Assembly: GCA_002162695.1 (NCBI GenBank)
Contig: MAAM01000015.1
Location: 1 to 54,066 of the forward strand
Length of the DNA: 54,066 nt
Direction of reading: 5' to 3'
From: Cycloclasticus sp. 46_120_T64
GTDB taxonomy: Bacteria > Pseudomonadota > Gammaproteobacteria > Methylococcales > Cycloclasticaceae
In this document: piece after piece, positions 1 to 54,066 of the stretch
How the letters are laid out: the number at the start of each line of letters is the position of its first letter
How positions within the stretch are numbered: the stretch's first letter is position 1
The notes under the pieces: model-generated
The model's database searches: none
What the model was told of the DNA's origin: nothing
Seen by the model: only the letters and a program-made list of their open reading frames with translations
Program-made: the position numbers and the translations under genes

Positions 1-286
1 CTTAAAAACTGTCTTTAACAACCGTCTCGCCGTTTGGAGATGCGCATTATAGGCACTTCACAAACCAGGTCAATGCCTTTTTTCGGTTTATTTGAATATT
101 ATTTATAAGTCTTTGTTATACACAGGGTTTTGTTACGGGCAAATCTTAGGTAGATGGTTATAGCTATACAAGCAAGCAAACATTAGGCGCAAGACAAGCG
201 CTATGCACCCCCCCTTATTAAGTGAAGCTCCCGCCTCGGCACTCTCGCTTATAGAGTCATTAGCTTAGCCCTCTATTATATAGGTG
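1..286. other. Left-edge non-coding stretch
   Basis: No convincing gene lies here. The stretch is downstream of the large sensor kinase on the minus strand. It holds a C-rich run near 207-214 and a 14-base motif at 225-238 that recurs at 45939-45952 upstream of the DEAD-box helicase gene. I see no strong rho-independent terminator. Confidence 0.5.
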
Positions 287-3200
287 CTAGGGCAGCCACT
301 TTATTAACGCCTCCTCGAGTAACTGCGGATTAATCGGTTTAGCCAGATGGGCGTTCATGCCTACATCAGCGCAATGCTGCACATCGCTGTCCATTGCATT
401 CGCCGTCATCGCCACAATAGGTATTGCGTGCTGGATAACACTGGATTGCAAATCACGAATAAGTTTTGTCGCTGCAAAACCATCCATCACCGGCATTTGA
501 CAATCCATAAAGACTAAATCATATTCCTGCTCGCTTAGCACGTTAATGGCCTCTTGACCATCGGCCACCACATCCACAGTCAAACCCAACTGCTCCAACA
601 TCCCCCTAGCGACCATTTGATTGGTGATAACATCTTCAACCACCAATACTTTTGCATCAAATGTCGATTCGCCCTGCGCGGTATATCGTGTCAGCATCCC
701 GTGATCATCACCCTTCAAACCATTGAGTTGCAGTAAGGTATTATGCAGTTCCACCTGATCAACGGGCTTAGTCAAATAAGCATCAAAGCCAATCGCTTTC
801 ATCGCCTTAGCATCCCCCCTCTTTGCTTGCGAGGTTAGCATCATTAAACGCGTGTTGTTATGTGCTGGGTCATGCCTAATGAATGTTGCGAGCTGCGCTC
901 CATCCATAAAGGGCATTTGCATATCAATAATAGCTATTGAGTAGGGGCAGCCCTTTACTACCGCTACGTTCATCGCAGATAAAGCCTGTTCACCGCTGGT
1001 TACGGCGACACAATCAATTTGCCAAGTCAGACATAGCTGCTCAAGTAACTCACAGTTAGTCTGGTTGTCATCAACAATAAGAACACGTTCGTGAGTTAAA
1101 CTCACCGTAGACCTCGGCTCTATCGCGTATTCACTGGCCTCCAATTGAACTGAGAAATAGAAGACAGAACCTTCATTGATGGTACTTTCAACCCTGATAC
1201 TCCCCCCCATCAACTCGACCAACTGCTTGGCGATGGACAAACCTAGGCCGGTACCACCGAATTTACGGGTTGTTGAACTATCCGCCTGAGTAAATCGCTC
1301 GAACAGACCCACCTGATCCTCGGCGGTTAAACCGATCCCCGTATCTAATATCTTCGCTTGAAGCTGCAGACCGGTATCACTTTCAACAACCTCCACACTA
1401 ACCGAGACCTCACCTTTTTCAGTAAACTTTATCGCGTTACCAATCAGGTTAGCGAACACTTGTTTAATACGCCCCGGATCCCCCCTGTACCATCTCGCAT
1501 CCACTCGGTTCGAAGGGCAAATAAATTCCACCCCCTTCTCCTCTGCTCGATATGCCATAGAAGCCGCCACATCAAACACCAGCACCCTTAGGTCAAAATC
1601 AATGATCTCAACATCCAACTGCCCCGCCTCTACTTTAGAAAAGTCTAAAATATCGTTAATGATCGATAACAGCAAACCTCCAGAACGGGTAATTGTTGAC
1701 AGAAACCCTCGCTGCTCCTCATTTAGCTCGGTCGTTTCAAGCAAGTGCGCCATCCCCAGCACCCCATTCATCGGCGTACGGATTTCATGACTCATGGTTG
1801 CCAAAAACTGCGTCTTCGCAATTGACGCGGCCTCGGCATCATCCTTGGCTGTCTGCAGAAACACCGCCTGGTGTTCTAAGGCCGCAGCCGTCTGCTTAAC
1901 CCGCTCACGGCTCGATGCTAATTGTTCCGTCATCCTATTAAACGAGTCAGCCAGCTTGCCGATCTCATCCTGACTATCCAACGCTAGCAGCGTTGAAAAA
2001 TCCCCACCAGCGACCCTTCGAGTCCCCTCTTCTAATCTTCGCAAGGAAGTCAACACCACTTTCAATAAATACCAGCCAGCAAACGCAGCGAATAGCGTCG
2101 CCAGCAAAGTAGCGAAAACCGTTAAGTACTGGGTTCGCGATACCGCCTGCGCTGCCTCCGCAGACCGACTTTCTATCAGCGTTTTCTCAACCTGGATAAA
2201 TTCAGCGATATCCCGCCTTATTGAATCAATAATATTCTTGCCGGTCTCTCGCTCAATCAAACGAATGACATCCCCCATCGAAGCCGTCGTGCGGCCAAGC
2301 TTGCGGCGCAAATTTATTTCGGGCTCACCCGCCTGCAAACGCCATTCATGTACCTTGTCGCGCAAGACCGCTATTTTGGCCTGCATCGTTTCAAGCTGAT
2401 AACCATTCCGCAGTAATTCTCGAAGCACAGAGAAGTTCTGCTTACTTGCCTTCAAAGCGCGCCGGTAAGGCTGCAAAAACTCATCTTTACCCGTCAGAAT
2501 AAAACCTCGCTGACCGGTTTCCATATCGACGATGTCTTTCGAAATAGCCATCAAGGTTATTTCAGCCGTTTCATTTTGCGCTCGCTTAAAAATAAGCCTA
2601 AGAACTTCTTGCTGATACCTAATATCATCCAATACACCTTTACCCAAACCCTTAGTTAAGACTTTTTCGATATCGGTGAATTTACCTTGCCCCGCATCAA
2701 CACGCCGACGTAATGCTATCTCTGGCATCGCCGCCCTCTTTTGCCAATCATTAAAGCCTGCCTCGATCAAGTCAACTTTCGCTAACACAGCCTCCACATC
2801 AAAAGCTTGATGAGTGATATTAACCAACTCTGCAAGCGATAAGCGCAAAGATATAATTCCCTCGTTATAAGGCTGCAAGAAAGACTCATCGTTAGAAATA
2901 ATATAACCACGCTGCCCTGTTTCCTGATCTACTAAATATTTTTCAACTTGAAGAACAAGATTAACGGCTTTCTGATTCCGCGCTTTATTGAAATCCTGCT
3001 TCATATCAGCAAGCAAGACCCTCGCTTCATCAAGAATACGCTTACCCTCTCCCTTCTTTAGTACAGTCTGTATCTGTGATGCTGCTGAAGACCGACTTAC
3101 CAGCGAGCCAGTTGCCGAATTCATCTGCACAGATACCCCATCCTGCCACTGCTGAAGCTTAGATCGCAATGTTCCCAGGTCTTTTTTCAACTCAGCTGAG

Positions 3201-4774
3201 GGAGTTTTTCCAATGACAACAGCGAGCCCGACAAATAACTCTGCGGTCATTTGCTGGCCACGAATAAATAGCTGCCGATATTTATCATCTTTAGTAATCA
3301 AATAGTGCAAAGCATGAGCTTGCTGCGTAGCAAGGTTATTTGCCAGGCTCAATACAACCGTCCGGCCTTTCAACAAGGCTGCCGATAATAATTTCTTTTC
3401 CAACTGACCCATTAATAATTTACTCGCCGTCAAGGCCTCAGTATTGACCCCAAGCTCAACCGATCGCTGTAAAAACTCCATCGGCGAAAGACCCGACTTA
3501 TTAACCTCTCTACGCGCCTCAATTTCCACTGTCGCCGCCTCTAAGCGCCAACGAGCGATCTCTACCTCCAACACAGCCACTCGCCTCATCACATCAGCCT
3601 TACTATAAGAATTCTCCACGATCGACTTTAACGCCGCAACATGATCAGTAAAATCCTGTTTGCCTTTGTTAAAAGGCTTTAAGAAAGACTCCTCACCGGT
3701 GAGCAAAAAGCCGCGCTGCCCCGTCTCTTGGTCGACCAGAGATTTACTTATCAAGATAACTAACAACTGAGCCCGTTCATTCTGTGACGTCAGATAGAGG
3801 CCATTTAGTTCAGCCAACGTGCGGCGCAACTCATCAAAAATATCTTTCCCACGACCCTCCCCTAGTAAGGCATTAATCTTGCTAAACAAAGCCTCAGCCT
3901 CAGCCTCAGCCGCAGCCGCAGCCTCAGCTAAACGAATTTTTTGCGTCTTTCGCAGCTTAATTTCAGGTTCAGCCGACTCGATTAACCAGCGTTCGGCCAG
4001 TTGCTCAACTCGCGCTATTAACTCTATGACTTGAGGGGCGTCGGGTGCCTGTAACACCAACGATTTGAGTTCACTTATATGCCGCTGTGAATTCTTTTGG
4101 CCGCTAATATAAGGTTCTAGAAACGACTCATCCCCGGTAATAAGAAATCCCCGTTCTCCCGTTTCTTGATCAACAACATCCTTGAGGATCGATATCAGAA
4201 GATTTACCGCGCGTTGACTGTCGGCCGTCACGAATAATTCATCAAGCTCAGCCACAATATTCCGGATATTATCCAAAATATTCTTTCCTGCCTTATTGTT
4301 CAATAAGTCTTGAATATGATCCAAACTGACCGTTGCTAGCTGAACTTTCCGCCTTACCGCTATTTCAGGGTTCGCTGCGAGCAGCATCCATTGCTGAGCT
4401 TGCTCATCGATTTTATCCAGCTTTTCGACTTGGCTAGGGTTATCAGCCACTAAGCGCTTTAGGTCAGCGACTTCTACACTCCAGTGCTTCTTAGCCGTTA
4501 GGTAAGGTTCAAGAAAAACATCCTTACCGGTAATTAAAAACCCTCGCTCACCGGTTTCCATATTTAACATTGAAGCTTGCAGTTCGTGAGCACCCGCGAT
4601 GACCTCTTGGGTATGCTGAACCCATTGGTTCGTTTCCACCAGGTTTCGGGTATTGATGAAGGCTGTCGTCGATAAGGCAACCATTAATCCGATAGGCAGG
4701 GCAAAGCCTGCTATCATTTTTTTCTGAAAACTGAGCTTATTAAAAGCTCCGCTCAACATTGCCCAGCTCACCAT
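287..4774 (-). CDS. Hybrid sensor histidine kinase with six CHASE3-like units
   Basis: Membrane hybrid histidine kinase of about 1495 aa. The start is the ATG at 4774, with AAGGAG four bases upstream; an in-frame ATG at 4885 has no such site. Order: transmembrane segment (about 18-40), a very long extracytoplasmic region with six CHASE3-type units about 130 aa apart, a second transmembrane segment (near 890-915), HAMP, HisKA (SHEIRTP, His near 995), HATPase (NAIKF N-box, [10 protein letters not shown]2 box) and two C-terminal receivers, each with an apparent phospho-Asp ([14 protein letters not shown]). There is no Hpt domain, so a separate phosphotransfer protein would be needed. CHASE3 is a known extracellular sensory domain; its ligand here is unknown. 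A normal kinase of this type has one CHASE3. The gene is monocistronic in appearance. The kinase call is very secure. Confidence 0.95.
2464..4562 (-). repeat. Tandem array of six CHASE3-like protein units
   Basis: The core ETGxRGF(L/I)(L/I)TG...FL.PY recurs at about 4503-4562, 4111-4170, 3673-3732, 2869-2931 and 2464-2526. A degenerate copy near 3264-3315 ([13 protein letters not shown]) lacks the ETGxRG part. Spacing is regular at about 390-440 bp. Each core is followed by a conserved W-x-x-x-A..PEI..R segment. This is a repeat at protein level; the DNA copies have diverged. Confidence 0.85.
3891..3926 (-). repeat. In-frame hexanucleotide repeat (GCCTCA/GCCGCA) x6
   Basis: Six consecutive hexamers, GCCTCA or GCCGCA, lie inside the kinase gene. 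They encode an Ala/Glu-rich helical stretch ([12 protein letters not shown]). Copy-number change would add or remove two residues without a frameshift. Confidence 0.85.
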
Positions 4775-5060
4775 AACGCTCCTTGTTTTCAACCCGCCCA
4801 TGCGAAAATTATAGTCTTTAACCCCACTTATGCTATGGGCAGATAAATAAATACCGCAGATAAGGGCAAGCTCATTCATTAACAAGCGCGTGCCCGCTCA
4901 ATACGTCAAACCTTACACGTTGATCATTAAAGAAGCACTCATTTAAACAATGCGGGGTTCGCTCGGATTAGATCTAGCGAAAGCATGACCAAACGAGGAA
5001 AAGAAAAAGAGGCTGCGGCGAATGAGTAACACTCAAAGAGCCGGCGCTTTAGCGGTTAAA

Positions 5061-5148
5061 TGGTGGAGAGAGAGGGATTCGAACCCTCGGTACCTTGCGG
5101 TACACACACTTTCCAAGCGTGCTCATTCGGCCACTCTGACATCTCTCC
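5061..5148 (-). tRNA. tRNA-Ser (anticodon GGA)
   Basis: The minus strand folds as a class II tRNA. The acceptor stem GGAGAGA pairs with TCTCTCC. The anticodon loop TTGGAAA gives anticodon GGA (serine UCC/UCU). There is a long variable arm (GTACCGCAAGGTAC), a T arm GAGGG-TTCGAAT-CCCTC, and an encoded 3' CCA. The discriminator base is A, where the bacterial tRNA-Ser genes I know have G. The 88-nt span includes CCA. Confidence 0.95.
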
Positions 5149-5188
5149 ATTAACAGTTCAAACATGCACCGCTGTGTTTGAGCCGTGC

Positions 5189-5194
5189 ATTATA
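5189..5194 (-). promoter_or_regulatory. Likely -10 box of the tRNA-Ser promoter
   Basis: On the minus strand TATAAT is followed by a GC-rich discriminator (GCACGGC), as in stringently controlled stable-RNA promoters. The inferred start lies about 35 nt before the mature tRNA. No good -35 box is visible at the usual spacing. Confidence 0.45.
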
Positions 5195-5223
5195 TCAGTT
5201 ATATTTCAATTATGCCGATTGAT

Positions 5224-7092
5224 TTATTCGGCCATCGCCTCGAGTTCTTCCCAACGCTGATACTTCAACTGTAAGTCTTTATCCATGGCCGTTAGTTCAT
5301 CCATTTTAGCTTGTACCTCAAGCCGATCACCGGCATGAAACTCAGCCTTAGCGGTTAGCGTCTGTAACTCACCGAGCTTTTCTTCTAAGACTTCAATCTC
5401 TTTAGGCAAGGATTCAAGCTCTTTTTTTATTTTAAAACTTAACTTAGGTTTTGCTTTCGACGTCGTCGCCACGGCTGCTTTTACCTCTTTGACCGACTGC
5501 TCCGCTGACGTCCCCTTTATCAGCTGCGCCCAATCAGGTATCTCACCCACATAATCGGTTATTTTGCCATCACCTTCAAAGAACCAGAAGCTGGTGACAA
5601 CATTTTCTAAGAATTTCCGGTCATGACTCACTAAGATAATTGTTCCATCGTAGTCAATCAGTAATTCTTCCAATAACTCCAGCGTTTCTACGTCCAAGTC
5701 ATTGGTTGGCTCATCCATCACGATGAAGTTAGCGGGTTGGCTAAACAGTTTTGCCAGCATAATTCGGTTACGCTCTCCACCAGAAAGCACTTTCGCTGGT
5801 GAACGCGCTCGCTCGGGTGCAAATAAGAAGTCGCCCAAGTAGCTAATGATATGTCGATCTCGACCATTAATGGTGATGCTATCTCGTCCTTCAGAAACAA
5901 GGTCTATCACTGTTTTCTCAAGGTCCAAGGTATCTCGGTGCTGATCAAAATAAGCCGCTTTCAACTTCGTACCTTGTTTTACCGAACCCGAGTCGATCTC
6001 TATTTCCCCGAGTAAGGCTTTAATTAGGGTGCTTTTACCGACCCCATTAGGCCCGACCAAACCGACACGATCACCGCGCATTAAGCGGCATGAAAAGTCA
6101 GAGACCATTTTTTTACCCGCGTAAGCAACATTAATTCCTTCCGCGTCAATAACCAATTTACCGGAACGCTCACCCTGCTCAACTTCAATTTTAGCTGGGC
6201 CGGCTAGGTTTCTACGATCGGCACGCTCCTTACGTAAACTTTGCAGGGCACGAACACGGCCTTCATTACGCGTACGCCGCGCTTTAATACCCTGCCTGAT
6301 CCACACTTCTTCACGCGCTAGTTTTTTATCAAATTCGGCATTGGTTTTAGCTTCTGATTCTAAGGCCGCCGCTTTGCGCTCAAGGTATTGCTCATAACTA
6401 CATGACCAACTGGTTAACTGACCACGGTCAATTTCAATAATACGCTTGGCGATATTTTGTAGGAACACCCGATCATGGGTAATGCAGACCACCGCCCCGC
6501 GGAAGCTTTCGAGTTGTTTTTCCAGCCAGACGATTGTTTCCATATCTAAATGATTGGTTGGCTCATCGAGTAACAACACATCGGGTTCAACCACTAAAGC
6601 GCGCGCCAAACCAACTCGACGTTTCCAACCACCGGAGAGTTCTTTAACGTGCTTTTCTGGCGGTAAGTTTAAGCGACTAAGAACGGAATCTACCCGTTGC
6701 TGTAAAGACCAGCCGTCCTGCGCCTCGAATTTTTGTTGCAATACGCCGAGGGCATCCAGGTCTACATTGGGATCAAGTAACATCTCGTGGTATTGAGAAA
6801 TTAAATGCCCAACTTCACCCAAGCTATCGGCAACCGCTTCATAAATGGTTGATTCTTCGGGTAGCTGTGGTGACTGCTCCAACGTTGACACAACCACACC
6901 GGCTTGCCGCCATACTTGACCCGAATCGGGTAAGACCTCACCGGCTAACACTTTTAATAAGGTCGACTTACCTTCACCGTTTCGACCAATAAGGCCCACT
7001 CGTTCTTGTTCATCTATTTGTAAATCAGCTTGGTCGAGTACCGGCTTTAGGCCGAAGGCGACGCTAACGTTATCGAGTTTTAGTAAAGGCAT
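5224..7092 (-). CDS. uup: ABC-F ATPase Uup
   Basis: Soluble ABC-F protein of 622 aa. In E. coli, Uup is linked to ribosome function and to precise excision of transposons. Two ATPase domains are visible. The first has Walker A GRNGEGKST, signature LSGGWKRR and DEPTNHLD. The second has Walker A GPNGVGKST, signature LSGGERNR and DEPTNDLD. The ABC-F linker lies between them, and a charged coiled-coil C-terminal domain (about 555-622) is typical of Uup rather than of EttA or YbiT. The start is ATG. The gene begins 2 bp after the CinA-like gene ends, so the two are probably cotranscribed. Confidence 0.93.
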   Translation of the reverse strand: MPLLKLDNVSVAFGLKPVLDQADLQIDEQERVGLIGRNGEGKSTLLKVLAGEVLPDSGQVWRQAGVVVSTLEQSPQLPEESTIYEAVADSLGEVGHLISQYHEMLLDPNVDLDALGVLQQKFEAQDGWSLQQRVDSVLSRLNLPPEKHVKELSGGWKRRVGLARALVVEPDVLLLDEPTNHLDMETIVWLEKQLESFRGAVVCITHDRVFLQNIAKRIIEIDRGQLTSWSCSYEQYLERKAAALESEAKTNAEFDKKLAREEVWIRQGIKARRTRNEGRVRALQSLRKERADRRNLAGPAKIEVEQGERSGKLVIDAEGINVAYAGKKMVSDFSCRLMRGDRVGLVGPNGVGKSTLIKALLGEIEIDSGSVKQGTKLKAAYFDQHRDTLDLEKTVIDLVSEGRDSITINGRDRHIISYLGDFLFAPERARSPAKVLSGGERNRIMLAKLFSQPANFIVMDEPTNDLDVETLELLEELLIDYDGTIILVSHDRKFLENVVTSFWFFEGDGKITDYVGEIPDWAQLIKGTSAEQSVKEVKAAVATTSKAKPKLSFKIKKELESLPKEIEVLEEKLGELQTLTAKAEFHAGDRLEVQAKMDELTAMDKDLQLKYQRWEELEAMAE

Positions 7093-7094
7093 AG

Positions 7095-8303
7095 TTATAA
7101 ATCCAAAAGGTATTTTCTTAAAAAGTTGAATGTTGTGGCACTGGCAATGAGCTGCTGTCGCTGCCCACGGCCTTTAATCACTTGGCTCATGGAGCGTTGA
7201 TATGGCTCACCAGCAATCGCTAGGTAAATCGTCACTTTATTATCGTCCGTCCTATCAAACAACTGCACCAAACTAATCGCCGCATCGGTATTAGTGTGCT
7301 CTTGCTGAGCTATTTCTATCGCTAAGGATTCGTTTAATGTTTTTTGCTGTGTTTTATATTGCAGCAATATATCGTCAGGGTATGGGTAGATAATGCTACG
7401 TATCAACCAATCGGCATTGCATTGACGTGATATATCACCTTTCGACAAGGTTTCAAGCAAATTCAGGCTCATTTGTTTTTCAGCCATCAGTTGGTCGACA
7501 CAATCGGCAATATTTTTAACCGAGCGCCCAAGGCCATCAATGGCAAACACACAATGGCCTAAAACGGCGTCAATTTCATCGACCCAATGCCTAATAAGAG
7601 CCCCGTCATAACTGATTGGGAATAACAGTTTTAATTCAATTTCTGGCAAGCCGGCTCTAAAGCTGACTCGAATATCATCGGCGATATCAACCCCGTCTAT
7701 CACTTGCTGAATGCTAGATTCACCCATGCCTAAAATTCTAAAGGTGACTAGCGTTGGCGCGTCAATCTCGAAATGACTTTGCATGTCGGCTAACACCGTC
7801 GCCTGCATCATTTGATTCATTTCATAAGGCACACCCGGCATACAATAAAAACGGCAGACCTTGCCTTGTCCAATAAACCCCGGAGCCGTACCCCAGTGGT
7901 TATCAATCCGACTAGCATTTTCCGGCAAGAAGGCTTGTTTGCGATTAACCGCCGCCATCTCCGCATTCATTTTGGCAAAGTACTCGGTCATCATGCGGAG
8001 TGCTTCGTCATCAAAAACCAGGTCCTGAGAAAATGCTTTAGCAAAGGCTTCAACCGTCAAGTCATCTTGCGTAGGCCCAAGCCCACCGGTACACAGGCAG
8101 ATATCCGCCAGCGCATCAATTTCCTGTAATACCGTAACGAGTTCATCGAGCTCATCCGCCACCGTGATATGACGTACCACATCAAAGCCCAAGGTTCGAC
8201 AATGATCCGCTAACACCGCCGCATTGGTATCGACAATTGAGCCGGTAATCACCTCATCGCCCTGAGAAAAAATAACCGCTTTGGGTCTTATTGATTTATC
8301 CAT
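7095..8303 (-). CDS. CinA-family protein with degenerate C-terminal half
   Basis: Protein of 402 aa. The N-terminal half is a clear MoCF/CinA domain (GDEVITGSIVDTN near residue 15; CTGGLGPTQDD near 69; YCMPGVPYEM near 155). This fold acts as a nucleotide (ADP-ribose/CoA) pyrophosphatase in CinA. The C-terminal half should be the PncC-type NMN amidase with an ESCTGG motif. At that place it reads ETLSKG, so amidase activity is probably lost. The gene overlaps the DUF2797 gene upstream by 8 bp and sits 2 bp before uup. E. coli YfaY is a comparable CinA paralogue. An active PncC elsewhere in the genome would fit. Confidence 0.8.
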   Translation of the reverse strand: MDKSIRPKAVIFSQGDEVITGSIVDTNAAVLADHCRTLGFDVVRHITVADELDELVTVLQEIDALADICLCTGGLGPTQDDLTVEAFAKAFSQDLVFDDEALRMMTEYFAKMNAEMAAVNRKQAFLPENASRIDNHWGTAPGFIGQGKVCRFYCMPGVPYEMNQMMQATVLADMQSHFEIDAPTLVTFRILGMGESSIQQVIDGVDIADDIRVSFRAGLPEIELKLLFPISYDGALIRHWVDEIDAVLGHCVFAIDGLGRSVKNIADCVDQLMAEKQMSLNLLETLSKGDISRQCNADWLIRSIIYPYPDDILLQYKTQQKTLNESLAIEIAQQEHTNTDAAISLVQLFDRTDDNKVTIYLAIAGEPYQRSMSQVIKGRGQRQQLIASATTFNFLRKYLLDL

Positions 8304-9114
8304 CGAATCGAATATGGTAACTAGTAAATTTACGAATATTCAGCACCCCAGTGTCCAAAATGAGGTACTGCCCTTTGATGCCTAATAACACACCTTCAAC
8401 GTCGGCGGTTTTGTCGAAATTAAACGATGTCACTTTTGTTGGGTACTCCAATACCGGGTACTCAATCGTGACGGGGCTAGCATCCGGTAGTAATTCGATC
8501 TGGCCTTCACCGTTAGCCTGCTGAAGCTCACTCAAGGCATCGCTCGCTAAAACAAGTAAGCGCGCTCTCTCTTCTTCAAGGTTTCTAGGTTCAGCTTGCC
8601 CCTTGAGCATTTTACGCCAATCTGTTTTGTCTCCCACGTGTTGCTTCAGGGCCATTTCTACTTGGCCTGATTGTAAGCGCGTTTTGACTTTAAATATCGC
8701 CAGTGCTTGGGTGGCGCCTTGGTCGATCCAACGGGTGGGCACTTGCGTATGCCGAGTAATCCCCACTTTCAGCCCCGATGAGTTGGCTAAATAAACGTAA
8801 TGATCTTGAAAGCAATGCGTTTCTCCCCACTGCGGCTCTCGACACGTTCCGAGGTGGTAGTGGCAGGTTTCCGGCTTCATGATACAGAGGTCACACTGTG
8901 CCAGCTTCCTCATACAAGGGTAACAGAAGCCTTGGCTATAACTCTTTTTGGTTTTTTTACCACAGTTAGAGCAATTAATTTCTCCGAGATAAGTCAGCTT
9001 AATTCGTTTACCCAAGTACGGGGTTAACGAAATTAATTCGTCACCAATCGGCAAACTATACTCAACCGGCGAAGCCAACACCGTTTGCATTTTCTTTATC
9101 TGACCTTCAATCAT
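8296..9114 (-). CDS. DUF2797 zinc-binding protein
   Basis: Protein of 272 aa from the ATG at 9114; a TTG one codon earlier is also open. It matches the DUF2797 family. Two N-terminal cysteine pairs (CSNC, CYPC) are followed by CDLC and scattered Cys/His residues, so it probably binds zinc. A central segment (VYLANSSGLKVGITR) resembles a GIY-YIG-like core. No function is established for the family. The start overlaps the end of yqiA by 8 bp, and the gene is in the same operon as the CinA-like protein and uup. Confidence 0.8.
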   Translation of the reverse strand: MIEGQIKKMQTVLASPVEYSLPIGDELISLTPYLGKRIKLTYLGEINCSNCGKKTKKSYSQGFCYPCMRKLAQCDLCIMKPETCHYHLGTCREPQWGETHCFQDHYVYLANSSGLKVGITRHTQVPTRWIDQGATQALAIFKVKTRLQSGQVEMALKQHVGDKTDWRKMLKGQAEPRNLEEERARLLVLASDALSELQQANGEGQIELLPDASPVTIEYPVLEYPTKVTSFNFDKTADVEGVLLGIKGQYLILDTGVLNIRKFTSYHIRFDG

Positions 9115-9685
9115 CAATCTGCCCTATTAAAAAGTTAAATGTCGCTGCTAAATAGTCTTCGTAGTCGTCGAAACCATGGTTACCGCCTTCGATGACCATT
9201 TGTTCACTGCGCTGGTAATAATCGACACCTTGCCGATAATCAAGCACCTCATCCCCTGTTTGGGTTAACAATAAAAGGTTTTCAGGGTGCGCCAACTGTG
9301 GCAAGTACATCCCCTTCAATTGCTGAAGGTGCTGCTCAGTAAATTCAAACACTTGCCCAGTATGGTAGTTTTCATTATTCCCCAAGCGAGCCGCCAGTAA
9401 CTCATACGCTTTCACCGCTGGGTTTATCAACACGCCTTTTTTACGATATTTTTCCGCTAAATAAGTACTATAAAAACCGCCTAAGGAGCTGCCAATCACT
9501 GCCCAGTTTTCTGACTGCAGTGTTTCAATATGCGCTTCAATTAAGGACATCGCTGCTTGAGGGGAAAACGGCAAATCGACCAAGAATAGACTGTGTTGTG
9601 GATGCTGCTCCACAAACTGTTTGACTAACTGCGCTTTGAAAGACGCCGCCGAACTTCCAAAACCATGTAAATAAATGAAGTGCAA
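9107..9685 (-). CDS. yqiA: YqiA/YcfP-family alpha/beta-hydrolase (esterase)
   Basis: Small alpha/beta-hydrolase of 192 aa of the UPF0227 family. It starts YLHGFGSS, has the nucleophile elbow GSSLGG near residue 64, an Asp region (TQTGDEVLDY) and the catalytic His in GGNHGFDDYE near 169. E. coli YqiA hydrolyses short acyl esters; the natural substrate is unknown. The start codon is TTG at 9685; length and alignment with E. coli YqiA support it. The gene is the first of a four-gene overlapping run ending in uup. Confidence 0.85.
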   Translation of the reverse strand: MHFIYLHGFGSSAASFKAQLVKQFVEQHPQHSLFLVDLPFSPQAAMSLIEAHIETLQSENWAVIGSSLGGFYSTYLAEKYRKKGVLINPAVKAYELLAARLGNNENYHTGQVFEFTEQHLQQLKGMYLPQLAHPENLLLLTQTGDEVLDYRQGVDYYQRSEQMVIEGGNHGFDDYEDYLAATFNFLIGQIDD

Positions 9686-9746
9686 AAGACACCCGAGGGT
9701 AGAATAAAGCCGCTAGGATAACCGACCCGCTACAGCGCCGCCATGC

Positions 9747-12700
9747 TTACCGTCCGCTTATCTGATTATTTTCCATGACTGAGGGCTTCTCGCTATTATT
9801 CGCCAAGGCGACATATTCACGCTCAAAGGCTTTTTCTGACAAGGGTTTACTGATCAGGTAACCTTGTATCAGGTCACATTTATGTTTAGCCAAGAAGTCA
9901 TACTGCTGTTGTGTTTCTACACCTTCAGAAACAACCTTCATACCTAGATTATGCGCTAACACAATCATCCCATCAACCACCGCCATATCCTCCTCATTAG
10001 CCGGAATATCTTGAATAAACTCCATATCAAGCTTTAAGGTATCAGCCGGTAGTTTTTTGATATAGCTAAACGATGAATACCCCGTACCAAAATCATCGAT
10101 GGAAATACTCACTCCCATCTTTTTGATCCTATTGAGCATCTCGAGCATCACATCAATATTCTCTAACACCATCGTTTCGGTGACTTCTAGTTCTAGGTAC
10201 TGCGGCTCTAAATCGTGTTTATGCAAACACTCGGCAACCAGTTCAACAAAATTATCTTCTGCCATTTGCACCGCTGACACATTGACCGCTACGGTGCCTT
10301 GATAAGCATGCTCAAGCTGCCAGCGCTTGAGTGTTTCACAGGCATTGTCTAATACCCATAAACCAATTTCTTTGATCAAACCCATTTCCTCGGCCACGGG
10401 AATAAACTCGGCCGGTGATACCATCCCCCGCAGGCGGTGTTGCCAGCGAACCAGGGCTTCAGAACCAATAATCCCTCCGCTCAATACGTCTTGCTTAGGT
10501 TGGTAATATAAAGAGAGCTCATTATCCACCAGAACCTTTCGAAGCTCTGTTTCTACCCGCATCCGCTGTTCCAACACCTCACTCATATCTTGGGTATATC
10601 TACGATAGGTGTTTCGACCCGCCGCTTTAGCCCGGTACATTGCGGTATCTGCATTCTTCAATAAGCTGTCTTTCGACAAACCATCATCGGGGTACATGGC
10701 GATGCCGATACTCACGCTTGCAAACACTTCTTGCCCCGCCACATTAAAAGGTTCATTGAGCGCTTCCAACATCGATTTTGCCACCTTATTCGGCGTATCC
10801 TCATTATTCATATCACTCAGAACAACAACAAATTCATCACCGCCTAGCCTGGCTAACATATCACTGGAGCGAATACAGTTGATTAATCGGCCCGATAGCG
10901 CTTTTAACAAGACATCACCGGCTTCATGGCCGAAGCTATCGTTGATATTTTTAAAACGATCTAAGTCAATAAAAAATATTGCGGTACGCCGCTCATGCCG
11001 TTTTGCATGTTCGAGCTCCTGCTGAAATTGCTCGACAAATGCCGCTCTATTAGGCAGCCCCGTCAAACTATCTTTATAAGCCAGCTTCTGCACGTGTTTG
11101 TCCGCCGCTTGCTTCGCCAATAAACGCTTAACTCTCTGCCGCAACACCGATAAATTAATCGGCTTTGGCACAAAATCAGCAGCACCGCTTTCAAATGCTA
11201 GATCCACTGATTTTTCACTCTCCAATGCCGTCGTAATAAGAATAGGAACACCTTCCCCACCCGGCATTGATTTAATTTCTCTACACGCTTCAAAACCATC
11301 TTTAATTGGCATCATCGCATCCATGATGATCACATTAGGTCGTAACATGTCGAATAACCTCACCGCCTCACGCCCATTACTTCCTTGTTCAACCATATAA
11401 CCTTCGCGCTCTAACACACTGGCCACGGTCATCCGCGTACTTTGATCATCATCAACTATTAAAACGATCTCTTTGCTCCGTTGAGCTTGGCCGTTAGATG
11501 CCACTTTTAGCGTCTCTAACTTAGTCGTTAAGAGCGATTCGACCAAGGAGAACTCGCTTTCTAAACTTGCCGTAAGGCTGATAATTAGCGCTTCATCCTG
11601 CGTATTTTTAGACCAGACCCGTTCTATTTCACTACAAACAGACACGAGGTCTTCAGCCCCGATGTTTCGTGAACTTCCCTTAATTTTATGCGCCAAGTCT
11701 AGGCACTTCGTGGTATCCCCAGCTTCCATAGCAGCGACTAGGGTGATGATGTAAATGGGTGAATCAATCAAGTAGGTATTCACTATTTGCTCGAGACCGT
11801 CACCGGTATTCATCACCAAGGCATCGAACACCGAATCAACAATAACCGTCCCACCCGTTGCCGATGTGTCGATACTTATCGCCGGCTCATCCTCGGAAGC
11901 CGCTTGAACACCGAATGTTTTTTCAAGTTCGGCCAATAACGCCGCTAAAGTAAATGGCTTAAAGAGTATCCCATCCATGCCACTCTGCAAACAGTGTTCA
12001 ACATCTGCGCTCTGAGTTTTCGCCGTGAGCGCCAGAATAAGCGGCTTTTTGCCATCAAAATCTAGGGATCGAATAGCTTCGGTGGCTTGATACCCATCCA
12101 TCACCGGCATATTACAGTCCATTAGCACGATGTCATAATAGCGTTGTTTGAAGCTGTTCAGAGCGTCTCTGCCATTACTCGCTACATCAGCTGTCATCCC
12201 AAGCTCATTGAGCATAGCCATCGCAACCAGCTGATTGGTATCATTATCATCGACGACCAACACCGTCTTATTTTGTAAGACCTCACTGTATTTTTCATTC
12301 AGCTCGGCTGGATTCTTCCGTAGAACCGATTCTTCCTTGTCTGAGAACACCTCCAGCAAGGTCATTCTTAATTTTTCATACCTAACCGGCCTATCAATCG
12401 ACGCAACAAAGGTAAGACCTCCTTCATCCATCGACGTGGTCTTACTGCCAAACCGAACCATCGGAATCAGCTTTGTCCCTTTATAACGAGCATTGGACTT
12501 AAAACCCGTCAAAAAGTCGCTCATACTGCCACCACTGTAATCGACGTTAAAAAGGCATACGTCCGGCGTATCGCCAGTGTTCGCCTCTAGCTTCATCGCC
12601 ACTACCGCCTCCTCAAGGCTATCAACAATTTGATAAGACAGTCCCCAACACTTAAACATGCCTTCCAAATAGCGCTGCGTTTCCGTAAACGGCTCAACCA

Positions 12701-14216
12701 ACAGCACGCTTTTACCCTGTAACAACTCTGCCTCACGTCGGGGCACATCAAGTTCTATATCATACGCTTGCAGGGGTAACGCCAACTTAAAGCAGGCCCC
12801 CTCCCCTTCTATGCTAGATACCGACACATCGCCCCCCATCAGTTCCACCATTTGGCTAACTATGGTCAAACCTAAACCGGTACCACCAAACTCATTAGTT
12901 GTTTCGGCACAGACTTGGGTAAAGGGCAGAAATATCTGCTCTAGTGCTTGCTCAGGAATACCGATCCCCGTATCTGTCACCGAGATTTCAATCAGCGCAC
13001 GGCCGTTGGTATTGGATATTATTTGAGCGGCTAGGGTAATATGCCCACGGACGGTAAACTTAACCGCGTTATTCAACAAATTACTGACGACCTGACGGAT
13101 ACGCGTCGAGTCGGCACGTACAAACAACAACTCGCTCGTCGGCAAGTCTAGGCATAACTCTAAGTCCTTCGCCTGAACTTTTTCGGCATACAGCAAAGCG
13201 AGTTGTTCGAGTAACAACCTTAAATCTAAATCTTTAAGATCTAATTCAAAGTGACCACCTTCTACCTTACTAAAGTCCAATACATCATTCAGCATCTGTA
13301 GCAAAGAGTCACCCGACTTACTCGCCACTTCGAGGTATTCGTGTTGATGCTGAGGCAAGCCCATTTCCTTCAGTAGGTTGACCATCCCCAAAATCCCATT
13401 CAGCGGCGTCCTGATTTCATGGCTTACATTAGCCGCAAAATCAGACTTTATTTTCGCTATTTCAACAGCACGGTCTCTTGAGGCTTCGAGTTCATCAAGC
13501 CGTTGCTCCCCCATCTCCATCATTTGATTAAATGCTTCCGACATCTTGCTCAACTCAGCCGATGTATGATGATCAATTCTCAGCCCAGTTTCTCCCGATG
13601 CCGCTTGGATCATCATCGATGAAAACTCTTCCAAAGGTTTGGTGACTCGCCGAATAACGATAGCCAAGGTCAATAATGAAATGAGTGAAACCAATACAAT
13701 AATGCCCGCATTGGTAAAAAATATCGCTTCCACATAAGCACTTAACGGTGGTTTTTTTAATATCAGCATTAGATATGCCGTATCAGCCCCCTTATAAGGT
13801 GTTTCGAGTCTAGCGGTAAAATAGAATGCCTGATCCGTTTCACGTTCAAAGCGGGCCTTCACACTATTAATATCTTGCCAACCGACAATCGACTCATAAT
13901 CAAGCCTCTTTTGGGTCGAAAACAACGGGGTAAATTCATCATCAAAAACAATGATTTTTTGCACTTCAGGAAGCTTAAACAAACTACTAGAGCTATAACC
14001 CAAAAACTCCTCAAAACTACCGGAGAATGGGGTAGATAACTGAGCAATGAATGAGTTTGCTATATTTTCGCCGTACTCAATATACGCGCGACGCTCCCGC
14101 TCATAGGTCACATAAGAAACAAAGGAAGAAGAAACAAGAGACAAAAATATAAGACACAGCGAAAGCGCCACGTTTAATTGTTTATTAAAGCCTTGTTTTT
14201 CAGTCCTTGAATTCAT
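9747..14216 (-). CDS. Histidine kinase / receiver / Hpt / GGDEF / EAL mosaic protein
   Basis: Protein of about 1489 aa joining phosphorelay and cyclic-di-GMP signalling. The start is ATG 14216 (AAGG seven bases upstream); ATG 14243 is less well placed. Order: TM (about 15-40), periplasmic sensor, TM (about 165-190), HAMP, HisKA (SHEIRTP, His near 265), HATPase (FGGTGLGLT), a degenerate receiver (CLFNVD in place of the Asp motif), an intact receiver (LMDCNMP), Hpt (HKIKGSSRNIGA, His near 843), a third receiver (IMDAMMP), GGDEF and EAL. The cyclase has an intact GGDEF and an I-site RSSD five residues before it. The EAL domain keeps EALVRW, VTETM, DDFGTGYSS and EGVET. Both c-di-GMP synthesis and breakdown look possible; which dominates is unknown. 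Confidence 0.93.
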   Translation of the reverse strand: MNSRTEKQGFNKQLNVALSLCLIFLSLVSSSFVSYVTYERERRAYIEYGENIANSFIAQLSTPFSGSFEEFLGYSSSSLFKLPEVQKIIVFDDEFTPLFSTQKRLDYESIVGWQDINSVKARFERETDQAFYFTARLETPYKGADTAYLMLILKKPPLSAYVEAIFFTNAGIIVLVSLISLLTLAIVIRRVTKPLEEFSSMMIQAASGETGLRIDHHTSAELSKMSEAFNQMMEMGEQRLDELEASRDRAVEIAKIKSDFAANVSHEIRTPLNGILGMVNLLKEMGLPQHQHEYLEVASKSGDSLLQMLNDVLDFSKVEGGHFELDLKDLDLRLLLEQLALLYAEKVQAKDLELCLDLPTSELLFVRADSTRIRQVVSNLLNNAVKFTVRGHITLAAQIISNTNGRALIEISVTDTGIGIPEQALEQIFLPFTQVCAETTNEFGGTGLGLTIVSQMVELMGGDVSVSSIEGEGACFKLALPLQAYDIELDVPRREAELLQGKSVLLVEPFTETQRYLEGMFKCWGLSYQIVDSLEEAVVAMKLEANTGDTPDVCLFNVDYSGGSMSDFLTGFKSNARYKGTKLIPMVRFGSKTTSMDEGGLTFVASIDRPVRYEKLRMTLLEVFSDKEESVLRKNPAELNEKYSEVLQNKTVLVVDDNDTNQLVAMAMLNELGMTADVASNGRDALNSFKQRYYDIVLMDCNMPVMDGYQATEAIRSLDFDGKKPLILALTAKTQSADVEHCLQSGMDGILFKPFTLAALLAELEKTFGVQAASEDEPAISIDTSATGGTVIVDSVFDALVMNTGDGLEQIVNTYLIDSPIYIITLVAAMEAGDTTKCLDLAHKIKGSSRNIGAEDLVSVCSEIERVWSKNTQDEALIISLTASLESEFSLVESLLTTKLETLKVASNGQAQRSKEIVLIVDDDQSTRMTVASVLEREGYMVEQGSNGREAVRLFDMLRPNVIIMDAMMPIKDGFEACREIKSMPGGEGVPILITTALESEKSVDLAFESGAADFVPKPINLSVLRQRVKRLLAKQAADKHVQKLAYKDSLTGLPNRAAFVEQFQQELEHAKRHERRTAIFFIDLDRFKNINDSFGHEAGDVLLKALSGRLINCIRSSDMLARLGGDEFVVVLSDMNNEDTPNKVAKSMLEALNEPFNVAGQEVFASVSIGIAMYPDDGLSKDSLLKNADTAMYRAKAAGRNTYRRYTQDMSEVLEQRMRVETELRKVLVDNELSLYYQPKQDVLSGGIIGSEALVRWQHRLRGMVSPAEFIPVAEEMGLIKEIGLWVLDNACETLKRWQLEHAYQGTVAVNVSAVQMAEDNFVELVAECLHKHDLEPQYLELEVTETMVLENIDVMLEMLNRIKKMGVSISIDDFGTGYSSFSYIKKLPADTLKLDMEFIQDIPANEEDMAVVDGMIVLAHNLGMKVVSEGVETQQQYDFLAKHKCDLIQGYLISKPLSEKAFEREYVALANNSEKPSVMENNQISGR

Positions 14217-14337
14217 TTTACCGCCTTTAAAAATTAACACCATTATCCTGTTTGCAATAAAGCGCCGTCAACCCACTCTAGGGAGTAACACCCGCTTACA
14301 ATATTAGTTGATAATCTTCGAGCCGCTTAAAAATCAT

Positions 14338-14366
14338 TCAACATGCCATCGCTAGAACGTTATAAT
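14338..14366 (+). promoter_or_regulatory. Likely sigma70 promoter of pyrF
   Basis: TCAACA at 14338-14343, a 17-nt spacer and a perfect TATAAT at 14361-14366. Transcription would begin near 14373. An in-frame ATG at 14365 lies inside this -10 box, so it cannot be the pyrF start if the promoter is real. Confidence 0.6.
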
Positions 14367-14400
14367 GGGAAAATCACCATCAATTTTGGAGCCTCTCAGC

Positions 14401-15120
14401 ATGTCATGGATCTCAAGTAAAGCCATTCCCGTTAACGAACGTCTTATTGTCGCCTTAGACGTACCTGATATCCCCGCAGCGAAAGCTCTAGTCACCCAGT
14501 TAGCAGACAGTGTCGTTTTCTACAAAATTGGCTTGGAACTTTTCATGTCTGGAGACTACTTCGAGCTGATCGATTGGCTAAACGAACAAAACAAACGCAT
14601 CTTCGTCGACTTGAAATTTTTTGATGTACCCGCCACCGTTGGCCGTGCGGTCAAACAACTGGCTAGTAAAAAAGTCGATTTCGTCACTATTCATGGTAAT
14701 AATGCGATCATGCAAGCCGCTGCCGAACAAAAAGGTCACTTAAAAGTACTCGCCGTCACCGTGCTCACTAGCTTGGATCGCGGAGATTTGGACGACTTAG
14801 GGTTTGACTGTAATGTAGAAGACCTCGTTGCCTCACGAGCAAAACGCGCCATGCAACTAGGCTGTGACGGGGTTATCTCCTCAGGGCTAGAAGCACCTAG
14901 GCTGCGTGAATCATTGGGGGAGAACTTATTAATCGTTTCTCCCGGTATTCGCCCTGTAGATAATCGCCCAACAGACGACCAAAAGCGTGTTGTCAGTGTC
15001 GAACAAGCATTCAACAATGGCGCCGACCATATTGTGGTTGGCCGGCCAATTCGTGACGCAGAAAACCCGAAACAAGCCGCAATGGATATCCAAGCGAGTA
15101 TTAGCGCCGTTTTTGCATAA
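14401..15120 (+). CDS. pyrF: Orotidine 5'-phosphate decarboxylase
   Basis: Converts OMP to UMP, the last step of de novo UMP synthesis, in the cytoplasm. The protein has 239 aa, normal for the family. It shows the substrate-binding start LIVALDVP, the catalytic block VDLKFFDVPATV (Asp-Lys-x-x-Asp, near residues 58-70) and phosphate-loop residues near the end (VVGRPIRDA). ATG 14401 has GGAG nine bases upstream. A short ORF and a terminator follow. Confidence 0.95.
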   Translation: MSWISSKAIPVNERLIVALDVPDIPAAKALVTQLADSVVFYKIGLELFMSGDYFELIDWLNEQNKRIFVDLKFFDVPATVGRAVKQLASKKVDFVTIHGNNAIMQAAAEQKGHLKVLAVTVLTSLDRGDLDDLGFDCNVEDLVASRAKRAMQLGCDGVISSGLEAPRLRESLGENLLIVSPGIRPVDNRPTDDQKRVVSVEQAFNNGADHIVVGRPIRDAENPKQAAMDIQASISAVFA

Positions 15121-15160
15121 CTCAAACAAAAACTAAGCCAGAGCTTATAAGGATATAGCG

Positions 15161-15244
15161 ATGGGTAAGATTAATGACTTCACTCGCCCAGCATCTAAGC
15201 TCGTAGAGCTGATACTGGCACAGAAAAAAGCCGTTGAAGATTAA
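15161..15244 (+). CDS. Possible 27-aa small protein
   Basis: ATG GGT AAG ... GAT TAA encodes 27 residues beginning MGKINDFTRPASKLVEL and ending KKAVED. AAGGA lies seven bases upstream of the ATG. The last codons form the left arm of a rho-independent terminator. I do not recognise it. The well-placed ribosome binding site and helical, charged composition make translation plausible, but it may be chance. Confidence 0.4.
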   Translation: MGKINDFTRPASKLVELILAQKKAVED

Positions 15245-15257
15245 CAGCGGCTTTTTT
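15224..15257 (+). terminator. Rho-independent terminator after pyrF
   Basis: AAAAAAGCCG (15224-15233) pairs with CGGCTTTTTT (15248-15257) across a 14-nt loop, ending in a T run. Its left arm overlaps the 3' end of the 27-codon ORF. Confidence 0.75.
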
Positions 15258-15271
15258 CTATGGAGGACATA

Positions 15272-15313
15272 ATGACAGCGTTGCTCCCACAAGCTTCGTC
15301 AGCGAGCCAATGA
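15272..15313 (+). CDS. 13-aa leader ORF or frameshifted start
   Basis: A strong GGAGG (15262-15266) precedes an ATG at 15272 that reads 13 codons (MTALLPQASSASQ) and stops at TGA 15311-15313. The stop overlaps the ATG of the next ORF as ATGA. It may be a leader coupled to that ORF, or the true N-terminus joined by a frameshift. Confidence 0.35.
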   Translation: MTALLPQASSASQ

Positions 15314-15507
15314 CACTCATACAAAGCAGCTATGAGGCGCTGCTCGCTAACAGCCGTAACCTGTTTGAAGCGATGATCGGCTATAACGCCGAAACCATCC
15401 AATTATTTCAAGACAGCCGTGTTCAATTCAAAGAAGAACTCGACAAAAGCACCGTGCTGACCAGTGAAACGTCGTCTCTTCTAGAGTGGCACCCAGCCCT
15501 CGCCTAG
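15310..15507 (+). CDS. Short phasin-like helical protein, 65 aa
   Basis: Hypothetical protein of 65 aa. The stretch SYEALLANSRNLFEAM and the amphipathic helix after it look like part of a phasin (PHA-granule surface protein), but it is shorter than usual phasins (more than 100 aa). It has no ribosome binding site of its own. Its ATG overlaps the stop of a 13-codon ORF that does have a strong one. It may be a translationally coupled small protein or a truncated, frameshifted remnant. The family assignment is weak. Confidence 0.4.
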   Translation: MTLIQSSYEALLANSRNLFEAMIGYNAETIQLFQDSRVQFKEELDKSTVLTSETSSLLEWHPALA

Positions 15508-15559
15508 CCCATTTCATTAGCATAGAAGCAGAGCTAGCACACTCAACAATCTCCAGCAC

Positions 15560-15587
15560 TAGCGGCTAAATAGCCAGAGAGCCGCTA
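15560..15587. other. Hairpin upstream of fba
   Basis: TAGCGGCT (15560-15567) and AGCCGCTA (15580-15587) form a perfect 8-bp stem with a 12-nt loop. No T run follows, so it is not a clear terminator. The 231-bp gap 15508-15738 otherwise holds only the fba 5' region, with a possible TATAAA -10 near 15660. Confidence 0.45.
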
Positions 15588-15738
15588 TCTATTAACCGCG
15601 AATGCCCACGCCCCCGTATTTTTACCCTCTATCGTTTATTTAAAATAGAAACACGCACCTATAAACGTTAAACTAAGTCGCATCGCGAACAACACATATT
15701 CGCACCCCATCAACCTACCTTAATAAAGGAGATTTCAA

Positions 15739-16803
15739 ATGGCTTTAATTTCTCTACGCCAACTACTCGACCACGCAGCAGAAAATAATTATGGCGTACC
15801 CGCGTTCAATGCTAACAATATGGAACAGGTACACGCTGTTATGCAAGCGGCCGACAAAACCAACAGTCCGGTCATTATTCAAGGTTCAGCTGGCGCTAGA
15901 AAATATGCAGGTTCTTCATTCTTAAGACACTTGATCATCGCCGCCATTGAGCAATACCCACATATTCCGGTGGTTTTCCACCAAGACCACGGCACCAGCC
16001 CGGCCATTTGCCAACGCTCCATTCAACTTGGCTTTAGCTCGGTGATGATGGACGGTTCATTAGAAGCCGATGGCAAAACCCCCAGCAGCTATGAATATAA
16101 TGTTGATGTGACTCGCCGCACCGTTGAAATGTCTCATGCTTGTGGGGTATCAGTAGAGGGCGAGTTAGGCTGCCTAGGTTCATTGGAAACCGGCGAAGCT
16201 GGCGAAGAAGATGGTGTTGGCGCGGCCGGCATTCTGACCCACGAACAAATGTTAACAGACCCAGAAGAAGCCGCCGATTTTGTTAAGAAAACGGGGGTTG
16301 ATGCACTGGCGATCGCCATTGGTACCAGCCATGGCGCCTACAAGTTCACCAAACCACCAACAGGTGACACGCTCGCCATTAACCGCATTAAAGAAATCCA
16401 CGCGCGTATTCCTAATACCCACCTCGTGATGCACGGCTCCTCATCGGTGCCACAAGATTGGTTGAAGGTCATCAATGAGCACGGCGGCGACTTAGGTGAA
16501 ACTTACGGGGTACCGGTTGAAGAGATTCAGCAGGGCATCAAGTATGGTGTACGTAAAGTAAACATCGATACCGATCTACGTTTAGCGAGCACCGGTTCAA
16601 TTCGTCGCCATCTCGTCGAGAATCCTAAGAACTTCGACCCGCGTAAGTTTTTGAAAGTATCTACCGATGCGATGCAAAAAATCTGCGAAGAAAGAATGTT
16701 GTCATTCGGCACTGCAGGACAAGCAAGTCACATCAAAGCGATTAATTTAGAAACAATGGTGACACGCTATGAATCTGGCGAGCTGGATCAAGTCATAAAA
16801 TAA
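15739..16803 (+). CDS. fba: Class II fructose-1,6-bisphosphate aldolase
   Basis: Zinc aldolase that cleaves or forms fructose 1,6-bisphosphate in glycolysis and gluconeogenesis. The protein has 354 aa, of the CbbA-like long class II type. Visible features: VVFHQDHG (Asp/His active site), the EGELG block, [18 protein letters not shown] (metal His and phosphate contacts) and NIDTD near the C-terminus. The start ATG has AAGGAG seven bases upstream. A perfect 11-bp hairpin follows the stop. Confidence 0.96.
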
Positions 16804-16816
16804 TAATCGATGGTAC

Positions 16817-16849
16817 TGCGTAGTTAGTTGAAATTCGGCTAACTACGCA
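16817..16849. terminator. Perfect 11-bp hairpin after fba
   Basis: TGCGTAGTTAG (16817-16827) pairs with CTAACTACGCA (16839-16849) across an 11-nt loop. The following bases (GGCCTCTATT) are not a T run, so it may be a weak terminator or an mRNA 3'-end stabiliser. Confidence 0.55.
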
Positions 16850-16870
16850 GGCCTCTATTCGGGAGAAACT

Positions 16871-17698
16871 ATGCGTTTCAGCTTGCTTATTGCTTCTTTA
16901 TTATTACTCAGCGCCTGTGGTGAACGGGTCGACCCTGAATTGTTAAAAACGGCTGTTTTCAACTACCCAGACAAACTTTCAACAGATTGTCCCAGCGGGG
17001 AAAAGCGCGGCAAAGCCGGCCTCAGCGATGACAATAAAATTAGCAACGGCGCTAGTTATAACCTAAGAACTCCCACCAACTATCAAGAAACCTTTGCCCA
17101 CCCGCTGATCGTTGTATTTGCGCCAGCCGGCATCAATTCCCGCCGTTCTGAACGCTATGTACACCTCACCCAGGAAGCAACATCCGCAGGGTTCATTATT
17201 GCCTACGCTAATAATATCCGTCTCTCCCTTAAGGCCATCGATAAACTCTCTAAAATTCCTAGCGACGTGCAAGAAAACTGGTGTATTGACCCGTCACGCA
17301 TTTACTACACGGGGCACTCCGATGGTGGCAGTATTTCCAATGCCTTAAGCTTTTTACCCACAGCCACCACCAAACCAACCGCCATAGCACCCAGCGCCTC
17401 GGGAATAGATGGCGAAAGCCTAAAAACCTATGATTGCCCCACGCCGCTACCGGTCATGGTGTTTCACAATAGCGACGACAGCCACTTTGAGGGTTTCGGC
17501 AAACAATCAGCCGACTGGTGGGCAAACTGTAATCAATGTAGCGATGAACTCGCTGAGGCCGACAAAAATGGTTGCCGCGCCTATAAAAATTGCCCATCGG
17601 CGACCTCACAAACGTATTACTGCGAAGGCCCGGGATCACATGAAGATTGGCCAAATAAAAACCACGTTATTCTCGACTTCTTTAATCAGCGTTATTGA
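16871..17698 (+). CDS. Lipoprotein esterase, PHB-depolymerase/LpqC-like
   Basis: Predicted outer-layer lipoprotein of 275 aa. The signal peptide ends in lipobox LLSAC with Cys16. The mature part is an alpha/beta-hydrolase resembling polyhydroxybutyrate depolymerase and feruloyl esterase families: LIVVFAPAG near residue 79, nucleophile elbow GHSDGG near 149, an Asp region (FHNSDDSH) and a late His (GSHEDWP). Several Cys residues (CNQC, YKNC) could form disulfides. Substrate is unknown; a short ester or polyester is an inference. Its stop lies at the start of the sugar-dehydrogenase gene, so the two are probably cotranscribed. Confidence 0.75.
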   Translation: MRFSLLIASLLLLSACGERVDPELLKTAVFNYPDKLSTDCPSGEKRGKAGLSDDNKISNGASYNLRTPTNYQETFAHPLIVVFAPAGINSRRSERYVHLTQEATSAGFIIAYANNIRLSLKAIDKLSKIPSDVQENWCIDPSRIYYTGHSDGGSISNALSFLPTATTKPTAIAPSASGIDGESLKTYDCPTPLPVMVFHNSDDSHFEGFGKQSADWWANCNQCSDELAEADKNGCRAYKNCPSATSQTYYCEGPGSHEDWPNKNHVILDFFNQRY

Positions 17699-17706
17699 GC
17701 TCCAAC

Positions 17707-18870
17707 ATGCAGCGGCGACTAACACTGATGCTATCGCTCGCCGCTGTTACCCTCCTTGCCTGGCAACTATTCGCTGAAAAACTTAGCTTCAACCCCGCCA
17801 TTAAGCTAAACGCTGCGGTCAGCGCGCAACAAACACTGGACAATCTAAACCTCAGCCAAGGCTTTAGCATATCGATACACACGAGCAAGCTCCCCGGTGT
17901 ACGCGCCCTCATCAGCACCCGCAGCGGGGATTTAATTATCTCGCAACCCCGCGCAGGAACCGTCAGCCTGATATACCGTGATGCCAATAATGACGGTGTC
18001 TCAGACGGCAAGGCGGTATTAGTTAAGGGCTTGAATAGACCGCATGGCCTCGCCCTGCACAAAGGCTGGTTATATATTGCAGAAACCGACGCGGTGCTCC
18101 GTATTCGTTTCGATGCCGAACGAGGTATAACCCTTGGACAAGTCGAGTACATCATCCAGCAACGTTTTCCCGGCGATGGTAACCACTGGACTCGCAGCAT
18201 TAAAATTAGCCCCAATAACAAGCTATTGATCAGCATCGGTTCTAGCTGCAATGTATGTATCGAGCACTCGGAAAAACGCGCCAGTATTTGGCAATATGAT
18301 TTAGATGGCCGTAATGAAACCTTGTACGCCAGTGGCCTGAGAAACACCGTCGGCTTTGACTGGAAAACTAACACCTTAGATTTATACGGCGTAGATAATG
18401 GACGTGACTTTCTCGGTGATGATGAGCCGCCAGAGGAACTCAACCGGATACGTCCACAGCAGCATTATGGTTGGCCATACCAACACGGAGACGGGCAAGC
18501 CGACCCTAGCTACGCCTCGCAAAAGCCAGCTGCATTAATCACCCACGCACCGAGCCACCTACTGCCCGCACATAGCGCGCCACTGAGTTTGTTATTTATA
18601 AAACACAATCCTGCGCTCAAAGGTCGCGCTTTGGTTACCTTACACGGTTCATGGAACCGGTCGAAGAAATCTGGTTATAAGGTCGTGATGCTTTCATTTT
18701 TAGCTGACCAGTCCATCCAGCAAACGGACTTCATCTCTGGCTTTGAAAAAGACAACCGTGTATTTGGTCGCCCGGTTGATTTAACCGAAGATCGTCACGG
18801 CAACATCTACCTGAGTGATGACTTCAACGGTAGAATCTACAAAATAGCGACTCGCCTCCCTAAGCAATAA
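17707..18870 (+). CDS. PQQ-dependent sugar (aldose/sorbosone-type) dehydrogenase
   Basis: Periplasmic or membrane-anchored beta-propeller of about 387 aa. An N-terminal hydrophobic signal or anchor is followed by the glucose/sorbosone dehydrogenase fold: RPHGLAL, PGDGNHWTR, YASGLRNTVGFDW, VDNGRDFLGDDEPPEE and a late HGSWNR. These are the usual PQQ and calcium contact regions of soluble aldose-sugar dehydrogenases. ATG 17707 is taken; an in-frame TTG at 17695 overlaps the previous stop and is an alternative. Neither has a strong ribosome binding site, which fits coupling. True substrate and cofactor use are inferred from family. Confidence 0.8.
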   Translation: MQRRLTLMLSLAAVTLLAWQLFAEKLSFNPAIKLNAAVSAQQTLDNLNLSQGFSISIHTSKLPGVRALISTRSGDLIISQPRAGTVSLIYRDANNDGVSDGKAVLVKGLNRPHGLALHKGWLYIAETDAVLRIRFDAERGITLGQVEYIIQQRFPGDGNHWTRSIKISPNNKLLISIGSSCNVCIEHSEKRASIWQYDLDGRNETLYASGLRNTVGFDWKTNTLDLYGVDNGRDFLGDDEPPEELNRIRPQQHYGWPYQHGDGQADPSYASQKPAALITHAPSHLLPAHSAPLSLLFIKHNPALKGRALVTLHGSWNRSKKSGYKVVMLSFLADQSIQQTDFISGFEKDNRVFGRPVDLTEDRHGNIYLSDDFNGRIYKIATRLPKQ

Positions 18871-18996
18871 CGGAGGATGCGGCGAAAACAATCCGCGCTT
18901 GATTGCCAATCAGCCCGTAATATTAGCCCCACTTAAACCACTGCTAGTTTGCTAATTATCAGTGTTACATTCATCCAGCAATGAAATTAACCACGC

Positions 18997-19908
18997 TTAG
19001 CTTTTCCGCGCAGAGAACATACCATAACAACCAATGCCATCGTGCAATACGTGGTATTGGCCAAAACAGGCGTTAAAATTGCCACTTTGCACCGAACTTC
19101 TCAGCTTAAACCAGCTCATTATTTTTTCCATCGGGTAGGTGAACAAGGCCGTGTAATAAAGTCGTTTTGATGATGGCTGAGTATTACGGGTGATATCTCG
19201 ATAATCTATATCGGCAAAACCAGCCTGATTCATATGAGTTTCAAATTCTTCAGGGGTCGTCATATTGGGCATGGCCCAGCCATTTAATACCTTCAGCACG
19301 TGCGCCCATTCAGTAGGCGTTAACTCTCGTTTACTCGCAAAACCATCGGCCATCGCAAAACCGCCACCTTTTTTTAATACCCGGTGAGCTTCATTAATAA
19401 AGTCTGATTTTTTAAGTGCGTAACAGACACTTTCTAACGCCCATACGTGGTCAAATGATTCATCCGCAAATGATGTATTGGTATAATCTTCGAGCTTAAA
19501 ATCTACCAAGTGATCTACACCGCGTTTTTTAGCATTTTTATTTGCCTGCACGATTTGGCTCTCGGAAATTGTAATACCGGTGACTTTCACCGCAAAATTC
19601 TCCGCCAACCAAATCGAGCTACCGCCAATACCACACCCCGCGTCGAGCACGTGATCGCCTGCTTTGAAATCAAACTGCGCGGCGAGCTGCTCATTCATCT
19701 CCAATAAAGAATCACTGTGCGACTTTGTTTTTTCCGACCAATAACCGTAATGAATCGCCAGGTTGATACTATTCAACCAAGACGTTCGATAGTCCCAATA
19801 ACTTTGATCATAATAATCCGCGATATCATTTCTTAAGTCATCACGACTTTGCGTGCGGTGGTCGATATCTTTTTCGATGAAGATTAAATTTTTCGAGCTC
19901 TTAGACAT
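18997..19908 (-). CDS. SAM-dependent class I methyltransferase
   Basis: Methyltransferase of 303 aa. The SAM motif VLDAGCGIGG (near residues 86-95), a following acidic strand end (KVTGITISE), post-motif WALESVCY and RVLKKGGGFAMADG place it with the sterol/tocopherol C-methyltransferase, cyclopropane-synthase-like group. The substrate cannot be read from sequence. It starts 6 bp after the yqaA stop, so it is the last gene of the copper-protein cluster. A role in lipid or quinone modification is possible but unsupported. Confidence 0.82.
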   Translation of the reverse strand: MSKSSKNLIFIEKDIDHRTQSRDDLRNDIADYYDQSYWDYRTSWLNSINLAIHYGYWSEKTKSHSDSLLEMNEQLAAQFDFKAGDHVLDAGCGIGGSSIWLAENFAVKVTGITISESQIVQANKNAKKRGVDHLVDFKLEDYTNTSFADESFDHVWALESVCYALKKSDFINEAHRVLKKGGGFAMADGFASKRELTPTEWAHVLKVLNGWAMPNMTTPEEFETHMNQAGFADIDYRDITRNTQPSSKRLYYTALFTYPMEKIMSWFKLRSSVQSGNFNACFGQYHVLHDGIGCYGMFSARKS

Positions 19909-19914
19909 ACTGAA

Positions 19915-20349
19915 TTAACTAATAATAAGTGAAATAACAAAATACCGAGCAAACTTGCCCAGAGTAATAAAAAACAACGATTTTATAATGGACAACCGGA
20001 GCCAACCCGCGGCCAAACACAACACATCACCAATCAGCGGCAACCAACTTAATAACAGGGCGATGCTACCGTAGCGCTGAATCAGCGCGTTAGCTTTTGC
20101 AAAGTTCTTCGAATTGGTGTTTTTAGGCGGATACTGACTAGATGCCAAGGTCCCTAGGTAAAACGATGTCAGCGCCCCCAGTGTATTACCCACGGTCGCC
20201 ACTACGACCAAATATAACGCTGACTGTTCCCCATTTAATAACAAATAAACGAGAACCGCTTCAGACCCACCTGGGGCCAGTGTCGATGAAATAAACGCGC
20301 TAATGAATAAGCCCGTCACCCCATAGTTTTCTACCAAGCTCTCAAACAC
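19915..20349 (-). CDS. yqaA: YqaA-family membrane protein (DedA/SNARE-associated type)
   Basis: Integral inner-membrane protein of 144 aa with about four hydrophobic segments. It has the YqaA hallmark near the N-terminus (APGGSEAVLVYLL), GNTLGALTSFYLG, and a re-entrant-like LLSWLPLIGDVLCLAAGWLR. The DedA superfamily is linked to lipid transport and membrane homeostasis; YqaA itself has no settled function. The start is GTG at 20349, matching the usual YqaA N-terminus length. It lies 14 bp after the cupredoxin gene and 6 bp before the methyltransferase gene. Confidence 0.85.
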   Translation of the reverse strand: MFESLVENYGVTGLFISAFISSTLAPGGSEAVLVYLLLNGEQSALYLVVVATVGNTLGALTSFYLGTLASSQYPPKNTNSKNFAKANALIQRYGSIALLLSWLPLIGDVLCLAAGWLRLSIIKSLFFITLGKFARYFVISLIIS

Positions 20350-20363
20350 CTAAATAACGTCGT

Positions 20364-20990
20364 TTATTTTTTATGCCAAATAAAGAAAAACAGGCTGCTT
20401 GAAAAGCCTAACACTAACAGCACAATCAACAACAGGATGTTTTGAAAACCGACATCAAATTCATAACTGTCTCTATTTAGCTGCCCCGATATGCCGGGAA
20501 TAGAGGGCAGATTACCGTCTCCACCACCGACCTTAACTTGGGCCTTCATGCCTTTCTCGGTATGCTGTGCAATATCACAATGCGCCAAATAGGTTTGTTC
20601 AGTATTCGGGGTAATGAAGGTGCCGCGAACCTCACCACGGCCATATAACTCCATATGGAACATCCCCTGAGGGTGCAGATAACTCGGTAAACCATGGATC
20701 ATAAATTGGTGACGAATATCATCTTCGTTGATAAACGTCACTTCAACACGCGTACACTTCGCAAAGCTAAACTCATGTTGGTTATAACCAAAAATAGTCC
20801 CTGGGTAGGGTTTGGCGTATTCCCGTCCAGCTTTAACAAGCAAGGTCTCTTCGTTCTCGATGCTTGCGCAACCTTGCGGCAATTGTGTTGAATTTTCATT
20901 CATCACCATGCCCCAGTCTCCCATACGCATTGCCGCCTGCGCATGGCTACAGCAAACGATCAGCAATAAGGCCATTAACAGAGGTTTCAT
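20364..20990 (-). CDS. Membrane-anchored cupredoxin
   Basis: Protein of 208 aa with a Sec signal peptide (ending ...SHAQA), one cupredoxin domain and a C-terminal transmembrane anchor (about 180-204) ending in a short basic tail. Type-1 copper ligands look present: His in DIRHQFMIHG, then Cys and His in AHCDIAQH with Met five residues on (TEKGM). The domain should face the periplasm. Its ATG overlaps the multicopper-oxidase stop as ATGA, so translation is coupled. Likely a copper carrier or one-electron shuttle for the oxidase or the monooxygenase; the partner is inferred. Confidence 0.82.
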   Translation of the reverse strand: MKPLLMALLLIVCCSHAQAAMRMGDWGMVMNENSTQLPQGCASIENEETLLVKAGREYAKPYPGTIFGYNQHEFSFAKCTRVEVTFINEDDIRHQFMIHGLPSYLHPQGMFHMELYGRGEVRGTFITPNTEQTYLAHCDIAQHTEKGMKAQVKVGGGDGNLPSIPGISGQLNRDSYEFDVGFQNILLLIVLLVLGFSSSLFFFIWHKK

Positions 20991-22696
20991 AAGGACTGCC
21001 TATCTTTTAACTTAACCGCAATATCATGCAAGAAACTGTACAGCGCATTAAACAATAAAAACAGCACACCCATTAACATTCCCAGCACAATAATCAATAA
21101 AACATCACTAAAGGATTTAATCGTCTTACCCCCCACATCATCAAAGAATCCAAACGCATCACTCGCCGCCCAAGTCGGTAACTCACCTTTATAATACTCG
21201 GGACTAAAGTAAGGGCGAATGTCGACACCTTCGCCGCTTGGCATGGCATGCTTATTCAAGTACTTTCGATAGATAATCTGCGACACGTTGCCACCCGGAG
21301 CAATGCCATTATTCGTAATAGCCCGTTCCGCGTGATCGTGTAATAACCAGATGCCCTCGCCGTAACTGTGTAAACCGTCGTCTTTGGTATACAAGTCTAA
21401 ATCGATCCGTTGAGCGGGGGAAACGCTATAAACATCACGGGTCACCTGCGCGACGGGATTCACATCAACCCCATCATTCGCCGTGATCGTCGCTTTATGG
21501 CCGTGTGAGTGTAGCGCTAACACTTCCGCAGTACCATTTAGCACACGCATTTTAATGTGTTGATTGGCCTCTACCGACACCAAGGACTCACGTAAGGTAT
21601 AAGGAAAAGAGCGGCCATTCAACAGAAAGTAATCATCTGTGCCATCGGTAATATCGTATACACGGTTCATCTTTTTCGCTAATTGACGAGGGTCATTCGA
21701 TGTTTGGATGAGGTTATTAAGTGCCGTATCTATCGCTTGATAGTGCATATCATATTCTTGTTCAAACGACTCCTGCACAGCGACCGATGGTTGCCGAACC
21801 TTACCGGCACCAACATTAAACGTTTGCACCCAATTATTGGGTTTATTTTCTTCGACAATAAACAAACCTTGTAAGCCCATCATAAAGTGCACCTGCACTT
21901 GAACGTGACAGTGATACATCATGGTACCAGCATGGCGCGGCTTAATTTTATACACGTGCTGCTCACCCGGCATGGTCATTTTTTCACTGGTTTGCGGCAC
22001 CCCGTCGTTATTTGAATAACTATGGTCCACCCCGTGCAAATGTATGGTATGCGGGAAATAATGGGTGTTTTCCAAGATCAGGGTAACATTGTCTCCGGCT
22101 TCAACCCGTATCGGTGCCGATGGTAAGCGTAACAAGTGGTTCGCCTTCATCTCCTCACGATTAACCGTCGACATTCCTCGACTTTTAGGCGCAAACACCC
22201 AAGCCCCCGGCTGAATACCCGGCGCTATATCAAAACTTGGTATGAACCCCTCGTCATCTGGAGAACGGCCGTTGAGTTCAGCCACTTCAACTCGAATAAC
22301 AATATCATCGGGATCGCCGTCGCCGTCGATATCATTTGTCTTAATAACCGCGTCATCGGCTAACTGAGTTCGCATCAACACCGGCATGATGACGTTATTG
22401 GTTCCCAATACAAACGCCGCCACCTCATAAGGGTTATCAGGATTACAGGCATCTGAAGGCTGAATATTAACCCCACCAATATTGTATGCCTTACGCCACT
22501 CGGGGTACTGCTCATCACAAATCGTCACCTCCGCCACCTCTGGCTTCGGTTTTGACTGCGGGGGTGCCTGATAACCCGGCATGCCGATATAATCAAAAAA
22601 TCGCGGATACAATAAAAATGGGTCATAAAGAATAAGCGCAATAACACTGAGTATTATTGCGCTTAGTGACAAGCTAAATACGGAGTACTTCTTCAT
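20987..22696 (-). CDS. Two-domain multicopper oxidase anchored at both ends
   Basis: Protein of 569 aa. There is a TM at about 7-27, a long periplasmic part, and a second TM at about 527-552. Copper motifs: HTIHLHG (near 212-218), MYHCHVQVQVH with following MM (near 259-271), ALHSHGH (near 395) and LLHDHAE (near 452). This gives a type-1 site in domain 1 plus His pairs in both domains for a trinuclear site, the pattern of type C two-domain oxidases such as the Nitrosomonas europaea blue copper oxidase. A loop near 120-130 (DIDGDGDPDD) looks calcium-binding. It is not a NirK: the NirK His motif is absent. Substrate unknown; Cu(I) oxidation or electron exchange is a guess from context. Confidence 0.85.
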   Translation of the reverse strand: MKKYSVFSLSLSAIILSVIALILYDPFLLYPRFFDYIGMPGYQAPPQSKPKPEVAEVTICDEQYPEWRKAYNIGGVNIQPSDACNPDNPYEVAAFVLGTNNVIMPVLMRTQLADDAVIKTNDIDGDGDPDDIVIRVEVAELNGRSPDDEGFIPSFDIAPGIQPGAWVFAPKSRGMSTVNREEMKANHLLRLPSAPIRVEAGDNVTLILENTHYFPHTIHLHGVDHSYSNNDGVPQTSEKMTMPGEQHVYKIKPRHAGTMMYHCHVQVQVHFMMGLQGLFIVEENKPNNWVQTFNVGAGKVRQPSVAVQESFEQEYDMHYQAIDTALNNLIQTSNDPRQLAKKMNRVYDITDGTDDYFLLNGRSFPYTLRESLVSVEANQHIKMRVLNGTAEVLALHSHGHKATITANDGVDVNPVAQVTRDVYSVSPAQRIDLDLYTKDDGLHSYGEGIWLLHDHAERAITNNGIAPGGNVSQIIYRKYLNKHAMPSGEGVDIRPYFSPEYYKGELPTWAASDAFGFFDDVGGKTIKSFSDVLLIIVLGMLMGVLFLLFNALYSFLHDIAVKLKDRQSL

Positions 22697-22710
22697 TTTC
22701 TTATGATTAA

Positions 22711-23310
22711 CTAGTCGTCAGTCTCTTTTTCGTTCGGCACAGCGGATTTTTTACGCGAAAACCAAACCATGATGAGAATGATAATAATAAAAGCGACAAT
22801 CGGTATCTTCAATACTTCCGGAATACCCGCTGGTGGCAAACCCACCGAGAATGGGAAACGAGAAATAAACTTTTCATTTTCACCTTCAACAATCACATAA
22901 CCGATGAAATGACCTTCTTCTTTAAAATCTTGGCTAATCGTCATCGAACCAGTTGGGTAGTGCTTTGCAGGGATTTCAAAAAATGGCTTTTGCGCTAACT
23001 CGGCCTCATTAATGACGCCGTCATCAGCATTTCCTTGAGCCGCACTATCAGTTTTAAGAACCCTAAAGTTGACCGTCATATCTCGCAACTTATTATCAAT
23101 AAAATCTAACACGATAATCGACTTACCAACCCCCGGCATATCATCACAAAACTGCTTAGAGACGTTATTCTCTGGCTGATAACCAGAAAAATTCATCATA
23201 TAGGGGCCAACACTGAGCTTACATTGGTTACCATCATTAGCTACCCCACCGTGTCCCCACGACAGCGTACTCATAAAAGCGAGTATTAGCACATAAAAAA
23301 CCTTATACAT
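22711..23310 (-). CDS. PmoD/AmoD-like periplasmic protein with C-terminal anchor
   Basis: Protein of 199 aa with a signal peptide ending near SWGHG, a periplasmic domain and one C-terminal TM (about 166-186) followed by a charged tail. Possible copper ligands sit early: N-terminal His, Cys in NQCKLS, adjacent Met-Met, then Cys and Met in FCDDM. Architecture and position just after pmoCAB match PmoD/AmoD proteins, which bind copper and support the monooxygenase in methanotrophs. Sequence identity to them cannot be judged here, so the name is by analogy. It opens the second transcription unit, behind its own promoter, 14 bp before the multicopper oxidase. Confidence 0.6.
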   Translation of the reverse strand: MYKVFYVLILAFMSTLSWGHGGVANDGNQCKLSVGPYMMNFSGYQPENNVSKQFCDDMPGVGKSIIVLDFIDNKLRDMTVNFRVLKTDSAAQGNADDGVINEAELAQKPFFEIPAKHYPTGSMTISQDFKEEGHFIGYVIVEGENEKFISRFPFSVGLPPAGIPEVLKIPIVAFIIIILIMVWFSRKKSAVPNEKETDD

Positions 23311-23325
23311 TCTCCATCTCCATTT

Positions 23326-23355
23326 TATATATTGTTATTAAGTATATATTGTAAA
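23326..23355 (-). promoter_or_regulatory. Likely promoter of the pmoD-like/MCO cluster
   Basis: On the minus strand TTTACA (23350-23355), an 18-nt spacer and TATATA (23326-23331), then a GGAGATGGAGA ribosome binding region before ATG 23310. It lies just after the pmoB terminator, which argues for a separate start of transcription. Confidence 0.5.
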
Positions 23356-23379
23356 ACATTTGATTAGCGGCAAATAACT

Positions 23380-23408
23380 AAAAAAGCCCCGCTTAACAGG
23401 GCTTTTTT
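23380..23408. terminator. Strong terminator between pmoB and the copper-protein cluster
   Basis: AAAAAAGCCC (23380-23389) pairs with GGGCTTTTTT (23399-23408) across a 9-nt loop. It has a T run in either direction. On the minus strand it ends pmoCAB. Confidence 0.85.
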
Positions 23409-23425
23409 ACCCACATCAGCTAACC

Positions 23426-24661
23426 TTATATAAATACCGGCACTAAAGGCCCTCCAATCGCCACAATAGAACGTTTATTCTCGTTATCAAAGAAGAAAAG
23501 CAAACCGCCAAAACGGCTATCGGGATCATAAACAACCTTAGCCAAGCGGTGCGTCTCCCATGCCGCATCGGTGCAAGTGACTTTGAGTAGCTTTGTTTCA
23601 CCGGGGTACACGATGCCACCCTCATACTTCAGGCCATTCGTCGCAACGGGGTCGTGGCTATCGGCTGGCTCAGCCGTCGACACATCGGGGTTCATCCAGC
23701 GAATATTAGCCGAGGTAAATTCGCCTAAACGAATCGGTGAGTTGGTATTATTTGTGACATTAACTGAAAACTCTAACGCACGCCCGGACACTCGATACCT
23801 CGCATCAACCACCTCCGCACGAACCCCCAGGGTTGTATCGGGCAATGGCGGAATATTAGTTCGGCCACTTTGCAAGGGGATCGTGATGGGGTATTTAGCT
23901 TGCGTATCATAATAACTCCAAGTCACCACCACCACCGTGCCGATCAATAGCACTAAACCGATCGTACGTTGCGTAGAAGTTATCATGTCATCGGCATTCT
24001 CCCCTAGTAGCTTCACCTTTTTATAGCGTGGAATAAGAATAGGCCCTTGGAAAAGCCAGTATAACAACCAAGCAGCTGCCACAACGCCCCAAAACACGTG
24101 CCACCTAATTGAGTTTTGCAAACCATATGTTTCTAAATCAATGGTTTCACCAGTCAGGGTAGTGACCTCATTGGAAAAATCAGCCATATCGCCAGTCACT
24201 TCAACCCAGCGACCTGGGCCAATTAACGGCCCCGCTTTTTTTACATTCATCAAGGCATGCATATGGATTCGAGCCGCTCTACGCGCTTTTAACACCACTT
24301 TAAATTCATAAGTAGAACCAATATCAAAACGGGTAGAATTAACCCCACTCACCCCATTGATATATGAGGCTTTTCTGACAAAGACAGGACCCGGGATACC
24401 TATATTTAAAAAAGCGACCTCCGGTTTTGCAATATTCGCTGGCCAATCATAAAACCAATAAAACTTTCCGGTCATCACCAATTCATCATTCACCATCAGC
24501 TTAGTGGTCGATACCTCAACGTCATACCATAGAAGGGTACGCATTCTCAAATAAGCCGCTTGAGATTTTTCACCATGAGCCATCACCGGAGCCGCATAGA
24601 CTGCAACGACGATGCTTATCGCGGCGACCAAGATGGCGATTGTTTTTTTTAAATTCAACAT
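23426..24661 (-). CDS. pmoB: Copper membrane monooxygenase subunit B
   Basis: Subunit B of 411 aa, the size of methanotroph PmoB. The start is ATG 24661 with GAGG six bases upstream (an ATG four codons earlier is less likely). The signal peptide leaves a mature N-terminus at His29 (HGEKSQ), the first CuB ligand. His133 and His135 in the IHMH motif complete CuB. Two periplasmic cupredoxin domains flank two TM helices (about 180-200 and 230-250). The C-terminal block YDPDSRFGGLLFFF is typical. Leu44 and Tyr68 replace the bis-His pair known from Methylococcus capsulatus (His48, His72). Last gene of pmoCAB; a strong terminator follows. Confidence 0.93.
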   Translation of the reverse strand: MLNLKKTIAILVAAISIVVAVYAAPVMAHGEKSQAAYLRMRTLLWYDVEVSTTKLMVNDELVMTGKFYWFYDWPANIAKPEVAFLNIGIPGPVFVRKASYINGVSGVNSTRFDIGSTYEFKVVLKARRAARIHMHALMNVKKAGPLIGPGRWVEVTGDMADFSNEVTTLTGETIDLETYGLQNSIRWHVFWGVVAAAWLLYWLFQGPILIPRYKKVKLLGENADDMITSTQRTIGLVLLIGTVVVVTWSYYDTQAKYPITIPLQSGRTNIPPLPDTTLGVRAEVVDARYRVSGRALEFSVNVTNNTNSPIRLGEFTSANIRWMNPDVSTAEPADSHDPVATNGLKYEGGIVYPGETKLLKVTCTDAAWETHRLAKVVYDPDSRFGGLLFFFDNENKRSIVAIGGPLVPVFI

Positions 24662-24743
24662 ATCATCCCTCATTTATTATTGCTGCAAAGCGATTAATCC
24701 ACCCTAAACGATGGCTGACTAAGCTCCCGTATGTGCCACAAAT

Positions 24744-25487
24744 TTACAGCTTTTTCACCCATATTGTTTTTGCAAGCGCCTTGCCGATACCGACCCAAAT
24801 AAAATAAGCAAATACCGAAATAAATCCTGCAAAGAATGCCGAAACAGGCACCACACTTTCCCCGAAGGTTCGTAAAGTCCCCTCTTCAATAATGCGAATA
24901 TATTCAGGAGTTCCCGTTCTGACATAGCTGTATCCCATCAAGTCAGCTATCGACATCATATTACCGTTGTACTCCACTGGCACGTGATACGGCGCAATAA
25001 TCGCCCAATTTGCCGGGTAAAAAATAAGCCCCCAAATCATTGATCCTATAACCCCCGTCACCAAAAAACTGCGACTGATCAGCAGGACTGAGTCCAGCAC
25101 CAGCGCCATCGGAATAATTTCAGCGGGCACCACCATATTCAACGGGTAATAAGCCCAGCCAACAAAATTAACCACTCGACTCACCCACTCGCCGGCTAGT
25201 AAACCTGCACAACAAAGCGTGGCCCCAAACGGCAGCCTAAAATGTTGCCAGAATAAATAATGTAATGCCGCCGGAAAGAAAATCAGCGTAATAGGGGTAA
25301 TGGTCACCCACCAACGCCGGTCTTTCCAGTCGATCCAAAAATCCCAATCCCCAGCCGTTAACATGAAGTGAATATGGAAGGCCCCAATAATAACCAACAC
25401 AACAATTGGGATAACGATCCAATCAAATGCCTTATAGACTCGATGCTGTTGTTCAGCTGTAGTAATAGCAGACCGTACGACCCCCAT
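24744..25487 (-). CDS. pmoA: Copper membrane monooxygenase subunit A
   Basis: Integral membrane subunit of 247 aa, the same length as PmoA of Methylococcus and shorter than AmoA of ammonia oxidisers (about 275). Family landmarks: GDWDFW and DWKDRRWW (near residues 45-60), FPAALHY, GEWVSRVVNF, GLIFYPANW, HVPVEYNG, YVRTGTPEYIR and TLRTFGE. About seven hydrophobic helices. Start ATG has AGGAG seven bases upstream. An 82-bp gap separates it from pmoB and a 160-bp gap from pmoC. The complex hydroxylates a small substrate with O2 in the membrane; which one is not shown. The name pmoA is by family; hmoA or similar would suit if the substrate is a larger hydrocarbon. Confidence 0.95.
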   Translation of the reverse strand: MGVVRSAITTAEQQHRVYKAFDWIVIPIVVLVIIGAFHIHFMLTAGDWDFWIDWKDRRWWVTITPITLIFFPAALHYLFWQHFRLPFGATLCCAGLLAGEWVSRVVNFVGWAYYPLNMVVPAEIIPMALVLDSVLLISRSFLVTGVIGSMIWGLIFYPANWAIIAPYHVPVEYNGNMMSIADLMGYSYVRTGTPEYIRIIEEGTLRTFGESVVPVSAFFAGFISVFAYFIWVGIGKALAKTIWVKKL

Positions 25488-25647
25488 AACAAACTCCTAG
25501 TTATTTTGCATAAACTATTTCTTTTTTCGCCCCCGACTAATCACTAGCTACTCGCTCAGCGGCCTATACAATTCGGGGCATAACATATCGCTAAGTAAAC
25601 GGAGGCGGCCAAATGGCTTGAAGTACGCCCCCTTTTTTACTCCTTCA

Positions 25648-26418
25648 TTAATCATTCATATCCTCAGTAAGTTCCTCCTCTAACTGAGTCAACTGAACCA
25701 TTCTGGGAATTATTTGTAAAAACAAACCGCCCAGTGCTAACGCCGTCCAGCCTAAAACCACAAAGCCCCAGTGTATCGGCGCCGCAAATAGTTCTTCCAT
25801 AAACCAAAAGGTGTGCCCCCATTCGTTTAAACCGACATTAGGTAGAATCATAAACGGACCCAGTACCGCTATTACAAAAGGGATCGAAAGACGTTTTGCG
25901 AATTGCGGTAAGCGCGTTCTGGCATAGAGGAAGGAACCCACTCCTGCTAGGATATAACAAGGCATCACCCCATAGAACAACACGATATGACTCGGCGTAA
26001 AATCAGTATCGCGCACAGTAACTTGGTGCCACGAAGCATCTTGTTCCGCAAAGAAACTAGCTGCCCAATACACTATCCATACATAAGCAAACAACCAAGC
26101 TATCAGCGTAAAGTGACGTTGCAGCTCTTCTTGCGGTGTTATATTAAACACATCCTTATCGCGTGTCTTAATCAGATACCCCCAAACCACCGCCGCCGCG
26201 GTAAATTCCAAAATCCATTGTGTATACAGTAAGTTCATCCAATACACATCGAACTCGGCTTCAAACGAATCCAGCCCCTTCTCCCAAGCAAACACTTGCT
26301 GGTAAACACGCCAAGCGACCATTGTCGCCAACACCACGAAAAATATAATGGCAATTCTCTTCGCGCCAACCAAGCCTTTAGAAACATCTACATCAGTAAT
26401 CTCTGTAGGTTCACCCAT
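25648..26418 (-). CDS. pmoC: Copper membrane monooxygenase subunit C
   Basis: Membrane subunit of 256 aa. The start is ATG 26418 with GGAGGG six bases upstream; an ATG 20 codons earlier encodes an unlikely extension. The CuC ligands Asp127, His131 and His144 (QDASWHQ ... TPSHI) and the CuD ligands Asn198, His202 and His216 (NEWGH ... APIHW) all match the pattern in Methylococcus PmoC with identical spacing, so the subunit should be metal-competent. Six or so TM helices. First gene of pmoCAB, diverging from mltF. The 160-bp gap before pmoA is a common feature of such operons. Confidence 0.95.
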   Translation of the reverse strand: MGEPTEITDVDVSKGLVGAKRIAIIFFVVLATMVAWRVYQQVFAWEKGLDSFEAEFDVYWMNLLYTQWILEFTAAAVVWGYLIKTRDKDVFNITPQEELQRHFTLIAWLFAYVWIVYWAASFFAEQDASWHQVTVRDTDFTPSHIVLFYGVMPCYILAGVGSFLYARTRLPQFAKRLSIPFVIAVLGPFMILPNVGLNEWGHTFWFMEELFAAPIHWGFVVLGWTALALGGLFLQIIPRMVQLTQLEEELTEDMND

Positions 26419-26624
26419 AACACGCCCTCCATTAATTAGCTTTTCACAAGTCCATTGAACGCACCCCCATACCAACAACTAAAGCTCCTGCCTATTAGTC
26501 AGCCGAGGGGCTTGATAGTTCACTCTTCCCCCACATCTAAAGGATGAATTTTTTCAGCCCCTATAATGATCAGCCAAAACAGATAATCTAAGTTAAATAT
26601 CAAAACTCAGCTAATCTATAATCC
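26419..26624. promoter_or_regulatory. Divergent regulatory gap between pmoC and mltF
   Basis: 206 bp that must carry promoters for pmoC (minus) and mltF (plus). I see no box pair good enough to name. The pmoC ribosome binding site is at 26425-26430. No regulator gene adjoins the monooxygenase. Confidence 0.4.
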
Positions 26625-28040
26625 ATGTTAAACACTCGACACGTCAGGTTCTCTTTCACCCTCATAACACTGTATTTATTAAGCAGCTGCTCACAACCCC
26701 TATCAACTTTAGAATCGGTAATTGAACGCGGTGAACTCGTCGTTCTCACACGGGTCGCCCCCACGACTTACCTATCAAACAAGTCAGGCGCATCTGGTTT
26801 TGAGTATGAATTGAGCAGCCTATTCGCCGCTAAGCTCGGCGTAAAGGTCCGTTTTCTGTTCCCTGAGCAATTTAATGATGTCTTAAAATTGACCACCGAA
26901 CACCCAGCTGATTTTGTCGCCGCCGGCTTAAGCATTACCCCAAAGCGCGAAAAAAACCTGCTGTTCACCCCAGCTTACTACACGGTGAAGCAGCAGCTCA
27001 TTTACCACTACAGAACCCGTCGTCCACGTTCGGTGAAACAGCTCAAGAGCCCCTTTTTTGAGATCTTGGCCGGCACCAGCCACGCAGAAAACTTACGAAC
27101 ACTGAAGCAGACGAACCCCGCATTGGATTGGGTAGAAACCTATAACACCAGCGTCTTAAATTTAGTTGGAATGGTTAATGATGGTTTGTTGGACTACACC
27201 ATCGCCGACTCGAATCAGTTTCAAATTTTGCGTGCTCAATACCCCATGCTTAACGCCGCCTTTGACATATCCGCAGCCGAGAAGATCGCTTGGGCATTTG
27301 CAAAAACCAAGGATCGCTCACTCTATAATGAGTCGGTAAAATTCCTCGATGAGATTAAAAAGAACGGCATCCTCAATCAACTCCAAGATAAATACTTTGG
27401 TTATTCCAAGCAATTAAATTACGTAGGACGATGTACCTTTAGGGAGCATTTAAAAACGCGATTTCCTGCTTTGCGCGACGACTTTCATCTAGCCGCAAAA
27501 AAATACGCTTTAGACTGGTCGTTACTGGCTGCAGTGGCCTACCAGGAGTCGCACTGGAATCCCGATGCCGTATCCCCAACGGGGGTTCGCGGCATCATGA
27601 TGCTGACCCAAGCAACCGCCAAACAAATGAACGTTAAAGACCGACTAGACCCTAGCCAAAGCATTGAAGGGGGCGCGCATTATCTGGCCACACGGCTAAA
27701 AAAAATTCCTAGCCGGATCGGCGAACCCGATCGTACTTGGATGGCTCTCGCCTCCTATAATATAGGTTTAGGCCACTTAGAAGATGCCCGAGTTTTGACC
27801 CAAAAACACGGTGCTGATCCCGACAAATGGGTGGATGTTAAGCTCTACTTACCGCTACTCGCCGATAAAGAGTGGTATCCAAAGACGAAGTACGGATACG
27901 CACGCGGCCATGAACCTGTCACCTATATAGACAATGTGCGTCAATATATTACGATGCTAGAACAACTAGAGCCCAGCAATACCAACGACAATGAAAACTT
28001 ACTCAACGACGCCTTGGAAGTTCAATTGCCTGCTCTATAA
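26625..28040 (+). CDS. mltF: Membrane-bound lytic murein transglycosylase F
   Basis: Peptidoglycan-cleaving lipoprotein of 471 aa. The signal peptide ends in LLSSC, lipid-modified Cys22. A periplasmic solute-binding-like domain (about 30-265) with VIERGELVVLTR is followed by a lytic transglycosylase domain (about 285-430) with catalytic Glu in YQESHWNP (near 308), GVRGIMMLT and YNIGLGHLEDAR. This two-domain order is MltF-specific. In Pseudomonas mltF lies near tadA and guaBA, as here, but a three-gene lipid cluster now intervenes. Its stop overlaps the convergent hydrolase gene by 6 bp. Confidence 0.93.
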   Translation: MLNTRHVRFSFTLITLYLLSSCSQPLSTLESVIERGELVVLTRVAPTTYLSNKSGASGFEYELSSLFAAKLGVKVRFLFPEQFNDVLKLTTEHPADFVAAGLSITPKREKNLLFTPAYYTVKQQLIYHYRTRRPRSVKQLKSPFFEILAGTSHAENLRTLKQTNPALDWVETYNTSVLNLVGMVNDGLLDYTIADSNQFQILRAQYPMLNAAFDISAAEKIAWAFAKTKDRSLYNESVKFLDEIKKNGILNQLQDKYFGYSKQLNYVGRCTFREHLKTRFPALRDDFHLAAKKYALDWSLLAAVAYQESHWNPDAVSPTGVRGIMMLTQATAKQMNVKDRLDPSQSIEGGAHYLATRLKKIPSRIGEPDRTWMALASYNIGLGHLEDARVLTQKHGADPDKWVDVKLYLPLLADKEWYPKTKYGYARGHEPVTYIDNVRQYITMLEQLEPSNTNDNENLLNDALEVQLPAL

Positions 28041-28868
28041 CTGTCGTTTCATCCAGTCTATCGTGTAATTAAACACATCTTCCTTACCTGGCTCGTGGTG
28101 TAATTCATGATAAAACGAGTGCCAGAGTTTCAGCGTACAGGATTGTCCTGACTGCTCGGCAAACATGGTGCTCGATTTATGGCAGGTCAAACCATCCGCA
28201 TCACCGTGCATCATCAACAGTGGAAAGTCCACCTTCTGCACATCCTGTAATAATTTCTCGCCGGCTTCGAGCATTTGAGTGCCCAATTTCGCTGAAATTC
28301 TATCATGCACTAGCGGGTCATCCTCACAGAGCTCTAACACCACCTCATCTCGCGTTAGCGCACGCCGGTCCACTTCATTCGACAATGATAGACGAGGCCA
28401 AACAGACTGCAACCAACGTCCTAGTGTCAATTTCCACTGCGGCGGTTCAAAGGCCGGCTTAAACAACGGCGCACTTAATATCACCCCTTTATATTGGCCC
28501 GTGTGAGATAGCGCATATTCAATCGCCAGAGTACCGCCCAAGCTATGTCCATAAATGAAGTGTGGTTTATCCAAATCGACCACAGAGGCTTGTTTTAAAA
28601 AGTCCCTTACATCAGCAATCATCAAACTAAAATCATCGCTATGCCCCCGCTGCCCTGCCGACTTGCCATGCCCGCGCAAATCAAAAGAAACAACCTCAAC
28701 AGCAAAATCGGCGAAATACTCGGCCATCGCTGAATAGCGCCCACTATGTTCGCCCAAACCATGAATAAGGCATAACACCATTTTAGGCTCTGCATCAGGC
28801 TGCCATCTAGCAGCATGCATTTGAGTTCCATCCGATGCCAACCATTGTATTTCGCTGTGTTTAACCAT
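28035..28868 (-). CDS. Monoacylglycerol-lipase-like alpha/beta-hydrolase (copy 1)
   Basis: Hydrolase of 277 aa of the PldB/monoacylglycerol lipase group. IHGLGEHSGRY gives the oxyanion region, FDLRGHGKSAGQRGH is the group signature, nucleophile elbow GHSLGG is near residue 111, the Asp is in HGDADGLT and the His in HSFYHELHHE. It should release fatty acid from monoacylglycerols or lysophospholipids. No signal peptide. It is paralogous to the gene at 30314-31153 and separated from it by an acyltransferase on the same strand, so the three look like one unit. Confidence 0.85.
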   Translation of the reverse strand: MVKHSEIQWLASDGTQMHAARWQPDAEPKMVLCLIHGLGEHSGRYSAMAEYFADFAVEVVSFDLRGHGKSAGQRGHSDDFSLMIADVRDFLKQASVVDLDKPHFIYGHSLGGTLAIEYALSHTGQYKGVILSAPLFKPAFEPPQWKLTLGRWLQSVWPRLSLSNEVDRRALTRDEVVLELCEDDPLVHDRISAKLGTQMLEAGEKLLQDVQKVDFPLLMMHGDADGLTCHKSSTMFAEQSGQSCTLKLWHSFYHELHHEPGKEDVFNYTIDWMKRQL

Positions 28869-28888
28869 CGTTCATATATTCCATATAT

Positions 28889-30217
28889 TTATCTGTCCAC
28901 TGCTGTCACTAAAAGTATACGCATACTTTCAGAAATTACCGCCACATTTTCTTCCTTCATTTTTTGCCTATCGAAATTCAAGCCAATCGTCAGTTCACCG
29001 TTCACCGTGGTCACCGCGGTACAAAAAGACGTCAACACCGATGGGCATAGGTTAAACGACGATTCAAGTACCTCCACGCCATGCAAGCCTTGGTACTCTA
29101 ACCGACCCAAGTTACTAATAATACAAGAGGCTGGAGACAAGGCCTTAGCCGTAGATAATAGACGTTTCGCACCTTTTAACGTTGAACCGAACAGAAAACC
29201 AGGTGGTAGGTTATGCCAAAACCCTAGTGCCGACTCGCGGGATATATGTAGTTTAAGTTGCTTATTCGCCTGCCCCACGATCTGCCAAAAATCATCATCA
29301 CGTTTGAACTTTAACGCCGTCAGCACAAAGCTCATATACAAACCGACCTCATCATTGGACACCGTCTCAATTAACTGCCCACGCACATCAACCGCTGAAG
29401 ATACCGCCATCGACGCCCAATCAGCCTTATTATCAAATGAGTTTTGGGCATAAAGCTGGGCCGCAATCAGCACCGATTGCAGGCTAAAGCCCTTTTTCTT
29501 ACAGCAAGCCAATAGAGCCACAGTATCAGCTTCTACCAGCTTAAATAACACACAACCCGGTCGACTAGACCCTGAAGAGCGCGGCTTAAATGCCGATACG
29601 TGTCGAGGTTTACCGTAGCGATACCAATCCCGCATCTCAGTAGAGCGGTTAATCAATGCACGAAAGCTTCCCCTAAGTCCTTGGTAACTGAGCGGCAATA
29701 GCTCGTCCAATGCTCGATGACTAGGTTGGTACTCAACGGGGGCATTCAACTGCTGCGGATTTGTTACCATCCTTAACAAACGCTGCATGAGCCGAGTGAT
29801 CGACATTCCATCTCCAATCGCATGGTGACAGATAAAGAACACCAAGCATTGCCCCTGCATCGATTTATAAAAGCAGCGTATTAGCGGGTATTCATCTGCT
29901 GCAAATGGAATGGCCAACTGCTGCAAAATTTGCTCACGCCAAGGCGTTCCATCCTCAGCTATTTTCTGCACCTCAATTAACGGCCCGCTGACCGAGCGAA
30001 AATAAGCCTGTTTTGCTTCAACGCTGACCCGAACCCGCAACATCGGCTGCTCTTGCTGCAAGCGCTGCATCGCCCTCTGTAAATCGCTAATATCGAGTTC
30101 ACCTTGTAACAGGGTATAAAAAGAAAAACTCATCGAGCTAGCCTGATCAAGCAACCAAAAGAAACGCTCGGATCGACCTAAACGACGATTAACAACTGAC
30201 TGCTCAACAGTACCCAT
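28889..30217 (-). CDS. Condensation-fold acyltransferase (alcohol acetyltransferase-like)
   Basis: Protein of 442 aa of the CoA-dependent acyltransferase/condensation superfamily. The catalytic motif HHAIGDG sits near residues 133-139 (HHxxxDG). A late SNLGRLEY segment fits the alcohol acetyltransferase and PapA-type branch. No carrier-protein or adenylation domain is attached and no NRPS gene is nearby, so free acyl-CoA is the likely donor. The acceptor is unknown. It is flanked by two monoacylglycerol-lipase-like genes on the same strand, which suggests ester synthesis and turnover; that link is an inference. Confidence 0.75.
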   Translation of the reverse strand: MGTVEQSVVNRRLGRSERFFWLLDQASSMSFSFYTLLQGELDISDLQRAMQRLQQEQPMLRVRVSVEAKQAYFRSVSGPLIEVQKIAEDGTPWREQILQQLAIPFAADEYPLIRCFYKSMQGQCLVFFICHHAIGDGMSITRLMQRLLRMVTNPQQLNAPVEYQPSHRALDELLPLSYQGLRGSFRALINRSTEMRDWYRYGKPRHVSAFKPRSSGSSRPGCVLFKLVEADTVALLACCKKKGFSLQSVLIAAQLYAQNSFDNKADWASMAVSSAVDVRGQLIETVSNDEVGLYMSFVLTALKFKRDDDFWQIVGQANKQLKLHISRESALGFWHNLPPGFLFGSTLKGAKRLLSTAKALSPASCIISNLGRLEYQGLHGVEVLESSFNLCPSVLTSFCTAVTTVNGELTIGLNFDRQKMKEENVAVISESMRILLVTAVDR

Positions 30218-30313
30218 ATAAATTCCTTTATTCTAGAGTTGCTCACGCCGGTATCACTCCGCCTTACGGGAACGCAGCGCTTATTGATCATAAGCAAAAG
30301 AACAATAACCAGC

Positions 30314-31153
30314 CTACACCCGTTGGCTAAGCCAATCAACCAAGCCCTTCACAACCGACTCGCTGTCTAAATCATTATGCGGTTCATGATAACTATCGGG
30401 GTAAATAATCAATGTTTTATCCTCGACGGTGAGACGCTCAAAAAAATCCTTACTGCCCAGCGATGAGTTCAACCAATCCGGTTCACCGTGGGTCATTAGG
30501 ATAGGGGTGCGGATATTCTCCACCTTCGCCTCGATACTTTGCATCGCACGCAACACATCCGCGCCCCAGCGCGCCGATACCTTTTGGTGAATTAAAGGGT
30601 CATTCTGATAAGCCAACACTTCCTCATGGTTACGCGAAATAGCTTTGGTATCGATGTTAATTTTCAACGCTAAAGTGGGGCGAATTTTTGCCATCAACGA
30701 CAGCAGTTTTTTCTGCCACGTGGGTGCAACATTGAGTGGCCGAAGCGCCGAAGAACTAATGATAGCTCCCCGAATATCACGTCTGGTGAGTTCTAAAAAA
30801 TCTAAAACGATTAACGAACCAAAGCTATGCCCTAAGATAAAAAAAGGCACCTCAGCCACACACAACGGTTCAACTTGCACCTCTAAATCACGCTGGTAAT
30901 CTGACCAAGCGTTAATATGCCCCCGTTGCCCTGCTGATTGCCCATGCCCACGTAAATCATAAAAGTGCAACGCCACGCCGGCTTGTAACATCGGCTCGAG
31001 CAAGGCTTGGTAACGCCCACTATGCTCCCCAACACCATGAACAATTAATAAGTTTGCTCTAAGCGGCTGCGTGGGCTGATAACTATGGGTATACAAACGA
31101 GTGCCATCAAATGACCTCACGAAACCTTCTGTACGCTGGTCGCTATCATTCAT
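30314..31153 (-). CDS. Monoacylglycerol-lipase-like alpha/beta-hydrolase (copy 2)
   Basis: Hydrolase of 279 aa. Motifs parallel copy 1: VHGVGEHSGRY, YDLRGHGQSAGQRGH, elbow GHSFGS near residue 110, Asp in HGEPDWLN and His in YHEPHND. The elbow ends in Ser rather than Gly (GHSFGS versus GHSLGG), so substrate preference may differ. The two copies share fold, motifs and length but are well diverged, so the duplication is not recent. The gene lies 17 bp before tadA in transcription terms reversed: tadA is upstream on the same strand, giving possible read-through from guaBA. Confidence 0.85.
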   Translation of the reverse strand: MNDSDQRTEGFVRSFDGTRLYTHSYQPTQPLRANLLIVHGVGEHSGRYQALLEPMLQAGVALHFYDLRGHGQSAGQRGHINAWSDYQRDLEVQVEPLCVAEVPFFILGHSFGSLIVLDFLELTRRDIRGAIISSSALRPLNVAPTWQKKLLSLMAKIRPTLALKINIDTKAISRNHEEVLAYQNDPLIHQKVSARWGADVLRAMQSIEAKVENIRTPILMTHGEPDWLNSSLGSKDFFERLTVEDKTLIIYPDSYHEPHNDLDSESVVKGLVDWLSQRV

Positions 31154-31170
31154 CTTGATAAGGCTTTGAG

Positions 31171-31635
31171 TTAACGGCGTTTTTTAAAAAAATCGGTTAG
31201 TAAACTAGAACACTCATCCTTCAACACCCCGCCGGTCCATTCAATGTGGTGATTGCTATAGTCCGCCTTAGTCAGCGATAAAGCACTACAAACAGCGCCA
31301 CGTTTGGGATCCGTCGCCGCAAAAACAATCCGCTTAATCCTGGCGTGTTGAATAGCGCCGATGCACATCACACAGGGTTCAAGCGTGACATACAAGGTGC
31401 AATCAACTAAACGGTAATTTTCAAGCCAGGCACTAGCTGCTCGCAGCGCGATGATTTCTGCGTGCGCAGTGGGATCGCAGTTCTTTATCGGTAAATTATA
31501 ACCTTCTGCGATGCATTCATTATCTTTGACAATTAATGCACCCACCGGCACTTCACCTTCTTGTTCAGCCTGATGCGCTAAGGCAATCGCCTTGCGCATC
31601 CAAACCTCATCAGTATCTAAGCCGATTATTCCCAC
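31171..31635 (-). CDS. tadA: tRNA-specific adenosine deaminase
   Basis: Zinc enzyme that converts A34 to inosine in tRNA-Arg(ACG). The deaminase motifs HAEIIAL (zinc His and catalytic Glu) and PCVMCIGA (two zinc Cys) are intact, and the C-terminal DFFKKRR is typical. The start shown is GTG 31635, overlapping the guaA stop by 10 bp and giving 154 aa. ATG 31599 has GAGG five bases upstream and is an alternative, but E. coli TadA keeps about eleven residues before the aligned Trp-Met-Arg, which favours the longer form. Confidence 0.93.
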
Positions 31636-33215
31636 TCAATCGTGGCCGGTGGTTTCCCTGAAATATCATAGGTAACCCGAGAAATACCCGATATTTCATT
31701 AATAATACGATTCGATACATGACCTAAGAAGTCATAAGGTAAGTGCGCCCATCGTGCGGTCATAAAATCAATGGTTTCAACTGCTCGTAGCGCAATCACG
31801 TACTCATAACGACGACCATCACCGGTTACCCCTACGGATTTTATCGGTAGAAAGACCGCGAAGGCTTGGCTAGTTTTTTGGTATAAGTCGTGTTTATACA
31901 ATTCACTAATGAAAATATCATCCGCTAAGCGTAATAAGTCAGCGTATTGTTTTTTCACTTCACCCAAGATGCGCACACCCAGACCGGGGCCTGGGAACGG
32001 GTGACGATAAACCATATCGGCTGGCAAGCCGAGTTCAACACCAATTTGACGAACTTCGTCTTTAAACAATTCGCGTAAGGGCTCAACCAATTTCAGTTTC
32101 ATATCCTTTGGCAAACCACCCACATTATGGTGCGATTTAATTAAATGCGCCTTACCCGTTTTAGAGCCAGCCGACTCGATAACATCGGGGTAAATAGTGC
32201 CTTGAGCTAACCATTTAGCGCTACTTAATTTGGCTGACTCTTCATCAAATATTTCAATGAATAAATTACCGATAATTTTACGTTTTTTCTCTGGATCCGA
32301 CACGCCCTCAAGTGCATCCAGATAACGCTGTTCAGCATTAACACGAATAACATGAACACCCATATGTTCGGCAAACATCGCCATCACTTGGTCGCCTTCA
32401 TTCAGACGCAACAAACCGGTATCAACAAACACACAAATAAGCTGTTCACCAATCGCCTTATGCAGCATAGCGGCCACCACTGAGGAATCAACCCCACCAG
32501 ATAAACCCAATATGACTTGCTCATCACCGACCTGTTTTTGTACTGCAGCAATACTGCTATCGATAATGTTTTTTGAGGTCCATAGCGCTTCACACTGACA
32601 AATATCGAGAACAAAACGCCCCAAGATTCGACCACCTTGTTTGGTATGAGTGACTTCAGGGTGGAACTGTAATCCATAGAAGTGCTTATCTTCATTTGCC
32701 ATGCCGGCAATCGGTGCGCTCTCGGTACTCGCCATAAGCTTAAAGCCATCCGGTAATTCAACCACCTTGTCGCCGTGACTCATCCATACATCTAAGATAC
32801 CAAAGCCTTCTGCCGTTACGTGGTCTTCAATATCTTTTAATAATTCACTATGACCACGGGCTCGAATGCTGGCATAACCAAATTCTTTATGCTCCGATGC
32901 TTCAACACGACCGCCCATTTGCGCCGCCATTGTTTGCATGCCATAACAAATGCCCAATACAGGAATACCTAATTCAAAAACAACGTCAGCAGCTTTCGGC
33001 GCATTGCCGTCAGTCACCGTTTCTGGACCACCCGATAAAATAATACCGTTGGCGTTAAAATCACTGATCGCTTGCTCTTCTACGTCGTATGGATAAATCT
33101 CACAATAAACCCCAATTTCTCGTACACGTCGAGCAATAAGCTGGGTGTACTGTGAACCAAAATCTAAAATAAGAATTTTATGAGAATGGATATCCCCAGT
33201 GTCTTGTGTCTTCAA
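31626..33215 (-). CDS. guaA: GMP synthase (glutamine-hydrolysing)
   Basis: Makes GMP from XMP, ATP and glutamine. The protein has 529 aa. The glutamine amidotransferase domain (about 1-205) has GICYGMQ with the nucleophile Cys and a later FHPEVTHT. The synthetase domain has the P-loop LSGGVDSS (near 235). The C-terminal dimerisation domain ends TIEWE as usual. The start codon is TTG 33215 with AGAGG six bases upstream. It follows guaB by 14 bp, the classic guaBA operon, and runs into tadA. Confidence 0.96.
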
Positions 33216-33229
33216 ACTAAACCTCTTTG

Positions 33230-34696
33230 CTATGATTCAATGCGGTAATTAGGTGCTTCTTTGGTAATGGTCACGTCGTGCACATGGCTTTCGCGCATAC
33301 CGGCACTGCTAACACGAACGAATTTTGCCTTATGCTGCATCACATCGATGCTTTCACAGCCGGTATAACCCATGCTGGCACGTAAACCACCAACGATTTG
33401 GTGCACGATGCTCACCATGGTTCCTTTGTAAGCAACCCGGCCTTCGATACCTTCTGGTACTAATTTTTCTGTTTCACTACTTTCTTGGAAGTAACGATCA
33501 CTAGAGCCTTCTTGCTGAGACATGGCACCTAAAGAGCCCATACCACGGTAACTTTTATAAGAACGCCCTTGGAATAATTCAACCTCACCCGGCGCTTCTT
33601 CGGTACCCGCTAATAGGCTACCCAACATAACCGAGCTAGCGCCCGCTGCAATCACCTTAGCAACATCACCCGAGAAACGAACACCGCCATCTGAAATAAC
33701 CGGAACACCAGTACCCTTCAACGCTTGCACGGCATTATCGACCGCAGTAATTTGTGGCACGCCGACACCAGCAACGATACGTGTAGTACAGATAGAACCC
33801 GGGCCGATACCTACTTTAACCGCATCTGCGCCCGCTTCAACTAAGGCTAACGCCGCTTCACCGGTCGCAATATTACCGCCAATCACTTGTAAGTTAGGGT
33901 AGGTTTTCTTTACCCAGCTAACCCGATCCAATACCCCTTGAGAATGCCCGTGAGCGGTATCAACAATCACCACATCAACGCCTGCTTCAACCAAGGCAGC
34001 AACACGTTCTGCTGTTCCCTCGCCGGTACCTACCGCAGCACCGACACGGAGACGGCCTTGGTCGTCTTTACACGCTTGCGGATAATCTTTGGCTTTTTGA
34101 ATATCTTTAACTGTGATCATACCGCGCAGTTCAAACTTATCGTTAACCACCAGCACTTTTTCAATGCGGTGTTTATGTAATAAGCCGGTTACTTCATCTT
34201 TGCTGGCACCTTCTAGTACGGTCACTAATTTATCTTTCGGGGTCATCGCCGATTCAATCAAGGCGTCCATATGCGTTTCAAAACGCAAATCACGACTGGT
34301 GACGATACCGACCAAGTTAGCACCATTGACCACCGGCACCCCTGAAATATTATGCTGACGGGTTAAAGCAATCACATCACGTATGGTGGTATCGGCTGAT
34401 ACCGTAATCGGGTCTTTAACCACTCCGCTTTCAAAACGCTTTACTTTAGAAACTTCAAGCGCTTGTTTGTCGGCGGTCATGTTTTTATGAATAATCCCAA
34501 TACCACCTTCTTGCGCCAGCGCAATCGCTAAACGCGCCTCGGTCACCGTATCCATCGCCGCAGATAACACCGGGATATTTAACGAAATTCCGCGGGTGAG
34601 TTGGGTTTTCAGACTGACGTCTCTAGGCAGTACCGTTGAATGAGCCGGTACTAACAAAACATCATCAAATGTTAAGGCTTCTTGTTCGAATCTCAT
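33230..34696 (-). CDS. guaB: Inosine-5'-monophosphate dehydrogenase
   Basis: Oxidises IMP to XMP with NAD, the committed step to GMP. The protein has 488 aa. The TIM barrel is interrupted by two CBS domains (about 93-205). The catalytic Cys loop GPGSICTTR and the mobile flap [10 protein letters not shown] are present. Start ATG 34696. A perfect -10 lies 33 bp upstream on the minus strand. It is divergent from xseA, the arrangement found in many gammaproteobacteria. Confidence 0.97.
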
Positions 34697-34728
34697 ATTA
34701 TCTGGGTTTGTCGTAGAAAAAGCAGCTC

Positions 34729-34734
34729 ATTATA
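34729..34734 (-). promoter_or_regulatory. Likely -10 box of guaBA
   Basis: TATAAT on the minus strand, 33 bp before the guaB ATG. The matching -35 is weak. It lies in the 85-bp gap shared with divergent xseA. Confidence 0.45.
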
Positions 34735-34781
34735 AGGTATGCTCAACTATTTATCATCTAATAGATTCTGTTCTCGACCCT

Positions 34782-36128
34782 ATGCTCGATAATCAACACA
34801 TTTATAGTGTTTCTCAGTTATGCCGAGAAACCCGTTTAGTCCTTGAAGGTCACTTTCTAAGCCTACAAATTGAAGGTGAGATATCGAACCTTTCACGCCC
34901 GGCATCAGGCCATATCTATTTCACCTTGAAGGATAATAAAGCTCAGGTTCAATGTGCGATGTTTCGCGCTCAGCTGCGAAAAATTGGCTTCACCCCCAGT
35001 AATGGTAGCCGCGTACAACTTAAAGCACGCGTGAGCCTGTATGAACCTAGAGGAAACTTCCAGCTTATCGCCGAGCATATGGAGGCCGCAGGTGAAGGCG
35101 CTTTACGCCTACAGTTTGAACGTTTAAAACGCAAACTCGCTGAACAAGGCCTATATGAGCCCCAGCACAAAAAATCACTGCCGACATTAAGCAAAAAGGT
35201 GGGGGTGATTACCTCGGCTAGCGGCGCGGCGGTGCACGATATACTAAGTGTATTAAACAAACGTTTCCCCGCCATGGAGGTTTTAATTTATCCGGTAAGC
35301 GTACAAGGTGAAATGGCTAAACATGAAATCGTCGATGCACTCGCTTTAGCCAACCAACGCAAAGACTGTGAGGTGCTCATTCTAGCCAGGGGCGGCGGTT
35401 CGCTGGAAGACTTATGGGCCTTCAATGAAGAAATCGTCGCTCTCGCTATTCACCAGTCTGAGCTACCGGTTATCAGCGCTATTGGTCACGAAGTTGACTT
35501 CACCATTGCCGACCTCGTTGCAGACCTGCGCGCCCCCACACCATCTGCTGCTGCGGAAATAATCAGCCCAGAACAGCAGCAATGGCTGGATAATTTCCAG
35601 CGTTTAGAGGAGAAACTCTGCGCTATATTACAGGCCGAATTGGACAGTAAAACACAGCAATTAAACACCCTACAGCACCGCTTGCACCGCAGCCACCCCG
35701 GCGCTCAATTACAGCTACACGCACAACGCTTAGATGATTGCCAGGCCCGTTTATTACAAACGCCGAAGCGTTTTCTGCCACAGCAACAACTACGTCTTTC
35801 CCAACTCAGCAGTCGATTGCATGACAGCAGCCCAACCCCTAAAATTCACCTCAACCAACAATCGATCAGCGCCATTCAATACCGCTTAGAGCAGGCGATC
35901 GAAAACAGCCTACAACAGGCAAGGCTGCGTTTCGCCAATTGCCATAAAGGCTTAGCAACACTAAGTCCCTTAGCCACTCTATCGCGGGGCTATAGCATCA
36001 GTAAACAAGCCCACGATAACCGCATCATCAATAGCATTAAACAAGTTAATATAGGTGATGAAATTAACATTCAACTCAGTGATGGGGTGTTATCAACACG
36101 CCTAGAAGGTAGCCATGAAAACCCTTAA
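34782..36128 (+). CDS. xseA: Exodeoxyribonuclease VII large subunit
   Basis: Large subunit of the single-strand nuclease ExoVII. The protein has 448 aa. The N-terminal OB fold (about 1-105) is followed by the catalytic region with KVGVITSASGAA, ARGGGSLEDLWAFNEE and SAIGHEVDFTIADL, then a long coiled coil (about 265-390) and a C-terminal LSRGYSI. The Gln/Leu-rich coiled coil is normal for the family. The small subunit xseB is not in the window. Its end overlaps the M23 peptidase start by 14 bp. Confidence 0.95.
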   Translation: MLDNQHIYSVSQLCRETRLVLEGHFLSLQIEGEISNLSRPASGHIYFTLKDNKAQVQCAMFRAQLRKIGFTPSNGSRVQLKARVSLYEPRGNFQLIAEHMEAAGEGALRLQFERLKRKLAEQGLYEPQHKKSLPTLSKKVGVITSASGAAVHDILSVLNKRFPAMEVLIYPVSVQGEMAKHEIVDALALANQRKDCEVLILARGGGSLEDLWAFNEEIVALAIHQSELPVISAIGHEVDFTIADLVADLRAPTPSAAAEIISPEQQQWLDNFQRLEEKLCAILQAELDSKTQQLNTLQHRLHRSHPGAQLQLHAQRLDDCQARLLQTPKRFLPQQQLRLSQLSSRLHDSSPTPKIHLNQQSISAIQYRLEQAIENSLQQARLRFANCHKGLATLSPLATLSRGYSISKQAHDNRIINSIKQVNIGDEINIQLSDGVLSTRLEGSHENP

Positions 36129-36954
36129 ATTTAGTGTATTGTTCAGTATTATTGCATTCAGCGTAAACGCTCACGCCTTCCCCAAACAACAGCGAGTACC
36201 GGGTGGCATCGCCATTATTCCACTCAGCAGCGAATCACCGCTGATTCATTACCAGCAGCAGCGCGTCCTCAGCGTGCAACAAGGCTCACGCTGGCTCGCA
36301 ATCATCGGTATTCCTTTGTCCGCAAAACCTGGCGAGCAGCAGCTTATGTTGCAATCAGGCCCCATCAACTTCCAGCTACAAGCAAAAGATTACCCCGCAC
36401 AATATATTACGCTGAAAAAAACGCCGAAGAATAAACGCATGATTAACCCCAACCCCTTGGACATGGAGCGCATCAGCCGAGAAAAAAAGACCCTATCAAG
36501 CGCACTCGCCACTTGGAGTGAAAAAACACCTACGGTTGATTTTATTTTACCGACCCAGGGTCGTCTGAGCAGCCCATTTGGCCTCAAGCGCTACTTCAAC
36601 AAACAAGCCAGAAAACCGCATAGCGGCTTAGACATCGCAGCGCCAACGGGCACCGATGTTGTGGCCCCAGCGGATGCCACCGTGATTGATGTTGGCAATT
36701 ACTTCTTTAACGGCAATACGATCTTACTCGATCATGGGCAAGGGCTGATTAGTGGTTATTTTCACTTAAGTAAAACGCAGGTTAAAATCGGCGACAAACT
36801 ACAGCAAGGTGAAAAAATTGGCGAAGTCGGCGCAACCGGCCGAGTCACCGGCCCACACCTGCATTGGAACGTCTACCTCAATCGCAGCAAAGTTGACCCA
36901 AGCTTATTTATTAGCGACTATATGCAACACATACAAGCGACGAATAAGGAGTGA
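36115..36954 (+). CDS. M23-family metallopeptidase (LytM domain)
   Basis: Exported peptidase of 279 aa. The signal peptide ends near NAHA. A small N-terminal beta domain (about 25-100) is followed by a LytM domain with zinc ligands in HSGLDIAAPTG (His-x3-Asp) and HLHWNV (His-x-His), plus GYFHL. The full ligand set suggests an active peptidoglycan endopeptidase rather than an inactive EnvC/NlpD-type activator. An M23 peptidase next to xseA is also found in Pseudomonas. Overlaps xseA by 14 bp and ends 1 bp before the next start. Confidence 0.9.
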   Translation: MKTLKFSVLFSIIAFSVNAHAFPKQQRVPGGIAIIPLSSESPLIHYQQQRVLSVQQGSRWLAIIGIPLSAKPGEQQLMLQSGPINFQLQAKDYPAQYITLKKTPKNKRMINPNPLDMERISREKKTLSSALATWSEKTPTVDFILPTQGRLSSPFGLKRYFNKQARKPHSGLDIAAPTGTDVVAPADATVIDVGNYFFNGNTILLDHGQGLISGYFHLSKTQVKIGDKLQQGEKIGEVGATGRVTGPHLHWNVYLNRSKVDPSLFISDYMQHIQATNKE

Positions 36955-36955
36955 T

Positions 36956-37228
36956 ATGCAACTAAAAGACCTATGCACCCACTGTAACTGTTGGACGATC
37001 ACCAACGTAGAGCATGATAGCAGTACCGCCGTGTTCACTTGCAGCCACTGCGATAACAAATTTGAGTTGCCGTGGAATAGCGACACCCGTTTTTTAATCC
37101 GTTCGATCCGTAATAGCCTGAAGAAACGCACCAAGAAATACCCTGAGTTGCAACAACTTAAGGTGGCAGGTGACTTTGTGAAATTACAGCCCAAGCCCGA
37201 GCAGGACAAAGGCTGTAAAGATAAATAA
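36956..37228 (+). CDS. Small zinc-ribbon protein, 90 aa
   Basis: Hypothetical protein of 90 aa. The true start is ATG 36956, with AAGGAG four bases upstream; the frame is open further back over the M23 gene but that part is a shadow. Two knuckles (CTHC at residues 7-10 and CSHC near 31-34) should bind zinc. The rest is basic (RNSLKKRTKK). No family recognised. Cotranscribed with xseA and the peptidase by spacing. Confidence 0.7.
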   Translation: MQLKDLCTHCNCWTITNVEHDSSTAVFTCSHCDNKFELPWNSDTRFLIRSIRNSLKKRTKKYPELQQLKVAGDFVKLQPKPEQDKGCKDK

Positions 37229-37232
37229 GGCC

Positions 37233-38642
37233 TTAGCGGTGTTTGCTGGGTTTACCTCGTTTTTTATCTAGGCCTTTACTTTCTTTGCCCTTGGCAATAT
37301 TAGTCGCCGATTTTCGGCTCTTTTTCGCATAAGGGTTATCCGGCGATTTAAACTCGACCCTAATCGGCGTTCCCACCAAGCCCAGTTTTTCTCTAAACGC
37401 ATTCATCAAATAACGTTTATAACTACCAGGCACCGAAACGGTCTGATTACCGTGTATCACCACCACTGGGGGATTCTGTCCACCTTGGTGAGCAAATTTC
37501 AATTTGATTCTGCGACCACCGACCAATGGCGGTTGATGCGCCCTAATGGCATGATCCAAAATCTCTGTTAGCCGTGGGGTAGACATATCTATCATTGCTG
37601 AGCGGTATAAAGCACCAATCGACTCAAATAGCTTACCCACGCCACTACCGTGTAAGGCTGAAATAAAGTAGCGCTCAGCATACTCTAAGAAGCTCAGTTT
37701 CACATCAATCTGCCGCTGCACTTTTTCTCGTTGATCTTCGCTTAAGCCATCCCACTTATTCAAGCCGATAACCAAGGCGCGCCCTGTTTCCAAGACCATA
37801 CCTAACAAGCTGGCATCCTGGTCGGTAACACCTTCGCTCGCATCAATCATGTAAATCACCACGTGCGTTTCATCGATAGCCCGTAGTGTTTTAACGATAC
37901 TAAATTTCTCTACCGCCTCCGATACTTTAGCGCGACGACGCACACCGGCCGTATCGATCAGGGTATATTCCTGACCATCTCGTTCGAAAGGGATAAACAC
38001 ACTGTCTCGTGTGGTTCCCGGCTGATCGAACACGACAACCCGCTCCTCACCCAGCAAGCGATTAATGAGGGTTGATTTACCCACATTAGGTCGCCCAATA
38101 ACTGCGACCCTAATACCGCCACCGGCCAAGGTATCATCGAATGATTCAATTTTTGGTAGCAAAGTTAAAACGTGTTTCAATAACTCCAGAACCCCTCGCC
38201 CATGCGTTGCGGCAATCGGCCAAGGCTTGTCAAAACCCATCTTATGAAATTCTGCAATATGTGTATTAGCATCCAAGCCATCGGTCTTATTCGCCACCAA
38301 TACGACTTGTTTACCCTGCTTACGTAGACTGCTGGCAATCTCTTCGTCAATCGGGTGAATACCATGCCGTGTATCCACTAAAAACAACACCACATCAGCT
38401 TCTTCTAAGGCGCGCTGAACTTGCTCTACGGCCACCCCATCAATGCCCTCTGAGGTTGCGGTAATACCACCGGTATCCACTACCAGTGATTTGATATCGG
38501 CACGCTTGACCAAGCCATACTGGCGATCACGCGTTAATCCGGGGTAATCGGCAACCAACGCATCTCGGGTACGCGTAAGATAATTAAATAAGGTGGATTT
38601 TCCAACATTGGGTCTGCCAACTAGGGCAATTACAGGTAACAT
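37233..38642 (-). CDS. der: GTPase Der (EngA)
   Basis: Essential double GTPase for 50S subunit assembly. The protein has 469 aa. Two G domains each carry GRPNVGKST (P-loops near residues 8 and 185); G3 motifs are DTGG and DTAG, G4 motifs NKTD and NKWD. The C-terminal KH-like domain is followed by a Lys-rich tail. Convergent with the zinc-ribbon gene, 4 bp apart. It is downstream of bamB by 3 bp, the usual der-bamB-yfgM-hisS order. Confidence 0.97.
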
Positions 38643-38645
38643 ATT

Positions 38646-39878
38646 TTATTCTTTAACGTCCGTTAAGTTTAACGCTGCTAAGCGTAGGGCAGTTATTTCA
38701 CCCTGGATATTTTTTACGTAGATAAACTCACCATCCACTAGAGGTGCTGAGTTAATGGCACTGTCACTGACTTTTAAACGCCCCACTAAACGCCCATCGG
38801 CAGCTGACAACACGTGAAGATAACCGGCATAATCAGCCGTTAACAGGTATTGATCCAATCTAACCAAGGCGGTCAAACGCCTATTTTCTAAACTCTCTTG
38901 CTGCCAATTAATAGCCCCGGTGGTTTGGTCTGCCGACCAAATATGGTTATTCACATCGACCACAAATAATGACACCCAATCAGCCGCCATTGATTTATAC
39001 GATGATAATTCCGAGCGGCGCCAAGCAATTTGCCCTGAACGTATATCGACTGCGGCAACACCGCCATTATAGGTTGCGGCATAAATAAAGCGACTCCCCG
39101 CCAATGGATCTGAGTCCACATCCACCATCCGTGACAAGGCACCACGACCGCGCGGAACAGCGACACTGGTTTCCCAAATTTGCATACCATCCGTCAGCCG
39201 CAACACGACTAATTTACCATTCGCATAACCACTGATAACACCACCGCTTTTAATCACCGGAGAACTGGTACCACGCAAACTAAGTGCCGGCACATCTCTA
39301 ATATACGACCAAACTTCCTGACCGTTGCTGGTATCTAGGGTATTAATAGCGCCATCAATACTGCGCACAACCAAAAAACCATCGGAAAAACGTGGTACCG
39401 ATAAGACTTCACTAGAAACCTGAGTGGTCCAAGAGGTCTCGCCATCATTCAATTTAAGCGCCACCACATCGGCATCATTGGTAGCGAAAAACAAATTCTC
39501 GTAACCCAGCTCCAAACCACCCGATATTGGCAGGCCTGTTTGCACCGCCCATTGTAGTTCACCGTTGCTTTGATCTAAAGCCAGCACATCGCCTTGCTGA
39601 TTAGCCACGAACATTGTGTCATCCGCTAATACCATTTGCAGCTTTGAAAAACGCTGTTCTTTGGCCTTCGCCAGGTTACTACGCCAAACCGTGGTCAGAC
39701 TTACTTCAGCGCTGATCTCTTGCAACGCACGCGGCGGCTTCGACTCATTATCGTCCGAGTAACTCATCATATCGATGATATCCGCTTCTAACGACTTCCC
39801 CACCGATTTGGTGGTATCGACCACGCTAGCGCAGGCCGATAACATCAGCGGCAATACAATTAAAATAAAACGACTCAT
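38646..39878 (-). CDS. bamB: Outer-membrane assembly lipoprotein BamB
   Basis: Lipoprotein partner of BamA in inserting outer-membrane beta-barrels. The protein has 410 aa. The signal peptide ends LSAC with Cys16. An eight-blade PQQ-like propeller follows, with repeated GxxxWxx blade motifs (NGELQWAV, DGETSWTT, NGQEVWSY, SGQIAWRR, TGAINWQQ). Its ATG overlaps the yfgM stop as ATGA. Confidence 0.95.
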   Translation of the reverse strand: MSRFILIVLPLMLSACASVVDTTKSVGKSLEADIIDMMSYSDDNESKPPRALQEISAEVSLTTVWRSNLAKAKEQRFSKLQMVLADDTMFVANQQGDVLALDQSNGELQWAVQTGLPISGGLELGYENLFFATNDADVVALKLNDGETSWTTQVSSEVLSVPRFSDGFLVVRSIDGAINTLDTSNGQEVWSYIRDVPALSLRGTSSPVIKSGGVISGYANGKLVVLRLTDGMQIWETSVAVPRGRGALSRMVDVDSDPLAGSRFIYAATYNGGVAAVDIRSGQIAWRRSELSSYKSMAADWVSLFVVDVNNHIWSADQTTGAINWQQESLENRRLTALVRLDQYLLTADYAGYLHVLSAADGRLVGRLKVSDSAINSAPLVDGEFIYVKNIQGEITALRLAALNLTDVKE

Positions 39879-40573
39879 TTTTCAGACTCTGGCTGCATTT
39901 CATTATTCGCTACCCCAGCAAAACTCGCCGGTGGTGGCCCAAGGTCATCCAGTTTTAATTGCAATAAGCGCTGCTCAAGAGTGGCCGAACGCAACGCAGC
40001 AATATAAGCATTCCGCGCTTTTTCCACATTACCAAGCAAGCGATAAGCATCGCCTTTCAGCGCTTCATACTGGCCCAAAAATTCGCCAGGATTAAGCCCT
40101 GCTTCTTCATTAATCACCCCATCAATATCGCTGATAACGCCTTCCATCTCACCATCAGCCATACGAATTCTGAACGAACGCAGACGGGCAATATGCTGTA
40201 ACGAACTATTACCCGCCTCGTTAGCGACCTGTTCCAAGGTGGCAACCGCCGCTTTGCGCTCCAGAGTTTCCAACAGCGCCTTAGCTTTTTGTAAGCCCGC
40301 TAACGCCGCATACGGCGTATCACTATAAGATTCATCGATTTGATTCGCCAAAACGATTGCCGTTTCAAATTTCGCTTCTTTAATAACCGCCGTCAATTCC
40401 TGATAAATATCCGATGCTTCCAAGGTATGCGTACGTTCGCTCGCATTCCAGCTCTGCCACGAAAAAATAGCCAACAGACCCGCGCCCACACCCAGCATCA
40501 CGGCACTAGCATTTTTTGCCCACCATTTTTTAATGCTTTCTACTTGTTCGTCTTCTGTTTGATATGCATCCAT
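39875..40573 (-). CDS. yfgM: YfgM-like TPR protein (SecYEG ancillary)
   Basis: Protein of 232 aa anchored by one N-terminal TM (about 24-42), with periplasmic tetratricopeptide-like helices. In E. coli YfgM associates with SecYEG and PpiD to aid periplasmic folding. The N-terminal YQTEDEQVESIKKWW block is characteristic. Placed between hisS (13 bp) and bamB (overlap). Confidence 0.9.
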   Translation of the reverse strand: MDAYQTEDEQVESIKKWWAKNASAVMLGVGAGLLAIFSWQSWNASERTHTLEASDIYQELTAVIKEAKFETAIVLANQIDESYSDTPYAALAGLQKAKALLETLERKAAVATLEQVANEAGNSSLQHIARLRSFRIRMADGEMEGVISDIDGVINEEAGLNPGEFLGQYEALKGDAYRLLGNVEKARNAYIAALRSATLEQRLLQLKLDDLGPPPASFAGVANNEMQPESEK

Positions 40574-40586
40574 TATTTTGTCCGTT

Positions 40587-41852
40587 TTAACTATTATTTT
40601 TTAATAATGAGGCTAATTCATTTTGCGGGCATTGCAGTTGATCTCTGCGCTCACGTAAATACTTAACACCCACTTCCTCACGTTCAACTTCCTGCTCGCC
40701 AATAACGAGTGCAAATTGCGCCCCCGTTTTATCCGCCTTCTTAAATTGGCTTTTTAAACTGCCATCACCACAATGCAAGATGATGCCTTGACCCGGCAGC
40801 TCATCACGTAAGGTCTCTGCCAACCTCATGGCTTGTTGCCGTGCGTCATCACCCTGATAAACAATATAAGCCAACGGTTGCTGAGTTGACCACTCTCGTT
40901 GCTCTAACAATAAGATTAAACGCTCAACGCCCATCGCCAAACCAACCGCAGGCGTTTGTTTGCCGCCCAATTGCTCAATCAGTCCATCATAACGCCCACC
41001 CGCACATACCGTACCCTGCGCACCTAGCGAACTGGTGACCCACTCAAACACCGTGTGCGAGTAATAGTCTAAACCACGAACCAAACGAGGATTATGGCTA
41101 AAACTAATTCCGGCATCTTGTAAGTATGCCTGTAATTGTTCGAAGTGTTGGCGCGACTCATCGCCAATTGAGTCAATCAAACGCGGAGCTGCTTCAATCA
41201 AGGCCTGCATCGCCGGATTTTTGCTGTCCAAAATACGTAAGGGATTACTTTTCAGTCGACGCGTACTGTCTTCATCGAGTAATTCCGGCTGCTGCGCAAA
41301 ATACTCAACGAGTACTTTTTTATAACTAGCACGTTCGTCACTGGTGCCTAGGGAATTAATTTCTAGTTTTAATTCATCGATCAAACCTAGCTTTTTCCAC
41401 AAGCGATAAGACATCAGGATAACTTCAGCCTCAATCTCTGCGCCCGACATACCAAAACACTCGATGCCTATCTGATGAAACTGCCGGTACCGCCCTTTTT
41501 GAGGACGCTCATGCCTAAACATCGGCCCTTGATACCATAGACGTTGAATTTGATTATAAAACAAACCATGTTCGAGGCCTGCGCGCACACAACTAGCGGT
41601 ACCTTCGGGTCGCAGGCTTAATGAATCACCATTACGATCATCGAAGGTATACATTTCTTTTTCTACAATATCGGTGACTTCACCGATAGAACGGCAAAAC
41701 AAATCACTGCTTTCCACCAACGGCATGCGTATTTCACGGTAACCATATTGCTGGCAAACATCAAACATCGCCTTTTCCAACATCTGCCATAACGGCGTCT
41801 TATCGGGCAAAATATCGTGCATGCCACGAATCGCCTGTAACTTTTTACTCAT
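40587..41852 (-). CDS. hisS: Histidyl-tRNA synthetase
   Basis: Class II synthetase of 421 aa. It has the N-terminal [10 protein letters not shown], motif 2 around [19 protein letters not shown], histidine-specific [15 protein letters not shown] and motif 3 [13 protein letters not shown]-terminal anticodon-binding domain follows (about 325-421). ispG, which usually lies just upstream in this block, is missing; pilW is 12 bp away instead. Confidence 0.97.
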
Positions 41853-41864
41853 AAACTTTAATTA

Positions 41865-42638
41865 TTAATTGAACTTACTTTTTTCTAACAAACCCAATTC
41901 ATGTGAATCGGGATATAACTGCTTTAGCTGTAAAACATAACTCGCCACCGCATTGTTATTTGCCAACTGATCTTCCGCTTGAATCCCTAACCATAAGGAC
42001 GCGGGTGTATGTTTATTTACCGCTCTGAAACGCTGTAAATAAGCCCTAACAGACAGGTAATTTTGCTGCTCAAACTTTAGTTTTGCCATTTGCAATAAGG
42101 CTGGGCTGTAATGTTTATTACGCTGCAATACCGTTCGGTAATACGCCTCCGCCTGTTCTACACGACCGCCGGTCCAAGCACAGGTGCCCGCATTCGTTAA
42201 GGCCAATAACCGCGACTTGTAGAGCGGGTTTCTAAGCGCCAAATTAAAGTGTTGGTCGGCTAAGTCAAATTTCTTAATGCCGCATAAATAACGTGCATAA
42301 TTATTCTGTGCACTAGAGTTAACCGGGCTTAAGCGCACCGCCTTTTCATAGTGCTCACCCGCTAATGATTTTTCGCCCAAACGGTCATAGAGCACGGCGA
42401 GAACATTATGCGCATCACTCGAAGAACGGTCGACAACAAGGGCTTTTTTTAATTTTTCCAGCGCCACGTCATACATACCTCGGTTCATGTACTCGACTCC
42501 AAGCGACACATAAACGCCCGCAGGACTTTGTTCCGCCCCTTGAATAGCCGAGGCACCTTGCTTAACCTGTTGTGGCTGGCAAGCAACGAGCAACAACATA
42601 CTCAATGCAACGCCTAAACGAAAACTCCATTTCTTCAT
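41865..42638 (-). CDS. pilW: Type IV pilus biogenesis lipoprotein PilW/PilF
   Basis: Lipoprotein of 257 aa. The signal peptide ends LLVAC with Cys20. About six TPR motifs follow (for example [18 protein letters not shown] and [16 protein letters not shown]). PilF of Pseudomonas is the pilotin for the PilQ secretin. The position next to rlmN is conserved. Its ATG overlaps the rlmN stop as ATGA. No other pilus genes are in the window. Confidence 0.9.
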
Positions 42639-43714
42639 TTACGACCATCCTGTTGTGATTTCAACTGCCGTTTTGTTTTATCTTTCACCTTACCCACCAA
42701 TTGACCACAAGCCGCATCAATATCATCACCACGAGTTTTACGCGTGGTCGTCACCAAACCTGCCTCTTTTAAGACATCGGTGAAACGGTGAATAGCATTA
42801 TTACTCGAACGCTTATATTGGGTATTGGGGAATGGGTTAAAGGGTATTAGGTTTACTTTTGAGGGAATGTCTTGCAATAACTTAGCTAACTCATGCGCCT
42901 CTTCAACCGAATCATTAATTCCACTTAACATTACGTATTCAAAGGTGATTTTTCGACGTTTATCGTCTTTTATATAGTATTTACAGGCATCCAATAGCTC
43001 GGCAATCGGATACTTCTTATTAATCGGCACCAATACATCACGTAAGGTATCATTCGTCGCATGCAAGGAAATAGCGAGGCTAGCCTCACTAACGTCGGCT
43101 AAACGTAATAAAGCAGGCACCACACCCGATGTACTCACCGTCACCCGTCGTTTTGCCAAGCCATACGCGAAATCATCCATCATTAAACTCAAGGATGCGA
43201 CGGTATTTTTAAAGTTAAGTAAGGGTTCGCCCATGCCCATCATCACCACATTGGTGATTCTAGCCTTGCCCTCAAGCGCCCTGACTGCCACCCAAACCTG
43301 GCCAATAATTTCTGCGGTGGATAGGTTTCGATTGAAACCCTGCTGCCCTGTCGAACAAAAGGTGCACTCCAGCGCACAACCCACTTGTGACGATACACAT
43401 AAGGTCCCGCGGCCTTCTTCTGGAATAAACACCGTTTCGATACGGTTTTGACCATCTAACTCCAGCACCCACTTATAGGTGCCGTCGTCTGACTTTTGCT
43501 CAAGCACGATATCAGGCACTTTAACTTCGGCCATCTCAGTAAGGCGTGAACGTAACACCTTACTGAGATTAGTCATTTGCTCAAAATCCGATACTCCCAT
43601 TTGGTGTATCCACTTCAAAAGCTGCGTGGCACGAAATGGCTTTTCCCCTATGTCATTAAAAAAGGTCTCTAAGCCATCACGATCAAGGTCCAGCAGATTT
43701 TGTTTTGAGCTCAT
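42635..43714 (-). CDS. rlmN: Dual-specificity RNA methyltransferase RlmN
   Basis: Radical-SAM enzyme that makes m2A2503 in 23S rRNA and m2A37 in some tRNAs. The protein has 359 aa. Iron-sulfur cluster motif CALECTFC (C-x3-C-x2-C) is near residue 115, MGMGEPLLN follows, and the methyl-carrying Cys region is at the C-terminus (DIDAACGQL). The N-terminal accessory domain is present. It lies between ndk (9 bp) and pilW, the standard order. Confidence 0.97.
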
Positions 43715-43723
43715 ACGTCTATT

Positions 43724-44155
43724 TTAGCGAGTACGCTTGCACAACTCAGCGTCGCTAAAGAAGAATTTAATTTCTTCTGCAGCGGTTTCTGGAGCATCAG
43801 AACCGTGAACTGAATTCTCATCAATGCTGTCAGCGAAGTCAGCACGAATAGTTCCGGCATCAGCTTCAGCTGGGTTAGTTGCACCCATCACTTCACGGTT
43901 TTTTAGAATCGCACCTTCGCCTTCTAATACTTGAACCATAACAGGGCCTGAAATCATGAACTCAACCAAGTCTTTAAAGAAAGGACGTTCGCTATGAACC
44001 CCATAAAAACCCTCGGCTTGCTCACGTGTAAGGTGTAACATTTTTGACGCGACGATGCTTAAACCAGCTTTTTCAAAACGAGCATAAATTTGGCCAATAA
44101 CATTTTTTGCAACTGCATCTGGTTTTACGATAGAAAAGGTACGCTCAAGCGCCAT
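43724..44155 (-). CDS. ndk: Nucleoside diphosphate kinase
   Basis: Balances nucleoside triphosphates by phosphate transfer through an active-site His. The protein has 143 aa. The N-terminal [10 protein letters not shown], the block [24 protein letters not shown] and the active His in [13 protein letters not shown] are all intact. Start ATG. It sits upstream of rlmN. In many relatives the isc cluster precedes it; here only an iscA lies upstream. Confidence 0.97.
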
Positions 44156-44308
44156 AGTATTACTCCAACAATAGAATTAATTTTAGAAAAAACCGTGTAA
44201 ATTCACGGCATTAGCTTATCTGATAGCAAGCTATCACAAAGCGTGTAGTTTACAGATTGCGGCATTCGCTGGCAATCAACTAATGATTGCTTTTAAAGCA
44301 GCGTCGAA

Positions 44309-44641
44309 TCACTCACCATCAACCGTGAAGCTCTCACCGCAGCCGCAAGCATCAACAACATTAGGGTTATTAAACTTAAACGCCGAATTAATACCTTCTT
44401 TGGCAAAATCCAACTCCAACCCCTCTAGGTAACTCAAGGAATCTTGGTTGATCACAACCTTCACCCCGTGCTGCTCAATCACCGTATCCTGCTCCGCAAG
44501 CTGATCTGCAAAATCAATAACATACGCATAACCCGAACAGCCTGACTCACGCACACCTAAACGCAAACCCAACCCCTTGCCACGTTTGTCCAATTGATCC
44601 TGCACCTGAAGTGCAGCACTCTTTGTCAATGTAATCGACAT
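44309..44641 (-). CDS. iscA: Iron-sulfur cluster assembly protein IscA
   Basis: A-type carrier of 110 aa from ATG 44641 (GAGGA four bases upstream); an ATG ten codons earlier is less likely. The three ligand cysteines are present (SGCSGYAY, then CGCG). The sequence [17 protein letters not shown] matches IscA rather than ErpA or SufA. The rest of the isc cluster (iscR, iscS, iscU, hscBA, fdx) is not adjacent. It may be a relic of the isc-ndk linkage or a stand-alone A-type carrier. Confidence 0.9.
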
Positions 44642-45103
44642 AATATCCTCATCATTATAAATAAACCGCAACTCTTGGAACTCATAGGCCGACAGAGGTT
44701 CCCTTGATCAAGCTCTAGATAAACAAAACAATAAAAGCAAACTATTTAGCCTCACCTAGTAAGCCATACGCATAAACCAAGTAAATGCAGCGCATTTGGC
44801 AGATAAAACCACCAAGAAACAACATCATACAGGAAAGCAACATCAGCCGTATCGGCACAGCCACCCCATCCATAGCATAAAGATAAAACAGCCCAACAGC
44901 ATGAGCTATGAATGGATCATCGATGCCCGCTCATTGAGTGCTTTCCACGCAAGCCGCCAGCCAAGAAAAACCAATATCGGCCAACCTACTGAACAAGCAA
45001 ATACCCCACTCACTTTGTGTGATTCCTTACATTATCTTATACTGCCACCAAGTCATGAGACACCGACCACCTCATAAATTCACTTAACTCAGGTTTTACC
45101 GCT
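44642..45103. other. Long gap between iscA and tatB
   Basis: 462 bp with no gene I can support. A 93-codon frame on the plus strand (44796-45077) has unlikely composition (rich in His, Pro, Thr, Gln) and no ribosome binding site. No tatA-like sequence is seen. It must hold promoters for iscA and tatB, but none stands out. Confidence 0.45.
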
Positions 45104-45397
45104 ATGTTTGATATTGGTTTTTTTGAAATTTGCCTCATCGGCATCATCGCTCTCGTGGTTATTGGCCCCGAGAAGCTACCGCGTGTTGCCAGAATAATTG
45201 GCCTCTGGCTAGGTCGCGCACAAGGCATGGTCAAAACGGTTAAATATGAAATTGACGAACAATTGCGCATGGAAGAACTCAAACAATCAATACAGAAACA
45301 AAAAGACTCCCTTGAAAACAATATCAAAGAGTCGATCACCACTGCCAACGAAACCATCAATAAAATAAAACCAAGCGAACAACAAGAAAAAAACTAA
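45104..45397 (+). CDS. tatB: Sec-independent translocase protein TatB (orphan)
   Basis: Protein of 97 aa: one N-terminal TM with FFEICLIGIIALVVIGPEKLP, the TatB/TatA Phe-Gly-like hinge replaced by family-typical GPEKLPRVAR, then an amphipathic helix and a polar coiled tail. The FDIGF start and early Glu (FFE) mark TatB rather than TatA. It should act with TatC in exporting folded proteins. Neither tatA nor tatC adjoins it: a 462-bp gap precedes it and a terminator follows. Shorter than E. coli TatB (171 aa), as in many bacteria. Confidence 0.85.
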   Translation: MFDIGFFEICLIGIIALVVIGPEKLPRVARIIGLWLGRAQGMVKTVKYEIDEQLRMEELKQSIQKQKDSLENNIKESITTANETINKIKPSEQQEKN

Positions 45398-45422
45398 GTC
45401 CACAAACATTTATTTTAGGCAA

Positions 45423-45451
45423 AAAAAAGCCCGCGAGTCGCGGGCTTTTTT
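45423..45451. terminator. Bidirectional terminator between tatB and csp
   Basis: AAAAAAGCCCGCG pairs with CGCGGGCTTTTTT across a 3-nt loop. It has T runs on both strands and serves the two convergent genes. Confidence 0.9.
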
Positions 45452-45465
45452 CGTACAAATAGAAA

Positions 45466-45666
45466 CTAAGCAGTAACGTTAACCGCTTGAGGTCCTTTAG
45501 GACCGTTTTCTACGTCGAAGTTCACTTGCTGACCTTCGTTTAATGTACGGAAACCTTCGCTTGCGATAGCTGAGAAATGTACGAATACATCTTTGCTGCC
45601 ATCTTCTGGAGTGATGAAACCGAATCCTTTAGATTCATTGAACCACTTAACTGTTCCTGTTGCCAT
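45466..45666 (-). CDS. Cold-shock protein, CspA family
   Basis: Single cold-shock domain of 66 aa. RNP1 is KGFGFI and RNP2 is VFVHFSAI. It starts [12 protein letters not shown] as is typical. Such proteins are RNA chaperones. The ribosome binding site GAGG is about eight bases before the ATG. It is divergent from the rhlE helicase gene; both functions are linked to RNA unfolding in cold. Which csp letter it is cannot be told. Confidence 0.95.
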
Positions 45667-45751
45667 GATAATTACCTCAAAATAAAATTAAAAAAAGTGT
45701 TACAAGTCTTACAAGGAAATTAACAAGAGCAGATCTTTCAAAAACCAGTAG

Positions 45752-45780
45752 AGTATGTAGCGAAATAAAGTTTACATCAA
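45752..45780 (-). promoter_or_regulatory. Possible csp promoter
   Basis: On the minus strand TTGATG (45775-45780), a 17-nt spacer and CATACT (45752-45757). The implied leader is about 80 nt, shorter than the long leader of E. coli cspA. The region is AT-rich. Confidence 0.4.
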
Positions 45781-45852
45781 TCCAAGAAAAAAAACACTCT
45801 TTTCTTACTTCTTCGCACAAATCCTTTTTCCCTACCCACTAGAATCATCCGG

Positions 45853-45858
45853 TATAAT
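45853..45858 (+). promoter_or_regulatory. Likely -10 box of rhlE
   Basis: A perfect TATAAT with a weak -35 region. It implies an untranslated leader of about 135 nt before the ATG at 46001, which holds the hairpin at 45876-45895. The gap 45667-46000 otherwise contains only csp and rhlE control regions. Confidence 0.5.
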
Positions 45859-45875
45859 GCCTCCTTCCAAATGGC

Positions 45876-45895
45876 AGTACTGATCGGTCGGTACT
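45876..45895 (+). other. Hairpin in the rhlE 5' leader
   Basis: AGTACTGA pairs with TCGGTACT (one G-U pair) around a TCGG loop. There is no T run, so it is not a terminator. It lies about 20 nt after the likely transcription start and may stabilise or regulate the mRNA. Confidence 0.45.
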
Positions 45896-46000
45896 CCCTC
45901 CCCAATGCGGCAAATCAAAATTGCCCCACGTTATTAGCAAGCTCCCGCCTCGACCGTGCCATATATATAGTGATGGCGGCTGGACTCCAGGAGAAAACAT

Positions 46001-47323
46001 ATGTCTTTCGAATCCCTCGGCCTTAGAGCCGAATTATGCCGTGCCGTATCCGAAAAAGGTTACACCACACCTACTTCTATTCAACAACAGTCTATCCCTC
46101 TTATTTTAGAAGGTCGCGACATCATGGGCGGCGCACAAACCGGCACCGGAAAAACTGCAAGCTTCACGCTTCCCGTGTTACAGCGTTTAATGGAACATGG
46201 CGAACCTAAAACCAAGGCCAGCAAAGTACGCGCTTTAATTTTAACCCCGACCCGCGAACTGGCTGCACAGGTTGCCCATAGCGTGGCCGATTACGGTCAA
46301 AACTTACCACTGTCTTCCTTCGTTATTTTTGGCGGGGTTAATATCAACCCACAAAAACAAAAACTGCGCAAAGGTGTAGATATCCTAGTAGCTACCCCTG
46401 GTCGCCTACTTGATCACGTTAGCCAGAATACGGTCGACTTATCTTCGGTAGAAATCTTAGTACTTGATGAAGCCGATCGCATGTTAGACATGGGCTTCAT
46501 TAGAGACATTAGAAAACTCCTCGCGATATTGCCCAAGCAAAAACAAACCCTGTTATTCTCAGCCACCTTCTCAAAAGAGATCAAGCAGCTATCAACTAGC
46601 TTACTCAGCAATCCTGCTTTAATAGAGGTCGCTAGACAAAACACCACTGCAGAATTAGTCACCCAGGTTGTTCACCCCGTTGATAAAAAACGTAAACGTG
46701 AGCTACTGTCCTTTCTTATTGGTTCTAACGACTGGAAACAAGTACTGGTTTTCACCCGCACCAAACATGGCGCCAATAAGCTGTCGGAACAATTAAATAA
46801 AGACGGCATTACCGCTGCCGCCATTCACGGCAATAAAAGCCAAGGTGCTCGCACCAAAGCCCTGGCTAGCTTCAAAAGTAATGATATCCGCGTTCTAGTC
46901 GCTACCGATATCGCCGCTCGTGGCTTAGATATTGATCAATTACCGCACGTAGTTAACTTCGAACTACCTAATGTACCTGAAGATTATGTACATCGTATTG
47001 GTCGTACTGGTCGCGCTGGCAGCTCAGGCGAAGCCATGTCACTGGTTTGTGTTGATGAGCTTAAACTCCTGAAAGGTATCGAACACTTAATTAATAGCAA
47101 CATCCCTAAAGTAACCTTTGAAGGTTATGAGCCCGATCCAAGCATAAAGCCCGAGCCGATTAGAAATGGTCGTAATAACCCACGCCCACAGAAAAAGAGC
47201 CCTCGTTCGAACAACTCATCGGCAAGAAATCGCCCTAGTAGCAAACCAGCTGAGCGCTCATCACGTTCTAAAAGCAACAATAGCAAACCATCAAAACGCC
47301 CCGATAACTTTGGCAATCGCTAA
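46001..47323 (+). CDS. rhlE: DEAD-box RNA helicase RhlE
   Basis: ATP-dependent RNA helicase of 440 aa. Visible are the Q motif ([10 protein letters not shown]), Walker [24 protein letters not shown] (DEAD), SATFS, and [10 protein letters not shown] of motif VI. A C-terminal tail (about 375-440) is rich in Asn, Arg, Ser, Pro and Lys and is likely disordered and RNA-binding. RhlE-type by the FESLGL start and this basic tail. Ribosome binding site AGGAG seven bases before the ATG. Confidence 0.93.
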
Positions 47324-47365
47324 CCGCTCGCTCATCAACTTTAATATTTTTTACGGACATTCATT

Positions 47366-48973
47366 ATGTTAATCAGTGCAAATATCACCATGCAGTTCGG
47401 CGCCAAGCCACTGTTTGAAAACGTCTCGGCCAAGTTTGGCAACGGTAACCGCTACGGCCTTATCGGGGCAAACGGCTGCGGAAAATCAACCTATATGAAA
47501 ATCCTCGGTGGCGATTTAGAACCCACCGCCGGCAACGTCTCCAAAGATCCCGGCGAGCGCATCGGTAAACTGGGCCAAGACCAGTTCGCCTTCGAAGAAT
47601 ATAGCGTTGTCGATACCGTAATCATGGGGCACGATGAACTTTGGCAGGTTAAACAAGAACGCGAGCGTATTTACGGGCTCGCTGAAATGTCCGAAGAAGA
47701 AGGCATGAAGGTGGCTGAGCTAGAAGTTGAATTTGCTGAAATGGACGGCTATAGCGCAGAAAGTCGTGCAGAAGAACTATTAATGAGTGCCGGTATTGCA
47801 CAAGACCTGCATTATGGCTTGATGAGCAATGTTGCCCCTGGTTGGAAGTTACGAGTATTGCTTGCCCAAGCACTATTCTCTGAGCCTGATGTTCTACTGC
47901 TTGATGAACCAACCAACAACTTGGACATCAACACCATTCGCTGGCTAGAAGGCATCATCAACCAGTCAAAAAGCACCATGATCATCATCTCGCATGATCG
48001 TCACTTTTTAAACACTGTCTGCACCCATATGGCCGACATTGATTACGGTGAGCTACGTATTTACCCAGGTAATTACGATGATTTCATGATGGCATCAACT
48101 CAAGCACGCGAATTATTACAGTCAGAAAACGCCAAAAAGAAAACTCAAATGGCTGAATTACAGCAATTTGTTAGTCGTTTCTCAGCCAACGCCTCTAAAG
48201 CTAAACAAGCCACTTCAAGAGCTAAACGCTTAGAAAAAATTGAACTCGCTGATATCAAACCTTCATCTCGTGTAAACCCATTTATTCGTTTTACTCAAAT
48301 TAAGAAATTGCACAGAGAAGCGGTAACTATTCAAGATTTAGGGCATGGCTTTGAAGATGGCCCGCTATTTGATCACTCAAGCATGATCATCGAAGCAGGT
48401 GCTCGCATTGCAGTTATTGGTGAAAATGGTGCCGGTAAAACAACCTTCTTACGCTGCTTAATCAGTCAACTGAACCCTAATCACGGCACCATTCAGTGGG
48501 CAGAAAATGCAACCTTAGGTTATTGTCCACAGGATGCTAGCAGCGACTTCAATGTAGACATGACCCTCTTCGACTGGATGAGCCAATGGCGTAAACCTAG
48601 CCATAATGATCAAGTCGTAAGAATGACCCTAGGTCGTTTATTATTCTCATCTGATGACTTTAATAAAAAAGTAGCAGTTTGCTCGGGTGGCGAAAAGAAC
48701 CGTTTATTATTCGGCAAGCTGACTCTTGGTGAAACCAATGTTTTATTAATGGATGAACCCACTAACCATTTAGATATGGAGTCTATCGAGTCACTTAACT
48801 TAGCCTTAGAAAACTATGATGGCACCTTGGTTTTCGTCAGTCACGATAGGGAGTTCGTATCGTCACTCGCTAACCGTATCGTCGAAATAACCCCGGCTGG
48901 CATTATAGATTTCCACGGCAACTACGATGAATACTTGCTCAGCCGAGAAGCCGCTGAAAAAGCCGCTAGTTAA
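47366..48973 (+). CDS. ybiT: ABC-F ATPase YbiT
   Basis: Soluble ABC-F protein of 535 aa with two ATPase domains. Walker A motifs are GANGCGKST and GENGAGKTT. The first signature is the diverged APGWKLRV, as in YbiT, and the second is CSGGEKNR. Walker B regions read [11 protein letters not shown] and [14 protein letters not shown] proteins act at the ribosomal E site; YbiT's exact role is not settled. It lies 42 bp after rhlE and ends at a strong terminator. The window holds a second ABC-F gene, uup. Confidence 0.93.
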
Positions 48974-48987
48974 ACGCCAACGGCTAC

Positions 48988-49023
48988 AAAAAAGCCCAGC
49001 ACGGTAACCTGCTGGGCTTTTTT
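48988..49023. terminator. Bidirectional terminator after ybiT
   Basis: AAAAAAGCCCAGCA (48988-49001) pairs with TGCTGGGCTTTTTT (49010-49023) across an 8-nt loop. It serves ybiT and the convergent DUF1415 gene. Confidence 0.9.
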
Positions 49024-49045
49024 ATTTATATACACACCTTAAATC

Positions 49046-49600
49046 TTATTTAGAACGACAGCGTTCTAGCAAACCGGCCATCTCATCAATACCTTTAGCA
49101 CGAGCAAACTCAACATTCCTCGCAGGTATTTTTTCAGGGTTATTGACCGTCGCTAGCGCCTCCTCCAGACTACTTTCACGTAGCAGGTGCAACATCGGGT
49201 ACGGTGAGCGATTGGTATAATTGGCCGCATCCTCCACGGGCTGTCCTTCAAAACAGTAATCCGGGTGGAAACTAGCTAATTGAAAAACTCCGTCATAAGA
49301 TAGATCTTCGATCAACGCATCAGCAACGGCCAACAGCTCCAAATAATCATCAAACGACTCAAATCCCTGCGGATAAATCAACAAACTGGTTTCGATGCTA
49401 GAGTCAGCCTCTAGCCGCTGCAGTTCATCACTTAACGCTAACAAACAGGCTTCAAATGAAGTTTCATTTACGACCCGATACTGCAAACCTGCCGACTCAA
49501 TAACCGGCTTAGCAAACGGGCAAAAATTCAGTCCAACAACAACCTCTTCAACCCAGCGCCGACAACTGGCAATCTGCATTTGCTCCGCATCCACTACCAC
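49046..49600 (-). CDS. DUF1415 family protein
   Basis: Conserved protein of 184 aa. Family features are the early VVGLNFCPFAKP, a central FHPDYCFEG and TNRSPYPMLHLLRE. No function is known for DUF1415; the conserved Cys and His residues suggest a metal or redox site but this is a guess. The start shown is GTG 49600, overlapping the upstream yaiL stop by 7 bp; ATG 49579 is an alternative. Confidence 0.85.
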   Translation of the reverse strand: MVVDAEQMQIASCRRWVEEVVVGLNFCPFAKPVIESAGLQYRVVNETSFEACLLALSDELQRLEADSSIETSLLIYPQGFESFDDYLELLAVADALIEDLSYDGVFQLASFHPDYCFEGQPVEDAANYTNRSPYPMLHLLRESSLEEALATVNNPEKIPARNVEFARAKGIDEMAGLLERCRSK

Positions 49601-50133
49601 ATCAAGTCATCCGGCACCGCATAATCAGCGTAACCATCATCTACCTTATCAGCCTCGTCCGGTTGTAAATAAATCACTCGTTTACTATCGCGCTCGGCAA
49701 TTTTTTGCGCAATCTCGGCCGGTACAACTTCGTAGTGCCCAGCGAACATAACAATAACCGCCTTCTCCGCAATAAGGCTTTTGCGCACATTCTCAGGCAC
49801 GTAAATAGATTTAATCTCATTATTATAGGTAAAGTGAAAAACCGGCGCTTCATCGTCCTTTGCTAATTTATTCGCCTTAACCAACTGCGCTATTTGCGCC
49901 GCAATTTGTCTCTTTTCTGCCTTACGATTTCGTTTTTCATTTAACAAACGATCTTTTTCTAATTGCCTAGCCTTCGCTTCCTCGGCCAACACCGCCGCGC
50001 GATCGACTACCTGCACCTTGTTTTTTTGCTTGCGCTGGGTCTGCTTACGCTTATCCGTATTTACTTTATGCGCCTTTGTTTTACTGGTTAAACCAGCCTT
50101 CAGTAGCTGATCTTGCAATGACAAACTTTTCAT
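49594..50133 (-). CDS. yaiL: DUF2058 family protein (YaiL-like)
   Basis: Protein of 179 aa. It starts LSLQDQLLKAGL, followed by a long, very basic, Lys/Arg/Gln-rich helix (about 20-90) and a compact C-terminal domain with FHFTYNNEIKSIYV. This is the pattern of DUF2058 (E. coli YaiL), a probable nucleoid- or RNA-associated protein of unknown role. Overlaps the DUF1415 gene, so likely cotranscribed. Divergent from tesA across a 167-bp gap in which I see no clear promoter. Confidence 0.85.
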   Translation of the reverse strand: MKSLSLQDQLLKAGLTSKTKAHKVNTDKRKQTQRKQKNKVQVVDRAAVLAEEAKARQLEKDRLLNEKRNRKAEKRQIAAQIAQLVKANKLAKDDEAPVFHFTYNNEIKSIYVPENVRKSLIAEKAVIVMFAGHYEVVPAEIAQKIAERDSKRVIYLQPDEADKVDDGYADYAVPDDLMW

Positions 50134-50300
50134 AATTTAGCTGTTATCTGAGTAGGTATTTAATAACCGTAAATCATACTCGATTTTCATCACCCCATAC
50201 ATCACCCATCCACCTTTGTTGCCAACAATCCGACTCATGCCGATGTCGACTGATATACTCCAGCAACAAAGACCTAGGGGCGTTTACTAAACACCGACCA

Positions 50301-50870
50301 ATGCACACTCATTCACAAACAATTTTAATCTTGGGCGACAGCATCTCCGCCGCTTATGGGCTAGAGATTGAGCACGGCTGGGTATCTCTAGCACAACAGC
50401 ATATACAACAACGCCAACTAAGCTTCAACATCATCAATCAAAGCATTAGCGGGGAAACCAGCTACGGCGGTTTAAGTCGTATCGAGTCGCTACTACAGCA
50501 ATACCAGCCCACATTCGTTTTAATAGAATTAGGTGCCAACGATGCTTTACACGGTGTGCCGACCGAGGTCATTCAAGATAATCTACGCGAGCTAATTCTG
50601 CGTAGCCAACAAGCGGGTGCCGAAACATTAGTACTCGGTATTCACACCGCTAATAGCTATGGTGATACCTACCGCACTTCGTTTTGTCATATATATCAGC
50701 AATTAGCCGATGAAATGGGCGTTGCACTGGTACCCTCTATTCTTCAAGAAGTTATCAATGCCGGCGGTATGCTACAAGACGATGGTTTACACCCAAATCT
50801 GGCCTCACAAACCTTGATCAGCGATAAAATCTGTCGCCAACTGATACCCTTATTAGAGAAAAGTACTTAA
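50301..50870 (+). CDS. tesA: GDSL/SGNH esterase TesA-like
   Basis: SGNH hydrolase of 189 aa of the TesA / arylesterase family (acyl-CoA thioesterase I and lysophospholipase activity in E. coli). Block I GDSISAAYGL carries the Ser, block III is LGANDAL and block V is DDGLHPN with the Asp/His pair. Unlike E. coli TesA it has no signal peptide: only MHTHSQT precedes the first strand, and the frame upstream has no start with a hydrophobic leader. It may therefore act in the cytoplasm. Confidence 0.9.
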   Translation: MHTHSQTILILGDSISAAYGLEIEHGWVSLAQQHIQQRQLSFNIINQSISGETSYGGLSRIESLLQQYQPTFVLIELGANDALHGVPTEVIQDNLRELILRSQQAGAETLVLGIHTANSYGDTYRTSFCHIYQQLADEMGVALVPSILQEVINAGGMLQDDGLHPNLASQTLISDKICRQLIPLLEKST

Positions 50871-50895
50871 AGCTTAATAACAAAGTTAAGCACAC

Positions 50896-51765
50896 TCACT
50901 CGCTCTCTTTCCTAACCCGTATAAAGCTGGCGAATCTTGGCACCCCTCGAGCCGTCTTGCCGAAGTATTTAAACGTAATAATGCTACCTATCGCGGGCGG
51001 GTCTTTTCTCTGCTGATCACTAAAGCCACTGCCTATTTTAAACTCCGTACCATCTGACATTCTGACCAAACATGAACCCAAGTCGTTCTTGTATTTCCCT
51101 TTGCCACGATAGTGCTCGACAACGACCGCCTCGGCATCGTAATAAGTTTTCATTTTCATCAGCTGCGAACTTCTACCCAGCTGGTACACCGCATCTTGCC
51201 GATGCAACATCAGGCCTTCACCATTGGCTGCGACCACTGTATCCAACAAATGCTCTAGTGCCGTCAACGAGTTCACCCGTCGCTGCTCGATCATCGCCAG
51301 AGTGCTGTTTTCACTATTCACCAACAATGTCTTCATTGCTGCAAGCCGCTCACTAAAAGAACCGGTATGCGTAGGTAAATCAAACACCATAAAGCGCACA
51401 GCCTTCCATGCTAGCTCTTGCGGTACTTTCCGTCGGACAATAGATGAGACCTTTTCAAACTGGCCACGAGCAACCCACAGCTCACCATCCATCGGCACTA
51501 GCGGCCAAGCCTTGGTAAAATTAGCGGGTGAATGAATAACATTGCCTTGTTTTGTCAACAAGACCCGCCCCGTCCAATAAGCACGAATCCCATCAAGCTT
51601 TTCACTCACCCAGTACGCCTTCACCCAATGCTCATCCGCATCATCTGGCACACGATACACCGTCGGCAACAAGATATCGGGCTTAGCAACCTCCGCTACG
51701 GCAAAAACAGGCGCTACAACAAGCAGCAGGTAAACAGTCATCAGCAGGGCGGCACGAAGCAACAA
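50896..51765 (-). CDS. ligE: Exported ATP-dependent DNA ligase (LigE-type)
   Basis: Minimal ligase of 289 aa. The nucleotidyltransferase motif I is SEKLDGIRAYW (the Lys is the adenylation site, near residue 56). DGELW is motif III, EGLMLH motif IV and LMKMK motif V, and a short OB-fold follows (about 205-289). The N-terminus is a hydrophobic signal peptide (LLLVVAPVFAVAEV), so the enzyme should be periplasmic, like Lig E of some competent Proteobacteria. The start codon is TTG 51765, with ATG 51741 also possible. Immediately follows the DUF393 gene. Confidence 0.88.
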   Translation of the reverse strand: MLLRAALLMTVYLLLVVAPVFAVAEVAKPDILLPTVYRVPDDADEHWVKAYWVSEKLDGIRAYWTGRVLLTKQGNVIHSPANFTKAWPLVPMDGELWVARGQFEKVSSIVRRKVPQELAWKAVRFMVFDLPTHTGSFSERLAAMKTLLVNSENSTLAMIEQRRVNSLTALEHLLDTVVAANGEGLMLHRQDAVYQLGRSSQLMKMKTYYDAEAVVVEHYRGKGKYKNDLGSCLVRMSDGTEFKIGSGFSDQQRKDPPAIGSIITFKYFGKTARGVPRFASFIRVRKESE

Positions 51766-52134
51766 TTACAAACGCCCCTCGCAGGCTAGGCGCTTATCGA
51801 CTGAACGACGATACAGACTGGTAAGCATTGGTTTTATTAATGGCAAGTTGATGAACACCCCGAGTAAAAAGAACCAAGGAATTTGTTTTAATAACAAACT
51901 ATAAGCCTCTATAGCCGAGTAAATACTGCCATCTAAGCCTTGAACGTGTAACTCACGCAAGGCATTCAGTGGCTCAATCCCTCGCTGTAACAAAACATCT
52001 TGCTGACCTGTGATATCGAACCAACAGAACAATCGCGCCCTATTCCCAGCGAGGCGCTCAAACAACTGCCTATCGCGCACACAGCTAGGACACGATTGGT
52101 CATAAAAAATGACAATCTGCTTACTGCCACTCAT
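51766..52134 (-). CDS. DCC-family (DUF393) thiol-disulfide oxidoreductase-like
   Basis: Protein of 122 aa with the DCC signature at the N-terminus: FYDQSCPSC, where the Cys-x2-Cys resembles a thioredoxin active site, followed by WFDITG. A hydrophobic segment (about 84-103) lies near the C-terminus. Substrate unknown. It precedes the ligase gene by zero bases and follows dodecin by 19 bp. Confidence 0.85.
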   Translation of the reverse strand: MSGSKQIVIFYDQSCPSCVRDRQLFERLAGNRARLFCWFDITGQQDVLLQRGIEPLNALRELHVQGLDGSIYSAIEAYSLLLKQIPWFFLLGVFINLPLIKPMLTSLYRRSVDKRLACEGRL

Positions 52135-52153
52135 TTACTCGTCACATAGCTGC

Positions 52154-52363
52154 TTAGGCTTCTAACCTAAAGCCTATTTTAATAGTCACTTGCCAGTGTT
52201 TAACCACCCCATCAACGAGGTGGCCACGCGTCCCAATCACTTCAAACCAGCCCATGTTTTTTAAACTTTTAGAGGCTGATTCAACCGCATTACGTACCGC
52301 ATCGTCTGAGCTTACTTCTGAACTTCCAGTAACTTCAATATGTTTGTATGTATGGTGACTCAT
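52154..52363 (-). CDS. Dodecin flavin-binding protein
   Basis: Protein of 69 aa. Dodecins form hollow dodecamers that store flavin. Visible are YKHIEVTGSS, DDAVRNAVESA and the NMGWFEV segment whose Trp stacks on the isoalloxazine ring, then the basic strand VKHWQVTIKIGFRL. AGGAGG lies five bases before the ATG, a near-perfect site. Confidence 0.93.
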   Translation of the reverse strand: MSHHTYKHIEVTGSSEVSSDDAVRNAVESASKSLKNMGWFEVIGTRGHLVDGVVKHWQVTIKIGFRLEA

Positions 52364-52506
52364 GCTAACCTCCTAAAAGTTTAGTGAAACTTAAGCATAT
52401 ACCTTTAACGGATGAGCGACAATCAATAAGGCATTCATCCGATAAAACACAAAGTTTGCGCAAAAGATAAGGTAGAATTAATCGAATCGATAATAAAAAT
52501 AGCCGT

Positions 52507-53103
52507 ATGGAAACCTTAGAACATTTATTTCACAATAATAAAAAATGGGCCGACTCGATTACTCAGCAAGACCCATCTTTTTTTCAACGTTTATCTAACT
52601 TACAAAAGCCTGAAATCCTTTGGATTGGCTGTTCTGATAGCCGCGTACCCGCCAATGAAATCATTGACCTAGCACCGGGCGAGGTATTTGTTCACCGAAA
52701 CATCGCTAATGTGGTGGTTCATTCCGACCTTAATTGCCTTTCAGTTATTCAATACGCGGTGGAAGTGTTAAAAATAAAACACATCATCGTATGCGGCCAT
52801 TACGGTTGCGGCGGTATTGAGGCCTCTTTAAACGATCAGGACCACGGGCTAATTGATAACTGGCTGGGCCATATCAAAGACGTCTCTCGTTTACACCAAG
52901 CCGAGTTAAGCGAGTTAACAGGTAAAGAGAAGGTTCACCGACTTTGCGAGCTTAATGTTGTGGAACAAGTTAATCATGTTTCCGACACCACCTCGGTGAA
53001 AAACGCATGGAAAAACGGCGAGGAACTCTATATCCACGGTTGGATTTATAATATTGAAAACGGTATTTTACACGACCTGATGAGTTCACCAAAGTCCAGC
53101 TAA
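52507..53103 (+). CDS. can: Beta-class carbonic anhydrase
   Basis: Zinc enzyme of 198 aa that interconverts CO2 and bicarbonate. Zinc ligands are Cys in CSDSR and the His and Cys of GHYGCGG; the Asp-Arg dyad follows the first Cys. HRNIANVV and DNWLGHI are family blocks. It matches the E. coli Can type. Alone on the plus strand between dodecin and DUF2721. A near-palindrome (53114-53130) follows its stop. Confidence 0.95.
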   Translation: METLEHLFHNNKKWADSITQQDPSFFQRLSNLQKPEILWIGCSDSRVPANEIIDLAPGEVFVHRNIANVVVHSDLNCLSVIQYAVEVLKIKHIIVCGHYGCGGIEASLNDQDHGLIDNWLGHIKDVSRLHQAELSELTGKEKVHRLCELNVVEQVNHVSDTTSVKNAWKNGEELYIHGWIYNIENGILHDLMSSPKSS

Positions 53104-53138
53104 CAACGGAGCCATAGTAGCGCTACCATGACGTGAGC

Positions 53139-53522
53139 TTACAATTCTATATCTTCTAGCTCTATCTTCAGTGCATGGCCCGATATCAGTAATTCACACA
53201 AAGACACTACCAGTGAGGACATCATCAACACCAAGCTGGTAATAAACATAGACTGCCCCAGAAAGGCCGAGTCTATAAATAAGAAAAACATCGCGGCAAC
53301 GCAAAAAGTAATACTCAACACACCGAAAATTTGCATCAAGATAATTAATTTAATGCGTAGCTGTAGGCTTACAATCTGGCGAGCAATCAGCTCTTTATTA
53401 CCGTCATTAATTTTCTGATGTAAACCTCGTATAACCCCAGCTAAACCCATAAAGCGGTTGGTATAGGCCAACAACAATAAAGAAATAGCTGGGAATAATA
53501 ACGCCGGCGTCGATAACTCCAT
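53139..53522 (-). CDS. DUF2721 membrane protein
   Basis: Inner-membrane protein of 127 aa with three hydrophobic segments (about 6-24, 53-80 and 88-112). It matches DUF2721 (TPALLFPAISLLLLAYTNRF start). No function is known. Convergent with the carbonic anhydrase gene. Confidence 0.8.
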   Translation of the reverse strand: MELSTPALLFPAISLLLLAYTNRFMGLAGVIRGLHQKINDGNKELIARQIVSLQLRIKLIILMQIFGVLSITFCVAAMFFLFIDSAFLGQSMFITSLVLMMSSLVVSLCELLISGHALKIELEDIEL

Positions 53523-53561
53523 AGCCAGTTAGAACTTAACTATAGAGTTATACAAGATCAT

Positions 53562-54066
53562 TTACATATTTCCGTAATTTGGTCCACCACCACCTTCAGG
53601 GGTTACCCAAGTGATGTTTTGTGCGGGGTCTTTAATATCACAGGTTTTACAGTGCACGCAGTTTTGCCCATTGATTTGGAACTTATCGTGACCCTCTTCA
53701 TCTTTCACGACTTCGTATACACCCGCCGGGCAATAACGCTGCGCAGGTTCGGCGTACATCGGTAAGTTTTTAGCTAACGGGATCGATGGATCGGCTAAAC
53801 GCAGATGACACGGTTGATCTTCTTCGTGGTTAGTGCTGGATAAAAACACCGACGAGAGTTTGTCGAAGGTGATTTTACCATCCGGTTTTGGGTAATTAGG
53901 CTCTTCACACTCTGCCGCTGGTTTTAAGCAAGCATAGTCTGGAGTCGTGTTACGCCAAGTAAACGGCATTTTACCACCGAAGAGGTTTTGGTCTAACCAA
54001 GCAAATGAACCACCGAGTAAGGTGCCAAATTTGTGCAGTGCAGGTCCAAAGTTACGGGTTTTATGT
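53562..54066 (-). CDS. ETF-ubiquinone oxidoreductase, C-terminal part (cut by window end)
   Basis: C-terminal 167 or so residues of electron-transfer flavoprotein:ubiquinone oxidoreductase, open to the window edge. The [4Fe-4S] ferredoxin-like region is clear: RYCPAGVYEV, then NCVHCKTCDIKDP. The end ...WVTPEGGGGPNY is typical. It passes electrons from ETF (fatty-acid and amino-acid oxidation) to quinone at the membrane. The FAD-binding N-terminus lies outside the window. Confidence 0.93.
   Translation of the reverse strand, partial: HKTRNFGPALHKFGTLLGGSFAWLDQNLFGGKMPFTWRNTTPDYACLKPAAECEEPNYPKPDGKITFDKLSSVFLSSTNHEEDQPCHLRLADPSIPLAKNLPMYAEPAQRYCPAGVYEVVKDEEGHDKFQINGQNCVHCKTCDIKDPAQNITWVTPEGGGGPNYGNM

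Follow-up and report, generated by a model that had tools for sequence, protein, structure and literature searches.

Cycloclasticus carries copper membrane monooxygenases (CuMMOs) described as particulate hydrocarbon monooxygenases (encoded by phmo genes). Cycloclasticus phmo peptides have been reported during growth on pentane, one of them belonging to an 'unknown' clade only distantly related to pMMO (Arrington et al. 2024, PMC12510462). This 'unknown substrate' clade is probably that of the enzyme analyzed here. A second relevant family is PmoD, whose Cx8M class, according to PMC6189053, binds copper without a CuA site and is commonly encoded near multicopper oxidases (MCOs), a proximity that is already published there and is also found in PMC6688271. 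For an MCO-cupredoxin pair accompanying a CuMMO in Cycloclasticus, no description was found in the open-licence literature searched, which is weak evidence of absence; the words multicopper and cupredoxin do not occur in the main text of PMC12510462.

The window considered here is the whole stretch of DNA analyzed (54,066 nucleotides from Cycloclasticus sp. 46_120_T64). It contains a pmoCAB operon followed by three copper-protein genes, which we regard as quite probably a Cycloclasticus particulate hydrocarbon monooxygenase acting on short alkanes, together with a putative copper-supplying module and, elsewhere in the genome, a PQQ-dependent alcohol dehydrogenase/methylcitrate route.

The pmoCAB Operon

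The operon lies on the minus strand (23426-26418) in the order C-A-B, with all three genes intact and each of the encoded subunits passing its curated cut-off. The pmoC-like gene (25648..26418, minus strand, 256 aa from ATG) matches Pfam AmoC (E-value 1.5e-102, obtained with the longer TTG-start frame as query), the pmoA-like gene (24744..25487, minus strand, 247 aa) matches Pfam AMO (6.9e-107) and, as its best PDB match, 1yew_B (2.1e-98), and the pmoB-like gene (23426..24673, minus strand, 415 aa) matches Pfam Monooxygenase_B (2.7e-142); these Pfam matches are far beyond chance. A previous sequence-only reading of this DNA had proposed three complete subunits and a PmoA of 247 aa, and both claims are borne out. 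The CuB, CuC and CuD ligand sets, whose identities we assign from pMMO structures, can all be read off the sequence. PmoC contains D127/H131/H144 (CuC) and N198/H202/H216 (CuD), exactly as had been proposed, and PmoB contains the three CuB histidines, although these are His33, His137 and His139 when counted from the ATG at 24673, the previous numbering (29/133/135) being a count from the internal Met5. At locus L004, pmoC is not adjacent to pmoA.

The operon had also been placed in a housekeeping context, which is true of the wider window (GuaA, GuaB, XseA, Der, BamB, HisS, RlmN) but not of the region immediately downstream, where genes for PmoD, an MCO and a cupredoxin, absent from that reading, directly follow pmoCAB. 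As it had noted, no methanol dehydrogenase above the cut-off is present in the window; two weak PQQ matches (33 and 25 bits) both fall within BamB. A second CuMMO, which had gone unmentioned as well, is found in the same genome on contig C14, and this copy could carry out alkane oxidation instead of the one in the window.

PmoD, Multicopper Oxidase and Cupredoxin Genes

Between pmoB and pmoD there is a terminator-like hairpin (23379..23409, minus strand) with a 14-pair stem and a T tail. It is trusted because it is strong and recurrent (strong at this position in 8 of the 8 operons folded: six from Cycloclasticus, G027 and G268) and not because of the terminator scan, which found 12 against 9.7 expected; the promoter scan gave fewer matches than in shuffles and was disregarded. 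PmoD (22711..23310, minus strand, 199 aa) is of the Cx8M type, matches the PmoD structure 6cpd (E 2.8e-13) and retains the two conserved cysteines of the family. Its CuA histidine is replaced by asparagine (CKLSVGPYMMN), leaving the CuA ligand set Cx7MxH incomplete, a set that only some PmoD proteins have and that is carried by the PmoD of C14.

The MCO (20987..22696, minus strand, 569 aa) resembles two-domain laccases and contains the HLHG, HCH, HSHGH and HDH motifs, that is, all the type 1 and trinuclear copper motifs. Its nearest solved structure is 3g5w, a blue copper oxidase of Nitrosomonas europaea. From a low-confidence, single-chain AlphaFold2 model (mean pLDDT 37.9) the only elements used were the terminal hydrophobic helices (6-24 and 529-568). 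The cupredoxin-like gene (20364..20990, minus strand, 208 aa) overlaps the MCO stop codon by 4 bases, and its product matches Pfam Cu-oxidase_2 (9.3e-8), ends in a C-terminal hydrophobic helix and shows, in alignment, a type-1-like Cys-x4-His-x4-Met set (C138, H143, M148). Its structural model is weak (59.4) and retrieved nothing in Foldseek at E <= 0.001, and phmmer against the PDB gave a best E of 0.53. Two further genes, coding for a VTT-domain membrane protein (19915..20349, minus strand) and a methyltransferase-domain protein (18997..19908, minus strand), are neighbours conserved by synteny in Cycloclasticus.

Distribution of the MCO

Among 369 Gammaproteobacteria the MCO is present in 11 genomes, a CuMMO in 11 and both in 9, as detected with a profile built from MCO copies adjoining pmoCAB and therefore biased toward CuMMO-linked relatives. 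An MCO without a PmoA match occurs in G061, where it lies beside cytochrome oxidase, and in G181 (87% complete), and the MCO is missing from two CuMMO-holding genomes, G045 and G230. Within Cycloclasticus, it is found in all 12 genomes with a CuMMO and in neither of the two tested without one, a count that leaves out four incomplete PmoA-less genomes (G008, G012, G015, G016); copies scored as present include one cut by a contig end (G013) and one split over two frames (G009, whose PmoD is split in the same way). In three Cycloclasticus genomes that retain a different CuMMO, the MCO persists at the locus with the local pmoCAB missing, which suggests that the module is not tied to a neighbouring pmoCAB. 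Farther away, the MCO is missing from 13 of 13 Nitrospira-group CuMMO genomes tested and from six alphaproteobacterial ones (all but one of those tested); the test covered 22 of the 28 non-Cycloclasticus loci, the six omitted (L023, L026, L027, L029, L030, L032) being all Nitrospira-group. This patchiness among CuMMO holders, G045 and G230 included, indicates that CuMMOs in general do not need the MCO. A scan of viral contigs found no MCO, and the best 20 of 31 plasmid records matched it at 31% identity or less and were mostly haloarchaeal.

From this distribution we propose, tentatively and with rather less than even confidence, that a non-CuA PmoD, a membrane-anchored two-domain MCO and a cupredoxin could be dedicated to CuMMOs as their partner in maturation or redox chemistry across many Gammaproteobacteria, independently of an adjacent pmoCAB. 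MCOs such as CueO and CopA serve in copper detoxification, and the MCO-cupredoxin pair might likewise consist of ordinary detoxification genes, common by chance in copper-demanding bacteria. That PmoD-MCO neighbourhoods were already known (PMC6189053) agrees with this explanation, but it is unlikely considering that the MCO is limited to 11 of the 369 genomes, 9 of them with a CuMMO, and did not turn up in either of the CuMMO-free Cycloclasticus examined, which would need copper defence too.

It is somewhat less probable that the pair deals with nitrogen oxides, namely NO or hydroxylamine derived from ammonia co-oxidation by the CuMMO, and not with copper. This possibility is suggested by G340, a genome with three PmoA and three hydroxylamine oxidoreductase (HAO) matches in which the MCO adjoins cytochrome c, COX1-superfamily and CbbQ/NirQ/NorQ-family genes that may be read as norCBQ (NO-reductase-like), by HAO matches in G153 and G266, and by the Nitrosomonas origin of 3g5w. 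The Cycloclasticus host itself, however, lacks HAO, yet the MCO is universal among the CuMMO-holding members of its genus; besides, the module adjoins cytochrome oxidase in G061, and the MCO travels with PmoD, a copper protein.

Phylogeny, Host Genome and Substrate

The host genome is 99.97% complete and the nearest relatives of its window PmoA are from Cycloclasticus (79-84%). The window copy belongs to a Cycloclasticus clade of eight rows, supported at 98/98 in the PmoA tree and 100/100 in the PmoB tree; in both it stands apart from the sequences of methane and ammonia oxidizers, from Pxm and from the C14-type CuMMO; among the rows included, none in this clade has a tested substrate. It stands outside the methanotroph PmoA clade (99/96) and apart from methanotrophs in the PmoB tree, where the methanotroph rows are not all joined in one group. 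The placement within AmoCAB or methane-oxidizer sequences that the sequence-only reading had named as possible refutations was thus not seen for either subunit, and the two marks of a Cycloclasticus particulate hydrocarbon monooxygenase, the genus and a CuMMO clade common to other Cycloclasticus, are both found. Three other identities were discarded: Pxm, which is marked by the gene order A-B-C, because the order here is C-A-B and both trees place the window copy elsewhere; actinobacterial Hmo of the Mycolicibacterium NBB4 type, because the window copy falls outside the clade of NBB4 and the Rhodococcus WAY2 plasmid copies; and ammonia monooxygenase, because it is outside the AMO clade in both trees and there is no HAO in the genome.

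The HAO family had no match in the window, as the sequence-only reading had noted, or in the whole genome, and the same search matched in 3 of 8 other genomes, chosen as likely HAO holders after a first control set gave no match. Formaldehyde-activating enzyme (fae) was not found in the host genome, and RuMP synthase (HPS) scored 28.6 bits, far below its cut-off of 200, so that the claim of a non-methanotroph stands, with Cycloclasticus as host and the C1 markers tested not found. The recommended search for alcohol dehydrogenases revealed on contig C8 a quinoprotein closer to quinoprotein ethanol dehydrogenases (879 bits with 6zcv, presumably PedH, and 689 with 1flg) than to XoxF (371 bits) or MxaF. 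It adjoins prpB, prpC and acnD, all above cut-off, as well as prpF- and prpE-like genes, the latter passing only the acetate-CoA ligase subfamily cut-off; prpD was looked for in the host genome and not found, and an AcnD/PrpF route would stand in for it. Since HAO, fae and RuMP synthase do not rise above cut-off and an ethanol-type PQQ dehydrogenase lies beside propionate/methylcitrate genes, the window CuMMO is most likely a short-chain hydrocarbon monooxygenase, that is, a known kind of CuMMO and a candidate oxidizer of small petroleum gases.

The window-type CuMMO is present in 8 of 18 Cycloclasticus genomes, five of which have a further CuMMO type or two in addition. This coexistence, the position of its PmoA and PmoB outside the C14-type clade and the methane enzyme 1yew_B as best solved relative of PmoA would suit a high-affinity or auxiliary enzyme with another substrate (co-oxidation of methane or ammonia, or pentane and longer alkanes), leaving C14 as the main short-alkane enzyme. 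We consider this improbable: C1 and hydroxylamine markers were searched and not found, and in three Cycloclasticus genomes, G003, G004 and G010 (98, 99 and 83% complete), no CuMMO other than the window type was found. A true methanotroph pMMO, which PmoA length and best structural match would recall, is very improbable and, barring an unrecognised C1 route, is ruled out as far as the tested pathway genes go (fae, RuMP synthase, XoxF/MxaF), with no fae, RuMP synthase below cut-off, an ethanol-type dehydrogenase unlike XoxF/MxaF and a position outside the methanotroph PmoA clade.

Proposed Function and Significance

As a short-alkane monooxygenase, PmoCAB would use O2 and copper at the inner membrane to introduce a terminal hydroxyl group into short alkanes, from ethane up to roughly pentane, with methane probably not being a growth substrate. 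The alcohols would pass to periplasmic ethanol-type PQQ alcohol dehydrogenases, and odd-chain products would be channelled through propionyl-CoA into the methylcitrate cycle. The PmoD-MCO-cupredoxin module, with a predicted copper-loading or redox role for CuMMOs, would provide these enzymes with copper of the appropriate redox state: PmoD would bind copper, the MCO could oxidize Cu(I) or the cupredoxin, and the cupredoxin might hand on copper or electrons.

The window enzyme belongs to a group believed to clear seawater of natural gas and oil-spill alkanes, which are the putative substrates of its own clade. CuMMOs lose activity on purification, and their copper loading and electron supply are a long-standing problem. 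The three copper-protein genes, often found in CuMMO-owning bacteria, may belong to the apparatus on which the function of these enzymes depends; this recurrent module provides named candidates for copper loading or electron supply and, if the proposal is true, would contribute the step, oxidation or electron transfer, that is missing in purified pMMO and AMO preparations. Cycloclasticus genomes with the module and another CuMMO, devoid of the local pmoCAB, offer natural comparisons.

Comparison with Known Systems

The two-domain laccase or blue copper oxidase structures 3g5w and 2zwn share with the window-type MCO its two-domain similarity and four copper-binding motifs, whereas this MCO is about 570 aa long, has hydrophobic helices at both ends and an acidic DGDGDPD stretch in its N-terminal region, and usually has a cupredoxin neighbour. 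With the PmoD/AmoD proteins of PMC6189053, the window PmoD has in common its homology to 6cpd, its Cx8M class and a copper gene context, and it differs in the Asn at the CuA His position and in its location between pmoB and the MCO gene. Methylococcales pMMO shares the copper ligands, the 247-aa PmoA and the C-A-B order, but none of the C1 pathway markers tested was found in the host genome, and the window PmoA forms part of a separate clade. The closest resemblance is to the phmo of Arrington et al. (PMC12510462): its 'unknown' clade is from the same genus and has a PmoA distinct from pMMO and only distantly related to it, and the genomes likewise combine more than one CuMMO copy with non-methanol-type PQQ alcohol dehydrogenases and methylcitrate genes.

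The pmoCAB operon and its relatives

The window carries pmoC, pmoA and pmoB in the order C-A-B (26418 to 23426, minus strand), and curated-cutoff Pfam and NCBIfam matches bear out the sequence-only reading of three complete subunits. Every copper ligand named in that reading was found, the PmoB numbering shifting solely with the choice of start codon, and the best solved relative of PmoA is 1yew_B, a 247-residue pMMO subunit. The host genome (2.21 Mb in 15 contigs, 99.97% complete, with the window spanning bases 1-54066 of contig C10) encodes two copper membrane monooxygenases (CuMMOs), the window copy and one on contig C14 (L003, 5801-10398), where two adjacent pmoC genes are followed by pmoA, pmoB and a PmoD gene with the CuA ligand set; the listed reading frames of the last two overlap. 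A PmoA scan of named genomes returned 33 loci, the nearest five (79-84%) belonging to four Cycloclasticus MAGs, mussel and sponge symbionts among them, and one 'uncultured Piscirickettsiaceae'. PmoA was present in 12 of the 18 Cycloclasticus genomes searched, in 18 copies that scores and tree position divide into three kinds: eight genomes have the window type, eight the C14 type and two a third type. One sponge-symbiont locus (L004, 8760-10000) has no pmoC upstream of pmoA, and a short stretch there resembles, by eye, a transposase remnant.

Trees of PmoA (47 rows) and PmoB (46 rows), two of the three subunits for which the sequence-only reading had proposed a phylogeny, agree on where the window copy falls. 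Its type makes up an eight-row clade confined to Cycloclasticus (support 98/98 in PmoA and 100/100 in PmoB), whose sister comprises five rows from the Gammaproteobacteria G027, G155 and G268 (93/95 and 90/91, not starred). Rows for methane and ammonia enzymes, for Pxm and plasmid Hmo, and for the C14 type fall outside it in both trees; the labels given to G-numbered genomes rest on HAO and RuMP synthase searches (both found for G153 and G266, HAO alone for G340), with G191 and G045 called methanotroph-like by tree position only. The window type is probably the Cycloclasticus PmoA clade that the accessible text of Arrington et al. 2024 (PMC12510462) describes as 'only distantly related' to pMMO and lacking validated members, and of which peptides were detected on pentane. 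The window pmoCAB is an ordinary though complete representative of a known, recently described kind, and its substrate is presumably a short-chain hydrocarbon.

Alcohol oxidation and C1 markers

Neither fae nor HAO was found in the host genome, the HAO search having matched three of eight other genomes tried; the best RuMP synthase match reached 28.6 bits against a 200-bit cut-off. Two PQQ dehydrogenases, on contigs C8 and C14, exceed the methanol/ethanol-family cut-off, and each scores higher to non-methanol enzymes than to XoxF. The C8 enzyme is far nearer to quinoprotein ethanol dehydrogenases (879 bits to 6zcv, which we take to be PedH, and 689 to 1flg, versus 371 to XoxF), and the C14 enzyme, which has a cytochrome c domain, scores 430 bits to 6zcv, 428 to the quinohemoprotein alcohol dehydrogenase 1kv9 and 364 to XoxF. 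Read by eye, both have an Asp two residues past the presumed catalytic Asp (DFD, DYD), presumably a lanthanide signature. The C8 gene is adjoined by a prpE-like ligase (under both propionate-CoA ligase cut-offs and passing only that of the acetate-CoA ligase subfamily), prpB, prpC, acnD and a prpF-like gene (below cut-off and truncated at the edge of the examined stretch), as well as, by eye, an acyl-CoA dehydrogenase and a TetR-type regulator. Judged by sequence, the dehydrogenases and prp genes would constitute a C3-and-up alcohol route, not a methanol route; according to the available part of PMC12510462, Cycloclasticus PQQ-ADHs likewise fall outside the methanol clade.

The PmoD-MCO-cupredoxin module

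Behind pmoB, a terminator-like hairpin is followed by genes for PmoD, a membrane multicopper oxidase (MCO; 20987..22696, minus strand), a cupredoxin, a VTT protein and a methyltransferase, and a strong hairpin occupies the same interval in all eight operons folded. Another hairpin, of 15 pairs, falls early within the MCO reading frame (22633-22665) and could be either fortuitous or regulatory. Elsewhere, the window encodes a very large histidine kinase with six CHASE3 stretches (287-4885), a very large histidine kinase-Hpt-GGDEF-EAL hybrid sensor (9747-14243) and, near the copper genes, a glucose/sorbosone dehydrogenase-like protein (17695-18870).

Most MCO homologues keep HxHG, HCH, HxHGH and HDH, several missing the strict pattern for one of the four motifs (HGF for HGH in G155). 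The cupredoxins of G155 (L088, about 8600-8900, including a run of undetermined bases) and G268 (L084, 7566-8447) start with tandem MDHSGM/MDHSQM repeats, which we take to resemble the copper-binding repeats of CopA/PcoA. The window PmoD matches 6cpd, has Asn at the position where CuA needs His and is, by eye, of the Cx8M kind; in the accessible text of Fisher et al. (PMC6189053), such PmoDs bind copper without CuA and are commonly found near multicopper oxidases. The CuA set of the C14 PmoD recurs in none of the 14 PmoDs listed at MCO loci, a tally that excludes two at non-MCO loci whose motif resisted parsing.

Co-occurrence with CuMMO

Among 369 genomes of the class, the MCO profile (E <= 1e-60) and PF02461 each matched 11, with nine common to both (Fisher p = 9e-15; 8e-12 without the two Cycloclasticus; 3e-10 by family, assuming 177 families), in tests that ignore deeper kinship and with an MCO subfamily skewed towards CuMMO because the six MCOs behind the profile adjoin pmoCAB genes. 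The exceptions are G061 and G181 (MCO without PmoA) and G045 and G230 (PmoA without MCO). A second panel of 36 genomes, which leaves out four Cycloclasticus without PmoA, gave MCO matches at E <= 1e-30 in 13: all ten other CuMMO-bearing Cycloclasticus, the Hyphomicrobiales MAG OFTM156, Methylobacter KS41 and UBA4132. At this threshold, none was detected in two CuMMO-free Cycloclasticus, G045, G230, six other alphaproteobacterial and thirteen Nitrospira-group genomes.

Three genomes with only the C14 type (G007, G014 and G009, the last with PmoD and MCO each broken across two frames) keep the order transglycosylase, PmoD, MCO, cupredoxin, VTT protein and methyltransferase with window-type pmoCAB missing, and in G017 the module and window-type pmoCAB are on different contigs; therefore, within Cycloclasticus, MCO follows whether a genome has any CuMMO at all, rather than whether one is adjacent. 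In the fourth C14-only genome, G013, MCO lies at a contig end. Outside the genus, the MCO-cupredoxin pair adjoins pmoAB or pmoCAB in G268 and G027. Among the MCO loci as a whole, tblastn showed no neighbouring cupredoxin at three (L085, L136 and L137, the last a fragment at a contig end).

We infer that the module may have a copper-loading or redox role for CuMMOs. A nitrogen-oxide role of the MCO-cupredoxin pair may also be considered: in G340, which gave three matches each for PmoA and HAO, the genes for MCO and a 333-aa His-rich cupredoxin are neighbours of NorC/NorB/NorQ-like genes (L082, 2347-10024). The pair may otherwise serve simple copper defence. In G061, PmoD-MCO-cupredoxin is directly downstream of the cytochrome oxidase subunits COX1, COX3 and COX4 (L086, 7545-14003), and the PmoA search of this single-contig genome gave no match. 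This genome, PmoA being the sole subunit checked, runs counter to PMC6189053, whose accessible part states that a CuMMO operon is present in every genome with PmoD.

The cupredoxin, the co-occurrence and the persistence without local pmoCAB were not found reported in the open-access literature searched, and the added value of this analysis lies in the module rather than in pmoCAB itself. The proximity of PmoD to MCO is the already published part of the pattern (PMC6189053, PMC6688271); the available text of the latter describes neighbouring pmoD and MCO genes for both Methylococcus capsulatus and Methylacidiphilum.
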